A stretch of DNA of 64,000 bases from Ceratodon purpureus (lineage: Eukaryota; Streptophyta; Bryopsida; Pseudoditrichales; Ditrichaceae). The stretch is from NCBI GenBank assembly GCA_014871385.1, contig CM026426.1, positions 36,333,918 to 36,397,917 on the forward strand. The letters are read 5' to 3'. A program made the translations under genes and the position numbers. Shown here one piece after another: positions 1-64,000 of this stretch (position 1 is the stretch's first letter; each line of letters begins with the position of its first letter). A model generated the notes under the pieces. The model worked only from the letters and a program-made list of their open reading frames with translations. It was not told the origin of the DNA and did not search any database.

Positions 1-144
1 AATGTCCGCAATAGTGCAGACAACATAATCTCCCCGGTTCCACTCATGCGCGAGGTCTATCATCCATGGGGAGTGGCTGTGTACCATCTGCCGTAGCAGA
101 TTCCCCAGAACCCCGTCCCTGATCACGATCTCCCAAGATGCCAT
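1..144 (-). CDS. Partial hypothetical protein, N-terminus only
   Basis: An open frame starts at an ATG (144-142) and runs without a stop for 48 codons to the window edge. The product begins MASWEIVIRDGVLGNLL. No family is recognised. It is too short to judge and could be an exon or chance; the remainder lies outside the window. Confidence 0.3.
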   Translation of the reverse strand, partial: MASWEIVIRDGVLGNLLRQMVHSHSPWMIDLAHEWNRGDYVVCTIADI

Positions 145-1179
145 GGTGCAGATGAGAGAGACGGGAAACACAATGTAGAATAACCACGAGAGGGTGCAAG
201 AGAGACATCGGGGAGGCAAGGCGTGATGAGATACTGGATGCAGACTACAGGGGACTAGAGGGAAGAAGCAATGCAAGACACCGAGAAATAGCAAGTGAGA
301 ACGACAGATGGTGTTGAAACCTGAGGAGAACTCACCTTATGTAGTGAGTCCGTGCGCTGCAGCGCTCCTCAAGCTGCACAGATTGGAGTAAGAAGTAGCC
401 TCATTGGATCCCTACAAAGCTCCATCCTATTTCTAGCATCCTGTTTTTGGGAAGTAGAAGAATCCGTCTTCCTCCACGAAGTTGTCTTTCCAAGTACTTA
501 CGGCTTCCTAAGGGACTCCACATTGATATAGAGCTGAGGACTTTAGTACAGGTGTCGCACAGACTTTTGTTATTTTGTCTGACATCAAGACATTTCATTG
601 GCAATCACCGTGTCGAAGTTCACGGTTGCAGAATTGCAACTTTTATTCTAGTTCATGTATGGTTACTTGTCGTGAATCTACTATCTTGCAGATCTGCAAT
701 TGCATGGCTCAGAATTATACACTGTGGATACTATTCGAGCTAGTATTAAAAAACCAAAATTCAATTGCTGAGTGTGACTGCGGTACTGAGCACACCGATG
801 TACTCTTTGATGAGGTAGTCCCCTCAGTGTATGCGCTGTGGATTTCTCTGATAATTCACTGCATTATCTACCATTTAATCTGTCACCAAGCACATTAAAT
901 GCAAACGCACTAATGATATGTACATCCTTTTAATTCACCGACATCCGTGGTCAAACCTCTGTACATTTCCGCTACCTGTCATTGGGATAAGCAAAACAGA
1001 ATTCATGCACAAATGTATTAATGTGTGCTTCTACCGACACACCCATAAATCAGTACAGGTCGCGATTCTGCTTCAACCGCACGATAGTCTGCACGTGCAT
1101 TGTCCTACCGCTATCAGACTGTGCACATCGAACGCTCCTTCTCCGCACACCTGGCATTGGTCACGCCCTTCAAATTAAC
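145..1179. other. No gene recognised
   Basis: Only short overlapping open frames on both strands with no conserved motif and no convincing splice pattern. I see nothing I can name here. Confidence 0.4.
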
Positions 1180-1430
1180 CCTAAACCTTAGCCGCAACAT
1201 ACCCTAATTCCACTAATGCGGCCTCCATATACCGTGTACCCTAACCCCCTAAGCCTGGATCAGATACCCGAAAAATATACCCGGATCACATACCCTGATC
1301 ACGTAACCTGACAACATTCCCGTGACCATATACCCTACTCATGTACCCTGACCTTATACCCTGAACACCATACCCGGTGCACATACCTGGATCACATACC
1401 CGGTCCACATACCTTGATCACAAAGTCGTG
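1180..1430. repeat. Degenerate minisatellite of CATACCCTGATCA-like units
   Basis: About 250 bases made of imperfect copies of a 13-20-base unit around CATACCC followed by GATCA (for example near 1,295, 1,325, 1,395 and 1,410). The left edge holds a few CCCTAA/CCCTAAA-like words, but the array is not telomeric in sequence. No coding potential. Confidence 0.6.
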
Positions 1431-2678
1431 GGTCACCACCGGGAAACGTATGTGTGACCTCGATGCTGACCTGTGACATATGTACACAGTGTCAATCCGA
1501 CGTGTCCAGTGCTATCGACGCTCTGTTCCCATCAACAGAATTCTCTTGGGGGATGTCCGAATCAGCTTGTCCGAATCGACAGAGATCTGGAACAGATTTC
1601 TCTTCCAGATTAGTTGTTTATCGCCATGTTTTTCCAGTAGTGCTCGAACTTGCTGTATGAGGGTTGTATAGCAATCAGGCTGCAAGGAGCATGCAGTGAA
1701 GGGCGGTTGTGCACATAAACTCCAAAGGCTGCAGGTAAGCTGCTGATCGACGAAGAATCCGGCGTTGGAACAATTCCGTTGAAGGAGTGTCAAGGGAAGG
1801 GAATGACGGTCGCTTATTGACTTGCCGAAAAGCTACTCTTCTGGGTGGACTGGTGTTGGAAGGAGGTCGTTGCTCATATCAGCGAGAAGCTAATGATGCC
1901 GGTTTGGTGCAAGGAAGAGTCAAAGCAGTCGGCTTAAGGTGGGAGCTGGTTCTAGATTTGGCAGTTGCAGGAGCTGCGGTGGAGAACGAACTTAGCAGTG
2001 ACGATTTTTGAATCCGGCTCGGTTGGTAACTTTGCCACTGCTGGTTGTACCGCCTTTGTGACTATTGGGAAGAATTGTGGCTGCCACAGCTTTGTTAATT
2101 TTTCTTACTTTCTTGTTTTTATATTATAATTCCCTAGCTTGTGGGATTTGTGTGAAGCTCTTGACTCTTAGATCTGAGCTAATTTTGTGTGATTTCAAAG
2201 TGTGCATGTTTGCACAAGAACCATTTAAAAAATAAATAAAAGTAAAAAAATTATTGTGGTTATTGTGAACGAACTTGCCTTGTCCTTGCTTAATTGATTG
2301 TTGCATCTGTGCTGTTATTTTTTAACTTGACTGATTTTTAGAGAATCTGGACGTTAGCTCTTGCATGTGAATTTACATTTAGATAAGACACAGAAATTCA
2401 ATAACCTTAAGCATTAAAAATTCATAATTACGACGTAAATTAAGAAAGTTAAGATAAAAAGTAATTAAGTAACTTAAACCACTTAGAGTTACTAATTAAT
2501 TAGGGTTAGTAATTATTAAGAGTTACTAAGGTATTTTAGGTTAGTAATTACTTAGGTTCAGGGTAAAGTTGATTTACTTTTTGACCCAACAAATTTATGT
2601 AGGATAAATTTTAGAATTTTTATCCATCGTAACTAATTTTTTACTATAGGACAATATGCCAGAACCGACCATTTAGAA
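1431..2678. other. No gene recognised; AT-rich second half
   Basis: Short frames on both strands (for example 1,512-1,793 minus) have no recognisable domain. From about 2,080 to 2,660 the DNA is strongly AT-rich with repeated TTAGTAATTA/AGTTACTAA words and looks noncoding. Confidence 0.4.
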
Positions 2679-3991
2679 TTGCGCTTTTTTGGTTTACATG
2701 CTCCTATTAACAGTTCTAATTATGATAGCCAAGCTACGATCGTCAACGCCCCCAAGTTAAAACAGTACCATACTACTAATCCCAACCTATTGCCCCCTTT
2801 GAGCCTAGGCGAAATCTATACAACCTTGGCGACTAAGGCCAATCAAAAACATAACTTGGACGTCCAAGATGCTAATCATCATAACCATGATGACCACCCC
2901 CAACCATCACCTTCTAATCTCCTTGAAATGAGCATTAACCTGATCCAAGTCATGTCAATGCACCATGATCACCAAGGGCAACCTAGGGACATGACTGCAT
3001 CAACTACCTCCACATCCCGCAAGGCTATTACCACCACCATCTTCGCGATGGCTACCATCTCATCCTTATTAGCTTCCGTCGCCACTAGCATACTCTCCAA
3101 GTGTCACCACTCCTCCATTCCAGCCGCCACCTTCTCCTTCGTGTTTTGAGTCGTCGTTGGTGGCGCTCGTTTTCTTGTTTTTCTCTTCCATGTCTTCTCA
3201 TTCGCACTGAGTCTCTTCCCCTCCTCTTTCACATGCGGCGCTCCAGCTCAGACACCATGGCTACCACCAACGCTAGAAAGAATATGCCTCTCCTTTACAT
3301 CCCTCATATGATTTTGGAGTGGAAGCGCAAGGCCGATACCATCTGGACCACCAGCACTCGCCTGGTCAAATATTGGACACTTATGAAGGGCGAGACGAGC
3401 CTCAGCCACTGCCATCAGTTTGTCAACAACATGCGGGAGCGTAGTGAGGATGTGCCTCACCCCTTGGGCGTCGTCAATGGCGTCTTGGTTCGATACTCTT
3501 CTCGCTACCTCTACGCCTTTTTTGGCTGTGATGGCACAGGAGTCACAAAGTGGGGCAGCAACTGCGTCTACCCTCAGCTCGACATACTTGCATTGGTACA
3601 CAACACGTCTCCAATGGAGGACGGCCGCTACAAAGTCTTCACTCTTGGGAAGGTCCTCCCTGAGCCATGGTTTTCTTACATTTGAGGTATTTTGAGCCAA
3701 GTCTTTTTAAAAAACAACTGCAGTAGTATTACAGTTGAGCAGCTTACTCTATTGTTTATGGCTGACAAAGGCAAGAAGATCAATTGGGGTTTTCTAGTCG
3801 ATGAGAATTATCGGGTGCAATTCCGTGCTCACCGTCAACGCCCCTCAATAAACGATGACGATGACCTAAATAAACGGATTAGAAAACCCTACTCTGTTGT
3901 TTCCCGTACTTCTACAATGCCATTGACGAAAGGCGTGGATTGGCAGTGCTCGAACCTCTTAGAATCAGTACTAGTGAGGGGCGGAGATTGA
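2679..3991 (+). pseudogene. Unrecognised ORF group, one in-frame TGA
   Basis: Two frames in the same phase, 3,101-3,685 and 3,692-3,991, are separated by a single TGA at 3,683-3,685, giving about 297 codons if read through. A third frame (2,679-3,149) overlaps the start in another phase and is rich in His, Ser and Thr. The second half contains ADKGKKINWGFLVDENYRV and an Asp run. No known family is recognised. An antisense frame (3,248-3,700) is of similar length, so the strand is not certain. It may be a decayed mobile-element ORF or a host gene fragment. Confidence 0.3.
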
Positions 3992-4846
3992 TGCCTCTTT
4001 GTGGCAGACAACGATGCAATGTCTTCGAAGTCCTTGGTATTGATGACATACTTGCATTTTTGTGTGAGGTGGACTGTAGAATTAGAGTTTTCTTTAGCAG
4101 AGTTGAAGGTCGTCCAACGCTGATCTTCTAGTACTTCGGTGGGGCGGCGGAAAGGGAGCATCCATGTCGGAAGGAGCACATCCGGTTGTTGGAACATGCA
4201 TTCTAGACCCCACGGTGAGAAACCCTTGGACCTCTGTGCGCTCATACCCTCGCTGTCGGTCTTGTCCATATAGTGCTCCATGTTTAGAAAACGACCGTCA
4301 ACCTGTTCTAACTCACTAACGTCGCATTCTTGTGTGGGCGTGAGGGGATTTGCAAGAGCACTTCACCCACTTGGTACACATTGCAACGTCCAAGGTTATT
4401 AACGAAGACCATTGTCTGAACGGCTTAGAATTGTAGATGGGATTGCTCAACCACTGTAATTGAGTGCAAGAGATGCAGACGCATAATCTGTTGCAAGTGT
4501 GTCGCGGCCCATGTACGCCGAGTTCGAACTCTCAAATGCAAGATTTTATCCACCGTAGCTCTGGCCCGTAAGGATCAAAAGGCATCGTACACAATCTATA
4601 CATCCCATTCTGGTACGTAATTTATTTAAAGGGCATGATTAAAGCGTGATCTGCATCTGAATTCTATATCAAAGGGGAAGGGGTGAACACACCTTGAACA
4701 GAGGGCGCTGAACACAGCAAAACGCAGCCAAAGTGTGTTGTGGGTTATACACACACTTGGGTTTTCACAATCTTGAAGTCTCCTTTCCCCATTGCTTCTT
4801 GGTTATGGAGTGAACGCTGAGAGTGGTCTAGCAATCACGGTTAGTT
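3992..4846. other. No gene recognised
   Basis: A minus-strand frame (3,889-4,281) overlaps the preceding plus-strand ORF but has no recognisable domain. The rest has only short frames. Confidence 0.35.
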
Positions 4847-5464
4847 ATGGAAATATGGGAATGCGACTTGTTAATCTTGGGCGACATGGCGCCGCAGACT
4901 ACAACAATAGTTCTGTCTAGGGTTCATAGGTCTACATTTGGAATGGGTCAGGTGCCAACGTGCGCATTTGGATTGGGTGCTTCATTGCATTGTTGCCTCG
5001 CATTCCAAGTCGTCAGGGCGGACCCCTAATTTGGCATACCTTGATTTATTTTTTGCTGAACAAGTGCTTCAAAGAGTCGTCCTAATAGCATCTCTGACAC
5101 TTGTAGGGCATCGTCTTCCCAAACAGTTCGACTTTGGAGCCGCCATCATTTAATGTGGACGGAAAGTTGCTTGTCAAGGACAGGATTTTTGTCAGAGGAG
5201 CGCCTCATCCGTGATTGCAAAGATTTCTATCCTGGATCTCGATCCCTCGAGTTCATCGTGCAAGCTTGGGCGGCCCCTCCACGGAGTGCATGCCACTCAC
5301 ATAGGCAGTGGCTCCAATCCAAAGTATTTCCGACTGCGAATTGCTTTGTAGTAGCAACAAACAGCAACATTCGAAGTGAGGTAAGTCTCGGAATCCTGTA
5401 CTCTATGCTTGGGTGCTGGGCTCGCTTCCCCAGTACTCAAACCTCGTAATCCAGGGGAGCCGCC
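4847..5464 (+). other. Short plus-strand frames upstream of the F-box-like ORF
   Basis: Three overlapping plus-strand frames (4,847-5,029, 4,938-5,153, 5,153-5,449) could be exons upstream of the F-box-like segment, but splice sites cannot be assigned with confidence and no domain is visible. Confidence 0.25.
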
Positions 5465-5862
5465 ATGGCTCATCCACGAGATATGCTTCCAGGCACTTGG
5501 TGTGTGATCATGGACTTAGACGAGCAGCGCAACCCAGTAGAGGGGCTTGACGGGACCCTCTTCATGCACCGCGTAAAGGTGGAGGAGGTAGAGCTGGAGT
5601 TGTTCTTCGGGTCTTTTCAGAGGAACTTGTGGAGGAGCACATTTGGCCACGCCTCCTGCGCAGCGACGGTGCCCTTCAGAATTTCCTCATTTTAACGTCT
5701 CTTTGTGGGGTGTGTCGTGCCTGGTTTTACTTCATTAGTCACCAAAAGGAGTGGTTGGATGGAGAGAGTGCAATGCACTGGCACAGACAGGGCACTGAGG
5801 ACGACAATTCCTCTGAGACTTCGTCGGACAGCTGGTCAGACCTAGGTTCGGGTTATGAGTAG
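5465..5862 (+). CDS. F-box-like protein fragment
   Basis: The frame ending at 5,862 contains FSEELVEEHIWPRLL followed about 15 residues later by SLCGVCRAWFYFI and EWL. This spacing of Leu/Pro-rich helix, Cys-Arg-x-Trp and Trp-Leu matches the F-box fold (consensus L..E....I...L...L.....VCR.W), which binds Skp1 in SCF ubiquitin ligases. The C-terminus is short, acidic and Ser-rich (DNSSETSSDSWSDLG) and ends at TAG-containing sequence. The upstream frame from the ATG at 5,465 is in a different phase, so either an intron or a frameshift joins them. No substrate-binding repeats follow, so it is short for an F-box protein. Assignment is by motif only. Confidence 0.4.
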
Positions 5863-7050
5863 TCATTCCTACGTTAGAGGCAAACTGTCTTCACAGTCAG
5901 TTGTAGGGGAGGGTTGTTTGCAGAGGTGTTAAGTGGACGGTTGGGGCTGCCTTATAGCGTACTCATGCGAACTGAACCTCCCGGACGGACTTTCACCGAG
6001 CTGGACTATGCTGAAGTAATCAGCAATAATTTATTGTATCGTTGAATGCCTGCAATTGCCTGCACTTGGGTGCAATCAACTTTTATAGGGCCAACGTTAA
6101 GGCCTTATATAAATTTCATCAATTGAATACAAAGTTCTCATCTCCATGGACGGTCTTTTCATGGATTTCAAGCATCGTCTTCTTGATGGGAGTGACCATC
6201 GAGCAGCACTCATTGGTCCGCTATTTTGTGCTTCATGAAACAGCAAGTACTAGAACGATGTTATTTGTTTTTTTTAATTTTTATCGGGATGTTCAAGTTG
6301 TATAGAGAGAATGAGTTTGAAATGATATGTTCCACGTCACTTGCACGCTGCACTTCCCCTGTTTTTTGCAACAAATTGTTGCGAACATTGCGTTCGCTGT
6401 CTACCTTCTACTAACATGGACTCCAATGGTTTTCTCCCTATGAGCACCCTGAGCCAAGTATGTCCCCACAACCACCACGAAATCAGCATTGGATAATATT
6501 TGTTCAAATAGCCCTTGTTAATACCTACTCAGGTTGATAGACGAATTCAAATGCAAGTTGATTTTCATCTGTGAGGCAATATCTGTATCAAGATGCATCA
6601 TGGAGGAGGTGTTCTACATCTGTCTTTGGTTTGGTCTGTTTGTTAGTTAACTCCCATAATTAAGAATAATGTCCTTTCATAGAAGTCGTATTTTCACAAT
6701 CTAAGTCTACTGGATGTCGAAAAAATCAAAGACTTAGCCAAGGCATATAGACTTGTCGTCTGAGAGTTGCCCACACGTCATAGTCAACCAGTTTGCATCT
6801 GAATGGATATGATTACTATCTAATCATCGTAATATATATGAGGTCGTGTAGGACGAAATGAGAGCATTAGTTGCAACACTTAGTCCAGTGCATGACAGTG
6901 GTTGGCCGCAGCCTGTGCTCTCCTTTACATTGTAGCCCCGTTTCGCATTCGGTTCTGCAATTTTTTTCATGAATTATGACAATCTTAATTATATTACAGC
7001 ACTGTAGTGACTGCCTTGTGTACAGTCCACACTGTCCCTAGACATAGTTC
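5863..7050. other. No gene recognised
   Basis: Noncoding-looking DNA of moderate AT content; frames at 6,042-6,305 and 6,226-6,414 have hydrophobic low-information sequence and no motif. Confidence 0.4.
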
Positions 7051-8181
7051 TTGCAATGTTGTATTGACATGTTGGAATCACCGATGCGCAGTCTGTCAAC
7101 AGTACATGCAACCATGGGGGGGGGGGGGGGGGTCATGTTCTTTACCAGGGAAATAATTTGCAGACGGCAGGAGTGGCGACTTAGACCCCAATGCAGTTTC
7201 TATACCCAAACTACCGCGGAACAATGCTACATCAAACTTCCACCACAAAACGCTGACGAGCTTTCGCAGAGCATTGGATCGCGGCCGCTAGGACCTCCAC
7301 CTCTACCTCACGCAAGCATTGACCTGTCCCTCATGGGATCAACAGGATACATTCACCCAGGCCCACAATTCGTAACTAGAAGAGCACCAAGCGCGTTGTC
7401 ACGTGATAGCTTGAGCACTCACACCGTGGGGCAGAGGGTCACCATAGGGACTCAAAGTTTGAATTCGAAGAACGTAGCCGGATCTAGTGACCTCACGGAT
7501 GGTGTGCGTTATCTTGCGTGGCTCAAAAGTGTTGCGTTTGAATCTGCTCCCTCAACTGCGACTCCCGCACCTAACAAGCAAATAGGAATCCTTACAAACA
7601 AGGCGCCCATGGCGTGCACAACAATGGACCCAGCTGGAGATAACCACAAAGATCACCTTGAACTGTGGCAGGAGTTGAAGCAAACCTGACAAAGAAAACT
7701 GCAACGCATGGCTAAGAATGCCTTCAAGACGAATATAAGAGAGTGACCTATTAAATTACCGTGCAGAGAGTCTAGGGAAATTGAAGAGGGATTTACGGTG
7801 TTCGTGCATAGAATATTTCAAGCAACACCAAGACTCTTCTTAAAGGTGGAGAGAATTTCTTTTAAGGATCACCTCCCGCAGGATGTGAAATCAACTATTG
7901 AACTTATCCGCGCGCAGTTCACCTTCACCCCTGATTTACCTAACACTGGATCTTCAGATATCAATAGAAAAAACACTGGATATGCAAAGGGAAGGGGGAA
8001 AAGCATGACCAATGCCCGAGTGAAGCGTTTCCCATCCTTGCAAAACACTGGCAGAGCATGGAGTTGGAAGAGGATAGCGGAATTGGTGAACATGAAGGGG
8101 AGGAATGGCGGCCTCCACGTGAAACCCGGAATTCCGGCGGAAATACATCGCTGTCAATTAGCGCAGATACGTGGGATGTGA
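7051..8181 (+). pseudogene. Unrecognised plus-strand ORF with two in-frame TGA stops
   Basis: The frames 7,051-7,689 and 7,798-8,181 are in the same phase and separated only by TGA at 7,687-7,689 and 7,744-7,746, together about 376 codons. The first part contains a 17-base G run that encodes a Gly run and may mark a frameshift. The second part has a basic stretch (GRGKSMTNARVKRF) and a KRIAELVNMKGRNGG segment. No family is recognised. The ORF ends about 60 bases before an LTR, so it could be the flank into which the retrotransposon inserted, or part of another element. Confidence 0.35.
7116..7132. repeat. Homopolymer run G17
   Basis: Seventeen consecutive G residues on the plus strand inside a weak ORF; likely slippage-prone and of uncertain exact length in the assembly. 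Confidence 0.8.
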
Positions 8182-8243
8182 GTTTGGCCCCTCATATGGT
8201 TGACCATGTTGCTCAATTTCTACTCTAAACCCTACATTACATT

Positions 8244-8609
8244 TGTAATAGGGCTCCAGGTGCTGTCCTTCTCTATGTAGGATTACAGAGCCCTATTACA
8301 AGTGCTGTCCTACTACAACCAAAACTCTTAACTCTCTAACCTCCAAACCCTCCATAGCTTACCTTTGAAAGCACTCTAGAGAGTGAAAGAGAGTCAGCCG
8401 TCACAGCCTCATTCCTCTCTACCCCATCCAAACCCTAGCTGCCTTCATCCATCCGTCCATTTATCATCGAAGTTGAAAGTTCATCCAACTATCAAAACTT
8501 CATCCAAAATACAGTAACTGCAAAGTGAGGTAGTAACTATTGTTTTATTACTCCCCCGAGGTTATTGTTCCTACCTCCTTTAACTTATGATGGAAAAATC
8601 CTGTTAACA
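8244..8609 (-). repeat. 3' LTR of the minus-strand gypsy element (366 bp)
   Basis: On the minus strand it begins TGTTAACAGG (8,609) and ends CCCTATTACA (8,244), the TG...CA pattern of an LTR. It is directly preceded on that strand by the purine-rich tract AAAAGGGGGATAA, the expected polypurine primer. A related copy lies at 34,191-35,268; shared words include CCCTAGC, CTTCATCCATC and AACTTCATCCAAAATACAGTA. Confidence 0.75.
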
Positions 8610-11600
8610 TTATCCCCCTTTTAGTCTGCATCTACCTTCAGATGCTCCGGTTTTTATGTGGTTAACCAAAAATTAGAAATGGGAAATAATATGGCTAGTC
8701 CAAAAAATCAAAAATGAACAAAGTCCTTGTCCTCCTACTGGTCCTACTTGCTGTTCCTAGTCACCTGTTGGCGTCACCCCTGCTGTTGTTGCAGCCAGTC
8801 CTCCTGGTGTTGAATCATATCTTTGTAGGGTTTGCCATGAGGCTCGTCCTGGTCCTCTTGCTGATGGTGTTCTAACTGGTCCTAACTCCCCAACTGGTAT
8901 TGATGATGATGGTCTTGGGCCTCTACGTGATGGTGAAAAGACTTGTACTGGTCATCCAGCAGTATCCAGGGAAGCTACTACTGCCTTGACGGTGCGGTCA
9001 ACATCCTCAAACTCATCATTGAGGAATGGTGACCCCTTCTCTTATGCGACACCCTGCTCGTCATCTGACCAATAAACATAGGTAGGGAAAGCATCGGCAA
9101 ACCTAACCAGATACCTCTTATAGCGCTCCTGGTTTATGGAGTAGGCCTTGAGTTCATCACAGACCTGTTTCTTCGAGGTGGACAAGAGATGTCTAGCTAG
9201 GCCCCTACTGGCTAAGGAAGCACTGGTCTCAGCTACCTCCAGTGGCCGTCAAAGTTGCTGGTTCTTTAGGGCCAGTGGGTCGTAATCTTGGAGTCGAGCA
9301 TTTGTCTTCAATTTGAGTTCCAACGTCTACCTGCGTCTTCCCTCAACCTCCCCTCCTTGACCTACCCACTTGGCTCGCTCCTTTCTTTGTTCCTCTGTAA
9401 ACACTCTCGGCTTACACTTGGTCTAGGCCCAGGTGGCCTTCAGTTCAGTCAGCTCCTGCCCTGCTGTTTGTAGTTGGGCCGTCAATTGTATAGTCTTCCC
9501 TTCGAGCTCTTGGTTATGTTGGGCCATTTCTTTGTATGTTGGACTCCGTCCCACTTGCCGGGATCGCAAATTTTTTATTCGCCTCGTCTCCTTGACCCAG
9601 TGGCACATCTGGTCCATCAGTCTTGCGAATTCGGTGGTCACCTCGGATTCCCTTCTTCTTGCTGCCGAGAAGACTCCCCCAAGATTCTGTAGCGATAATG
9701 CTTTAATAGGGCAGGCGGAATCAACATTCTGCCCGTCTCCCGCCTGAGTTGAAGGAAACTCTTGGCCACCTTGCGGTCCCTCGAACCCTGTCCATCGCTG
9801 CCAACCTCCACCTCCTGCTCAGTCATCTGGTCCGGCTCTGGGTCAATTTAGTCTTCCTCGTCAGGGAACCAATTCTTCAGCAAGGCATCTATAAGCTTTG
9901 TTCCCTTGATTTCTCAAGTTTGGCTGGTGTGGACTCTCATTAGCATGCGACAAAGGCTTGATAGATTAGTGTGGCCAATTGTGATCTCCTTTTTCACGGC
10001 CTGGTACATGTTCCCCAACAACTCGTTGCTGGCATAGAGGGATTTTTTCTTCACGCACATGATCTCCACCAGGGCTTGGACCCTGTCCTAATATTCTTCT
10101 GTAAATCCCTTTATCTTAGTCCCATCTGTGTTATGGTCTGCTCGGGTGAGACCAAACATCTTCATGTACCTTGTGTCTAATTCCTTGCTGGCCTTAGGGA
10201 TCGCTGCTGTCATGTTTCCTTCGATCCCTAATGCTAGCTAGATAATCGAGGCTATGATCTCTATGGGTATCCCTCTTACTGTAGCTCGGATTGGCATGGT
10301 ATACTTGATTTTCTCCCCCTTGACATACTCAAACCCTTCCACAAAGTTTGAGACCAACTCTGCTCTCGGCACTGGCCACGTATACTCATAAAAAGCCCCT
10401 AAGCTCACCTTTTATGCCTAGGCGTCGTCCTTCAGATCTCTCCACCTCTTCTAGTGTTCCAGAAGGATAAATGTGAGCTCAATGGTCCTCCTTTTCTTCC
10501 TTGCAATGGTGACTCTCTTCGGTGCTCTGGCCAGGGTCTTTGTCTGCTTTTGTCTGGTCTCTGTACCTGTCCTCTGCCACTCTATTTCCTCCTCTGGTCC
10601 CTTCCCCTGGTCCTCCTCTAAAGCTCCCTGTGTCGGTTGTCGCGGTGGTCTTTTTTCACCCTGCACTTTGATTTCCTCCTTCTCTCCCATTGCCCCTAAT
10701 CTCTTCATGTACTCGTGCAATGTTCCCTTTCCTAATCTTCTAGTCTGCGGTGTTGCTTCCCTTTTATCTCTCTATCCGACTGCTCCACCTACTACCATTT
10801 TTTTTTTCTGCTACTCTAACTCCTTCTATCGGTTTCTCTACCTCCCTTTCGACTATTTTCTCTGTTGCCCAGTCCCTGAATGTCAGTGGTGGTTCCTGAG
10901 CTTCCCCCTCTACATATACCCTAATTTCTACTTCTCCTTCCCCATTTCCTCTATCCGAAGCCCCTACTAGTCCTCACTGCTCTAACTTCCCCCTATTTGG
11001 GCTGTAACCCTCATGGTCTACCTCGTATTCCAGCTGAAAAGCCTCCCAGAACTCAGCGGTGCTCGAGAATACCTGAGCAGGCTGCTGGTGTTGTTGCGAT
11101 CCGCTTATCCATCGCAGTTGGTCTCCTGCTACGAGCTGAGCCCCCCTTCCTCCTCAGTCTGGCTCGACTGTTCTCCTTTGACGTTGATGCTAAACTTCGC
11201 TCCTTTTGTATATTGCCCCTCCCTGGTTGTCTTCTTTCTTCTGACCTCTTTGCTGCTTGCTACCGCAATCCCCTTGCTTCCCACTAACTCCCTTGCCGCT
11301 GCGGCGTAGGGTTTTGCCGATGATTGAAACTCTCCTTCCGAGCTGCTGCCTCTGTTCTTTGTCAAGTTGTTTCCAATGTTCCTCTTCAACAAGCCGCTGC
11401 TGCTCCTCATGCACCAGTCGATGTTTCGCTTCTGCGGTCAGTCGCCTATGCTCCTCTTCGATATGCCATCGTTGATCCTTTTCGAATAGCCGCTGCTTCT
11501 TCTCTTCTATCCACCGCTGTTGCTGCCCTTCGAAGTGCGCCTCTGCTACTATTGATCAATGATATCTTTGTTCCTCCCGGTGTCCAAGTTGCCGCCCTGT

Positions 11601-11770
11601 TGATGGTCATCTTCCTCCCTCTGCTTTGTTGTTTTCACTCGCTACACACCGCCCTCTCCTCTCGTGATGACTCTTTGCCCTTACTTCTGTCCTCTCACAC
11701 TCCTTCACGATTTCTTCTCTGCATAACTCATTGTTGGCTCTATTCTCCTGGCAGCTCCAAAATATGAGGT
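8610..11770 (-). pseudogene. Extra ORF downstream of gypsy integrase, broken
   Basis: Between integrase and the 3' LTR the minus strand holds about 3 kb of coding-like sequence in shifting frames. Recognisable pieces are a Lys/Glu-rich basic segment (about 10,720-10,450), a region with YVKGEKIKYTMPIRATVRG and LDTRYMKMFGLTRADHN (about 10,380-10,110), and a coiled-coil-like segment QHNQELEGKTIQLTAQLQ (about 9,560). Plant gypsy elements often carry such an additional ORF; its function is unknown. Stops and frameshifts are many. The plus-strand frames here (for example 10,473-10,970 and 11,324-11,767) are antisense shadows. Confidence 0.5.
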
Positions 11771-12758
11771 CGGCACTTCTTCCTTGCTGAGGTCTAAATC
11801 TGCAATCCTGGCTGCCAACACTTAGGTTGATGTATGATTGATTTCAGATTTGGTTTTCTTGGTCGGTACAATGTACTCTGTTGGCATTAATGGATGCAAT
11901 CCATAGACCTGTTGAAATGGTGTGTAACTTGTGGTGACTGTATGGGAGGTTTGGTACGATAGCAGTACCGTATGCAGGTGCTCATCCCAATCTGTTTACC
12001 TGTCGTTGACCAACTTGCTGAGCAGATGGCCAATCACCTTGTCGGTTGATTCTGCCTGACTATTACTTTAAGGAAAATAGGTTGTTGATGTGCGGTGTTG
12101 TAGTAAAAAATGCTCCACGAGGTGTACTATAGCTTCATTAATAAAATGAGAACCCTGGTCACTTATCTGTGTCAATGGACACCCGTACCTAGTGAGGATC
12201 TGCTCATAGAGAAACTTAGCAGTGACTGCTATTGAATTAGTTCAAAACGTCCTTGCTTCCATTCACTTGGATGCATAATCAATAGCCACCAGTATGTATG
12301 TGTTCATCGTTTTTGATGCCATTGGTTTAATTGGCCCAATAAAATTCAAGCCCCATTTCATGAATGGTTCAGCTAGAATACTGGTCACCAAGGTCGCTAG
12401 ACCAGTTTTGGCCATACCTCCCACTTGCTGAGACCTGTCACACGCCTTAGAGTATTCCAAAACATCCCGATGTATTGCTAGCCACCAGTATCCGGCGTCC
12501 AAAATTTTCCTAGTGGTAATACCTTACGAATAATGACCTCCCGCTACTCCATTATGCATCTCCTTCATCACTGTCTCTACCTGAACTAGGTCCAGTACCC
12601 TCTTGAGCACTAGATCATGTCCCTTCTTATGCAGGATTCCGTGAACCAGTGTATAGGGCAGTGACTTCAGAATTAATTTCCGCTGATCCTCCTTGGACAA
12701 ATCCTGTCGTGCAACACCAGATTTTAGGTAAGTACGAACATCATCGAACATCATCGAA
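11771..12758 (-). pseudogene. gypsy integrase, broken
   Basis: From 12,758 down the minus strand encodes the zinc-binding N-domain remnant (HNGVAGGHYS, then a stop, then GITTRKILDAGYWW) and the DDE core: MKWGLNFIGPI and YILVAIDYASKWMEA around the first Asp, and ISDQGSHFINEAIVHLVEH around the second. YFP-stop-SNSQAE corresponds to the usual YPQ-NGQAE block with the Gln codon as TAA. The C-terminal part reads WDEHL, LLSYQTSHT, TPFQQVYG. At least six in-frame stops are present. It would insert retroelement DNA; this copy is inactive. Confidence 0.8.
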
Positions 12759-14610
12759 TCATTTAAGATAAAACAAACTAGCATCTTCGATCTGGTCCTC
12801 AACACCAGTCGCAGGCTCTCCAATTGGTAGTCTAGACATAGCATCTGCTACTCTGTGATCTTTCCTTGGCTTGTACACCATTTTAAAGTCATACTCTAGG
12901 AACAGAAGTAGCCATCTTGCTATCCTGCACGATACTTGCGATTTATTGACCAGGTACACTAGTGCCATATGGTCAACATAGAATACAAATTTATTGCCTA
13001 GTAGATAATGTCTCTAATTCTTCAAGGCATAAACCATGGCTAAAGCTTTCCTCTTAGTAGTACCTTAATTCCTCTCAGCAGAATTCAAAAGTCTATTGGC
13101 ATAAGAAATTGGCTGGTCACACTTCCCTGTTGGATTCTAGGCCAGCATTACTCCTACAATTGTATTTGAAGCATCAATATGCATATGGAACTCCCAGTCC
13201 CATCTCGGTGCAATTAGAATCGGTACATTCTGGTACAGCTCATTGATTTTCTTCCGTGCCTGTTCTTACTGGTCCTTCCAGATGAACTCTTCGATTTTCT
13301 TCATTAGCCTGGTGATGGGCTTCATGATGTGTGCATAGGACTTAATGTAGCACCTGTTAAATTGGGCAAACCCGTTAAAAACCTGGACATCACTAGGCTT
13401 TACTGGTCTAGGCATTTTCTCCACTTCCTTAATCTTTTTAGGATTAGGAAATTTTCCTTCTTTAGACACCACATAACCCAGTATAATACCCGAGAAGATG
13501 AGTAGTAAGCATGTCTCTCAGTTCAAACATATACCATACTCACGGCATTTTTTAAAATACAATCCTAGTTTGACGAGGTGACTAGCAATATCACTATAGA
13601 CACTAAAATTATCTAGGAAAAGTTTCATCAAATCACCAATGATATCATGAAAGGCTCGGTTTACTGCTTTTTGGTATATTGGTGGTGCATTTTTCAGCCC
13701 AAAGGGCATGACTATCCACACAAATGCTCCCCAGTCTGTCAGAGAAGCTGTTTTGTATCGGTCCTCTGGCGCTATCTGAATCTGGTGGTACCCTGAGTAC
13801 CCATCTAAAAACAAATACATCTCATGTCCTGCCATAGAATCCAACACCTCCTCAGTAAATGGTGATGGATGCGGGTCCATTTTAGTGGCAGCATTCAATT
13901 TACAAAAGTCAATACAAATTCTCAACTTCCCATTCTTCTTAAAACAATAACAATTGGAGAGAACCATGTAGCATCCTCTATTGGTGTAATGAATCCGGCC
14001 TAGGGCAATTTATCCAAGTCCTACTTCACAATATTGGCGTAATATGGATTCATTCTATATCTGGCCTGATGTGATGGTGGTATGTCCTTCTCCAGCTCAG
14101 TCTTCTGCTGCGCAATCAAAGGTGGAATACCCTTCAGGTCCTTATAGGTCCACGCAAACACATCGTTGAGCTCCCTGAACAAGGCTTCTGCTTCCCTGGC
14201 ATGTTCTGGACTAATGTCCGCATTCATGTTTAAGTACCGGGGTTCCTCCTCACTTCCCAGGTTAATCTTGCGTAACTAGTCTGACTCTAGTAAGGTCCAG
14301 GCAGCAATATTTAGTTTCATCATCTTCTCTCGGGCTGGTGTTTCATCCACTTCAATATTGCCCTTTACAAAGGTATAGAAATGATCTGGGTAGGCTCGCT
14401 CTAGTCCCCCTCCTAGTCTTGGTCCTCGTCGTTGTTCTGGTCTTTGTCCTGCTCCATACGCGGTAGAGTGACGGTACCAAAGGCTAGTAGATCCTGCTCA
14501 GTAGCTAACCATAAAGCTTCTTCCTCATCGGTTAGTCCTTTAGTGAAATTATAGCAGACCAAGACTTCAAGTAACTTAGGCCTGGGCCCCTTCCGCTCAC
14601 TAACCGAGAC
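12759..14610 (-). pseudogene. gypsy reverse transcriptase and RNase H, broken
   Basis: The RT fingers and palm read KKNGKLRICIDFCKLNAAT, YLFLDGYSGYHQIQIAPED and MPFGLKNAPPIYQKAVNRAF in order from about 13,960 to 13,640. The catalytic YVDD-like box reads FLDNFSVYSD, so the second Asp is Asn. RNase H follows with FHMHIDASNTIVGVMLA (about 13,170) and ends in VYKPRKDHRVADAMSRL (about 12,840), the usual gypsy RNase H tail. In-frame stops include TAG for the Gln of LAQNP and TAG for a Trp. The N-terminal link (14,227-14,021) reads FRELNDVFAWTYKDLKGI. Confidence 0.85.
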
Positions 14611-15134
14611 TGTTTTTACAGTTCCATTACCTCTGATCGTGACCAAGTATTACCCCAATCGTGATTTACCTTAGCATCAATTAACCAAGGTCGACCTAGC
14701 AACATACTATAGGCCTCATTAACTTCCTTATTTTTAATAACAGTTAAAGTGATAAGGTAAGGAATACCATGGATGTGAATTTTCGAATTATGTTTCATTG
14801 CCACTGGGTCAACAATTGTCTAATCTGCCATCTTTAATCTGAAGGGAGCCTTGAGTCCCAGTTGCACATACTCCTCTTCTGTTATCAGGTTAACGCCATA
14901 TCCTCCATTCAACAAGACATTCTCTAAAGTCCTAGTGCCCACCTACACAGTCAACGCCGGCAGTTCTCTATCAACATCAATAGCCAAACTGCTAATCAAA
15001 TCAGTTTTACATGTCTGGCTGGTCATTAGTTATTTGCTCGGTGTTGGCTCTAGTCGAGTGTCTTGGTCTGGTACCAATCCCGGAAAAACGCAAGCCATCA
15101 CAAATTTGGTCAGGTTAAAAGCCATCTTTAGCAG
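14611..15134 (-). pseudogene. gypsy aspartic protease domain, broken
   Basis: The minus strand reads VLLNGGYGVNLIT (about 14,920-14,880) where plant gypsy proteases have LLDGGSGVNL-like sequence, so the active-site Asp is Asn. It continues with a LLGRPWL-type flap/terminal block (MLLGRPWLIDAK, about 14,710) typical of this protease. It would cut the Gag-Pol polyprotein. Frameshifts join it to RT. Confidence 0.65.
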
Positions 15135-16060
15135 CTAACACAAAGATATCGTGATGGGGCTGTCCAAGATTTTCCTTCCCACCAGAGTTGCATAATGCTG
15201 CTCCTGGTGGTCCTCTGTACTGGTCCCCCCTTGGACTTCAAATTCCTGCTGTAGTGTCTTAAAACTGTAATCCAGAGTGTCAGAGTCTGGAAGTCCTGCC
15301 CACTCATTATCTAGTACCTCAGCTTCTTCTTCCTTTTCTACTATTTTTAAGGTATTCTTGACCTTCTCTGGTTCTACCTTCTCATGCTCCTCTTGGAGCT
15401 GAATTTCCTTTAATGCTTCGAGCATAAAACTTTGGATTGTAGTCATTTAATTAATGTCATGAATCGGACATAGTAATCCTGTACTTTCTCTCTCTTTCCC
15501 TGTTTGAAGGACTTCAATTCCCTGTATACTGCTTCATTAGTAGTCTGGTCTGGGTACCTTTGCCTGAAAGCAACTTTAACATCTTTCTATGAGCAGTATA
15601 CATGGTTCTCCTGGAAATTCTCATACCATGCACCAACCTTGTCCAGTAAGGTGGTACCCATTAGATTGATAATTACCTGCTCATCGGTTTCTTCATTGTG
15701 CCATAGGATCATCTTAAACTGCCAAATGTGGGCATCTGGATTCGTACCTTCCTTGTACTTAGAGTAAGTTAGCGGTTCCCTCTGTGCCTCGAGAACTAGC
15801 CCTATTATTGGAGGTACTCTTGGTCTAGCAGCTCATGGGTAAGCTGGTGGACTGTGCCTCACAAGATAACTGCTGTCTATTGTGTCAACTGGCACCCCTA
15901 TTCCCGCGGGTGGTCTATCATCATACAACATTCCTCTCATCATCTCCACTGGCCTTTGATATCATGTTCCTGTATCAGAGACTCCTGCTCCGGCTTCTGC
16001 TCCTCCATTTGGCTAGTATCCTGTTCTGTTCACCTGTGGTCGATACTTATTGCGAGTGAG
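15135..16060 (-). pseudogene. gypsy Gag remnant
   Basis: From about 15,790 down the minus strand reads LTYSKYKEGTNPDAHIW, EQVIINLMGTTLLDKVGAWY and KDVKVAFRQRYPD, matching the capsid region of plant retrotransposon Gag. It continues into an acidic Lys/Glu-rich linker (15,446-15,135) before the protease. Upstream, 16,060-15,800 is Pro/Arg-rich and broken by stops. The Gag N-terminus is missing at the junction near 16,060. Confidence 0.6.
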
Positions 16061-16276
16061 ATGATCCACGTACGTTGGATGTACTCCTCCTCCTCCTATC
16101 GCGCTCGTCCGAGTCCTTATGGGTGGCGACTATTCTTTTTGCGGACTGTGAGTAGAGAGTGAACGAGTGGCAAGGTGTCTTTTCCGCTTCACCAACAATT
16201 GGTTTGCCGGATTTCTTGCTGTCAGGTCGAGTAGTCAGCGACCTAAAGATTAGCCACGACGCCCATAGCACTCAGA

Positions 16277-17214
16277 GTGATCAGCCTAGCGATTTCGGAG
16301 ATGGACGCAAAGATGCAAGAATTGATAGACATTCTCACCCGGATGGAGTGCCAAGGGTTACTCTCCCGACCATTGATTCTAAAAGATAAGGCGATGGTGA
16401 GCGAGATAGTGGAGTGCCCGGAGAATCAGTGGGACCACACAGTTTGGGGACACTCGACTCTGTGGACCACGGCAATGTGGGCGGATACTTACAGGTTTGT
16501 TCAAGAAGGGTTTGGTTGGGCAACCAGGATGGATACATTCATCAAGGATAGGTTCATCGGGAAGATCCTCAAGAACCGCGGGAACTCGGTACATGCATGT
16601 AGTGATCGGTGAGATAGGCAAGCCTGAGCTTTTTTCATTTCGATCCTGTACCCGTTGAAATTGGACCGAGTGATAGCTTCGGTAGGGAACACCATCTTTG
16701 GTGCGTTTACCGATGAGAGGCGAGTCAACTGGGCTCGGATCCTCGAAGACGTCGTCTAGAAGTTACTGTCCGTGATCGAGAAGAAGCTGATATCCATTAC
16801 CTCGTTCCTATATCACCTTCACGAGAAGAAGGGTTGACTGATGGAGAGCGAGGAGAACAACATGAAGGTGGCACTAGCCCTTGTGCACTTCAAGGTTGAC
16901 CTTGACAGCTGGGAAGGTGATCAGGGGGGAGATGATACGGATACGGAGTCAACAGAATTAGCACCGGAAGGGGATCCACTACCGGAACCAGCTCCAGCGA
17001 GATCTCACTCCAAGTCGCGGTCCAAGCGGACGACCTCCCACCACGCGGAACCTTCAACCTCCAGAGATGAGGTGGTGAAGAATACGATCATTAGCGAGCG
17101 AGGCTTTTCGGATGACCCTTTCTAGGCACTTTGGAAGGATACCTCGTACGTCCAAACAAATTACGAGCGGATCGCGTCCATGCTCAAGACGGTGTGCGTG
17201 TTGATGGAAGGATG
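16277..17214 (+). pseudogene. Plus-strand retroelement ORF, 5' half (split by element 2)
   Basis: A broken plus-strand ORF: MDAKMQELIDILTRMECQ, then, after a frame change, ISILYPLKLDRVIASVGN, FTDERRVNWARILEDVV and ITSFLYHLHEKKG, then an acidic/Ser-Arg linker (16,841-17,125) and SYVQTNYERIASMLKTVCV up to 17,210. The FLYHLHEKKG block resembles the plant transposon-protein region often found in extra ORFs of plant LTR elements. Three stops and one frameshift are visible. The ORF stops abruptly at the element-2 end and continues at 31,776 in frame, so it was the insertion target. Confidence 0.5.
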
Positions 17215-17234
17215 CAGGGTGGAAGTATGCTAGA
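17215..17234 (+). repeat. Element 2 left terminal inverted repeat
   Basis: CAGGGTGGAAGTATGCTAGA; pairs with the reverse complement of 31,756-31,775 with two mismatches at bases 14-15. Confidence 0.75.
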
Positions 17235-18636
17235 CCAATGTACTTTTTGAGTCACAGTACATTATACATTGAAGGCATGAATTTTTACTTTAATTACGTG
17301 TACTCAGAAGCTTTTTCTTTGGGTTTTGTTTTGTTTTTCCAAATACTACATATATAGGGACTTCCTATGCATTATTGAATCAGTTAAAAAACCATGTTAA
17401 GTGTGTTCAATTTCTACAATTGTGCACTAGTACAAAAAGGTCACACGGTACTTAAAGGTCACACAATATCTGTATATGAGAAAAGTACACAATTCTTTAA
17501 CATCAAAGGCTCTAATTTTGTTTTCGTTTTTTGCAAAGGAGATAAGAAGGAATAGCCTATTGGAATCTATCCCTGATTTTACAAGTACATAGTTAATTTG
17601 GTCTGTACGTGGAAGTAAGTGCTGGTTTCAGTTGCAACGGAATACAAAGTGGAAAATTATGATTTTTCGTAATCAGAGGCATTATACTTGACGGCGGCAC
17701 GCATTTCTACAATGGCCTTCTGTCAAATAATGATAATGGTCATTTTTTTGTTATTTGAGCCTCAACGTCTTCCTGTGTTCTACTTGTACAAAATGTACGC
17801 ATGAGTATATGATGTACATGGAATCTGTCATGACTACTGCCTCGTTCTTTTCAACAGATCCCGTTTTCCCGGGCCGCCATGCCATGAAGGCGCCGCCACC
17901 TCTTGATTTGTCCACGTCATCGTCTCTCTCACTGATGTCCTCTGATCGCCCATGCAGCACACTGTTGCGTGTTTGCTGTAGCATGTTGTTGGTTGTGTTG
18001 AGGTTTACAATGTGTTGAGGGTTTTGCTTCATGCTGTAGTTTAGCTTGCATGCTGTGCAATAACTCTTGTTCATGAGTTTAAGGGCGGTTGTTCTTCCTC
18101 GGTGAAGAATGTCAACGTCCACGCAGCTGCATGTTGTCCTTGTGTAGAAACTGATAAAATCATACTTTACTGCAGCTCCGATCAATCAGTTCGGTTCTTC
18201 TTGCTGCCATTCATTTTGAGAGGTTTCTGATTCGGGTTATGTTGAAGAAACCCAAGTGTTAAAACAAGGGAATCGTGATTTCTATCTAGGCAAATGCAAC
18301 AATGTAGATGAATCCCTTAGGCGGTCTTTATTCATGAGTCCAGTTTCGATATGTTATTCTGCAAGTAGCTTTGAGAACACACCTTTTGTTTCGGAAAGAA
18401 GGCGTTCAGTAGGGTCTCCTACTACTTCTTGCGAATCTATTGCGTTCAGGAAGTGATGAGATTAATATTCGACGGTGAGTTCCCGTTGCAGTCTCATGAA
18501 AGAGTTATTTTGCATTTTTCATCTGTAAACCCTTCACGGGCTGAACTCCGCGACCATGATCTCCGATTATTCAATTTTAGAAAACTGATGCAAGTCTATT
18601 GTTTTCTACGTCTGTTTTTCTCTTAGGTTTCCAGCG
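17235..18636. other. Element 2 left noncoding region, GTAC-rich
   Basis: No convincing gene. Many (A/T)GTAC(A/T) words occur between 17,240 and 17,820 (for example AATGTACTTTT, CAGTACATT, CTAGTACAAAA, AAAGTACACA). A minus frame at 17,751-18,185 and plus frames at 18,256-18,626 lack domains; the latter probably lie in the 5' leader of the transposase gene, whose ATG follows a CTCTTAG acceptor-like site. Confidence 0.45.
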
Positions 18637-21600
18637 ATGGGAAACACCGCTAAGAGGCAACGCTTGCGACAGGGTATCAGCCGCCCAGGTCCAGCAGCTA
18701 GGCTTGCTGAAGCTCGCTTGCAAGAGGAGTTTAGGGCCGTAGCTACAGAGGGGGCAAGAGAAAGGAAGGCCCTTCAGAGAGCACGAGATAGACAAAGACA
18801 CGAGGAGGCATTGGTTTTAGCTTCTGTGCCATCGGATCATGAAGTTGATGATGCTCTCATTGTGCGGGAGTTGAACCGGATCTCCTTTCGCATGCCACAG
18901 TACATAGTCGAAGAGTTGAGAAGTTGTCCCGGTCCATCTAGTAGGAGAGATGTTATGGAGAAGGTCATGCGTCATAACACTATTTGGCCTTTGCTACCTA
19001 TTTACTATGCTCAACCACATGAAGCAAAGGTAATTCATTCTTTCATTGAGAACTTCAAGTACGAGTTACAGTTAGTGAAGCAGGCTAAATCTAACAAGCT
19101 GTTGGCAAGGAAGAGTGCTTTGTTAGATGCCGCAGTTAGCCAGGGGATCGAGGGAGTGAGGCCGTTGTCACATGTTTTGGTTACAACACAAAAGAGCATC
19201 AATATTGCGTTAAACAGAAGGGTTTACGCCCCCAATACTCCAGACACGGTTTGCAGTCTTCGATTACATCGGAAGAAGAGATCAGGATTATCTGAGTACG
19301 TCAAAGAATGCATTCATGCATGGTGGAATGGTCAAACAAAAGTATCACCGAACAAGAAGGACATCGTCAAGCATAGAGTAGGTCGAAAAGACTGGGCCAA
19401 ACCTCATCCAACACATTACTTGTGCGAGCCTCAGGTGAGTTGTAACTTATTGATTTCTTGTTTGTATAATATGATGAGTCTGATTGCTTAGTTTACATAC
19501 TTCAGTACCTCATAGAACAATATGGGTATCTAAAGGTTGTAGAGAAGTCAACATTAGTTACTTTGTAGTTGTTGTCTAGCATATTTTGCCCGGGCTGCAT
19601 TCCATGATACATAGTTTGGATCAAACAATTATAAGAAAAAGAACTATACATAGTCTTCTTCATGTGTGTACTCTTTGTAATGTAAACTTCTAGCAAGGTC
19701 CTTTTAGAGCGAAGTGTAATTTAACTGGTTGTGTAATTTGGAGTCAATAGATGATTTAGTGCTTTTGCGGACTTTAGATTAAATTGGAGAAGTGGTACCG
19801 TGAGTACTTTACGGTCATAGTAAGTACTGGACGTGCGCAGTAATGTACTTTTTGACTTTGGACTTCCCCTAGTTGCGATTCAGGGGTGTAAATGTCCATA
19901 TGATGGTTTGTCACTGTACTTCTTGTACTAGGTTAGAGTTTTTCTTTAATACAGTGTTTAGTTATTGACTAAGACTACTACTTTTGAACACTCAGCAACA
20001 ACTTAGAGTACGATTTAGTACTTGAAGTCATGTACATACGTTGCGTTGCGTTGTATTGTATGGTCTTCATGTACCTTATATACTTGCGATATTGTTCAAA
20101 ATACTGAGGGGTACCGACTGCTCTTATCTATGTCCTTTTGTAGAGTAATGGTGTCAGTTTTCTACAATTAGTACATTTCATTGCATGTTTTGTAACAGGT
20201 TCTGAATGAGGGTCCTAAATTGTACCTGATGTACACTTGTACGTGATTGGCAAACCTCATTCTTCTTGCGCTTCGAAGAGGTCCACCCAGAATGTACTGT
20301 GCGGCAGAGGGCTTTTGAGAGGTTGAAGCCGTGGTGGGTGCGAAAACTGAAGGAGAGGAATACCAGCTGTTGCATATACCATGTGGAGATGGACATGATG
20401 AAGGTTGGATTGAGCAAGCTTAGAGACAAAGTCAAGGGGCTCCATGTGCATACTGCATGTGATTGTGCGTGTATAGTGTGCACAGGCAGTATGGAAGAGA
20501 CTTGTTGTGCGCATGAGAATATTTTCAAACGAATAACTCTAATGTGGAAATCATGTGTTTGTCCAAAAGGAGAATTTGATGTGTGGCATAGGCTTGAATG
20601 TCTCATGGACGATTGTTCTAGCTGTGGTTTCCAACTCTTTCCTATTTGCCCGCATGAGTTGTCTGGTTCTAACACCTTTCTTGTTAGATGGAAGTCTTTC
20701 GAGTACTACCAGGTGGGAGTCGATGCTCAGTCTGGAAAAGTGAAGAAACGTCTTCGGGAAGCTTTCAGAGAGACAGCTGTTCACGAATTCTTATCTTATA
20801 TGGAGAAAATACTGACCACCTTTATCACACACAACTTCAAGGCACGATGGCAAGATGAGCAATGTCAATTGATGATGAAGAACGTTCCAGAGGGAGTGGT
20901 TGTGTCACATATCGACTATGCAGAGAACTACACTTTTGTCATCCAAAATGAGGTCCAGAGCTTGTACTACTTCAGTACTAGTGTGACCATCTTGGTGCAC
21001 ATTACGATGTGGAAAGAAGGAGAGCAGACCATGAAGCAGACTCACTTCTATATATCTGATGATAAGGCTCACAATTCAGCATTTGTTCAACACTGTTTGA
21101 CGCTGCATTGGGATTGGCTGGGTGATTCAGGGTTGACACCGGAGGAACATTGGGTCTACAGTGACGGGTGTAGTTCCTAGTTTAAGTGCGCGACAGCTAT
21201 GTACTTTGTTGCACGCTACCCTGCGCTTATTGGGGGTTGCAAGATGCGGTGGAACTATTTTGAGTCGGCTCATGGAAAAGGAGAATGGGATGGGGCTGGT
21301 GCCGTGGTGAAGAGGGCGCTTGCTGCTGAGCAGATCCAGAATCCATTGAGGCCCTTACAGAATGCCGCTCAAGTTGTGAAGTTCCTGGAGAAGAAATACA
21401 CAGAGCGCGTTGCCAGCTCATATGCTCATGCTAAAACTTCCCCTCTTTCACGTGTATTTTGGTTAATAGGAAATACAGAGGTGGATCATAATGATAAGAG
21501 TATTAAGTGTAACACTTTGCCCGGCTTAAAGAGTCTCTATTCTATTATGGGCTTCTCTATGGCTGATCCGACTATGCTTAGAACTCGAGAGTTGTCATGC

Positions 21601-22266
21601 TTCTGCGTCCCGTGCATTTATGGTGATTGGACTGAGTGTGAGAACTTGGCGCATGTGCAGGAGTGGGCTGTTCAGAGGCTGTGCCCGATGCACGCAGGAG
21701 GTGTAGCACAGCAAATTGAAGAAATTGACGATGAGGCTAACTGGGTGTCTGACGGCATTTCAGAGGAGGTCGATGACTTGGTGGACATCGGCGAGAATTT
21801 CATGATTCCAGCAGAAGAGGAGAATGAAGACAGGGTGGAATTCTACATTCTCCAGTGTCAAGCGAAGAAGTTTGTGTTAGCAGAGCCCAAGACTTGCCCT
21901 TTAGGGGGGGTATTTAGGGATGAATCCAAGTGCTCCCCCTTTTTTTTGCTTGAGTCATCTATTGTCTAGCATAGTAGTCTGTGATTCAGAGAACGTGCAA
22001 TCCCTTATTTTCTTTTATTCTTTATAATCTTCTTTTCATGCTACCCACACCCATTACGTAGTATCACCCATTTTGTATTTCTTTTTTTATTTCGAGTCAG
22101 GCTGGACAGTCATAGTTCTACACTTTGCTGGATATTAGGTACTGTAATTTTTTCCTTTTTGTTTTGGGCCTTTTACAGGGAGCACTGGATAGCGGTACCT
22201 CAAGAGCTCATATCCGAGGATAGCCGTGATATCGTAGAATGTTGGAATTGGAAGCTATCGATTTAG
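18637..22266 (+). pseudogene. DDE-type transposase of element 2 (intron-containing, one in-frame stop)
   Basis: Exon 1 runs from the ATG at 18,637 to about 19,433 (ends CEPQ, donor GTGAGT). After a GTAC-rich intron, exon 2 starts near 20,230 and carries a Cys cluster (CDCACIVCTG, ETCCAHENIF) and DDE-type blocks: HIDYAENYTFVIQNEVQSLY, then ISDDKAHNSAFVQH, then VYSDGCSS, then HGKGEWDGAGAVVKRAL. A Cys-rich tail follows (ELSCFCVPCIYGDWTECENL). The last exon (22,179-22,266, acceptor TTTTACAG) reads EHWIAVPQELISED and ends in TAG. One in-frame TAG at 21,178-21,180 interrupts SDGCSS-FKCATAM where Gln is expected. The same block pattern is known from uncharacterised transposase-like proteins in animal genomes; I cannot name the superfamily. 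It should cut and rejoin element ends; this copy looks inactive unless read through. Confidence 0.7.
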
Positions 22267-22534
22267 GGTGAGAGGTTTGTTTCTCATTTGACGTTGGTTT
22301 TAGAAGTACTGGTTGGTGTTTAGACAAGTATTAAGACTACTCAAACAGTACCATTGAAACATTGATTCTAAGAATTTACAAGTGAGTTTATAAACTCAAG
22401 TTCAGGCTTTGAGCTCTAGAGTTTAAATGGTTGTCTATTTATTTGAGTTGTTCTATGTTTGCTTGAGAATAGTTGAAGTTCCAAGAGTCCCAAAAATCCT
22501 TGCATTTGGTTTACTTGTACATGTAGTGCATCAA

Positions 22535-22650
22535 AAAATGTACAAAGAGTATATTCTGGATATGCAGGTGTAGTATATAAAAATGTACAAAGAATATATT
22601 CTGGATATGTACGTGTAGTATATGAAAATGTACAAAGAGTATGCTCTTAA
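22535..22650. repeat. 44-bp tandem repeat, about 2.5 copies
   Basis: Units start at 22,535, 22,579 and 22,625 with AAAATGTACAAAGAGTATA, followed by TCTGGATATG and TGTAGTATAT. Lies between the transposase and SET genes, at their convergent 3' ends. Confidence 0.8.
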
Positions 22651-22803
22651 TACATCTTTGCTAGTACAAACAGTATATTGGCAGAAATATTGTTCAAGAT
22701 TAACCCCTTTCATGCATAAACAAAAGGCTTGCTGTTGAAATTCTAGAAGAATGTACAAGTGTGGTTCTGCTTTACAGAAGGATATCACAACACATATGTG
22801 GAG

Positions 22804-23910
22804 TCATCTTCTCCTAGGTGGTTTACTGGCTGACCTTCGGATGGCAAGTGGTAAGGCATTGTCTCTACACATTTTACTCATATACTTACAAGTAAACCGA
22901 GGTAGGTCCATATCATCATTGTTAAAATTAGTGCCATAGTCCCAAGTTAGTTCCTCTCCAGGACGTATGATATGACTTGCAAAAAATGATACATGATAGA
23001 AGCGGCAATCTACACTCTCTATCGAAACAGGTATGCCCACTAGCTTAGAATCTTTACACCTCTAATGACAGAGGCCCACAGTCAGGCCATACCGTAGAAT
23101 GTAAGAAGAAAGACCGCAAAGTATGTAGAATACCGTCGTAAGTTCTAACCTGTGGTTAAAAAACCTGGCCACATTTCCAAATCGAGTAGAATCCAAGCAC
23201 AATGCATTGTGGTCATCTAGTTTCCGCTCAATGGCCCACTCAGCATCAAGTTGCAAGCTATAGGACTAACCCCCAACTACCCCCACGTTCCTAACCATTT
23301 GCTCAGCATTTGTTAAAATCTCTACCGCCAACTCAAAAAAGAACGCACCTCTAGGTATTAGCTCAGTTGTCCGAATCCCCCACCCCGTAAGGGCTGTAGG
23401 AAAAACCTCTACTTGAAACTTCATCCCCTGCTGGACAACACGATTGCCACAATCACTATAACACCTACACTTGACACTGCACTCCTTAAGGAAAAGACGA
23501 AGAACATGACCTCGGCACAGTGATTCGCCATTAAAACACCGCCTACCCTTCTTACAGTAATGTGCATCTTCTTCGTTGTGATTGTAGAGAAACGCGTCCT
23601 CCACAATGCCTCCTTTGGTGTATGCAACTCCTCCCACTGAATCGGCTTGGCACGCACAAGTACCATTCCCGCCGAAGCATTCCCGGGAACAAAGACAGTA
23701 GTCCTCGGGGCGAAGGCTTTGAAAGGTGGTAGGCACGTGTGCTTGGTCATAGACCAAGCAAGAATTAATATACTGAAAATAAGTCATAGCAATATCAGAC
23801 CGACCAACAAGGACAGGGATCCTCTCGAGTCCCTTAGACAAATCTGCTGCATCATACCAAGCTTTGGCCTGGTAGAATTCCATCCCAATAGACCACCTTC
23901 TCCTCGTCAT
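22804..23910 (-). pseudogene. SET-domain histone methyltransferase-like protein (SUVR/H3K9 type), one in-frame stop
   Basis: Exon 1 (23,910-23,150) has a Cys-rich pre-SET region (DYCLCSRECFGG, GTCACQ, then KECSVKCRCYSDCGNRVVQQG begins the SET) and SET motif I, TGWGIRTTELIPRGAFFFE. A TAG at 23,266-23,268 interrupts it between MVRNVGVVGG and SYSLQLDAEW. The exon ends in the cofactor-binding block FGNVARFFNHR. The GT-AG intron (23,149-23,060) keeps phase, giving NHR-CKDSKLVGIPV. Exon 2 has RPGEELTWDYG with the catalytic Tyr, then a post-SET FTCKYMSKMCRD in which one Cys of the usual CxC is Tyr. Family knowledge: SUVR-type enzymes methylate H3 Lys9. Protein about 340 residues, without the N-terminal domains of host SUVRs. 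It lies inside element 2, so it is cargo, perhaps a captured host gene. Confidence 0.75.
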
Positions 23911-24206
23911 ACTCTTAAAAATAGAAATGCAAAGTTCCGAGGCTGCTGAGGAAGACTAACATAAGTACAAATGCAAAGAAATCACAATGGATCGCAAATA
24001 ACACATCAGCATGGAAAATAAAGTACACAAGCCGTAACCCTTCCCTATTAGGAAGACCTCAGTGATGAGGTAAGATACATTAATATACCTGCAAATCCGT
24101 TCTATACAAGCATTCTACCGCAGCTCAATAGATCAAAAACCAAAAAAATTAAAATACTAAAAGCAATCTACAGATTGCTCAAGCCCTCATTCTAAGTGCC
24201 GCCTCT

Positions 24207-27200
24207 CTACCGTTTCAGTGAGATTCCGCCACCTACCTTGTCGCCCTTTCCCATCTCATTCTTTCTGCCCTCATTCTTGCGACCCTTAGCCTTGGTCGAT
24301 GCCGGGGATTCCTCAGCCGCTTGCTTGGCCTCCTTGGCGGTGCGTGCTCTAGTCCGCACATTGGCTTCAGGGACAGCAACGGGACTCCCACTCCCCCCAA
24401 CAATCTCGGCCAGCTCCTTGTACGTGGTCTTGTCTGCGAAATAAACATTCTCTATCGCCCCCTCAAGTCCCGGCCCTAAGTCCTCCTTCAAAGTTGGACC
24501 CTTTGGTCTCCTTGCTCTCAACTTGAATGGTGACCGGGGCGTATGACCCTTCGATAGTTCTTCTCCCTCTCCTTCCGCAGGCTCATCATCCGTCACGCGA
24601 GGCACTTCAATCTCGGCTCTAGTATCCTCCATAACGACCTCTGTATCCTCCATATCCTCCTCTGCTTCCATGGAGCCCTTCTCCTTTGCCGCAGCCATGC
24701 TCTCATTTATTCCCCTCTCCGCCTTCCGTCTTGAAACCGCCATGAATTTGGCTACAGCCTCCACTTGCACCAATGTATCTACAAAACCTGAGGCCGTGGC
24801 TCCTCCACCATCCTTAACATACTCTCTCCAGAGCAACTTGCCCTTGCGTCCCGGTTAGCATTGTGACCCTGGCTTGGGTGTCTCCTTCCTCGCGGGCAGC
24901 GGCTCATCCTCCTTCTCTTTCTCCTTTGGTGTCAGCGGTCCCTTCTCCTTCTCTATAGCACCATCCCCTTCCGCCACTGCCTCATCCTTCTTCCGCGCGC
25001 TCTCAACTCCACCACCCTTCTTTAGCGATAATTTGACGTGTAGCCCCTTAGCTGTCCCCTCCTCCACTGCCTCACCCTTCTTCCTCCCGCTCCCAACAGT
25101 CGGACCGCCACCCCTCTTCGACAATGCAGCGCCGTGTTGCCCCTCAGCTGTGCCCTCCTCCACAACCTCACCCTTCTTCCTCCCGCTCCCCATACTTGGA
25201 CCCTTCTTTGGCACTGCTGCGCCGTCCCCTTCCTTAGCTTTCCCCTCCTCCACTGCCTCACGAACCTTCCTCCCGCTCCCAACAGGGTGTCCCTTCTTCA
25301 TTTCTGCAGCGTCGTCCCCTTCCTCAGCTGGCTGATCCTCCACTGACTTGCCCTTCTTCCTCCCGCTCCCAAGAACCCCAGCTGCCTCGCCCTTTTTCTT
25401 TCCACTTCCAATGACGCCCGCTCCTTCTACCCTCTTCTTCCCTCCTACAACAATGCCTAAACCACCCGCCTTGTTATCCCTACCCCCTTCTTGGCCCACC
25501 GTCGTCACTCCTTCATTGCTCCCGGCTCCTAGCGGTGGCGGTGGCGTTGGCGGTGGCGAGCTGAAGAGATGTCCTTCTAAAGGGAGCAGCTCTATTGAAA
25601 TGTCACCATCTCCAACATCCTCTCGACCCTCCCCCAACTCACCATCACTGCTCTCCGAAGTTTCACCTGAGACAGTAGTGCCGGAGCTTGAAGGTAAAGG
25701 GGTCATCTTGTTGTTGTCCTCTTCGTCAGAAGAAGAATCGTCTCCCGAATCTAGCTCTAGTTCAGCTCCCTTTACATGAGTCCCATCCGAGAAACAGTCC
25801 ATCACCACCTTCTCCACCAGCTTCTCCAGCATTCGAGGAACTCTGGATTTAATGCTCTCGCCCTTGACAATCCTTTGCGGCTCTTCACCTAACTCTTCTG
25901 GATCGCCTCCAGACCATGCTGGCTGGCTTGTCTCCCCTACCACTGTTGGCCCCGCATTCTTGACGGCCTTCTTAGGTGATGCAAACCTCAGGCTAGAACC
26001 TGCCACCAAACATCCCGTAAGAGTCTAAACACATGGTACCGAATGTAGTTGCAGTCAACTAGCACAAATGAACCAGTACTATCACTACCTATTATGTTTG
26101 AACTGGTGGACCATTTGTACAAGTTCGCAATCCTAAATGTACTCTACGACTTGTTCTCACTCTGTGTTTACCATGTAGGACTTCTGGAACCAAGTAAAAT
26201 AAAGACAAGAAATACCTGTAGTAGCTCCGTCAAATACAATGTTGTCTGCGCACCCTAAATCGTAAGTACATTTCAAGCACTGTGTCACATGGAGTACATA
26301 AAATACTTGCTCTAAGTAGCCGCATGTACCTAAATATTAGGCCTAATATACAAATATGACATTTCCAGCACCTAACAAAAATCAACAAGTACTATGCAAT
26401 ACACAATAATGTACGGAATTCAGTGAAGCAAACAACTTGTACACGTACTGGATTTAGACTTAGACACTAATATACAAATATGACATCTCCAGCAACTAAC
26501 AAAAATCACCAAGTACTATGCAATACACAATAATGTATAGAATTCAGTGACGGGACTTCTTGTACACATATTGACTTCAGACTTCGACAGTAAGATACAT
26601 CTTCAGACATATGTTGTTAGTGAAATTGGACTTCATATCCACTGTGCAAGTTTAATCCGGCACAAAGATCACAATCATCACAATACTAGCAACCATACCA
26701 AGACATAGTGTACAACCTTACGATCCAACAATATACTGGCTATTCCTTAACAAACTTCTAGAACTCACCTAAACTGCAACAACCGCATACTACATTCTAG
26801 GACTCCAAAGTACATAAGCACTCAAATTCCTACAGAGCACAACAATGACGCAACACCCTAAACCACATATCGAGAATGCTGAAAATTAAATGTAAATTAA
26901 CTTACCATTGGATGGCACATTCGCCATAGTCTGCTCTGTCCTTTCCTTCATCAGTCTCCGCCTTTCTTCGGCTACTCCAAGCATCCTAGCCATCTCCACC
27001 AAATCCGCAGGTGGCTCTCCCCAACCAAAACTTCGGTACCATTCTGGGTGACAAATCTCCCTGCACCTTATGGCCACGCACTTGCAGCTACGCACAAAGA
27101 CTATTGAAGCACAGAAAGGATGATACAAGTGTCTACAGGAGGATACAACCATGTCATTCTACGAGAATGGGAAGGAACACAAGCAGCAAGGGGTAATCCT

Positions 27201-28461
27201 GATGAACCCGGTTTCATCTTCAAAATCACACCTCGATAGAATTGAATCCAAAGGCGCATACACCATTGGACTTGGAGTAAATTTCAGAGTACTCCTCCCT
27301 TGCTTCAAGTGAAACTTCTTGGCTGCAAGGGCATCAAGTTGCAATTCGCTCGACTCCAATTCTCGGTTCAATGCATGGATCTCAGCTTCGGCGCTCTCTA
27401 GCTCCCCCTTAGCGGCGCAACCTTGACCTCCTCCTCTGCCAACTGCTCCTGAATTCCCTCCATCTTGATCTTCTCCTTGTACACATCGAACCCTTGCTCT
27501 TCCATCGCTCTAATTAGCGTCGTCTTCTGCTCCTCTTGTTTCCTCAATGTGCCTATGCTCCATTCACTTTGCTTGCTCCTCCAAATGGCGTCGTCAAGCC
27601 GTTGACTTGCCTCCTTCTTCAGCTCCCGCTTGTGCTTTTGCTCCAAGTAGAAAGCTTGCTGTAACCCTCCACGTCTCGCAGCCGCTCCTCCACTTCCCCC
27701 TTCGCCAACCTGCTAGTGCTCTGTCCTCGCAAATCCGTATCCTCCTGCGGGCACACACCCGAGGCCACGGCGGACTCAAGTCCACCCTTTGACTCTCCCA
27801 GTGGCTCACGACCCCCCACCCTCACAACATCCCCTTGCTCGACCTTTCCTTCCCAGCCTGGTTCTATCTTAATGCCACGCCACTCCTTACACTGGACGTC
27901 GACCTTCCTCTTCCCCTCCACGCATTTGGACTCCGTAATTGACTTCCTGAGCTCCTCGAGCTTTCCCCTGTCCATGGTGTACCGGTTCCTCTGTCTCTTG
28001 TTTGTCTCCTCCCCGAACGCACACCAATTCACTCGTCCACCACCTTCCTTGTACTCTAATGCTATCCCTTCGGCAAACCTCACGGTGATCAGGTTCGGAT
28101 TCTCCTCCTCTCCATGTTGATACAAAATGGGATGCATGTACTTCATCCTGTCCACAACATCCTGAACTTCGCAACCCTGCCAGTAGAACCCGCTCCGACC
28201 ACCATCTCCGTAGGGCTTACCAAACAACTTGCGCAAAGTGTCGGAAGAGACTCTGCCTCTTCGGAAGTGGTGGGGGTTCTCCCCTTCGTCGGGGAGTCCA
28301 TACTCAGCCTGGAAATCCGCCTTTTTCAATTCCCAGGGGGTATCTGCTCCTCGCGTTGCGCCTGAAGTCCTCCTCGGCACGTCCTTTGCAACTCCTCCCT
28401 CCACCTCGTCCCGGCCACGACTGCGACCTCTAGTTCTTCCTGCTGCCACCTTTGTCTGCAA
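24207..28461 (-). pseudogene. Coiled-coil / RING-like zinc-finger protein of element 2, broken
   Basis: One minus-strand gene in two exons. Exon A (about 28,550-26,906) has a basic N-terminus, a conserved-looking block (GGRSGFYWQGCEVQDVVDRM), a coiled coil (EQKHKRELKKEASQRLDDA; ELESSELQLDALAAKKFHL) and a zinc finger with Cys/His order CxLC, SCRHLYHPFC, SCKC, CREICHPEW, ending near YRSFGW. The donor GTAAGT at 26,905 joins an acceptor (GGCAG) at 26,000 in phase, giving VPSNG-SSLRFASP. Exon B (25,999-24,207) is about 600 codons, acidic then with about five GSGRKKGEAVEEG-like repeats. Defects: frameshifts near 27,650 and 27,410, TAG at 27,159-27,161, TAA at 24,855-24,857; the start is unclear near 28,480-28,560. 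The finger resembles that of the element-1 protein at 57,541-57,390. Function unknown; RING-like fingers often recruit ubiquitin-conjugating enzymes. Confidence 0.6.
26343..26590. repeat. 124-bp tandem duplication inside the intron of the RING-like gene
   Basis: Two adjacent copies begin CTAATATACAAATATGACAT at 26,343 and 26,467 and share AAGTACTATGCAATACACAA. The surrounding intron (26,905-26,000) is also rich in GTAC words. Confidence 0.85.
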
Positions 28462-28967
28462 TTCCCTCTTCGCTGGCTCTTCACCAGTCCGCCCTCCTTT
28501 GCTTGACGACGCCCGCGCCTTCTTCCGCGGACCCTCCCCCCAACGTCTTCCTCATCACTCCCTGCACCGCGACTCCTCCTCTCTCGCGCCCAACTACTCT
28601 CCCCTTCCTGGTGCTGGATGTGTCCCCGGAGCGTGCACCAATACTTCGCTCCATTACTGCCTCGAGTGTCGATGCTGCTCTGCTCTGCTCTGCTGCTCTG
28701 CCTCCTCTTCCCCCTCCGCTCCCTCTCTCCCCTCGTTGTTGTACTGCAATAGACAATCGCGTGCCTGCCTCCGCCAATCCCCCGCCTGATCACAGCTCCC
28801 TCATCGCCTCCAAACTTTTACAAGGCTGGACTCTTCTTGCCGACTCCTGCTTCGTCTACACCCGTCCACAGAAACACCAAACACAGCCACGAATGCTACC
28901 TTCACCGCGCCAAAAGAAGCGAAAGAAAAATCTACAGAGTAAATCCCACAATCCAAGCTCACCATCG

Positions 28968-28991
28968 CCCCCCCCCCCCCCCCCCCCCCCC
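28968..28991. repeat. Homopolymer run C24
   Basis: Twenty-four C residues on the plus strand (a G run on the minus strand upstream of the RING-like gene). Exact length is uncertain in any assembly. Confidence 0.8.
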
Positions 28992-30842
28992 TAAACCTAC
29001 AACAGATGCACCTAAACCCTACAAAACCATTGCTCTAGCATCTCACTCCTCCCAGTCGCAGCTTCGGCTACACACAAAGCTCACTGCCTTCGACCCCCGA
29101 GAGAGGTGCGAGACGAAGCTCACCCCCAACCACCAGTCACCTAGTGTCTCCTTCAGAGCGGTCACCGGCGGTCACCGGTCATGCCCGCACTCTCGTCACC
29201 CCTAACCGGTGAGCACCAGTCACTAAACCCTCAGCATTACTTCCCGCCGTCACCTTCAGTGTAAGCTGACTTCAACATTAATTGACACTTCAGTAGTATA
29301 CTCCCAGCTGCTGATTCTCTTCTATCCTAAACACAATATTTTTTTTTTGCATATGGTTGAATTATCATACATAGATCTAGTCAATTTCTGTTACAATGCA
29401 TTACAATTTTGGTTTTTTAATTTTATTTAAGGGGAGGAAGAAAGTTCTATGCTTTACTATTGATTTGTTTTTGATTTCCTATCATTGAAAACACTTAAAA
29501 TACACCTACATGAAATTAAAATATCAAAAAAAAGAAATATGTATATATATAAGGTAATTGCTTGTATTTTCCTTATACTTAATTTCTAAAATCTGTTTTC
29601 TAATTTTTTCCAGAACTAAAAAAATAAAACACATATGTTGGTGTCTTTATCCAACATACAATAAGTAGTATACTTTATATTTTATTTAAGGTGGGGAAGA
29701 CAATGATTTTTGTTTATTGATTTTTTTTTTTAATTTCCTATCATCAAATAAACTTAAAATAGATCTCGTTGTTTTTTTTTTTTTTTAAAACGAACAACAT
29801 ATATAAAGCAATCTCTACAATATCTCATTCTTTCGTCTTTGGAAAAATGTCCTTCTCAATTCTTTCACTTCTTCTATTTCTTTTAATGTTTCATATTTTA
29901 TTTAAAGGGAGGAAGAAATAATCTTGATGTATTATTATTTCTAATAATGTTGATTTTTATTTTTATTTTCTTTCTTCTTTTTTAATATATCATATCAAGT
30001 CTCAAGAAGGGGCGCACAAAATGACGTTCATTCATTTATTTTTTAAATTTATTTCTCTATCAATTAAATATCTTAAAGTAGTTGTACATGTTAAATGAAT
30101 ATATTAACTATCTCATATGTTGATTTCGCACGCTGTACTTTTTCCATCATGCTAATTTCTAACGTCTCATGCCTTATTTTAAGGAAAAATTACATATAAA
30201 CAAATCTACCTTCATTTCAGCATATTCAATTTTCAAATTGCTATCTTAAAAATCCATTGGCACCCATAAATCTGATGAATTCACACTTCAGTAGAGTGTT
30301 CCTTCATCCTTCAACTAATTTTTTTCATTTTTTATAATTTAATTAAACTTTTTTTCTTTTTCTTTTTGACCATCTTTTATTTTTTTCTTTTCCTTTTTCC
30401 TTCATAAGTCCTTTTTTTTTTTCTTTTTTTTCTTCTTTTTCCACCTTCTTTTATTTTAATATTTCATTCCTTATTTTTCTTAGACCTCTTTTTGTGTCCT
30501 ACTTTTATTTATTTTTCTTCTCTCTTATAGTACAGTATTTCATATTTGCAACCTTTTTCTCACCCTTCTATTTTATTTTATTTTTTCTCCTCTTTTTAAA
30601 TTTTTTCCCCTTTGTTCTTTTATCACCATATTTCATATTAGTCTCTTTTTTTAATCTTTCTATTATTGTTATTTTTTTCTTCTATTTATTTTCATTTTAC
30701 TTATTTTTCTTCCTTCTTTTATTACCGTATTTCATATATGTTTCTATTCAATTTATCCTTCTATTGTTTTTATTTTCCTCTTCTATTTTTTTTTCCTCTC
30801 AATTTTTTCCTTCTTTAATCTTAAAATTTAATATGTTATTTA

Positions 30843-30868
30843 GGGGGGGGGGGGGGGGGGGGGGGGGG
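30843..30868. repeat. Homopolymer run G26
   Basis: Twenty-six G residues on the plus strand in an otherwise T-rich region; the run abuts a long T/C-rich tract. Confidence 0.8.
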
Positions 30869-31755
30869 AGGAAATGATGTACATATTTTAATTTTAATTT
30901 TTATATTATTATTAAAACAACTTCAAAAGGCTATATACGAAAAAAAATAAAAAACCAAAATATAAACATGCTATATAGAGTACTTTTTTGCATTCTCCTT
31001 TTCCCACCATGCTAATATCAACTTCTCATGTTCTCTTTTATAAAATGATGAATTTTAGGAAGAACTCTCAATTCAAAGTACGGAGGTTTATTTTAAGATA
31101 CAAAATTAAGAACCATATACAATTCTAAAAAAACAAGTGTATAAATAATCAATACTCATGGTTTTTAACTTATATTATATTATAACATCTTTTTAAAAAG
31201 AGAATCTTATTAGAGCCATGCTATAATTTAATTTCAAAAGCTTGCATAATGTTTTGGAATGCTTCAAACAACCAATCACTTGACTGAACTAGACTTCATC
31301 CCAAGTTCATCTAAAAAAAAACTTGAAGTGGAGACAAGTCCATAACTTTGAGACCTTTAACAAATATACAATTTTCAGGAGCAGGATGATTGCACATTAG
31401 AAGGATGATTGTAATCAAATGACCAATCTCAGAAACCCTTTCTTGAAAGGCTAGGATGCTAAGTGCTTCAATGAATCGGAGATCTTACCGCCAAGGCTGG
31501 ACATCAACTCCCGCCACTCCATGTATTTGAATTCCGCCACATGTCATGTCGAGATGTGCTGGCCCATATGGATCTAAATCAAAGCGAATCCCTAGTGTCA
31601 GAATAGACTATCCTGATTGGCTGATCCCAATCGCCTAACCCCGCTTCTTGCAAGGAATTTCAAAGACTCAGATTGAGTAAGGCAGAGTACTTATTGTACA
31701 CTTTAGTACTAAAGGTCCCAATGGTACAGTGGAGTTTTGCCAAAACTGCACTACC

Positions 31756-31775
31756 TCTAGTGTACTTCCACCCTG
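31756..31775 (-). repeat. Element 2 right terminal inverted repeat
   Basis: Reverse complement reads CAGGGTGGAAGTACACTAGA, matching the left end at 18 of 20 bases. Confidence 0.75.
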
Positions 31776-33045
31776 CGCACCTTAGAATCTGCTCCTGGAG
31801 ATTGAGCTTTTGAGGGAGCAGTCCCAACTCCAAGCAAAGAAGCATCGGTTGGAGATTCTGGTGGCGGAACTAACGACAGATCTAGTGATCAAGAGTGAGG
31901 AGGTTCGGAAGTTTCACGTAGAGAAGGAGCATGTCCTAAACTAGTTCCGGAAGTTAGTCGGACAACCAGGCGACGTTGTCAACAAAGCCAAGATGTTTGA
32001 CGAGGATTTTTGGACCAAGAATTGCGAGGCCCATGCAAAGAGGATCATTATGATCTTGTGCCAATACGACTTTGCAATGAACAATACTCTCAAGATCTTG
32101 GGGAAGTTGCTTAATCGGGAACCTACGATCCGAGTGATGGTTCCGACCACTCTCGCATCCCCCTTAGTGGTCATCGAAAGGCAAGGGGAGTCCAGTGAGA
32201 CGCCGTTTAAGGTGCCACAGGTGACGGAAAGGGAGCTGGTTCAATCACCGCAGATGACTAAGGGACAAGCTGGAGAGCCATCCGGAGTTTAGCCCCCGAT
32301 CTGGTCCTTTGTCTGGTATCCTGTCACTTCCCCGATGAGGGATTCGAAGGTGACAATTGAGGACTTGATTCGTAACGAGGAGGCGCGGGAGGCATCACCC
32401 GAGGCTAGTTAGGCGCAAGAGGGTGTACTGATCCTCCTTACGCACTCAGAAGTGATCCGGTCGCAATCCACTAAGAGGGTGGTGCTGGAAGAAACCACGC
32501 GTACTTACTTTTCCTACCCCCGCTCCGGTCGTAGACATCTTGGTGAGCCCAAGGAGGAAGAAATTGGCCATAGATTGGAACAGAATACCGTCCCGTCTCC
32601 ACCCGGACAAACCCCGGTAATCACTCCTTCCCCCACCTCCCAAACTCTTAAGGTTACTTCCACACCGACCGTGACTCCACTCTCGGAGTCATCGGTACCC
32701 TCTACGGAGACAGGTCGGAGATTGAGGAAGCGGAAAGAACAGGTTAAACCAAATACGGTTGACTTAGTTTCCGAGGAGGAGTCAGCTGATTTGGATTCTT
32801 CCAGGAGTACTCCATCCGGGACGATAGTATCCCTTACCCGGACCCGGACCCGGACATCGGTAAGTACTCCGACGAAGTCCCCTCAGATGCGGATCATCAT
32901 CACCAAGGCGAAGGATGACAAAGCCATGGAGAAGAATGCGGAGGAGAAAGCGGCACGGAAGGCAATTAAGGCTCAAAAGGCAGGAAGATCGGAGCCAAAT
33001 CCGACGACGACACGGTCAAAAGACGGCACAGATAAGACAAAGTAG
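31776..33045 (+). pseudogene. Plus-strand retroelement ORF, 3' half (split by element 2)
   Basis: Continues the frame broken at 17,214: LLLEIELLREQSQLQAKKHR and AELTTDLVIKSEEVRKF form a coiled coil, followed by FDEDFWTKNCEAHAKRI. A Thr/Pro/Ser-rich region comes next, then a basic Lys/Ala tail (KAARKAIKAQKAGRSEPN) ending in TAG near 33,045. In-frame stops occur near 31,792, 31,942 and 32,292. The composition resembles extra ORFs of plant gypsy elements. No catalytic domain is visible. Confidence 0.5.
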
Positions 33046-33421
33046 ACAAAGAATCTGTAGATTCCTCCACGGCCACTTGTCACTTTCCGGGTTTATAGGA
33101 GTAGAAACTGGATCTTAGATCTGGATTAATCGTAGTAGTTGAATTCTAGGTAGTTGATTGAGAATTAGCGTATTTGCTGAACCTTTCGGCGCCGCCGCAT
33201 TTGTGAAAGCCTCTGCTTATTTAAATGGGGCTGGCGGTGTTTGTTGGGTCTTTGTTTTTGCATAATTCCTTCCTATATTTCTTATCAGTAAAGTATTTGT
33301 GTTTTTTTACACTCTGTGTGATTTCCGTCTAAGTGTGAATGATCCGAGGGGATAGTAGGAGTTCTACTGTAGACCGGATTTGGAGGTGACGAAAGTTGTT
33401 GGACAGGCGCCGGATCGTGAC
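33046..33421 (+). repeat. Probable LTR following the plus-strand retroelement ORF
   Basis: A noncoding stretch from about TGTAGATTCC (33,055) to GGATCGTGACA (33,421) has a TG...CA outline, a TTATTTAAAT TATA-like word at 33,218 and CTTATCAGTAAAG near 33,280. It follows the ORF end, as a 3' LTR would. No second copy was found in the window, so this is a tentative call. Confidence 0.3.
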
Positions 33422-34190
33422 AATTCTGAGATTGAGCACAAGGGTTGAGCAGGCTGTTGTAGGAGTAGAAGCCTCACCTTCTCAACCTCTAGATACATCT
33501 CATACGGAACAGCCGTAGCTAAGGTTGAAGCGGATCAAGGGGTACTTGATCGGGCTCCCTAAACTTATGAAGAGGTTCCGCAGTTAGTGAGAGGAGAGAA
33601 GAGTGGAACAGGTCGCCTAGGGACAGCCGGATCCTAGTTCTCTCGGATCCGGATTGGTGTGTTGTTGTAGTCTTACGGATCGGGACCTGCTAACCAATTC
33701 TTTCTAGGTTAGTTGTGAGGTGGTGTCTTGGAGGAAACGTTGGAGTTGTGTTGATCAAATTACCAAGGAAAGAAGATAGGAGAGGAAGAGAAAAGAGAGA
33801 AAGAAGACCTTACTATTTTTGCTTACTTTATATTGCTGTTTTCATTTTTACTCACAAATTTTTTTGGTTAACTTTTAGTGCTCAACTGCTTTTTATTGTC
33901 CTTTCATTGCTTGTAACTTTAGAATATTTACTGCTACATTTTTATTGCTAATTTTCATGCAACCTATTGTTCCTTCCCTTGTTGCCTCATTTCAACAGTA
34001 GTTTTGGAACATACTTGAATATCGACAACTATCATCCCTTCTGCTCAGGAGCTGTCCTCAGCTCCTGTTGTCGCGTCGACTGTAATCAATGCAAGACCCA
34101 CAACTTACTTTCTTCTACAAATCCTGACATTCAATACCCACAATCTTCATTAATCAAGATGCTCTTGTTCTTGTCATTTATTCCTGCAAA
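33422..34190. other. Degenerate transposon-like sequence, no intact gene
   Basis: The plus strand between 33,430 and 33,600 gives fragments such as RVEQAVVGVEASPSQP and LKRIKGYLIGLPKLMKRF separated by stops, like a decayed Gag-type ORF. From 33,800 on the DNA is AT-rich with only short frames. Confidence 0.35.
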
Positions 34191-35268
34191 TGTATAATCA
34201 GTCCTAGCCCCTCCATGTCTGTCCTAGTACAACCCAATCTCTTAACTCCTGACCTCCTCCTCTATCCTCTATCCTCCATAGCCTACTCAAGGAAAGAAAG
34301 CACGGTAAAGTGGACCACAAAGTGACACATCTGATCACTAGGAAGTGATTATGAAGTGTGCTGTCTTTCAGAACTTAAAGCTGATTTTCACCAATTTGGT
34401 GTAGTTTTTGAGCATTTTAGTCACTTCCTAGGGTGTCATAAGGTGTTTTACATGCATCTTCAAAAAAAAAACATCTTCAATTGAAACTTAATTTGACTGC
34501 TAGTTCTAAATCATATAAATGAACTTTTCCAAAGTCTTAATTTCTTCATTTGGTGCCCTCTATTGTCTTTAGAGGATGTTTTTCTAAATTTGAAAAATAA
34601 TGTTCGGTGAAAAAAAACCCACAAAAAGTATTACAGAAGTGACCCTCTTAAAAAACATCCTAGAGGTGCTTCTCGTATCCTAGACAAATTCACAAGTATA
34701 TGAAATGACCATTTTAGAATACCTCTCAAACTTATGGAGGGCAGGACGCCATCAAAAGTGATATTTTAGATACTTTTGATTCTTTTTTAGCCACTTTTAC
34801 AAATGACTGCATTCACTTTGCTTGGATTTAAAGCCTTCGTACAATAACTTTGAAGTGTCTACTTTGCACGAAACTTTTCTGGGTTGTAGGAAAACAAGTT
34901 GATAATCTATATTATCCAAAAAAATTGAACTCAGTTACATCTTTCCATCACTTTTGTGCAATTTTTGCAAAAGGGCTGAAATTGACAAATAGGTAAGCAC
35001 TTTTTTGGTCCACTTTATTGTGCTTCCCCCCCAAGAGAGTAAGAAAGAGTGAGAGCCGCCACACCTTCACTCCTCACTACCCCCTCCAAACCCTAGCCGC
35101 CTTCATCCATCTATCTATTTAGCATCCAATACAAAAGTTCATCCGACTGTCAAAACTTCATCCAAAATACAGTAGGTGCGAAGTAAAGCAGTAACCAGAG
35201 TTTTACTACTCCCTCCAGGTTTACTGTTCGTGCCTCTTTTAACCTATGGTCTAAAAATCCCGTTAACG
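34191..35268 (-). repeat. Second LTR of the gypsy family, interrupted by a MITE
   Basis: Similar along its length to the LTR at 8,244-8,609, in the same orientation: starts TGTATAATCA, has CCTCCATAGCCTA, then (after the insertion) AGAGTGAGAGCCG, AAACCCTAGCCGCC and AACTTCATCCAAAATACAGTA, and ends CCCGTTAACG. Without the insertion it is about 356 bases. It is either a solo LTR or the displaced 5' LTR of the 8.2-16 kb element. Confidence 0.65.
34301..35022. mobile_element. 722-bp MITE-like element inside the LTR
   Basis: Ends are inverted repeats: left CACGGTAAAGTGGACCACAA, right (reverse complement) CACAATAAAGTGGACCAAAA. The insert has no ORF and is absent from the homologous LTR at 8.3 kb, which places it as an insertion between GAAAG and GAGAGT. 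The target duplication is not clear. A nonautonomous DNA element is the simplest reading. Confidence 0.65.
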
Positions 35269-36539
35269 GAGCAGTGAGCAGGGAACACAAAATTTTCTGT
35301 TGGAAATGACATTGTGAGCAGAAATGTTTTGGCCGTCTTTTAGATTGTAGAGCCTATTACCGTGGAAATTTGGCTTGGTACTTTCATTAAAAAAAAAACT
35401 TGAATACAAAATGTGGCTCACCGTAAAGTTGAGCTATGTAGTCCAAACCCGCATATTAGCATTAGGTCTTCGTCTTACTCTTTTGGTCTGTCTCGATTTT
35501 AGATGCTAAATGGTTAAGTTGACTCATGACGCTCTGACTCTGATAAAACATCTTGAAAGTCTGAAATATCCAGAGACGCCGACAATCGAGGGTTACCATC
35601 AGAAATTACATCAATAGACGTGAAAGTTGAACTAAGACGCAAAAAGTAGTAATGGTTTTGGTCTTGCTCAGCTATTGCTTTTCCACTTAGGAACTCTATG
35701 CATCCAAGCAAACGCACATTGTCCTCCGTCCACTCTATCAAGGCTCAATTGGATCGAAAGACCTAATTCCTCTGTTAAACGTCAAAAGATACTTCAACCT
35801 GCTTTCCGATCCGCCGGTCTTTCTCTTCATAATCACCCTCCAAACATATTCTTGCAACTCCTAATTGTGCCACAGCAACCCATCCTGCAATTACATTGTA
35901 CGCATAGAAGTCATACAAATCAAAACACGTTGTTATTATATTTAGATTTCTAACCGAGAGAAGTCAAAACCAAAACAACATTGATAAAGCCACAATACAT
36001 ACATTGCTCCAACAATGCATTCCAATACAGAGCAGCACGCAAATGCAGTTTCAAACTAAAGAAGACAAAGGTAAATGATAAACCTAGAGCATTTTGGAGT
36101 CTACCGGCATTAGTGACTTGATCTCTTGTCTTGGAGTTGCTAAGGTCTCCTCAGTCACTTGGGTTTCAGCAAGTGATTGAGGAAGAGGAGAAGATTTTAT
36201 GACTGCAATGCATCCAAAATATTTTTTCAAATAAATGTGGTTCTCTTTAAAATTCCAGTATTTATATCAGCAACAAAGTCTAGACCAACTCCACAAGTGT
36301 GTCTCTATCTTGGAAGCTCAACACTTTAGGTGACTCATTACTTTCATATCTGGACAACATATTCAAAGCTTGGATGCGCCAAAAGTGGGGAATGCAGGGC
36401 ATTTTGCACTTGGATATACTTGCAATCCTTGATTCATAATTTAAATATCAGTTTGATTTATCAACATATCAAAATTGTCTAATCTTCTACTTTATTGTGA
36501 CAAAACTGTACTTCCTTCATTGTCACAAAAATCAAGACG
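35269..36539. other. No firm gene; possible minus-strand exons
   Basis: A minus-strand frame at 35,741-35,514 (VRLLGCIEFLSGKAIAEQ...) and fragments around 36,420-36,300 (ALNMLSRYESNESPKVLSF) could be exons related to the kinase-like gene next to it, but splice sites are not clear. Confidence 0.3.
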
Positions 36540-38618
36540 TTAAGTAAAAGAGATATTACAAGGAACGATGAAAATTTTGTAATAAGATGATATATGAAGA
36601 TGAAAAACCTTTGCTACAACGGACAGTCCTCCAAATCTACACCACCAAACAGAAGCACTTAAAGCTCTTTGACCAATTTCTACGAACAAGATAGGAGTCG
36701 GAATGCTATTACTCAAAAACACTTGGTCTTCAAATGAAGCAAATGGATGAAGAAGCCATGTAAGAGGAATGTATTTGCACCACATCACCTTGGATATGAT
36801 AGGATTACACAATGAAATTTAACCAAACTACAAACAGAGCTATTATCACACTTGGATGCAAACTAGCAAGCTTATCAGCAAAATATTTGCAAAGTCACAA
36901 TTTCACTAGGGCCAAATGGCGTAAGTGGGTAAATTATATTCAAAGTGATGTAATGTAGAAAACATAAGGCATCTAACTAATATCATAAGCATATTTGATT
37001 AGAATAAGCATTCCCAAATGAGTTTTGTTTGCTTAAAACATCTACCTCTTCAATTCAACAATTGCGATGGTGAAAATCAATTAAAGAAAATACTTGCAAA
37101 AGTATTCCGGATTGCTTTCCTTGTGAATATGTCGAGGCCTACATCCATCAACCAAAACACAAACATTGTTCTTGTTGTCCTCCACCAAAACTTCATTCCA
37201 TGCATGTGGCATATGATCCATATAGTCTCGCACCCCTTCACATGGAATTACAAGATCCGCTCTATCACACAACTATTGCACACTCAAACAATCCATTAAT
37301 TATCAAATGCATTTGTATGTCAAGTAAAAGATGTAATAGAGCTCAAAAATGCTCTAACCACAAATTTAGATGTAATCTTTAGGTTATATCCATGTAAAAA
37401 TGTAGGAGCCCGACAAATTTCATTCAACTACATTCAATAGATTTTTATAATCATAGCAAGAAAATGCTGATGATTGTCATTCACAATATTGAGTCATCAA
37501 ACCAACAAAATAGGAAAAGGGAGATAGTGTGTGAAACTTGATTGTACTATGCATAATTTTTTTTAAGAGAAGTAGGAAATGTATTGCATTCCTTGAGGAG
37601 TATTGCGCATGGTCGACACACTTCAAATTATAAAGATCCAAGAAGAAGCACATGTAATTTTCAAGTGGGTGCCATTGTGCATCAATCTCAGCATCTAGCT
37701 CTTGGCAGCAAACATTGTACAATCTTAAGGCAGGAGAAGGCCTTCATGGAGCTCAACTGTGAGGTCAACATTGCAAATGAGGCGGCAATGAAGGCAGCAG
37801 AGGCCACAACAGAGGAGGTAACAATGATAGAAACCATGAAGCTAAACAAAATGGTATCCCAATGTAAAACTCACCATCTCATCACATAAATATTTTGGTG
37901 TTCCATCCCCGCCTATCTGTACATCCCAAGGTAGAAGTCCAATTCATTCCAAATTTGATTCATTATTAGAATCTTGATTCTCCAGGACTTCCCTAACCTT
38001 GTGGCCTTTGAGCATGTGATCTACTACAACTTTGTTCATTTATTAACAAGCATTGAAAACATTCTTTACAAACTTGGAGACTCTTCCACCCGAACATTTG
38101 TTTGCGAGTTGCAACAAGTGAAGGTCGAAGTGCAACTTCCACTATTTGTGAAGTAGTGGAAATCTTTAGAGTGAAGTTGTAGCTATCGGAAGTAGACATC
38201 CCTACATATATTTGACCCTTCAAGAATGATATGTTATGAGAGGTAAGTACGGTTCATCAACATGTATATGGTCGAGAAAGATATTGCAAGGACTACATCT
38301 TCATCAAGACAAATTCCATCATTCATATGAAGAAAACCTTTGTTCATTACAACTGCTAATTATGAGCAACAAGTATACAATCCTTGCCGAAAGACACAAT
38401 TATCAAATATTAAAATGACTAGTCCCCCAACTCTTTGAGTGGCTTTGTTGAATAAGATTACTTTCTGCAATTTGTTGACACATATTCTTAGCTTCAATAC
38501 AGCTCTGCCAAGTGGATTTAATACAAAATGTGTGCTCCGTACCTGAAAGAAGTTTTAATCCTTCCCTTGTAAAGTTAGAAGGCTCGATGCTTGCTATTGA
38601 ATCATCAAACCTAGGCAT
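36540..38618 (-). pseudogene. Protein-kinase-like gene remnant (Raf/EDR1-like features)
   Basis: Three separated minus-strand segments look like exons of one gene. Near 37,720-37,640: CQELDAEIDAQWHPLENY. Near 37,272-37,090: CDRADLVIPCEGVRDYMD, MPHAWNEVLVEDN and VLVDGCRPRHIHKESNPEYF, which resembles the transglutaminase-like EDR1 domain of plant Raf-type kinases. Near 36,680-36,590: EIGQRALSASVWWCRFGGL then SVVAKVFH, a degenerate glycine loop followed by the kinase VAxK lysine block. A further segment at 38,618-38,403 (EAKNMCQQIAESNLIQQ) may be the N-terminal side. The catalytic loop and DFG were not found, so it is probably decayed. Family assignment is tentative. Confidence 0.4.
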
Positions 38619-41065
38619 ACGAGGCTATTTTGTGAGCGGTGAGGAGTGAGTGGTGAATTCTCGATTATTTTGATAAATATTTGATTTAGAGCAGTAAATT
38701 TGTGGTATTTTTTTAAGCCAAAAATATTTTTGGATTTTTTTTCTAAATATAGTTGACAATAGAACCTATGACAGTAGACAATTTCAGTGGATATCTGTTG
38801 GGAAATCAATTCTATGGCCGTGGAAAACTTGGAACTACTACACTACAGAGGAAGGGTCTATGGCCGTGCAATGTTGTGATGAATAGCCATTGGAAGTTTG
38901 GATGTATGACCATAGAAATTTTATCCTCGCTAATAAGTGAATATTGTTTATTGTAATTTATAATAAGGATAGAAAATGAATCTCATTGCTTGGCCTAAAA
39001 TGAAACTTGCTGCTGTAATTGAAAAGACATATACCATGATAATAAACTTGAATATCATGATTAGTACTATTTCAAGGTTGGAAAAAAATATAAGTTGTAG
39101 TATAATCACACTTATTGTTGCACTGAAATGAGACTTCCTAAATTATGCTAGTAAGACTTAAAGACGCGGAAAAAAATAGACTTACTCTTACGTGAATGCA
39201 GACTTATTGTTTAGACAAAAAGAGACTTATCTGATTCAAAAAAAGAATTATTCAGCATTGCATTCCTCCTTGTCAGCAAGGTCTATAACAGGGACATGAG
39301 TAGAGACCTTATATGAAAATTCTTGTTTGAAACTTTGGTCTTTCGAGCGGAATATGTATGTGTTTGAGAACCAAAATCAAATGTAGGACTATGAGTTGCT
39401 TAACTTGTTTCTTCTTTCTTTCCTAGCGTATTCTTCCTTTTTTTGAGCTTGTGGGTGGTTAAGGCCCAGATTAGATTTTGGTGGTCCCTAGTAACTTTGG
39501 GTTGTTTTTGGGCTAATAATTTGGGGGGGAATTTACCAACAAAGGAGCAGTTGATGCCCTTCAAGTATGCATGCCCTAGGTGTTATTCCATTGTTGGTAT
39601 CTGCCACTAACAGCTTCAGATTTCATTGTCGGGTCATACACTTTTATACCCTTTCTCTAGAAGACCTGGATTGGTAACTCCTAAGTTCAGAATACCCGGA
39701 CTTGTGGATTGAGCACCTCGATTATCAGCAGACCGGATGATATCCGGAATCTTTTGCGGGTTCAATAACCAGTACCGCCTATGCATGGTCGGTGAGGCCC
39801 GATGTTAATGTCCTGGGCTAGTATCTATACTGTACTTGAATCAGATAAAGAAGACCCGCATGACATATCGGACCAAATGATATACCTAAGCGGCTCATAT
39901 CCGCAGTGGGTTATATACCCACGTGAAATTTCTCTTTTTTGCAATGCGGATGTGTGTAGTAAATATGTTGTGCCAGTTATTTACATGGCATTTGTCGCTT
40001 GAGTAGATTTCGAGTTAACTGTTATTATCTCATAGTAGTGGTAGATGAAATATGCTCACTTTCCCGTCATAAGTTGGATTCACATTCACTAGTTCAATAT
40101 CACAGCCTCATGCAACAATGTAGACATGAATTGCAAACCCAAGAACACTATGAACCATGATATCACTAGTAGAAATCAAGTCTAATAGGACGACATGAAT
40201 GACCGCAGTTAGAGTCATTGCAGACACAGTGTGACAAAATATGACGAGCCCCTTCATTGTCTTCCTGGACCCGTCATTCCCCGTCCTTGGTCATTCAGGA
40301 CCGAATTCACTTCGGCAATAAACGTGCTTTTTGGGGAGAGTGCCTGTTCTTCAGGTTCAGGTTGTGTACACTTGGCGACATTCATTTCACACCTCTTTCT
40401 TTCCTTTTGCGCATATTCAACAAGTAGATTGGTGATGTTCAACCCCTGGACATTGTATTACTGTTCACTACAGGAATTTTCATACGTATCGCATGTCCGC
40501 ATGGAGGTAGATTTCTATGTACGAAGCCCCTTTTTGCGGGTCCAACAGCACAACGTGTCATGCAAGCCACATTGGAATGCGTTGTTTCGTTTTTGACCTG
40601 GAGCTGGATCAGCTCCACCGATTTGACAAGTGTAGCTCAGAGAGGGCCTCCAGGCTAATTAATTTATTGAACAATTCCCGGTCTTATTTGATAATCTGCT
40701 TTAATCCACGTGTCCCTTCATTGAATTTTCGGAAATTCGGTTCTATATATCAAATTGCAGTCAGAGCCGCATTTTCATTTCTCGAGAAGCAAAATCCAAA
40801 TCAGAAATGCTTATATACAGAGAGGAATCCACTTTAGAGTGGTGGAAAACTAACACACTCTTTCAAGAATCAAAGAATGTAAACTTCTTACATGCGCTAG
40901 TCTAACGTTCTCGAACCCCAACTTACATTGTACTGTTCTTCTCCTTCGGTGTGTCCTCCACTAGGATGTCTGATCCACCGCCATCGCATATGTTATTTGA
41001 TAACAACCCGAAACACATCAGATGATCCAGGTTCAGTCTTTCAAGAAAGTAAGTGCCTTTGTCCA
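38619..41065. other. Mostly noncoding; one exon-like minus frame at 40,254-40,442
   Basis: 38,620-40,200 has only short frames. At 40,442-40,254 the minus strand reads ITNLLVEYAQKERKRCEMNV and PEPEEQALSPKSTF up to a stop, which could be a downstream exon of the minus-strand host gene at 46.2-47.7 kb. The rest shows no recognisable feature. Confidence 0.35.
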
Positions 41066-41073
41066 GAGAACAC
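41066..41073. repeat. Left target-site duplication of the hAT element
   Basis: GAGAACAC, identical to 46,194-46,201. Eight bases is the hAT-typical length. Confidence 0.92.
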
Positions 41074-41839
41074 CAGGGTTACCGTGCACGCCGTGCATGA
41101 ACGGAATGCACGGCGTTTTGAGAAATACGTTCGCTTGAACGATCAAGTACGTTCGTCGTGATGAAGGGTTTGAAAAGTCCAACTGCACTAAATGCCTGCA
41201 TTAATTGCCTCTGAACCAGTGAACCGGTAAGCAGCAGTGTGTAGGGTTTCAACTTTCCACTTGCGAGACAACCTTGTGATTATGTTAGTGGCGGTGAGTT
41301 AGTGTTGTGTGCAGGTTTAGGGTTCTTAGTGTGGGCTCGAAATTGTTTCAAGCTCGCTTCAGCAGAGGTAGCTACTAATCATTGTTGGATTTGGAATGCA
41401 GCTGCGGTTGAGAGCTAGCTATCAGATACAGGGATCTCTAGCTTTGTGAAACCGTGGACACAGGGAATTGTCAAATGAGTGCAAGCTAGTTGCAAACCAT
41501 CCTAACACAGCTTACAGGACTTTCAATTCTGCAACGCATGTAAGCTTTCAGTTTACTTGGCAACCCAACTTATCATTTTTAGAACAAGTCCTTTCTCTAA
41601 TCTGAAAGTTATGCTTGGTGATCTCGAGAGTGTTTGTGAACTGAAATTTTATACTTGCTGAGAGTGGGATTTTGAATGACCTTTCTGGACTGCTGTTGGG
41701 TTTTCTTGTTTCAGCAAGTTCGAGGACTTCAACGTAACATTCTCCGGGACATTTTGTGGCAACCATGAAGCAGTGAAAAGAATTGTACAGGGTAAACAGA
41801 GGAGCTTGCTGCATACAGGTTTCTCTAATACTTTCCATC
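41074..41839 (+). promoter_or_regulatory. Left end and leader of the hAT transposase gene
   Basis: The subterminal 90 bases carry GC-rich words (GTGCACG, GAACGG, ACGTTCG). The following sequence up to the ATG has no ORF on the plus strand and contains acceptor-like sites (TGTGCAG at about 41,316; GCATACAG at 41,818), so a 5' untranslated intron is likely. Confidence 0.4.
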
Positions 41840-43771
41840 ATGTCAACTTCCAAGGATTCGTCTTCTGGGAATAGTGGATTAAGAAAATGGCCTCCTAGTA
41901 ATTGTCTTGAGTGGAACTGCGTTAATTGCCTTGCTCCACCACAGAAAATTGGTGGAACATGGCATGTTCAATGCAAATTTTGTTCCAAGGAGTTTCGAGC
42001 TTCATCTTCTGAGAGAATAAGGGATCATTTGATGAGTGTGAAAAGAAATATCCAGCAATGTCCAAGTGTTCCAGATAATGTGAGGGCAAATTTAATGGCT
42101 GCACATTCAGTGAAAGAGCCCAAGAAACGTAGAATGATGGATGCTGTGGTTAATCTTGATAAGGAAGTTCCTCTTCTTTGTGATGGAAGTATACAATCAC
42201 GAGAGCAAGTAGATGAGGCGATAGCAGAATTTTTTTATGGATGTGGGATTCCTTTTAATGTGTCAAGGTCACCATTTTTCAGAAAAATGGTTGATGCTCT
42301 TAGAAGGTACCAAGGAGGTTACAATCCACCGGAATTTAATAGACTGCGTACAACTCTTTTACAAGATGTAAAAGAGAAGCTACAATCGCAAATGGAACCC
42401 ATTCGTAATAGTTGGGATACATATGGGTGTACCATTACATCTGATAGTTGGAGTAGCACAACTAATAGATCACTTCTGAATATATTGTGCGTTAGTCCCC
42501 AAGGTGAATACTTTCTGAAATCAATAGACACAAGTGCTGAAGAAAAGTCAGGTCTAATCATTGCGAAACAATTAATAGAAGCCTTGGAAGAAGTTGGAGC
42601 TGCTAAAGTAGTTCAAGTCATTACAGACAATGCTGCAAATTGTAAAAGAGCAGGTTCTTTGATTGAGGAACAGTTTCCTCACATTACATGGAGCGGTTGT
42701 ACAGCCCATGGATTAGACTTGGTACTAGAAGATTTGGGAAAATTATCATGGGCATGGACTGTAATTCAAGAAGCGAAACTGATTGCAAAATTCATTACAA
42801 ATCATCATCGCAGTCAAGCTCTCTTTAGAGTATTTTCAAGTCAAGATAGAAATTTAGAAATCTTGAGGCCTGGAGAAACCAGATTTGCTACAAATTTTAT
42901 CTTGGTAGAGCGTTTGGTACAGCTAAAACTACCATTACAACGGATGGTACTAAGTGAAGGATGGTTCACTTGGCAACTTGATAGTGGTTTGGAGACGAAG
43001 CGATTAATAGAGTCGTCTATTACTAGTGGTGCTTTTTGGAGGGATGCAGCTCTCTTGGTTCGGGTTTCTCTACCTATTATCAACCTGTTGAGATTGGTAG
43101 ATTCTGGTAAACCAACGGTTGGTAAATTTTTTGAACACATGAACCAATTGATTGAACATGTGCGAGGGTTGCAAGACATAGACGGCTTACAACCATGTAT
43201 GAAAGAAGAAATTGAAGACATACTTCAAGAACGGTGGCGTTTTATGCATAGTCCTATGCATGCTGCCGGGTTTGTCTTGGATCCACAGTGGAAAGGCACA
43301 GGTCAAGAGAAAGATGTTGAGGCCATGGAGGGATTTCGCATAATTAGAAACAAGTTTTTTCCAGATGTTCGAGATCAAGCTATTGTGGAGAAACAACTAG
43401 CACTTTATCGGAGTTCACAAGGTTTGTTTGCAGATCCAGCAGCAACTCTAGTTGCAAAAGAAATACCAGCACATGCATGGTGGAGTTCTTATGGGGCAGG
43501 CACTCCGCAATTACAAGCTATGGCTACGAGAATTTTGAGTCAGGTAACAGTTGCCTCAGCTTGCGAGCGCAACTGGTCACAATTTGATTTTATTCATAGC
43601 AAGCGGCGTAATAGATTGACAAAAGACAGAGCTTCGGATTTGGTCTTTGTTTTCAGCACATTGCGGTTGAAAGAAAAAGTGTTTGATCTGGATTATAAAG
43701 AGCCTTTCATTGAATGGGAAGACTCTGATGATGAGATAGAAGAGATAGAGGATTTGCATTTATGTGGATAA
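41840..43771 (+). CDS. hAT transposase (BED finger, DUF659, hAT C-terminal domain), intact
   Basis: The ATG at 41,840 gives about 643 residues with no stop. I chose it because the upstream 19 codons of the open frame lack an ATG and follow an acceptor-like site. A BED-type zinc finger sits near residues 20-75 (CVNCL, HVQCKFCSKEF, RIRDHLMS). DUF659 begins at FFYGCGIPFNVSRSPFF and has TSDSWSSTTNRSLLN with the first catalytic Asp and VITDNAANCKRAG with the second. The CTAHGLDLVLEDLG and RPGETRFATNFILVERL blocks follow. The C-terminal dimerisation block reads WWSSYG, ATRILSQVTVASACERNWSQ and IHSKRRNRLT. A short acidic tail ends the protein. It excises and integrates the element by cut-and-paste in the nucleus. 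All key blocks are present, so it may be active. Confidence 0.92.
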   Translation: MSTSKDSSSGNSGLRKWPPSNCLEWNCVNCLAPPQKIGGTWHVQCKFCSKEFRASSSERIRDHLMSVKRNIQQCPSVPDNVRANLMAAHSVKEPKKRRMMDAVVNLDKEVPLLCDGSIQSREQVDEAIAEFFYGCGIPFNVSRSPFFRKMVDALRRYQGGYNPPEFNRLRTTLLQDVKEKLQSQMEPIRNSWDTYGCTITSDSWSSTTNRSLLNILCVSPQGEYFLKSIDTSAEEKSGLIIAKQLIEALEEVGAAKVVQVITDNAANCKRAGSLIEEQFPHITWSGCTAHGLDLVLEDLGKLSWAWTVIQEAKLIAKFITNHHRSQALFRVFSSQDRNLEILRPGETRFATNFILVERLVQLKLPLQRMVLSEGWFTWQLDSGLETKRLIESSITSGAFWRDAALLVRVSLPIINLLRLVDSGKPTVGKFFEHMNQLIEHVRGLQDIDGLQPCMKEEIEDILQERWRFMHSPMHAAGFVLDPQWKGTGQEKDVEAMEGFRIIRNKFFPDVRDQAIVEKQLALYRSSQGLFADPAATLVAKEIPAHAWWSSYGAGTPQLQAMATRILSQVTVASACERNWSQFDFIHSKRRNRLTKDRASDLVFVFSTLRLKEKVFDLDYKEPFIEWEDSDDEIEEIEDLHLCG

Positions 43772-43775
43772 TCAC

Positions 43776-43852
43776 AGTATGTGCAAAATTGGGAGTGGTA
43801 TGCGGTGGATGGGCAGTTGAACGGGACGGTCCATTGCAACTACCCCGGCCTG
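43776..43852 (+). other. Exon-like segment of unknown origin inside the hAT element
   Basis: Directly after the transposase stop, an acceptor-like ATCACAG precedes an open segment (VQNWEWYAVDGQLNG) that ends at a strong donor GGTAAGT at 43,853. It may be the first exon of the captured transcript. No family recognised. Confidence 0.4.
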
Positions 43853-43947
43853 GTAAGTCTGCACATCTCAGCAGTGTTTGCATTTACATTATATTTCATG
43901 CTCTTTGATTATTTTATGCTTCTTTCCCCCTCCTCCTGTATGACAAG

Positions 43948-43999
43948 CAATGATGCTGTGGAGATGGCTAAGCAGCTTGCTTTGAAGGAAGGTTTGCAG
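43948..43999 (+). pseudogene. Probable captured cysteine-synthase (OAS-TL) exon
   Basis: A 52-base exon-like piece between an AG (43,947) and a GTGAGT donor (44,000) reads SNDAVEMAKQLALKEGLQ. Plant O-acetylserine(thiol)lyases have a closely similar helix (SSDEAVETAKQLALKEGL) just before the VGISSGAA loop, and often an intron nearby. Only this exon is present, so no enzyme can be made. Assignment from one short motif. Confidence 0.5.
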
Positions 44000-44084
44000 G
44001 TGAGTGGATTATTTTATCCGGGAAGAAGCTGAGGAAAGAAGCATTAAACTGCGACAGGAATTTGTGTTTTGTTCGACTTCGAGT

Positions 44085-45210
44085 GGCCGACATGGCTGAA
44101 CGTCTCAGTGAAGCCGTTCAAGATGCCAGGCCGCTGCTCCTGAAAGTAGGATTTCTTACACCAGTGTGTATTTGATCAATGTTTTTCGTTAGTTGTGTGT
44201 TCGAAGTTGCTAATGATATGTCACGGGATGTGCTCTGCAGGTCCAGGCCATGGCCAGCGATGTTGAACCACTGCTGAAAGAGGTGCGAGCGGGAGGGCTT
44301 CTCAAGGACTTCGAGAAGTTGACCAAGGTTGCTGCGGAGGCAGGACGTGATTTTAGGTAATTGGTGCATGCTTCTGGTCGTTTTTTTCCCTTCCTTTGCC
44401 ATGTCTTAATGATTTATTTGAGTGGGATTTTGTTGCTGCCTTGCATTTGGCATGTAGAGCCTGCTCACACAGCTTTTTGCAGTATAATCAGATTTGGATA
44501 GCTCGCATTGAGGTCGTAATTGTAACTGGAACATAAGCACAGCCTGCTTGTGGAATCAACTTGTCATGATATAATGTTGTCAAACAAGATGCGTCGTTCC
44601 TATGGACACCCTCTTTTTTTACTTTAGAATTCGAAGAGATTGGATTTATTGATTCTCCGGAGTCGCATCGAAACCATGCTTGTGAACATTTCTGATGAGA
44701 AGTGATTATTGGTTCAGTAGGTGGCATGTTGGGAATCGTATAGGGAAATGGTAATTATATCCGAATTTCTAGGCAAGACGATGTTTAGAGTTTGTTTGTC
44801 GACTGAAATTTGTACAAGTTTATGGTCACTACACCAGTATGTTAAATGTTGTACTTGCTGTGGCTTCTTGTTTCTCGTTTGCAGTAAACTGAACAAAGAG
44901 GTCCTCACCTCGGATAATACAAAATTACTGCGAGACTCCGTGTCCACGTTAACGAAAACATTGAAACATGTTGAGGTAAGCGTTTTTGTTAGGATCTGTT
45001 TGACCTTTAACTTGGCTTGATTGTCTACGTCAACTCCCTCGATGAATAATATTTCACATGGAAGGTAATTGCGTAGTGCACGCCACTAATGCATCACCTC
45101 GGCGCTTGCAGAGCATCAGCAAAGATGTCAGTGGGGTGACTGGAGATGCAAAAACGAGGAACAACTTGAAACAGCTGATTGAGTCACTGAGCCGGCTTGT
45201 TACAGATTAG
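44085..45210 (+). pseudogene. TGD2: Captured 3' exons of TGD2 (plastid lipid-transport MCE protein)
   Basis: Four exons with GT-AG introns: 44,085-44,145 (MAERLSEAVQDARPLLLK), 44,241-44,356 (VQAMASDVEPLLKEVRAG, LLKDFEKLTKVAAEAG), 44,885-44,975 (KLNKEVLTSDNTKLLRDS, TLTKTLKHVE) and 45,112-45,210 (SISKDVSGVTGD, NNLKQLIESLSRLVTD, stop TAG). This matches the conserved C-terminus of TGD2, the MCE-domain, lipid-binding subunit of the TGD1-2-3 ABC transporter that moves ER-derived lipid across the chloroplast inner envelope. The N-terminal transmembrane segment and the MCE domain are absent. Because the exons lie inside the hAT ends they are transduplicated cargo, not the working gene; the reading frames and splice sites are nevertheless clean. 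Confidence 0.85.
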
Positions 45211-46180
45211 TTAGAAGAGCGAGATCTCAGAAGAGGATTCTTTTTACTTCATTCTTGCACTTATTTATCAATCGCACAATGAGCTTATTAAAGCATTCTG
45301 AATTAGCATAGGTGATGGTTGTTCGCGACTGACTCGCAGTCTCTTGTAAGTACACATCTTTGGCCAGATATTTTGGTCACATCAATGTATCGATCTTTCA
45401 ATCGCTAATTTTGTATTAAAGTTGGAAATTCGTGATCCCTCGATGTTACAGACACAAGAGTGGCAAGGAAAAATGAAAGTTGCAGATGGATGATAAGGAA
45501 AAGGTACCTGTGATATTTTGTAACATTCGATTGGTTTGTGATTGATAGAATTCTTTGCTTGTTTTGATGTGGCTGGTGTTGTGAAATTACATCATCAGAC
45601 CAAAACGAGAAGAGGCTGCGGATTGCTCACGTGGAACTGTATGGTAATGTGGTTCTCATCAATTTTTTGCAACCGGAGAAGTAGCAGAAAGCTGTAAGAT
45701 TCACGAACTATCCTGCAGATCTTAAGCATTTGTTATTGACTTTTGCTGTGGTAATTACAAGCTTTCTTCCTAAGTTGAAAGCGGACGATCACTGTATAGT
45801 CTTTGGATCTCTTCTTGGTACTCCAATGTTGGAAAAACTAGGGGAACATTCTTGAAGAGGATGCAACATTGTAAGATGTGTGCTTGTATAAACGACTCTA
45901 TTTGCCGGTCTAGAAACGGCCAATGGTCTCTAAATCTTGCCTTCTTCGATACAACCTCTGTACTTGCAAATGTGGGCAGTCAAGGTTTGTGTTTTGTTTG
46001 ACTGCGAACCGGTTTGACTGCGAAGAGAGCCGGTTGCTGCCTACGTGGTTCGGTTAGCCGGTTTTTACTGACGTGTCCCTTAAGTCAACGCATGGTCTCG
46101 TGCAGCTCCGTTCGCGAACGCCGTGTCCACCGTTTTTGAACGGCAAATCGTTTTTGTACGTTCGCGTACGTGTGCCCGTT
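45211..46180. other. hAT right noncoding part
   Basis: No ORF of note. It may include the captured 3' untranslated region and downstream DNA of the TGD2 donor gene. The last 100 bases carry the subterminal words CGTTCGCG, GAACGGC and TACGTTCGCG. Confidence 0.4.
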
Positions 46181-46193
46181 CACGGTAACCCAG

Positions 46194-46201
46194 GAGAACA
46201 C
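46194..46201. repeat. Right target-site duplication of the hAT element
   Basis: GAGAACAC, identical to 41,066-41,073. Confidence 0.92.
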
Positions 46202-47660
46202 TTGATCCCAATGCGTCTTCTAAATTTTGTTGATGTGCCTCCTCCACGGGCACCATTAATGGTACATTCACTGCCACAGAATGTACATTGACACGGAGAA
46301 ATTGAGGAGGGATGGGACGATGATGGAAAACCCCATTCCCTCCTAGTGCATTCACACTTGCGGTTGCCACTACACTTGTCCTGTCTGAAGCTTTTGCTAA
46401 CCAGACAAAGTCTCCGATTTGGAACTGCGTTAGTGATACAACATGCATAAGTAAGTACAACTGAAACTGGTATTATACCAATTATCTCATCTATGATAAG
46501 TCATGTGCCGTTTGAATACGTGCACACCTCTCTCTCCTTACGTCTTTGAGACTGAGATTCGCCTACCACATTCTTCTCTTTCTGCATATGTACAGTGTTT
46601 CAGTTAGTGGAATCTCATCGAGAGTCACTGTGGAGTCTGGACATTACAAAGGAAACAAACAGGGAAAAAAATGGAGTACAGAATAAAGGGTGATTATTGT
46701 ACCATCATGTGTTACTGTAATTTTTTCTTCAGAAGTAAACCGATCAACAAGAATTACGCAGTTAATTAACACAAAGAAGATCGCAGTGTTTGATGTATTA
46801 TACAAGCAAGTGTAACGAAGCATTAGTCAAAGTCGCATAGTTTAACTCAACAAAGAAATTAAACGACAACTGCTGTCTTCTTAGATTCATTAGTACTAAG
46901 TGTATTTGTGTTTAATTGAAGACGAGTACAGGAATAAATCTTTCCTTTACAAACATCATCAGCTTCCAAAGTCTAATCAAAATCCAGAGGAATAAAACTT
47001 TGTACCCTTACCCCCTTACACTTATACTGAGTACATCACTTACACATAAAAGAGGTCAACTCTCTAAGAACTGTAATACTTAGGTTTAGTGATTCCTCAC
47101 CGGTGCATTCGTGTTCTTTACAAACTCTTGCACAGGCTGGTTATCATCCTACAATCACATTGATAATATTAGATATGGTCTAAAATTTACAATCTGGTTC
47201 AATGTAGTCTTTTTGATACTTGTCAAACAAGTCGAAGTCACAATATGTGACATGAAAAAACAAGCAACATATCAATATTTGGATCTAAATATTGAACAGA
47301 GAATCTGCTCTCGTGCATATAGTACACAGTGTCCTAATGAAGCTTTAGCATGACAATCACATAAGCGTACCACCTCCACATAGCGAACACAGATGTAATT
47401 TTTTTTGTATGAACTTCCACCAAACGTAGCAAACCCTCGTCTAATATATGGCAGGGCAATGTCTATCTCACATAGGCTACTCTCGATTCTCAGTTGAGGA
47501 TCAATACAAATGAATTGTAAAGTACTTAAGTAAAGACTTCACCTTTGCATCTGTTATTTTTGCCCTTCTCATCGACAATCCAGTATGATCGATAACAACT
47601 CGTTCCTGTGAATTGAAGGAGTCAGGGACTTCCCGTATCAGAAGACATTGTATAACTTGT
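46202..47660 (-). pseudogene. Unrecognised multi-exon host gene, cut by the hAT insertion
   Basis: Minus-strand exon-like pieces in order: 47,657-47,543 (LLIREVPDSFNSQERVV, DHTGLSMRRAKITDAK, donor GTGAAG); about 47,522-47,371 (FICIDPQLRIESSLCEID, YIRRGFATFGGSSYKKNY); 47,148-47,101 (acceptor GTAG, DDNQPVQEFVKNTNAP, donor GTGAGG); about 46,645-46,580 (STVTLDEIPLTETLYIC); and 46,424-46,202 (acceptor ACGCAG, FQIGDFVWLAKASDRTSVV, VPVEEAHQQNLEDALGSSVL). The last exon is interrupted by the hAT target site. Across the insertion it continues as GSSVLWTKALTFLKD and stops near 41,030. I cannot name the family. The upstream end meets element 1 at 47,718. Confidence 0.45.
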
Positions 47661-47717
47661 AGGGAAATCCATAGGAAGAAAACACACTTCATGCAATTCA
47701 ACTCCGTTAGTGTACAT

Positions 47718-47746
47718 CATGGTTGTCATAAAAGACCGACCGTCCG
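47718..47746 (+). repeat. Element 1 left terminal inverted repeat
   Basis: Starts CATGGTTGTCATAA; about 23 of 29 bases match the reverse complement of 60,857-60,885. Confidence 0.75.
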
Positions 47747-47854
47747 TTAGTCCGTCATGGTGACAAGACACACCTCCGTGTCCGTCACATAAGGGCGCTA
47801 ACCAATTGACTCACGGTAAGGATAAAACAAATTTACCTAGCGTTGAATTAGTGC

Positions 47855-48180
47855 GGGCAAGAGCGCGATTACGGGCGAGTGCATGCGGGCGCGAGCAGTA
47901 CGACGGGCGCGAGCATCCGCGCAAATGCTATGTCACAGGCGCGTGCAGGAGTGCGGGAGAGCGAGGGCGTGTGCGTCGTTTCGGCCGCGCGTGTGCGCGT
48001 GCAAACGGGCGCGATCCAGTTGACGGTTGCGAGCACAGTTATCAGGCGCGGTCATGTGGGCGCGAGCCTGGATCGGGCACGTACAGTAATGGGCGCGTGT
48101 GTTTGGGCGAGTGCGCTGCATTGGGCGTCGGCGGTCGGGCGCGAGCGCTGCAGGTTAGACGGGAAAGAGCAACCTCGAGC
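47855..48180 (+). repeat. GGGCGCGAGC array A1 (left end)
   Basis: Irregular copies of ACGGGCGCGAGCA with spacings of roughly 15-40 bases; exact GGGCGCGAGC at about 47,887, 47,904, 48,058 and 48,137, and variants such as GGGCGCGATC and GGGCGCGTGT. Lies between the left end and the 3' end of the kinase gene. Confidence 0.85.
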
Positions 48181-48342
48181 AACCTCGGGCAACGAGAGGG
48201 CATATATTTCAGGAGAGGGCAATTGGGAAGTGCAATGTTTATTGAAAAGTATTGCAAAATTGTGGCAGTAAACCGCTTACAAAGAATGTCCCCTCTTATG
48301 GAGAACTGGGAATATCACATTGTTGTCACTACTTGCCTACTT

Positions 48343-49910
48343 CTAAATATGTTTGCGATAACAACACTTAGGGATCTGGAAATTGTAGGGAGGGGCTGTT
48401 AGAGTAGCATGGGCCAACTGCAAGGTGGAGCGTTTCTTGGGATCGGGATTTGTGAGCTCCTTCAACACCACTACAAATCTAGCCTTCCCCGCTTATTTTT
48501 GAAAAGGTCGTAGTCGTCCTCGTCCTTCCAAATCATATTTGCTACCACTCCAACCGAGTACGCATCGGCAGCCTGCGTATATAGATGTCTCCTCCTTAGA
48601 GTTTCATATGAGGTCTCCGAATTTCGCTTACCATAAGTGTACCACAACTCCGGAGCCACAAAACTACCACGTTCCTTGAAGGCTTCCGTACACTTCGCTG
48701 CAGTTGGGTAACCGTACTTTGAAGGAGTTGTCTCGCAAGTGCGACTTGCCATGCCCCAATCGCATACTCCAATGTAAACTTTGCTCACTTTATCCTCTGG
48801 GAAGTGAAGCAAGACGTTTCCCGGGGAGATGTCATTATGTTGCAAATACCCCTTATGGACCCGGTCCATAATACAGATCAGTGCCCAAGCTAGCTTGACC
48901 CTATGGGTGCGGAAGGCCTTAACACGGTCACGTGTTTCCATGGGCTGATCTGTCTGCTTGTGGATGTTACGGTTCTGAGTACCCTCCAAGATATTTGAAT
49001 TGAACTTGTGCAGAAAATTCTAAAGGCAATCACCATTCCACCAAAGCGTGTAGGCTTCCATCGTCCAGTCATTGACTGCAAAAAACTTAATAACGCCGGG
49101 ATGGTCAATCCTGCAAACCATGGCTTCTATTGCTGTCTGGTACCACTTCTGGGTCTCGTCAGTAGCCTTCGACATCTTTCCCGCAAAGACACAAGTCCCA
49201 GGTATGGTTTCCATGCCAACAGTACGTAATTTTTGGACTTTACTATACCCGCCTTCCCTTATGCTTGACAGCGGAATCAACTTGACCCCTCTCGGAACTC
49301 CAACCACTGCTCCCCACAAGTATTTATCCATTGCGCTTTTCATTCCAGCTTCAAGCCATGGCCTCACCCTCGTTCTATTACTCGAGAATCTCTTGCACGA
49401 ATCTTGGACATATTTGAGCTTCTCTATTTCCTCCTTCTGCGCCTGCGAGTAGCCCTCCGTTGGCTTCTTGTTGACACACTCAAACACATGCACAATGTTC
49501 GTAGTGTTTGTTATTATTTGATGCTCCATCCACTTAGGGAAATGATAGTAATTAATGCAATGATTATATCTCTTGGAACACTGCAGCTTCTTCCACAAAT
49601 ACTCTTCCAACTGCTCCTTTAATGCCTTAATTCCCGACTCTCCCTTGTCAATGTATGTACGGGTAATCGCCTCCCGTTTACGACATTCGTACCACTCCAA
49701 TGTTAGCACTCAAACAAAATCTTGGTACCGAGGAGGTGGGTAGTCCGGGTCCTTCTCACCCGCCCGTTTCCGGTTCTTCTTTCCCGTGGAGCTCGATGAC
49801 GGGTTCGAGCCAGTATGAGATGGTGCTGTGGAGGTTGCCACCACCTCATCTACAGGAGCATCAAGATCTACATACGCGGGACGTTTCTCGAATCCATGAG
49901 AGAATGACAT
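48343..49910 (-). pseudogene. Transposon-borne protein kinase, broken by two stops and a frameshift
   Basis: The ATG at 49,910 starts MSFSHGFEKRPAYVDLD, followed by a Ser/Lys-rich linker and a 150-residue N-terminal region. The kinase domain has a glycine-loop-like REGGYSKVQKL, the VAIK-type lysine in VFAGKMSK, an alpha-C Glu (AIEAMVCRIDHPGVIKF), catalytic loop HNDISPGNVLL, DWG in place of DFG (GVCDWGMASR), APE (SFVAPELWYTYG), ADAYSVGVV and the final Arg block TNPDPKKRST. All catalytic residues are present. The HxDISxGN loop recalls the fungal FunK1-type loop more than usual plant kinases. Defects: TGA at 49,710-49,712, TAG at 49,020-49,022 and a frameshift near 48,490 before the last 40 residues. 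Intronless. Likely role unknown; could phosphorylate the transposase or a host factor. Confidence 0.8.
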
Positions 49911-50080
49911 AGTTGGAATATTAAATTGGACACCAAAAAAAAACAAAAGTTCCCCCCCACCCAATCTGATTGCTCCCACTTCTTGCAGTTCCAAGCAGAG
50001 CACGTGGAGTCACGAGCTACGACAAGGAGCCACCTGGAAGAGGAGACTTTGAAAAGTAGAAAATAAGGGTTAAGGGGAGC

Positions 50081-50088
50081 CTTTTATG
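50081..50088 (-). promoter_or_regulatory. TATA-like box of the kinase gene
   Basis: Minus strand CATAAAAG, about 170 bases upstream of the kinase ATG and immediately downstream of array A2. Confidence 0.5.
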
Positions 50089-50099
50089 CTCCCCTCGGA

Positions 50100-50440
50100 T
50101 GATTGCGCCAGTAAGCGCGTACAGGAGCCCGTACAGGGCCTCCACGCGCCCGAACACGGACTCTACACGCGCCCGTCGGCCGCGTTTGCATGCGCCTGAG
50201 GAGACTGCCCGCGCCCGTGCGCGCGTCTGCGCGCTCGTTAGCCCAGATCAAGCGCGCTCGACGACGCTACAGGCGCCCGTGCCCGCGTGCTCGCGCCCGT
50301 AACCTTGCACGCGCCGGTTATCTGTACGCGGCTGCTCGCTTTACGCGCCCGTGACCGTGCACGCGCCCGTCTCCGTGCACTCGCCCGCCTTCCTGTAAGC
50401 GCTCGTCCCGTGCACGCGCCCTCATATGCAGCGTTAGATA
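50100..50440 (-). repeat. GGGCGCGAGC array A2 (kinase promoter)
   Basis: Copies lie in the opposite orientation to the other arrays: the plus strand shows GCTCGCGCCCGT, GCACGCGCCCGT and CTACACGCGCCCGT repeatedly. About 190-530 bases upstream of the kinase ATG. Confidence 0.85.
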
Positions 50441-50759
50441 CAGGTTCGACTACGGTATACCCATATATTGAACAGAATACAAAAAAAAAATCACTGGTCA
50501 ATGTCTCAATGGAAATATATTATTCGCATTTAGCGCTCAAAAATTAATACACAGCACAACCATACAATTCCTTCGAGTGTGAGATAATGAACTAGTGTGT
50601 CTTTAAGTAACAGTATATGTCTACGTAATAAGAAGGTATTAGCAAAAAAAAAAAAAAAATTTTAAGAATAACATAGTATTGTTTTTGGGGTTTTAGCCGG
50701 TAGATTTTATGGTTAGATTTACTGCTACTTCATGCGCTAAAAAAGTGACCACAGTCTAC

Positions 50760-53700
50760 TCTCTCCTTGTCTTGCGGGGCTTTTTCTTGCGTAAAGGTTG
50801 TCTTTTTCAAGCCAAAGTCGGCCCCAATTCGTGCCGAATTATCACATCCCCGTCATTTGGCGCCTCATCGCAACCTGGGTCTTCCTCGTCTGAGCGCTCG
50901 TTGTCACCTTCATCCTCAGGATCACCGACCACTGGAGCTCGTACCTCTCCTTCCACCTCCGATGTAATATTGCGCACTTGGATGGAAATTTCCCCCGTAT
51001 CGCCATCTCTGGCACTTACTAGGCGTTTCATACGCCTCTCCTTTCCTCCATTACCGATGGCTGTGATGCCATCCTCACTGATTACGCGTGTGTGAACAAC
51101 CCCAGTTCCAGAAGATGGCCCACCTTCAGTGTACCCTCTATAGAATGGGAGGGGATCGGGTCCGATTCTTTTGCTTGTCTTTTGTGTTCCTCCACGGGGT
51201 TCTTGTGATGGTGGTTTCTAACAACCCTGTCTACGGACTTCTTCGCACCACGCTGGGCCACACTCTGTATGGCGTCGTCTATAGCTGGCGCCACGGCGTC
51301 GTGGTTGACGGTGGAGGCACCACGTCGACTACCACCAGCTCAATGGAGTGGAGGCCTCGCCGCTGCAGATGATCTAAGGAGTCTAGCTATTTTTGCGCCC
51401 ATTGAACCCGTGGGCCTCCGAGCCAAGCCTTCATCCACAATTGTATCTGCTTCGTTACCCCCCATATCAGAGGGTTGCCATGGAGGCATAGTCCATGCGG
51501 GGATTGCGTGAACGGCCCTTCTCTCCTCAGCAGGAGGAATCTCTTGAAGCAAGCTTGAGTCTCCTTGTGTCGAACCTGTTCCCCAGTTGCCCTCCCCACT
51601 AATGAGACTGGTCCAATGAGGTCCATCTCCACCCCGTCCATGACTTCCATCACCCCCTTCGTCATTGTCCTCGTCATCATCGCCAGCATGGTTATTGTTG
51701 CCAAGATGGTCCTCGCTGGATGAATCATCCGCAACCCCGTCATTGTTATCGGGATTGATTTGGACTGGAATAGCATCTCCTTCGTCACGTGCGTCTCTTC
51801 CTTCTGCATTAGCCGCTTCATAAAAAACCGGGGGTGTAGGTAATTCGTCTCCATAGCTGTTAATGTCCGGGTTTTCTTGGTCATATTTTGGTTCACTGTT
51901 GAAGTCGTACGCATCACCGTTATCATCGTGGTTGTTGCAGTCACGACGATTGTTGCGGTTAGCGTCATCACCCCCGTTGCCATTACCGTCCTTATGCCCA
52001 TTCATGTTAACGTCATCGTGATCATGTCCCCAGACATCATCATCCTTACCGTCTGCGTGGTCATCCGGTATGTAATGATCGTCGTCATCTCCGTCCTCTT
52101 CGCTTGGATCTCTCTCCGGATCTGACTCCTCTGACCATGCATTGTTCTCGAACCATCTGAGGGGGTTGGGCTTTGGGCGTTCACGGAGGAGTCTGTTGTT
52201 CGTATAAATGTACACCAAGGCCTCAGACTTCTCCACCCCTAGGCGGTTGCGTACCTTGTTGTGGACAAACGAATACATGCTCCAATTCTGTTCACACAAT
52301 AAGGCAGAGCAGACCTGAGATAAAATGCGCTTCGCAATGATTGCCAAGGGCCCCCCCCAATCTTTTGCCACCATTGATGGGGTTCCAGATTCGCTGCTTT
52401 AATATCAATGGTCACTTCGGGGCTGTAAGGGCCAAGTTCCTCGTCGAACTGGGTAATCTCTACCACGAGTTCCGCAAATGGAATTCCCATTTGCCCACCC
52501 ACCTGACAAAACACCCGATTGAGAGCTGCCTTCGCTTCTCCTATGGCTTGTAAGTCGCGATGCCCTTTGGTCCAAGGGTTCAAGAGCGCCGCGGCATAAT
52601 GAAGATCCGTGTGCATCATGTCCCATCTACGGTCGAATCGCCTCTCCAGCCTTGTTGCCATGTCCGGTGGGAAAAAGCAAGGGTCTCCTCGGAGACTGTA
52701 CACGTGATCCTTTAGGTTGCTCATTGTAACCTATGCCTTGCCCATTGCGGGCTGGTTTCCATCGAACAATCTGAGAGCTACCAGGGCTGGTTTCACCAGG
52801 TGCTTGAAGTTGTCACGCTGATGCCAGAATCCATCATCACGGATTGTTTGACGCACTAGGCTTGCGCGTGCATGATTACGCACCCCCTCGGCTTGGTTGA
52901 ATAGACCGTCGACATACTCGAACCACTCCGATGCCATGACCACTTCCTCCAAAGCAAATTTAACCTCCATAAGGCGCGCTATCATCAGATAGTTACAAGC
53001 GAATCTGGTTTCAGCAGGAACCACCAAGGACAACTTGGGTTCAAATTTGCGGAAAAGGGTCATAGGGACATGATGTCTCCGAATGTAATGACACATGTGT
53101 TTAGCTTTGGCGACCAAATCCTTTACAAAGCGTTCCTTGCCCCAGTACTCCATAAGAAGATCTAGAATATGGGCACAACATCCCTGCTTGTACATGTCAG
53201 GATACTCCTCTAGGATATTATCCATGGCGCCAAGCATGTTGCTTGCATTGTCCGTACAAATCTGGACAACATTCTGAGGGCCAATTTCTCAAATATACTT
53301 CTTCATCTCCCCCGCAATGTATCCCATTGACTTCTTCTCGCCTGTCGTATCAACAGACCCAATAAATACATCACCTGCCGGACATACTAGCATGACATTC
53401 ATCAACGGTCGGCGATTCACATTATCCCAACCATCGGAGCATATGGTAGCCCCGTATAACTTGGTCGAGGTTTTCGTACGTTCATCAATCTTTGCCTTGA
53501 TTAACTTCTTTTTTTCCTTGATGTGCGTTGTTCGCATCGCGTTATAGGAAAGGGGATTGTAGTCAAATCCGGCAGCCGCCGTTGTGCTCACCGCCTTAAT
53601 AAATGCTGGGTGCTTGGCCACGTTGAATTCGACGTTGGCTTCGTAAAGAAGGATGACCACAACATGTCCAGTTCCTTTCGCTTGGAGATCTGGATTGCTT

Positions 53701-54199
53701 CACTCATGTCCTGTTGCCACAAGCTCCTAGTGGTATTCGAACCGGCCCAACTAGATGCAGCACTGGAGACATTTTGGTCCTCTTCGGTATCATTATACGA
53801 GGGTTCGGATCCATCGTATAGAGTGCCGTGTGTGGAAGCACTCGAACACGGACGTTGAACTGACGCGGGGAACGTTGGCCTGATACCATCCACCTCCTCC
53901 TGTGTCAAAGGGCCGGGAATCTTTCCAGCGCAAAACTGAAACTTCCTCTTCACTACGGTAGGTGCCTTCTGGCAAACCCTCGAGAGGTTAGGCTGGTCCT
54001 AACCATAATGCTGAAGGCACCTAGACTTCACGTACGAAAGCTTGGTCCTGCAATACACACATTGGGCTTCCTTAATTGACAGTGACCCTTCCTTGAGCTT
54101 GACCGTAAACCATGGTGCCCACTTTCTCGTAGGGAGTCTCGGAATGGCTCTAGCCGGAGCAACCACTTCAACCGCTTCAACCGCTTCAGCCGGATCCAT
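50760..54199 (-). pseudogene. Element 1 hAT transposase with BED finger and long acidic tail, broken
   Basis: The ATG at 54,199 starts MDPAEAVEAVEVVAPARA. BED-type finger: QCVYCRTKLSYVKSRCLQHYG. DUF659 core: YEANVEFNVAKHPAFIKAV, CSDGWDNVNRRPLMNVMLV (first Asp), VVQICTDNASNMLGAMDN (second Asp), GCCAHILDLLMEYWG, VPAETRFACNYLMIARL. C-terminal dimerisation: WWQ, IIAKRILSQVCSALLCEQNW and FVHNKVRNRLG. Then an unusual tail of over 300 residues rich in Asp, Asn, His and Gly (DGDDDDHYIPDDHADGKDDD), possibly continuing to about 50,760 with a basic KKKPRKTRR end. Defects: TAG near 53,999, frameshift near 53,655, TGA near 53,289, TAG near 52,731, frameshift in the C8 run near 52,355, TGA at 51,340. Should mobilise element 1; inactive in this copy. 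Confidence 0.85.
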
Positions 54200-54443
54200 A
54201 GTGAATGATTAGGGAAGTATCGGGACTAATAGGACCAGTAGAACCAAAAGATTATTATCTGATATAACTTAGTGTGTCTGAAAAGTGCTTGACACATTGA
54301 TTTATGGAGAGAAGAATTTTTACATTCCCCCCACTCAAACCAAGTGTCTCCACAAGCTAACAGTTTCAAGCAAGGAGCCCTGAAGGAGACCCAGGACTTG
54401 AAACACGCAAGAAGGTAAGGTGGATGTCAAATCAAGGGGGCAG

Positions 54444-54451
54444 TTTATATA
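54444..54451 (-). promoter_or_regulatory. TATA box of the element 1 transposase gene
   Basis: Minus strand TATATAAA, about 245 bases upstream of the ATG and about 30 bases downstream of array A3. Confidence 0.6.
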
Positions 54452-54479
54452 CTGCCGCCCTCGACTTGGTGAGTACTGT

Positions 54480-54790
54480 CTCGACGGGCGCGATCCGACG
54501 GGCGGCGCGCACGAGGAGATCGGGCGCGCTCCGAAGCGAACGGGCGGGCGCAGGTGGAAGCGCACGATTGCAGGCCGCATGGCAAATCGCGCGCGCAAGG
54601 GAGATAAGCGGGGGCGGGCGCATGCGGGCGCGAGCGCTGGAGGACAGGTGCGCGCGCGAGCGTAGAGGTGACGAAGCGGGGGGGCGCATGCGGACACTGA
54701 CTGGCGAATGCAGGTGCGCGCGCGCGCTGGCGGTCGAGTGCAGGCGCGCAGGAGCGAGCGCGAGCAAACAGGCGAAATCGATTTGGCGCG
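54480..54790 (+). repeat. GGGCGCGAGC array A3 (transposase promoter)
   Basis: Copies such as GACGGGCGCGATCC, ATCGGGCGCGCTCC, ATGCGGGCGCGAGCGC and AGGTGCGCGCGCG. Open frames across it are Arg/Ala-rich artefacts of the repeat. Confidence 0.85.
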
Positions 54791-55109
54791 CTCAATTCAC
54801 TGAGATAAAAATACCAATGAGAGGGAAAAATGAATAAAATTTAAAAAAATTAAAGTGTGTGAACTACAAACACGTGAACATCTACAGAAAATAAAAGAAA
54901 TCCTATTTAGATTCAGATTGTGACACATGAGTGAAGCGAGAGGACTACCCACCCCATTCACACATGTCTAAGAAGTGGAGTACGTTGTCCACTTGCTCTT
55001 TATGTGTCTGCCTTCCCAGTTGAAGGAAAGTTGTTTTAAGCTAACCTCGGGCTGAGTTAGCTAAAACTATGTGATAAATTTTTCAAGTTACCGTGTTATT
55101 TCAGTCAAA

Positions 55110-55375
55110 ACCACACGCGCGCGCGCACGTGGCGTAGTTGGGGACGGGTGCGAGCAGTCGCTCGAGAGCAGTTGGGCGAGAACGGTTGGGCGCGAGCAGG
55201 GCGCGAGCAGTTGGGCGGGCTCGTAACCGCGCATGGAAGGCGCGCGCGCGCGAGTACTTGCGGGCGCGAGTGCGTGTGGGCGGCTGCGCGCGCGCATGGG
55301 CAGGTCCAATGGAGCGACCGCGAAAGCGATCGCGCGGACGGACGGGCGTGATTGAACGGGCGCGCGCAATGAAGT
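55110..55375 (+). repeat. GGGCGCGAGC array A4
   Basis: Copies such as TTGGGCGCGAGCAG, GGGCGCGAGCAGTTGGG and TTGCGGGCGCGAGTGC, upstream of A3 between the transposase and RING-like genes. Confidence 0.85.
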
Positions 55376-55454
55376 TAAAATGCGGAAGTTCAAAAAAAAT
55401 AAAATTAAAAAAAGTCAACGGAGAGTATGGACTACAGTGAAATATAATTCATTA

Positions 55455-55879
55455 GTATGGGAGATTGGTGGAACTAAAAAGAAAAAAAATTAAAAGATCG
55501 AATAGGCATTCAAATTATAAAATAATCTTAACCACGAAAGGAAAAAAAATAAAAACAAGGGGATAGCATGGGGGAGTGGTGGAATTAGAAAAATGAACGG
55601 ACGAAGAAGGGATAAGGAATTAAATAAAAGCATAGTGTTCTAAGAAGGGGAAAAAGGAAAAAAAACAAATAAAAGAGTGTAGGATTATTAAATAAAAACA
55701 AGGAGATAGGATGGGGGAGTGGTGGAATTAGAAAAATGAATGGACGAAATGAGAGAAGGAATTAAATGAAAGCATAGTGTTCCAAGAAGGGAAAAAAAAA
55801 AAAAAAAAACAAATTAAAGAGTGTAGGATTATTAAATAAAAACAAGGAGATAGGATGGGGGAGTGGTGGAATTAGAAAC
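55455..55879. repeat. About 143-bp tandem repeat, 2.2 clear copies plus a degenerate one
   Basis: Units start at about 55,560, 55,702 and 55,846 with GGATAGGATGGGGGAGTGG and contain AAGCATAGTGTTC and GAGTGTAGGATTATTAAAT. A weaker copy begins near 55,455. Purine-rich on the plus strand. Lies between arrays A4 and A5. Confidence 0.85.
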
Positions 55880-55904
55880 GTTATTTCAGAAATCTTGTTG
55901 GAGT

Positions 55905-56300
55905 GCTCGGATGCGTGCAAAACGGGCGCGAGCACTGACATGCGCGGGCGCGTACGGGCGCGTGCAAATGGAAAGAGGGAATTCGAGGGGAGAAATTAGT
56001 TGCATGATACGATTGCAGTGGTCGCACGCGTGCAATGACGGGCGCGAGCAGTCGGGCGCGTGCAACATCAGGCACAAGCAGAACGCGAGAGACATTGTGG
56101 GGGGGAGAATGAGTTTCCACGATTCGGTACCCATGCGCGCGCTGTTGGTTCAATGGGCGCGAGCAGCTCTCGCGCGCACGCGTACGGGCGCAATCCTGTC
56201 TTGACTCTCGCCAGGGACTGGTGTTCGCGCGCAGGCACGCATAGTACGGGTACGCACACTACGGGCGCGCGCAAACGCGCGCGAACATGCAGGCGGGTCC
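55905..56300 (+). repeat. GGGCGCGAGC array A5
   Basis: Copies such as AACGGGCGCGAGCACTG, GACGGGCGCGAGCAGTCG, TCGGGCGCGTGCAAC, ATGGGCGCGAGCAGC and ACTACGGGCGCGCGCAA, downstream of the RING-like gene. Confidence 0.85.
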
Positions 56301-56707
56301 ACGGTTCAAATCCACGTAATATAAAATTCAGTCCATACCTTAAATACACTTACCATAAATTAAATTTTCTTACCGCAACTTAAATCCACTTACCATGCTA
56401 AACATTTTGGTGTGCACCAGAGTTATTTATACACTTATCATACAATGGAAGGAGAAGAGACAACGGACGGAATGGACAACATTTTTGGCAATCAAAAAAC
56501 GGGAGACCAATGCGGGGAGAAAAGAAGCGTCTTGGGAACCACGACAATGATTTCGTCCTGAAAATTAACATCCATTGATTGAGTTTAACAAACGTTAAAC
56601 ATGTGAATGTAATCCTAAACCTATCCAATTCCCTATGCCTTCTACATGTACTTATATTCCGATATCTTTTTACAAAACGTGGTCTCCACTCTTAGATCTC
56701 CACGACG

Positions 56708-59217
56708 TCACGTGCCCGGTGCAGAGGAACTCGATCCACCCTCATCGTGTCGTGCACGAGAGCTCCCCGCTGCACTACTTTCTGCCCCATCGCTAGCGAT
56801 GAATTTCCGCTTCGCAGAACGGGTTCTCTTCGCTATGCCATCTCCTCCAAGCATTGCTTCCATGAAGTTGCTGTCGCGCATCCGACGGAGCACTGTTAGG
56901 GTCTCCGGAGTATGTTACGCGCATAGGAAATTGACGGCTTGAGCCTTGAACAATATATCCCATTCAGATTCTGCGGCTTGTAAGTCATTAGCGATCTGGA
57001 GTTCCTCTTCAGTCATTTTGTGCAACCCCTTGTGCTGATCCACAACCATCTTCCCTTTGGAATTCCACCTAAATCCAAGACGATGGGCGCCGTACTGGAA
57101 TGTACTGGTTTGAACATCCCAGTGCCCTCGTAGCACTTGGTAGAAGAAATTCCTCCTTCCCTTGAGTTCGTCGTCTGTCCCGCCCCTAATGAGTTCGTGG
57201 CAGATCCTTACAATCTCCGTAGGATCCTGGTCCCACCCCCACTGTGCGCTCATTTCTTTAGCATAGGTCTGGTACATTCCCATAAGCCAATTCCAAATCA
57301 AGTCTTCACTCCACTTGTCTAGAAAGTCAGGAGTATATTCCTTATTTTGCTCCCAATGCGGTGGCATCCAGGTCGCTAAGCCGAACTGCTCATAAAAACG
57401 CTTGTGTAAGGGGGCCTTACATACTGCACACCACCGACGTATCATGGCATGGGAAATCAAGCATTGTGGATAATACATGCACTGACAGGATCCCAATGAC
57501 CAGTCCCCCTCTGGCCCAAATGGATTGGTACAAACGGGACACTTGGTTCCATCCAACACATACTTCGGTGGATTGGGCCAGAGTAATCTTGGCTATATAT
57601 TACTATTCTCAGGGATCTTCTCATTGGATTTGGAGGTCTTGTACTCCGACTCCAACTGCGTCCAATCTATTTCCTTACCAATCATCGGTATGTTGTCAGA
57701 GAACATTTCATCTGGATCTGCCCACGAGGTAAGTCCGAAATCCCTCTTGGAGATAAGCTTGAGGTAGTCGTGGTCAATCCTCTTGAACTCACTGTACATC
57801 TGTCTGTAACCGTCAACGTTCAGAATGCATGCAATCTTCCATTGGTAGTACTGTCTGCTCATCTGGATTAGATACGTTCTGAGCATCCCGTAGGTAGCTT
57901 GCAATTCGGAGACAGTGGGTACCGATGGCTGTTGAAATCCCAAAGAGTCCTCCGTCTCTTGAGAATCCACGAACATGATTTGCCGCTGGGGGGGCGCATC
58001 ACTTGACTTGATGATGCGAATGGGATGATTGGCTCACGGGGAACTCGGATCGGGGTATCTTCCAGGAGATCGTGCGTGGCCGATTCAATGATGGCATTCA
58101 CGTCTTCCTCGTTTATTCCAGGGCTACCAGGGATTGGAGCTTGGCTCACCTCGGGTACGTTAATCGGAGTCCTCGTAGATTTAAGTTGCGAAATCTCTTC
58201 ATTCTGCTTCTAGATAATCTCATTCATCCTATCAGCTTCTTCATATAAGTACTGGATAGTCTTCTCCATCTCAGAAATCAACGCATTTTTTTCTTCCAGC
58301 TCGTTACGCAATGCGTCCCCTTCCTGGCCTTGGGTATCAACGGCGGCTATTGTAGCCTCTAACTCAATTGCAAACCCATCGTCATCATCTTCCATTACAT
58401 TGCTCGCGCCTGCAATCTGTGGAATCAATATAGGAGGAGCTACATCAACATTGCTCGGGCCCCTAACGATTGCTAGAGGAGCCTGATGAGGAATACCCGG
58501 TCCAGTAGGATTTGCAGGCGGTGCACAATTCCTCGTTGACAAACACGCAGCTAACTCAGGGTCCTTCTTTTTTAACCGTGTGATTTTGGCACTAGTCGCT
58601 GCTCTTGTTTGTGACTGGGGGTCACGGTCTACCGTACCATCAGAATCATTATCCTCCCTTGATTCACTCCAATCAACAAGCGCATGATCCTCGGGATCAT
58701 CCAAGTATGCCCAGTCATGATTTGGAAATGTTAGGACCCCTGTAGGTATCGCCATCTCTTGTGGACGCCGCTGGATGCTAGGAGTCGTTCGTATGGTCTT
58801 CCAATCCACCTGCCTATGAAGCAATACCTCAGCATATACCATTCTAGAGATAAAGAGCGGAACCTCGTTTCTCTTGTTGATTGGCTGTTCGTATAGAACC
58901 TGGTACACCTCCAAACACCGCCTCCCGAACTGACGGTTCTTGCAATATTTCATGTTCGCCTTGTTTGATTGACGATTGTTATTATGACGGTGCAACGGGA
59001 AAAACTTCCCAATGTGGCACCATTCAATGAATTCCTCACACGTTGCTAGACTCCAGGGTTGCGGTGCGGCTTTCCACCCTCTGAATGCCAGCTTTGCAAG
59101 ATTTATTAAGACGTGAACCCTCTTAGGTTGGAGGTTTCCATGCCTGGGCCGTCCTCCATCCTTTTGCTTTTTCCTCTGTTCTACCTCCGTCGGCGGAGTC
59201 GGTCGTTGCTGTTCCAT
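56708..59217 (-). pseudogene. Coiled-coil / RING-like zinc-finger protein of element 1, broken
   Basis: About 836 codons from the ATG at 59,217. The N-terminus is basic (EVEQRKKQKDGGRPRHGN) and followed by a region with FRGWKAAPQPWSLATCEEF. A coiled coil lies near residues 300-350 (LRNELEEKNALISEMEKTI). The zinc finger (57,541 to about 57,390) has CPVCTNPFG, SCQCMYYPQC, H, then CAVCKAPLHKRFYEQFGL, a RING-like C/H spacing. A C-terminal acidic and helical region ends with a basic KRTRSAKRKF segment and TGA at 56,708. Defects: TAG at 58,210-58,212, frameshift in the C7 run near 57,990, TAG at 57,593-57,595, TAA at 56,915-56,917. The finger resembles the one in the element-2 protein. RING fingers usually bind ubiquitin-conjugating enzymes; here the role is unknown. 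Confidence 0.65.
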
Positions 59218-59490
59218 ATCTGCTCAAGGTAGATCGTTCTTTGAAGTCTTCCAAAAGTGCAAAATTAAAAGCCTACGACTACCCCAAAACCTCAATCACA
59301 TTTACAAATTATAAACATTTACAATATTTTCAAATGTACCACACAACCACCATAGAGTTCTGAAGAATAAAAGCGATAACAAGTGTGAAAGTGCTGGGAT
59401 CCACCTGAGTACCAAGCAATCAGCTACCCGGAGGCTGTTGAAGGCGAGGTGCTAAAGGGGGGGAGTGCAAAATGAGGGGGCGGATCGCCC

Positions 59491-59497
59491 TTTTATA
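59491..59497 (-). promoter_or_regulatory. TATA box of the RING-like gene
   Basis: Minus strand TATAAAA at the downstream edge of array A6, about 275 bases from the ATG at 59,217. Confidence 0.65.
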
Positions 59498-59870
59498 GTC
59501 ACGGGCGCCAGGGAACGGGCGCGAGCATTCTGCTACGGGCGCGAGCAGAGATCCTACGGGCGCGCGCGGGCACCGAAGGCAGGGTTTCGGCCGTGTATAC
59601 CTCCGCGCCCGCGCGGGTATCAATGGGCGCGAGCGGTTTTCATGGCGGATATATGACGGGCGTGAGCAGGTTTTACCGCGCACGCGCGCGGGTATGGACC
59701 CGGTCTTCATCGGGCGCGAGCGGGCGTCGTCCGGGTACCGAAGGGGCGCGCGCGCGGATGTTGTCGCGGGCGCGCAGATATTGATCGGGCGCGATCGCTT
59801 GATGGACGGGCGCGAGCATTGGTCCACGACGGGCGCGCGTGTTTCCGATAACGGGCGCCACCACAAACTA
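59498..59870 (+). repeat. GGGCGCGAGC array A6 (RING-like gene promoter)
   Basis: The clearest array: ACGGGCGCGAGCATTC, ACGGGCGCGAGCAGAG, ATGGGCGCGAGCGG, ACGGGCGTGAGCAGG, TCGGGCGCGAGCGGG, TCGGGCGCGATCGC, ACGGGCGCGAGCATTGG, ending ACGGGCGCCACCA. Spacing about 20-40 bases. Confidence 0.9.
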
Positions 59871-59975
59871 GAACACTGTTAAAAATGAAAGTAAACCAAA
59901 AGAGAACTTGCAGCTTCAGGGTTAAAAAAAATACTTTATTTATTTTGAAAATTTATCACTTCATTGTTATGTCAA

Positions 59976-60428
59976 TTACAGTGCCATGCATTCTAGGTAC
60001 CGGTCCTCTAGGTCTTTCAAGTGCGTCTCGAAATGGTTTGTTTGAGCACTAGAGACAATATTGGGGACACAAAGTATTGCCATCTCCTTCTTCAGTTCTT
60101 TGATGAGATCTCCAATCTCAGAGTCAAGTTCTTCCACAGTTGCTTGGGTTGCCAACTGCTCTTCAGTGGTTGGAGGCAGAGGGCTTCCATTCTCTACGTA
60201 GGCCACCAAATTGTCACGGCGAGAGATCCAATCCTCGAACAAATCGATCTGTTTCTGGAGTCGCTTCAGCATTGACCAAATAATTGTGTCCGTTAGCTGT
60301 GTAGTGCCCAATGGGGTGCCACCATTCGTTAAACTCATGTACGACTTGATTTGTTGGCAATTGCATGCGTTGGAATTCATGTTGGACGGTACAACGATTG
60401 TTGTGAAACCCACCGTAACACTAAGCAA
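59976..60428 (-). CDS. Small coiled-coil protein of element 1 (150 residues), intact
   Basis: An uninterrupted frame from the ATG at 60,428. An internal Met (MNSNACNCQQ, residue 17) is an alternative start. The middle and C-terminus are helical and charged: MLKRLQKQIDLFEDWISRR, EELDSEIGDLIKELKKEM, HLKDLEDRYLECMAL. No enzyme motif or zinc finger. It has its own TATA box and array, in the same plan as the other three genes, so it belongs to the element. A dimerising accessory factor is a guess. It is the only element-1 ORF without a visible break. Confidence 0.65.
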   Translation of the reverse strand: MLSVTVGFTTIVVPSNMNSNACNCQQIKSYMSLTNGGTPLGTTQLTDTIIWSMLKRLQKQIDLFEDWISRRDNLVAYVENGSPLPPTTEEQLATQATVEELDSEIGDLIKELKKEMAILCVPNIVSSAQTNHFETHLKDLEDRYLECMAL

Positions 60429-60505
60429 TTAGCTACCCTCGGGCTGTTGAAGGCAAAATGCACAAAGTGGGGGAGGGGGTGCGAATCAGTGGAGGGGGGG
60501 TGGCA

Positions 60506-60512
60506 TTTTATA
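60506..60512 (-). promoter_or_regulatory. TATA box of the small coiled-coil gene
   Basis: Minus strand TATAAAA, about 80 bases upstream of the ATG at 60,428 and just downstream of array A7. Confidence 0.6.
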
Positions 60513-60524
60513 CTCAAGGGGGCG

Positions 60525-60790
60525 ACAGTGTGGGCGCGTGCAGGTTGGGCGCGCGCAGGCTGGTTTGGGCGCGAGCAGATTGATCCTATGCTACGGGCGC
60601 AAGCGACCTTGATCGGGCGAGGGTAATCAGGCGCAATCACCGCGCGCGCGCGAGACAGACGACGGGCGAGATGAACCACAGCTGACATTCGCGAGCAAGC
60701 GCAGATACGTGCGAAGATGCGACGACGGGCGCCACCCATGGTAAACAGTACTAAACTGTGAGGACAGTAATTTTGCTCGCGCGGGGGAGC
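60525..60790 (+). repeat. GGGCGCGAGC array A7 (right end)
   Basis: Copies such as GTGGGCGCGTGCAGG, TTGGGCGCGCGCAGG, TTGGGCGCGAGCAGA, CTACGGGCGCAAGC and GACGGGCGCCACCCA, followed by CCGTCCGT words up to the right end. Confidence 0.85.
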
Positions 60791-60856
60791 GCGTCCAATA
60801 AGCGTCCGTCCGATAACCGTCCGTCACGTCCGTCACGTGACTACATGACAATTTTA

Positions 60857-60885
60857 TGGCCCGTCTGTCTATTATGACAACCCTG
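60857..60885 (-). repeat. Element 1 right terminal inverted repeat
   Basis: Reverse complement begins CAGGGTTGTCATAATAGAC. The sequence just inside repeats CCGTCCGTCACGTCCGTCACG. Confidence 0.75.
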
Positions 60886-60886
60886 G

Positions 60887-61397
60887 ATGCTTCGGTGCGA
60901 CAATGGAGGAGAATTTGTATCAACAACCTTTGCCAAGTTCTGTGAAACCGCAGGTATCCGGCTACAGTTCATACAGCCCTAGAGTCTGTACTAGAACGGC
61001 ATCTCTGAGCGCTGAAATCGATCACTACAGGACATCGTGCAATGCTTGCTACTGGGTAAAAATCTCCCTGGGATCCTTTGGGCAGAAGCTGTGAGAGCAG
61101 CCACAATCATCGTGAATCTACGTTCTACTAAAGAAAACCCAGGCATGACCCCCGATAAGATATTTTTTGGTAAGAAACCTGACATATCAAATCTTCGAAT
61201 TTTTGGATCTGTAGTATACGTCTACATTCCTTTTAAAAAAAGATCTAAACTTGACTCTCACACTCACAAGTGAATCTTGCTGAGCTATGACACCCACGTG
61301 AAGGGGTACCGTTGTTTCTCCTTCGAAAAGAAACAAGTGATAGTTTCAGGCGACGTGCATATCATGGAGGACGTGCATAACAGTTTACTGCCCCTCT
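60887..61397 (+). pseudogene. Ty1/copia integrase fragment
   Basis: In one frame: LRCDNGGEFVSTTFAKFCE, ETAGIRLQFIQP, then stops within the QNGISER-NRSLQDIV block, then LLLGKNLPGILWAEAVRAA, MTPDKIFFGKKPDISNLRI and FGSVVYVYIP, ending RCFSFEKKQVIVSGDVHI. This is the C-terminal half of a copia integrase catalytic domain (LRxDNGGEF, NGxxER, W.EA motifs). Four in-frame stops (three in 60,980-61,020, one at 61,271-61,273). The fragment begins immediately next to the element-1 right end and its upstream half is not found on the left flank. Confidence 0.85.
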
Positions 61398-62124
61398 AGT
61401 AACTGCAATTTTTTTGCTCCCCTACAGTTTTACTGCCCTTCTATTCTACTACCTTAAATCCCTGGTTAACAAAGGCAATGCATGCGCTCGCCGAACCTGC
61501 CACTTTGTCGCTTCCATTTTTATTCTTATCCGCCATATTGGTCATCTGCACCTGTGGGCGACAGTGGAAAGCCAGGGTAAAGTCGCCCTAATATGCGAAG
61601 GCCAAGAAGTTTTTGCCAACGTACATGAGTCTCCAAGCACAAAAAGGGAGTACCGGACATACGATAATGAAACTCTGAGTGCAAAAAGAACCATCGCTAC
61701 ACACCTCCACAGAGCACTCCACACGTGAGTCCTTCCAACAACTTTCTCTATCCCAATTCTCCGCTCTTGCACAATCAACATGTCAGAAACTAGTATTCGG
61801 TATCAAGAAGAGTACGGGGTGAAGTTCCAGAGAGTTGATCGTTTTGGTGGCGAGCCCAGCTGGTTGGAGGCTTGTATAAGAGAGTATGAGCTCGGCCCAC
61901 ATGGACCTCGCCACGGCACGCTGATTAAGATTATTGCAGAATCCGCAATTCCCTTTCACTCATCAACGTCGCAGGTGACAGCAGTGGCGGACGCCTACGA
62001 CAGAGCTGAGAATTCAGAAAACGAAGGAGAGAACGACGCCATAACATCCTCCCAGAGAAATCGGTGCGTTTTCGTTCACAGCAACCCAAATCGACGGAAG
62101 AGACACATTGATCACCCTTCTTGA
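61398..62124 (+). CDS. Unrecognised plus-strand exons
   Basis: An open segment up to about 61,728 (TVESQGKVALICEGQEVFAN, KREYRTYDNETLSAKRTI) ends near a donor GTGAGT. A second frame, 61,780-62,124, reads RYQEEYGVKFQRVDRFGGEP and WLEACIREYELGPHGPRHG and ends in a basic tail (NPNRRKRHIDH). An acceptor-like TGTCAG lies at the start of the second. They could be two exons of one gene. No family recognised. Confidence 0.35.
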
Positions 62125-63343
62125 TAGGAGCGGAATTCGCAATGACTGTGTTTGACAATCCAACATGATTGTGGGATGAACGTTGCAGACGTACAATGTC
62201 ATGCTTGGTATGAGTGCCGGAATACCCGCTATAACTGACATTAACCGCCACAGAGCATCCATACATTACCTTTAACGTAATGAAGTGAAGAGGCCGCTGT
62301 ACTCAATTTTGACGAGGAGGGGTAGTACACTACCAGTTTTAGCTTAGCCGCGTTGGGAAAATTTCCGGGCCTCATGTACTTGGTTGGAAATAATAAACAC
62401 ATTTTTGCACTACATCATGTACGAAGAGTTATGAATATTATTCCCACTTGTGAACCAAGCGCCCTATGTTCACTTCGCTCTGCGATATCATCGATATGTC
62501 CCCTTTACTCCCTCTATATATGTGCTACTTCCGCTAGTATCCCTCGGTGCCAGGTCTAGACCTATAGCTCCTTCTCTTTTGATTGAATTGAAGCAACACC
62601 GCCTCATCGATGCTTGGCATTCGGAATTCTACTGCATTCGTCGCCGTATGCTCCTCCAGCAGTTGCCATAAAACGTGATGGAATCTTGTTTGTTGTCTTA
62701 CAATGCAGGTGCAATTCCTTGCCATGGGAGAAGGCAATGTTGGGGGTGTTTGCCTACGCTCCCCGTCGGAGCAGCGAATATAAGCAAGAGAGGAGAAGCT
62801 CCTTCAGCGAGAAGTAGCATACGCAATGCATAATAACTTGAGAACAATACTTTGCCCCTACACAGTCTAATTTTGAGAGATTAGGACGGCAAAGCTCATC
62901 AACAACTATAGGAAGTGCTTAAAGCAAAATAGACGACATCCCTCGTTCTATGGGAGTTCACAGGTGAGATATGGCTTGCTACCTGCATTTTCCCTTCGTG
63001 CTCCACGCTTTTTGTTCTGTTTCCTTATTTCATGGTTCATTTAGGCCATGGTTTCACGTCGGACAGGAAATGATGCAATTCCCGCTTGCTGCAGTCCGCG
63101 TTCTAGAACACTTGTGTAAATCCTAATTTGACCAGTCGTCCTCGTCATGGAATTGTGCATTCTCTTTGAAGTTAATTGTCACTACTGTTTCTATTGCGTA
63201 AGCCCTAAATTGTAGAAGCAATGCGGTATTCAAAGTGTTTGCTATGGGGTTTGAATTCTTTTCGACCCCCTATAGTAACATACTTTGAATGATAATTGAT
63301 CTACACTAGTGAGAACATATAGGCACTACTATAGCATTATCAG
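62125..63343. other. No gene recognised
   Basis: Short overlapping frames around 62,350-62,820 in several phases without a domain; the remainder is noncoding-looking. Confidence 0.35.
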
Positions 63344-64000
63344 ATGATGTCGCAAAGCAATTTTGGGTATCCGTTGCTTGCATTTGTGAAGTTTCTATGG
63401 TTTACGAGGATTTCTGGATGGCAGGGTTGCGACATGGACGACTTAGACATCGAATGGGACAAGCACATCTGCTGGAGATACAGAAACCAGGTGACCAATG
63501 CACCCAAGATAGTTCAGCCAGGCCTTGACATGGGAATTGACGTAACAAGCATGATCATCCAGACCATGGAGCTCAATGACCGACAGAGGGCAAAAGGGGT
63601 GGCAAAACGGGGGGGAGAGGAAGAAGAAGCACCACCTCCCAAGGGCGATGAAGAAGACAGAGGGGTAGAGTCCGCGGAGGGTGCTCACGACAAGAATAAC
63701 CGAGATTCCTCAGTGCCGGACAATGCCAACGCCGGAATAGGGCACCATGGTTTCACAGCAGAGGAGGAGGAGGTGAATTTGCTGGTAGAGACTCCTGCTT
63801 TTGCCAAGCCCAAACTCTTTCCAACAACAGGTGCATGCAACCAACGCGGACCAACGACGCTCATGTCTCTTCTCCACACACCAATTGCGGAGGAAGCGGT
63901 TGTGGAGAATGATAGCTGAGATGATGAAGATTTGGAATGGGGTGATCACGACACAGTTGAGGACACAGTCATCTGGGCTTCAAGAGAACGCCGTTGCCAC
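63344..64000 (+). CDS. Unrecognised acidic protein, partial, one in-frame TGA
   Basis: A likely exon begins after TGGCAG at about 63,424 and reads CDMDDLDIEWDKHICWRYRN, MIIQTMELNDRQRAKG, then an acidic Glu/Asp-rich stretch and PTTLMSLLHTPIAEEAVVEN. A TGA at 63,917-63,919 is followed in frame by DDEDLEWGDHDTVEDTVIW to the window edge. Could be a 3' exon of a host gene or of another element; no family recognised. Confidence 0.35.

Follow-up and report, generated by a model that had tools for sequence, protein, structure and literature searches.

The locus examined here raises the question of whether four neighbouring genes between similar inverted ends, coding for a hAT transposase, a protein kinase, a RING-like protein and a small coiled-coil protein, form a single mobile element, and what three genes besides the transposase would do in it. 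They lie in a 64-kb window (the whole stretch of DNA that was analysed), which is probably part of a sex chromosome of the moss Ceratodon purpureus. The genome of this species is given as 360 Mb, with U and V chromosomes of more than 100 Mb each (PMC8000587). The genome searched for copies comprises 362.5 Mb and includes one contig of 110.5 Mb.

Structure of the element in the window

The inverted ends were found exactly where the initial annotation had placed them, at 47718 and 60885, and the four minus-strand genes it had proposed between them are confirmed as a unit because copies elsewhere in the same genome match. The element, here called giant hAT, has the following parts:

47718..60885, genes on the minus strand: whole element (13,168 bp), a decayed copy with no target-site duplication
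47718..47759, plus strand: left terminal inverted repeat on the kinase side, starting CATGGTTGTCATAA, from the inverted-repeat listing
48343..49910, minus strand: gene of the protein kinase (522 aa where intact), decayed in this copy; limits from the match to the L035 frame
50756..54199, minus strand: gene of the hAT transposase (1148 aa where intact), decayed in this copy, with DUF659, hAT dimerisation region and a long acidic C-terminal tail
56708..59217, minus strand: gene of the coiled-coil RING-finger protein (850 aa where intact), decayed in this copy
59976..60380, minus strand: gene of the small coiled-coil protein (134 aa where intact), with an open frame in this copy
60844..60885, minus strand: right terminal inverted repeat on the small-gene side, starting CAGGGTTGTCATAA on the minus strand
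Element-end sequence of giant hAT: CAGGGTTGTCA

The terminal arms are 42 nt long and 74% complementary, the longest inverted pair listed in the 44-64 kb region. Their outermost bases, CATGG and CAGGG, fit the short inverted ends of the hAT superfamily, which are of the CAnGG type. The flanks carry no 8-bp duplication (GTGTACAT vs. GATGCTTC). In-frame stops interrupt the kinase, hAT and RING genes, and frame changes occur in the latter two; introns were rejected as the source of these frame changes, since the genes are single open frames in intact copies. The window holds an old and decayed copy of a cut-and-paste transposon that measures 14-16 kb. Remains of mobile elements surround it, and by eye the right flank, but not the left, resembles a copia integrase. 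Rfam and tRNA searches of the 64-kb window gave no matches.

Copies elsewhere in the genome

The genome contains 144 exact young left ends and 85 exact young right ends, and related ends of either side, with at most two mismatches, were found 551 times (control 0 in each case). Pairing took in exact young ends only: among the 100 of 144 left ends listed, 29 have a right partner giving spans of 13,853-16,482 bp, and about 70 are without an exact right partner in range. Target-site duplications were compared for 14 other copies, 13 of which match at all eight positions and one at seven. Two of nine copies examined are left-side pieces only (3.5 and 6.1 kb).

Intact copies have gene order and content in common (522-aa kinase, 1148-aa hAT transposase, 850-aa RING protein, 134-aa coiled-coil protein), and copies with equal content and order sit on many chromosomes. 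In the locus listings, which favour intact copies, a distance of 2.4-2.5 kb separates the kinase gene from the transposase gene at 34 of the 40 hAT loci listed, and the exact right end is found just upstream of the RING gene at 52 of 53 loci. Stops are absent from 71 of 82 full-length kinase matches, 39 of 46 full-length RING matches and 36 of 40 hAT matches, the best-scoring ones in each case. The element's spread, in many intact copies, is recent. Several copies of 10-15 kb that keep the four genes and their order and carry 8-bp duplications had been expected on the initial annotation; copies of 14-16 kb exist in numbers, as the 29 end pairs attest. Copies with the transposase alone between these ends, which would speak against a four-gene unit, were not seen among the copies examined, nor were kinase or RING relatives with unrelated ends, for which the contigs of a minority of relatives were examined. 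The recurrence of the same four genes, order and duplications across copies supports a coordinated unit rather than random cargo.

Proteins encoded by the element

The transposase matches DUF659 (E 4e-33) and, under the cut-off, Dimer_Tnp_hAT (E 0.0016) in the window copy; in an intact copy both matches are above the cut-off (E 3e-34 and 2e-5). Its N-terminus shows a Cys/His pattern by eye, and the BED family of Pfam was not matched at E 0.1. The long acidic tail is also present in a relative, L072. An ordinary hAT-like ORF of 645 aa at 41834-43768 is 33% identical to the 1148-aa transposase over 510 columns; no clear inverted ends were found around it.

The kinase of the window copy falls just under the Pfam cut-off (Pkinase, E 6e-7). 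The catalytic Lys, Glu, HxD, Asn and DxG of protein kinases are all present, and across 42 sequences taken from the 84 relatives K247, E264, HND361-363, N368 and DWG387-389 show little or no variation. Its structure model (pLDDT 86.6) matches kinase folds; a sequence search of PDB returned nothing at E 0.001.

The RING-like match of the window copy is weak (zf-RING_2, E 0.26). PF13639 was detected in relatives, of which P0091 passes the Pfam cut-off that the intact copy misses. Eight zinc ligands follow the C3HC4/C3H2C3 pattern, and seven of these positions are invariant in 17 sequences, the eighth being Cys or His. Like the catalytic residues of the kinase, these ligands are retained even in distant relatives. 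The best fold matches of the protein are RING E3 domains, with weak E-values, and its structure model is poor (pLDDT 53). Nine relatives at 34-39% identity cover 95-99% of the protein. IMG/VR contained no relatives of the kinase or the RING protein. The small ORF has no Pfam family match in the window copy, and none of the four intact proteins matches the TET family in Pfam at E values up to 0.1.

In a comparison of one pair, with one copy from each of two subfamilies, dN/dS was 0.44 (0.27-0.74) for the kinase, 0.43 (0.32-0.58) for the hAT transposase, 0.55 (0.39-0.81) for the RING protein and 0.23 (0.03-0.77) for the small gene. Purifying selection acts on all four genes.

Motif arrays and upstream regions

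The noncoding parts of the element hold repeat arrays:

47843..48180, plus strand: GGGCGCGAGC array at the left end
50110..50430, minus strand: array upstream of the kinase gene, motif on the minus strand
54480..54790, plus strand: GC-rich array preceding the transposase gene, with few exact motifs
55110..55370, plus strand: array between the hAT and RING genes
55547..55878, plus strand: 144-bp tandem repeat, copy number differing among copies
55905..56300, plus strand: array downstream of the RING gene
59500..59860, plus strand: array upstream of the RING gene
60520..60750, plus strand: array upstream of the small gene

With at most one mismatch, GGGCGCGAGCA occurs 32 times in the 64-kb window vs. 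0.44 expected from shuffles, and 31 of the 32 occurrences are inside the element. In seven copies that were compared, the 700 bp upstream of every one of the four genes contain the core GGGCGCG 2-13 times; gene bodies hold none in 27 of 28 cases and one in the remaining case. A TATA-like box precedes the four genes in the two copies read. In dead copies CpG sites decay about as fast in the arrays as in the genes, with no difference worth claiming, and therefore there is no sign of lasting methylation protection of the arrays.

Relatives in another species

On a small contig, L049, which probably comes from another moss, a RING gene of 38% identity adjoins a related end and an array. It points towards the end, opposite to the Ceratodon copies, and gene order is therefore not fixed across species. 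The bin of this contig also holds part of a transposase of this type; a kinase was not found in that bin beyond two weak matches, nor at E 1e-20 in 386 genomes of the same phylum, in a search run without a positive control. Matches in IMG/VR to a 16-base end pattern (22 stretches) were dropped as being at chance level by a rough estimate with an assumed collection size.

Proposed function and alternative explanations

The explanation we favour, and hold to be reasonably probable, is that the window contains a decayed copy of an autonomous four-gene hAT, which is moved by its transposase, uses the accessory proteins as working parts and has the arrays as a joint switch. The transposase would excise the element at its ends and reinsert it, and the kinase, the RING protein as an E3 ligase and the coiled-coil protein would be working parts and not passengers. 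Most likely the accessory proteins mark host or element proteins by phosphorylation and then ubiquitylation, which may let the element escape silencing or keep its transposase level useful. An element protein, the transposase or another, probably binds the arrays, so that the four genes would be switched on together. The findings suggest that signalling enzymes help the element spread. To our knowledge, few plant DNA transposons carry accessory genes known to aid them.

A wider reading, which we put forward tentatively, is that giant hATs are an old and recently active moss lineage with a signalling module of its own, in which kinase and RING ligase together disarm or redirect host control and the GGGCGCG arrays are the shared switch. 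The lineage would have persisted through deep divergence, as the RING relative of 38% identity next to a related end in another species suggests. A conserved kinase and RING protein in a hAT would open to testing the use of host phosphorylation and ubiquitin machinery by transposons to escape silencing, in a haploid plant host where gene removal is practicable. Many genes annotated as "protein kinase" or "RING" in such a genome may also belong to transposons.

Somewhat less likely, though a serious possibility, is that the target of the accessory proteins, through phosphorylation, turnover or control of overproduction, is the transposase and not host silencing. The accessory genes do share one unit and a common upstream plan with the transposase, whose long acidic tail recurs in L072, but a single substrate would hardly require both a kinase and an E3.

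We consider it rather unlikely that the element is a repeat already contained in the Ceratodon genome paper, known though perhaps not so described. That paper reportedly presents a cut-and-paste repeat, RepeatX, on the sex chromosomes, and the host here is probably C. purpureus; against this identity, intact copies are also spread over smaller contigs. Neither RepeatX together with moss nor a hAT with this gene set was found in the literature searched, a search that the Ceratodon genome paper lay outside.

Still more doubtful is the capture of host kinase and RING genes by an ordinary hAT, on which they would now ride without a role. Plant DNA transposons commonly capture host genes, and kinases are abundant among these. 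Selection and deep conservation nevertheless disfavour this explanation: full ORFs are uninterrupted in many copies (among the best-scoring matches), dN/dS is below 1 in all four genes, the nine RING relatives still span nearly the whole protein despite their low identity, and the RING gene adjoins a related end in another species. Pack-type elements hold differing captured pieces and lack purifying selection, whereas here end-to-end copies hold the same genes, with dN/dS of 0.23-0.55. Finally, a chance nest, in which other repeats would have landed inside a simple hAT, might be brought to mind by the mobile-element remains in the surroundings, but it is refuted by the equal content and order, and the flanking 8-bp duplications, of copies on many chromosomes.

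Comparison with known systems

Giant hAT resembles members of the hAT superfamily (Ac, Tam3, Hermes and the DUF659-type plant hATs) in its DUF659 and Dimer_Tnp_hAT domains, 8-bp duplications and short inverted ends. It is unlike ordinary hATs in its size of 14-16 kb, its three further genes and its transposase of 1148 aa with a long acidic tail; the ordinary hAT-like ORF of the window codes for 645 aa. Members of the superfamily excise by way of hairpins in the DNA that flanks them. VANDALs, which are Mutator-like elements, provide a second comparison. Those with VANC anti-silencing proteins in Arabidopsis share noncoding repeat arrays with giant hAT, as far as the available part of the source describes them (PMC10398659), but no VANC-like protein was recognised here, and the CpG comparison, an indirect test, lent no support to removal of methylation from the arrays by an element protein.

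DNA transposons with several genes are already known, one type with an alpha-kinase, and giant hAT therefore belongs to a known kind, that of DNA transposons with accessory genes (PMC12730594, accessible part). The same part of that paper describes fungal TET/JBP DNA transposons, including hAT7 and IS3EU, which like giant hAT belong to known superfamilies and have accessory enzyme genes; gene order is kept in some families, TET is proposed to counter silencing, and the kinase gene of TET-carrying IS3EU families is that for the alpha-kinase. hAT7 is fungal, carries TET and makes 7-bp duplications (PMC12730594), whereas giant hAT is probably from a moss, makes 8-bp duplications and has no TET family among its Pfam matches. 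Giant hAT instead carries genes for a kinase of the Pkinase fold, a RING protein and a coiled-coil protein, and the term "RING" is absent from the accessible text on TET transposons (PMC12730594). Styx of Zymoseptoria is, in the available part of its description, likewise a four-ORF DNA transposon with activity in waves, but it differs from giant hAT in its IS3EU-type transposase, its length of 7.9 kb and its genes with GATA, CCHC and DUF3577 motifs (PMC10853768).

The window copy

A giant hAT transposon with four genes had been proposed at 47718-60885, and the inverted ends and four minus-strand genes were found there, with intact copies elsewhere in the genome. The ends form the longest inverted pair among those listed for 44-64 kb (42 nt, 74% complementary, 13,084 nt between them) and enclose, on the minus strand, genes for a kinase, a DUF659/hAT transposase, a RING-like protein and a small protein. 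In-frame stops interrupt three genes of the window copy, those for the kinase, the transposase and the RING protein, of which the latter two also have frame changes; its small gene is an open frame. No target-site duplication was found in its flanks, and since the right flank (60886-61400) resembles a copia integrase by eye and the left flank does not, this copy has probably been rearranged since insertion. A 144-bp tandem repeat at 55547-55878 varies strongly in copy number among element copies.

Copies across the genome

The search for copies covered 362,488,568 bases in 151 contigs, of which C6, the contig that holds the window at 36333918-36397917, accounts for 110,524,308. A review puts the genome of Ceratodon purpureus at 360 Mb and its U and V sex chromosomes at >100 Mb each, about 30% of the genome (PMC8000587), and we infer that C6 is a sex chromosome. 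Left-end DNA was matched at 83-100% identity in the best 40 of 430 candidates. The exact terminal form of recent copies occurs 144 times for the left end (kinase side) and 85 times for the right end (small-gene side), with 0 in the reversed controls. A less strict end pattern had 551 occurrences, again with 0 in the control.

Nine copies were compared in part with the window element by alignment. Four (on C5, C4, C6 and C1) aligned end to end, two on C6 reached both ends with gaps inside, and one on C10 aligned up to the limit of the retrieved sequence; the other two (C2 at 4.45 Mb, C6 at 99.05 Mb) matched the left 3.5 and 6.1 kb alone within the retrieved stretch, so partial copies exist.

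When 100 listed exact left ends of the 144 were paired with all 85 exact right ends (limits 1-25 kb on C1-C5, 0-40 kb on C6), the distance was 13,853-16,482 bp in 29 pairs and 30.8 kb in one further pair, and none was shorter than 13,853 bp within these limits. About 70 of the 100 had no exact right partner in range and may be truncated or simply diverged. The first 101 Mb of C6 hold 66 of these left ends, against 34 on C1-C5 (about 124 Mb), and only 18 of the 85 right ends lie on C6, which may gather broken or older copies.

The 8-bp duplications predicted for other copies were seen at 8/8 in 13 of 14 tested and at 7/8 in one: both ends were visible in four of seven copies examined (three at 8/8, one at 7/8), and ten further pairs, chosen from the 29, all matched at 8/8. 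Among three young copies dS is 0.009-0.018 in the three large genes, which indicates a recent spread; within this recently active four-gene hAT family, the window copy represents a fossil.

Gene content, order and constraint

Among the best-scoring loci, where a gene missing from the list is not thereby absent from a pair, 19 of the 29 end pairs contained kinase and RING loci, six the kinase alone, two the RING gene alone and two neither; the small gene fell within 28. An exact right end lies 1,641-2,599 bp upstream of 52 of 53 listed RING loci, and an exact left end 610-642 bp downstream of 26 of 28 listed kinases on C1-C5. A listed kinase is found 2,436-2,477 bp from 34 of 40 hAT loci (best 40 of 1585 candidates) and within 40 kb of 43 of the 53 RING loci, always on the same strand. 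The initial annotation expected the same genes in the same order in other copies; this is borne out by the 29 end pairs and by 37 of these 43 kinase-RING pairs, which show that order at 9.2-12.3 kb.

Coding capacity and constraint of the four genes. Lengths are for intact copies, with the three large genes as single open frames. Rows are the best-scoring of longer candidate lists, so stop-free counts are biased to intact copies. dN/dS (95% bootstrap) is from one pair of copies of two subfamilies, C5 against C1, the latter with broken transposase and RING frames.
Kinase: 522 aa; 71 of 82 full-length rows without stop (1372 candidates); dN/dS 0.44 (0.27-0.74)
Transposase: 1148 aa; 36 of 40 rows without stop (1585 candidates); dN/dS 0.43 (0.32-0.58)
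RING protein: 850 aa; 39 of 46 full-length rows without stop (1738 candidates); dN/dS 0.55 (0.39-0.81)
Small protein: 134 aa; 11 of 150 rows with a stop (323 candidates); dN/dS 0.23 (0.03-0.77)

The RING gene has a stop in one of the three copies displayed for the large genes. Within wide limits, constraint on the accessory genes is about equal to that on the transposase.

Promoters and arrays

With at most 1 mismatch allowed, the window has 32 occurrences of the motif GGGCGCGAGCA, where shuffled sequences predict 0.44; of the 32, 31 fall within the element. In each of seven copies, the core of the motif, GGGCGCG, is present on either strand 2-13 times in the 700-bp stretch upstream of every one of the four genes; it is absent from 27 of 28 gene bodies (one kinase body being cut short) and occurs once in the remaining one. 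The plus strand carries most occurrences of the longer array motif; those on the minus strand are confined to the region ahead of the kinase. In the window and C5 copies, the two that were read, every gene start is preceded by a TATA-like box at a distance of 129-285 bp. The RING and small genes have a leader stretch in common, GCCTTCAACAGCC...GGGTAGCT.ATTGC (59217-59480 and 60380-60480), which is perhaps a duplicated promoter or leader intron.

Observed/expected CpG in the window is 1.4-1.6 in the arrays and 0.6-0.8 in the element genes. In four old copies the arrays have lost CpG sites at much the same pace as the genes, so the CpG richness of the arrays is no sign of escape from methylation.

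The encoded proteins

At a cut-off of E 0.001 the kinase has 84 relatives, and its catalytic residues are conserved in the 42 that were aligned. Its Pkinase match is just at the Pfam cut-off; the predicted model (pLDDT 86.6) has protein kinases as best fold matches. The RING protein has 18 relatives, one 96% identical and 13 of the 17 others at 34-41%. An alignment of 17 sequences, P0001 and 16 of the 18 relatives, shows no variation at seven of eight zinc ligands; the eighth position is Cys or His. Its zf-RING_2 match is below cut-off in an intact copy (E 0.011) and at cut-off in the relative P0091; the model is poor overall, with RING E3 domains as best folds (at best E 0.48, probability 0.97). 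The transposase combines DUF659 and Dimer_Tnp_hAT with a long acidic tail, which is lacking in an ordinary hAT-like protein at 41834-43768.

A relative in another species

A 4,906-base contig (L049), binned with the cyanobacterium isolate AVDCRST_MAG81, carries a complete RING gene of 38% identity, matching over residues 1-840. Upstream of this gene are a GCGC-rich tandem array and a TATA-like box, and downstream is a related element end, CAGGGTTGTCAAAAAGGACGGAC... (4819-4829, minus strand). The contig is probably mis-binned plant DNA contaminating a public bin, and its source is probably a moss. An unlinked 2,449-base contig of the same bin encodes part of a transposase (45% identical over 279 columns) with an acidic tail; no kinase of the element's type was found in this bin. 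The RING gene of L049 is directed towards the end, opposite to the window element, and thus the order is not fixed across lineages.

Other features of the window

13521-14009, minus strand: reverse-transcriptase fragment (RVT_1, E 5e-16)
18589-21966, plus strand: long ORFs with a Cys-rich stretch, no Pfam match
23269-23955, minus strand: ORF with a weak SET-domain match (E 0.0014, under cut-off)
41834-43768, plus strand: uninterrupted DUF659/hAT protein (Pfam), 645 aa from ATG

The Cys-rich stretch presumably resembles a KDZ-type transposase. No clear inverted ends were found near the hAT ORF at 41834-43768, and this ORF may have been domesticated or belong to an ordinary hAT.

Proposed mechanism and comparison with known systems

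The element bears the marks of mobility, has kept four genes and encodes conserved catalytic residues; the four-gene hAT family is real and was recently active. The transposase would cut at the element ends, the kinase and RING protein may mark host or element proteins and so aid expression or spread, and the arrays might coordinate the genes. Our first guess, a tentative one, is that the accessory proteins counter silencing; that they control the transposase comes second and is somewhat less likely.

Titles and abstracts of the literature searched, a scope outside which the Ceratodon genome paper lies, contained no hAT with kinase and RING genes. A term search of the giant-transposon review (PMC6431247) found neither hAT nor kinase in the text covered, and the plant hAT survey, in the portion consulted, found no hATs in the moss Physcomitrella (PMC6027215). 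As far as the excerpts of these sources go, Styx has four ORFs (PMC10853768), and fungal DNA transposons carry TET/JBP genes, including hAT7 with 7-bp duplications, and an alpha-kinase gene is present in TET-carrying IS3EU families (PMC12730594). Sequence-specific proteins of Arabidopsis VANDALs are described, in the section consulted, as working on noncoding tandem repeats (PMC10398659).
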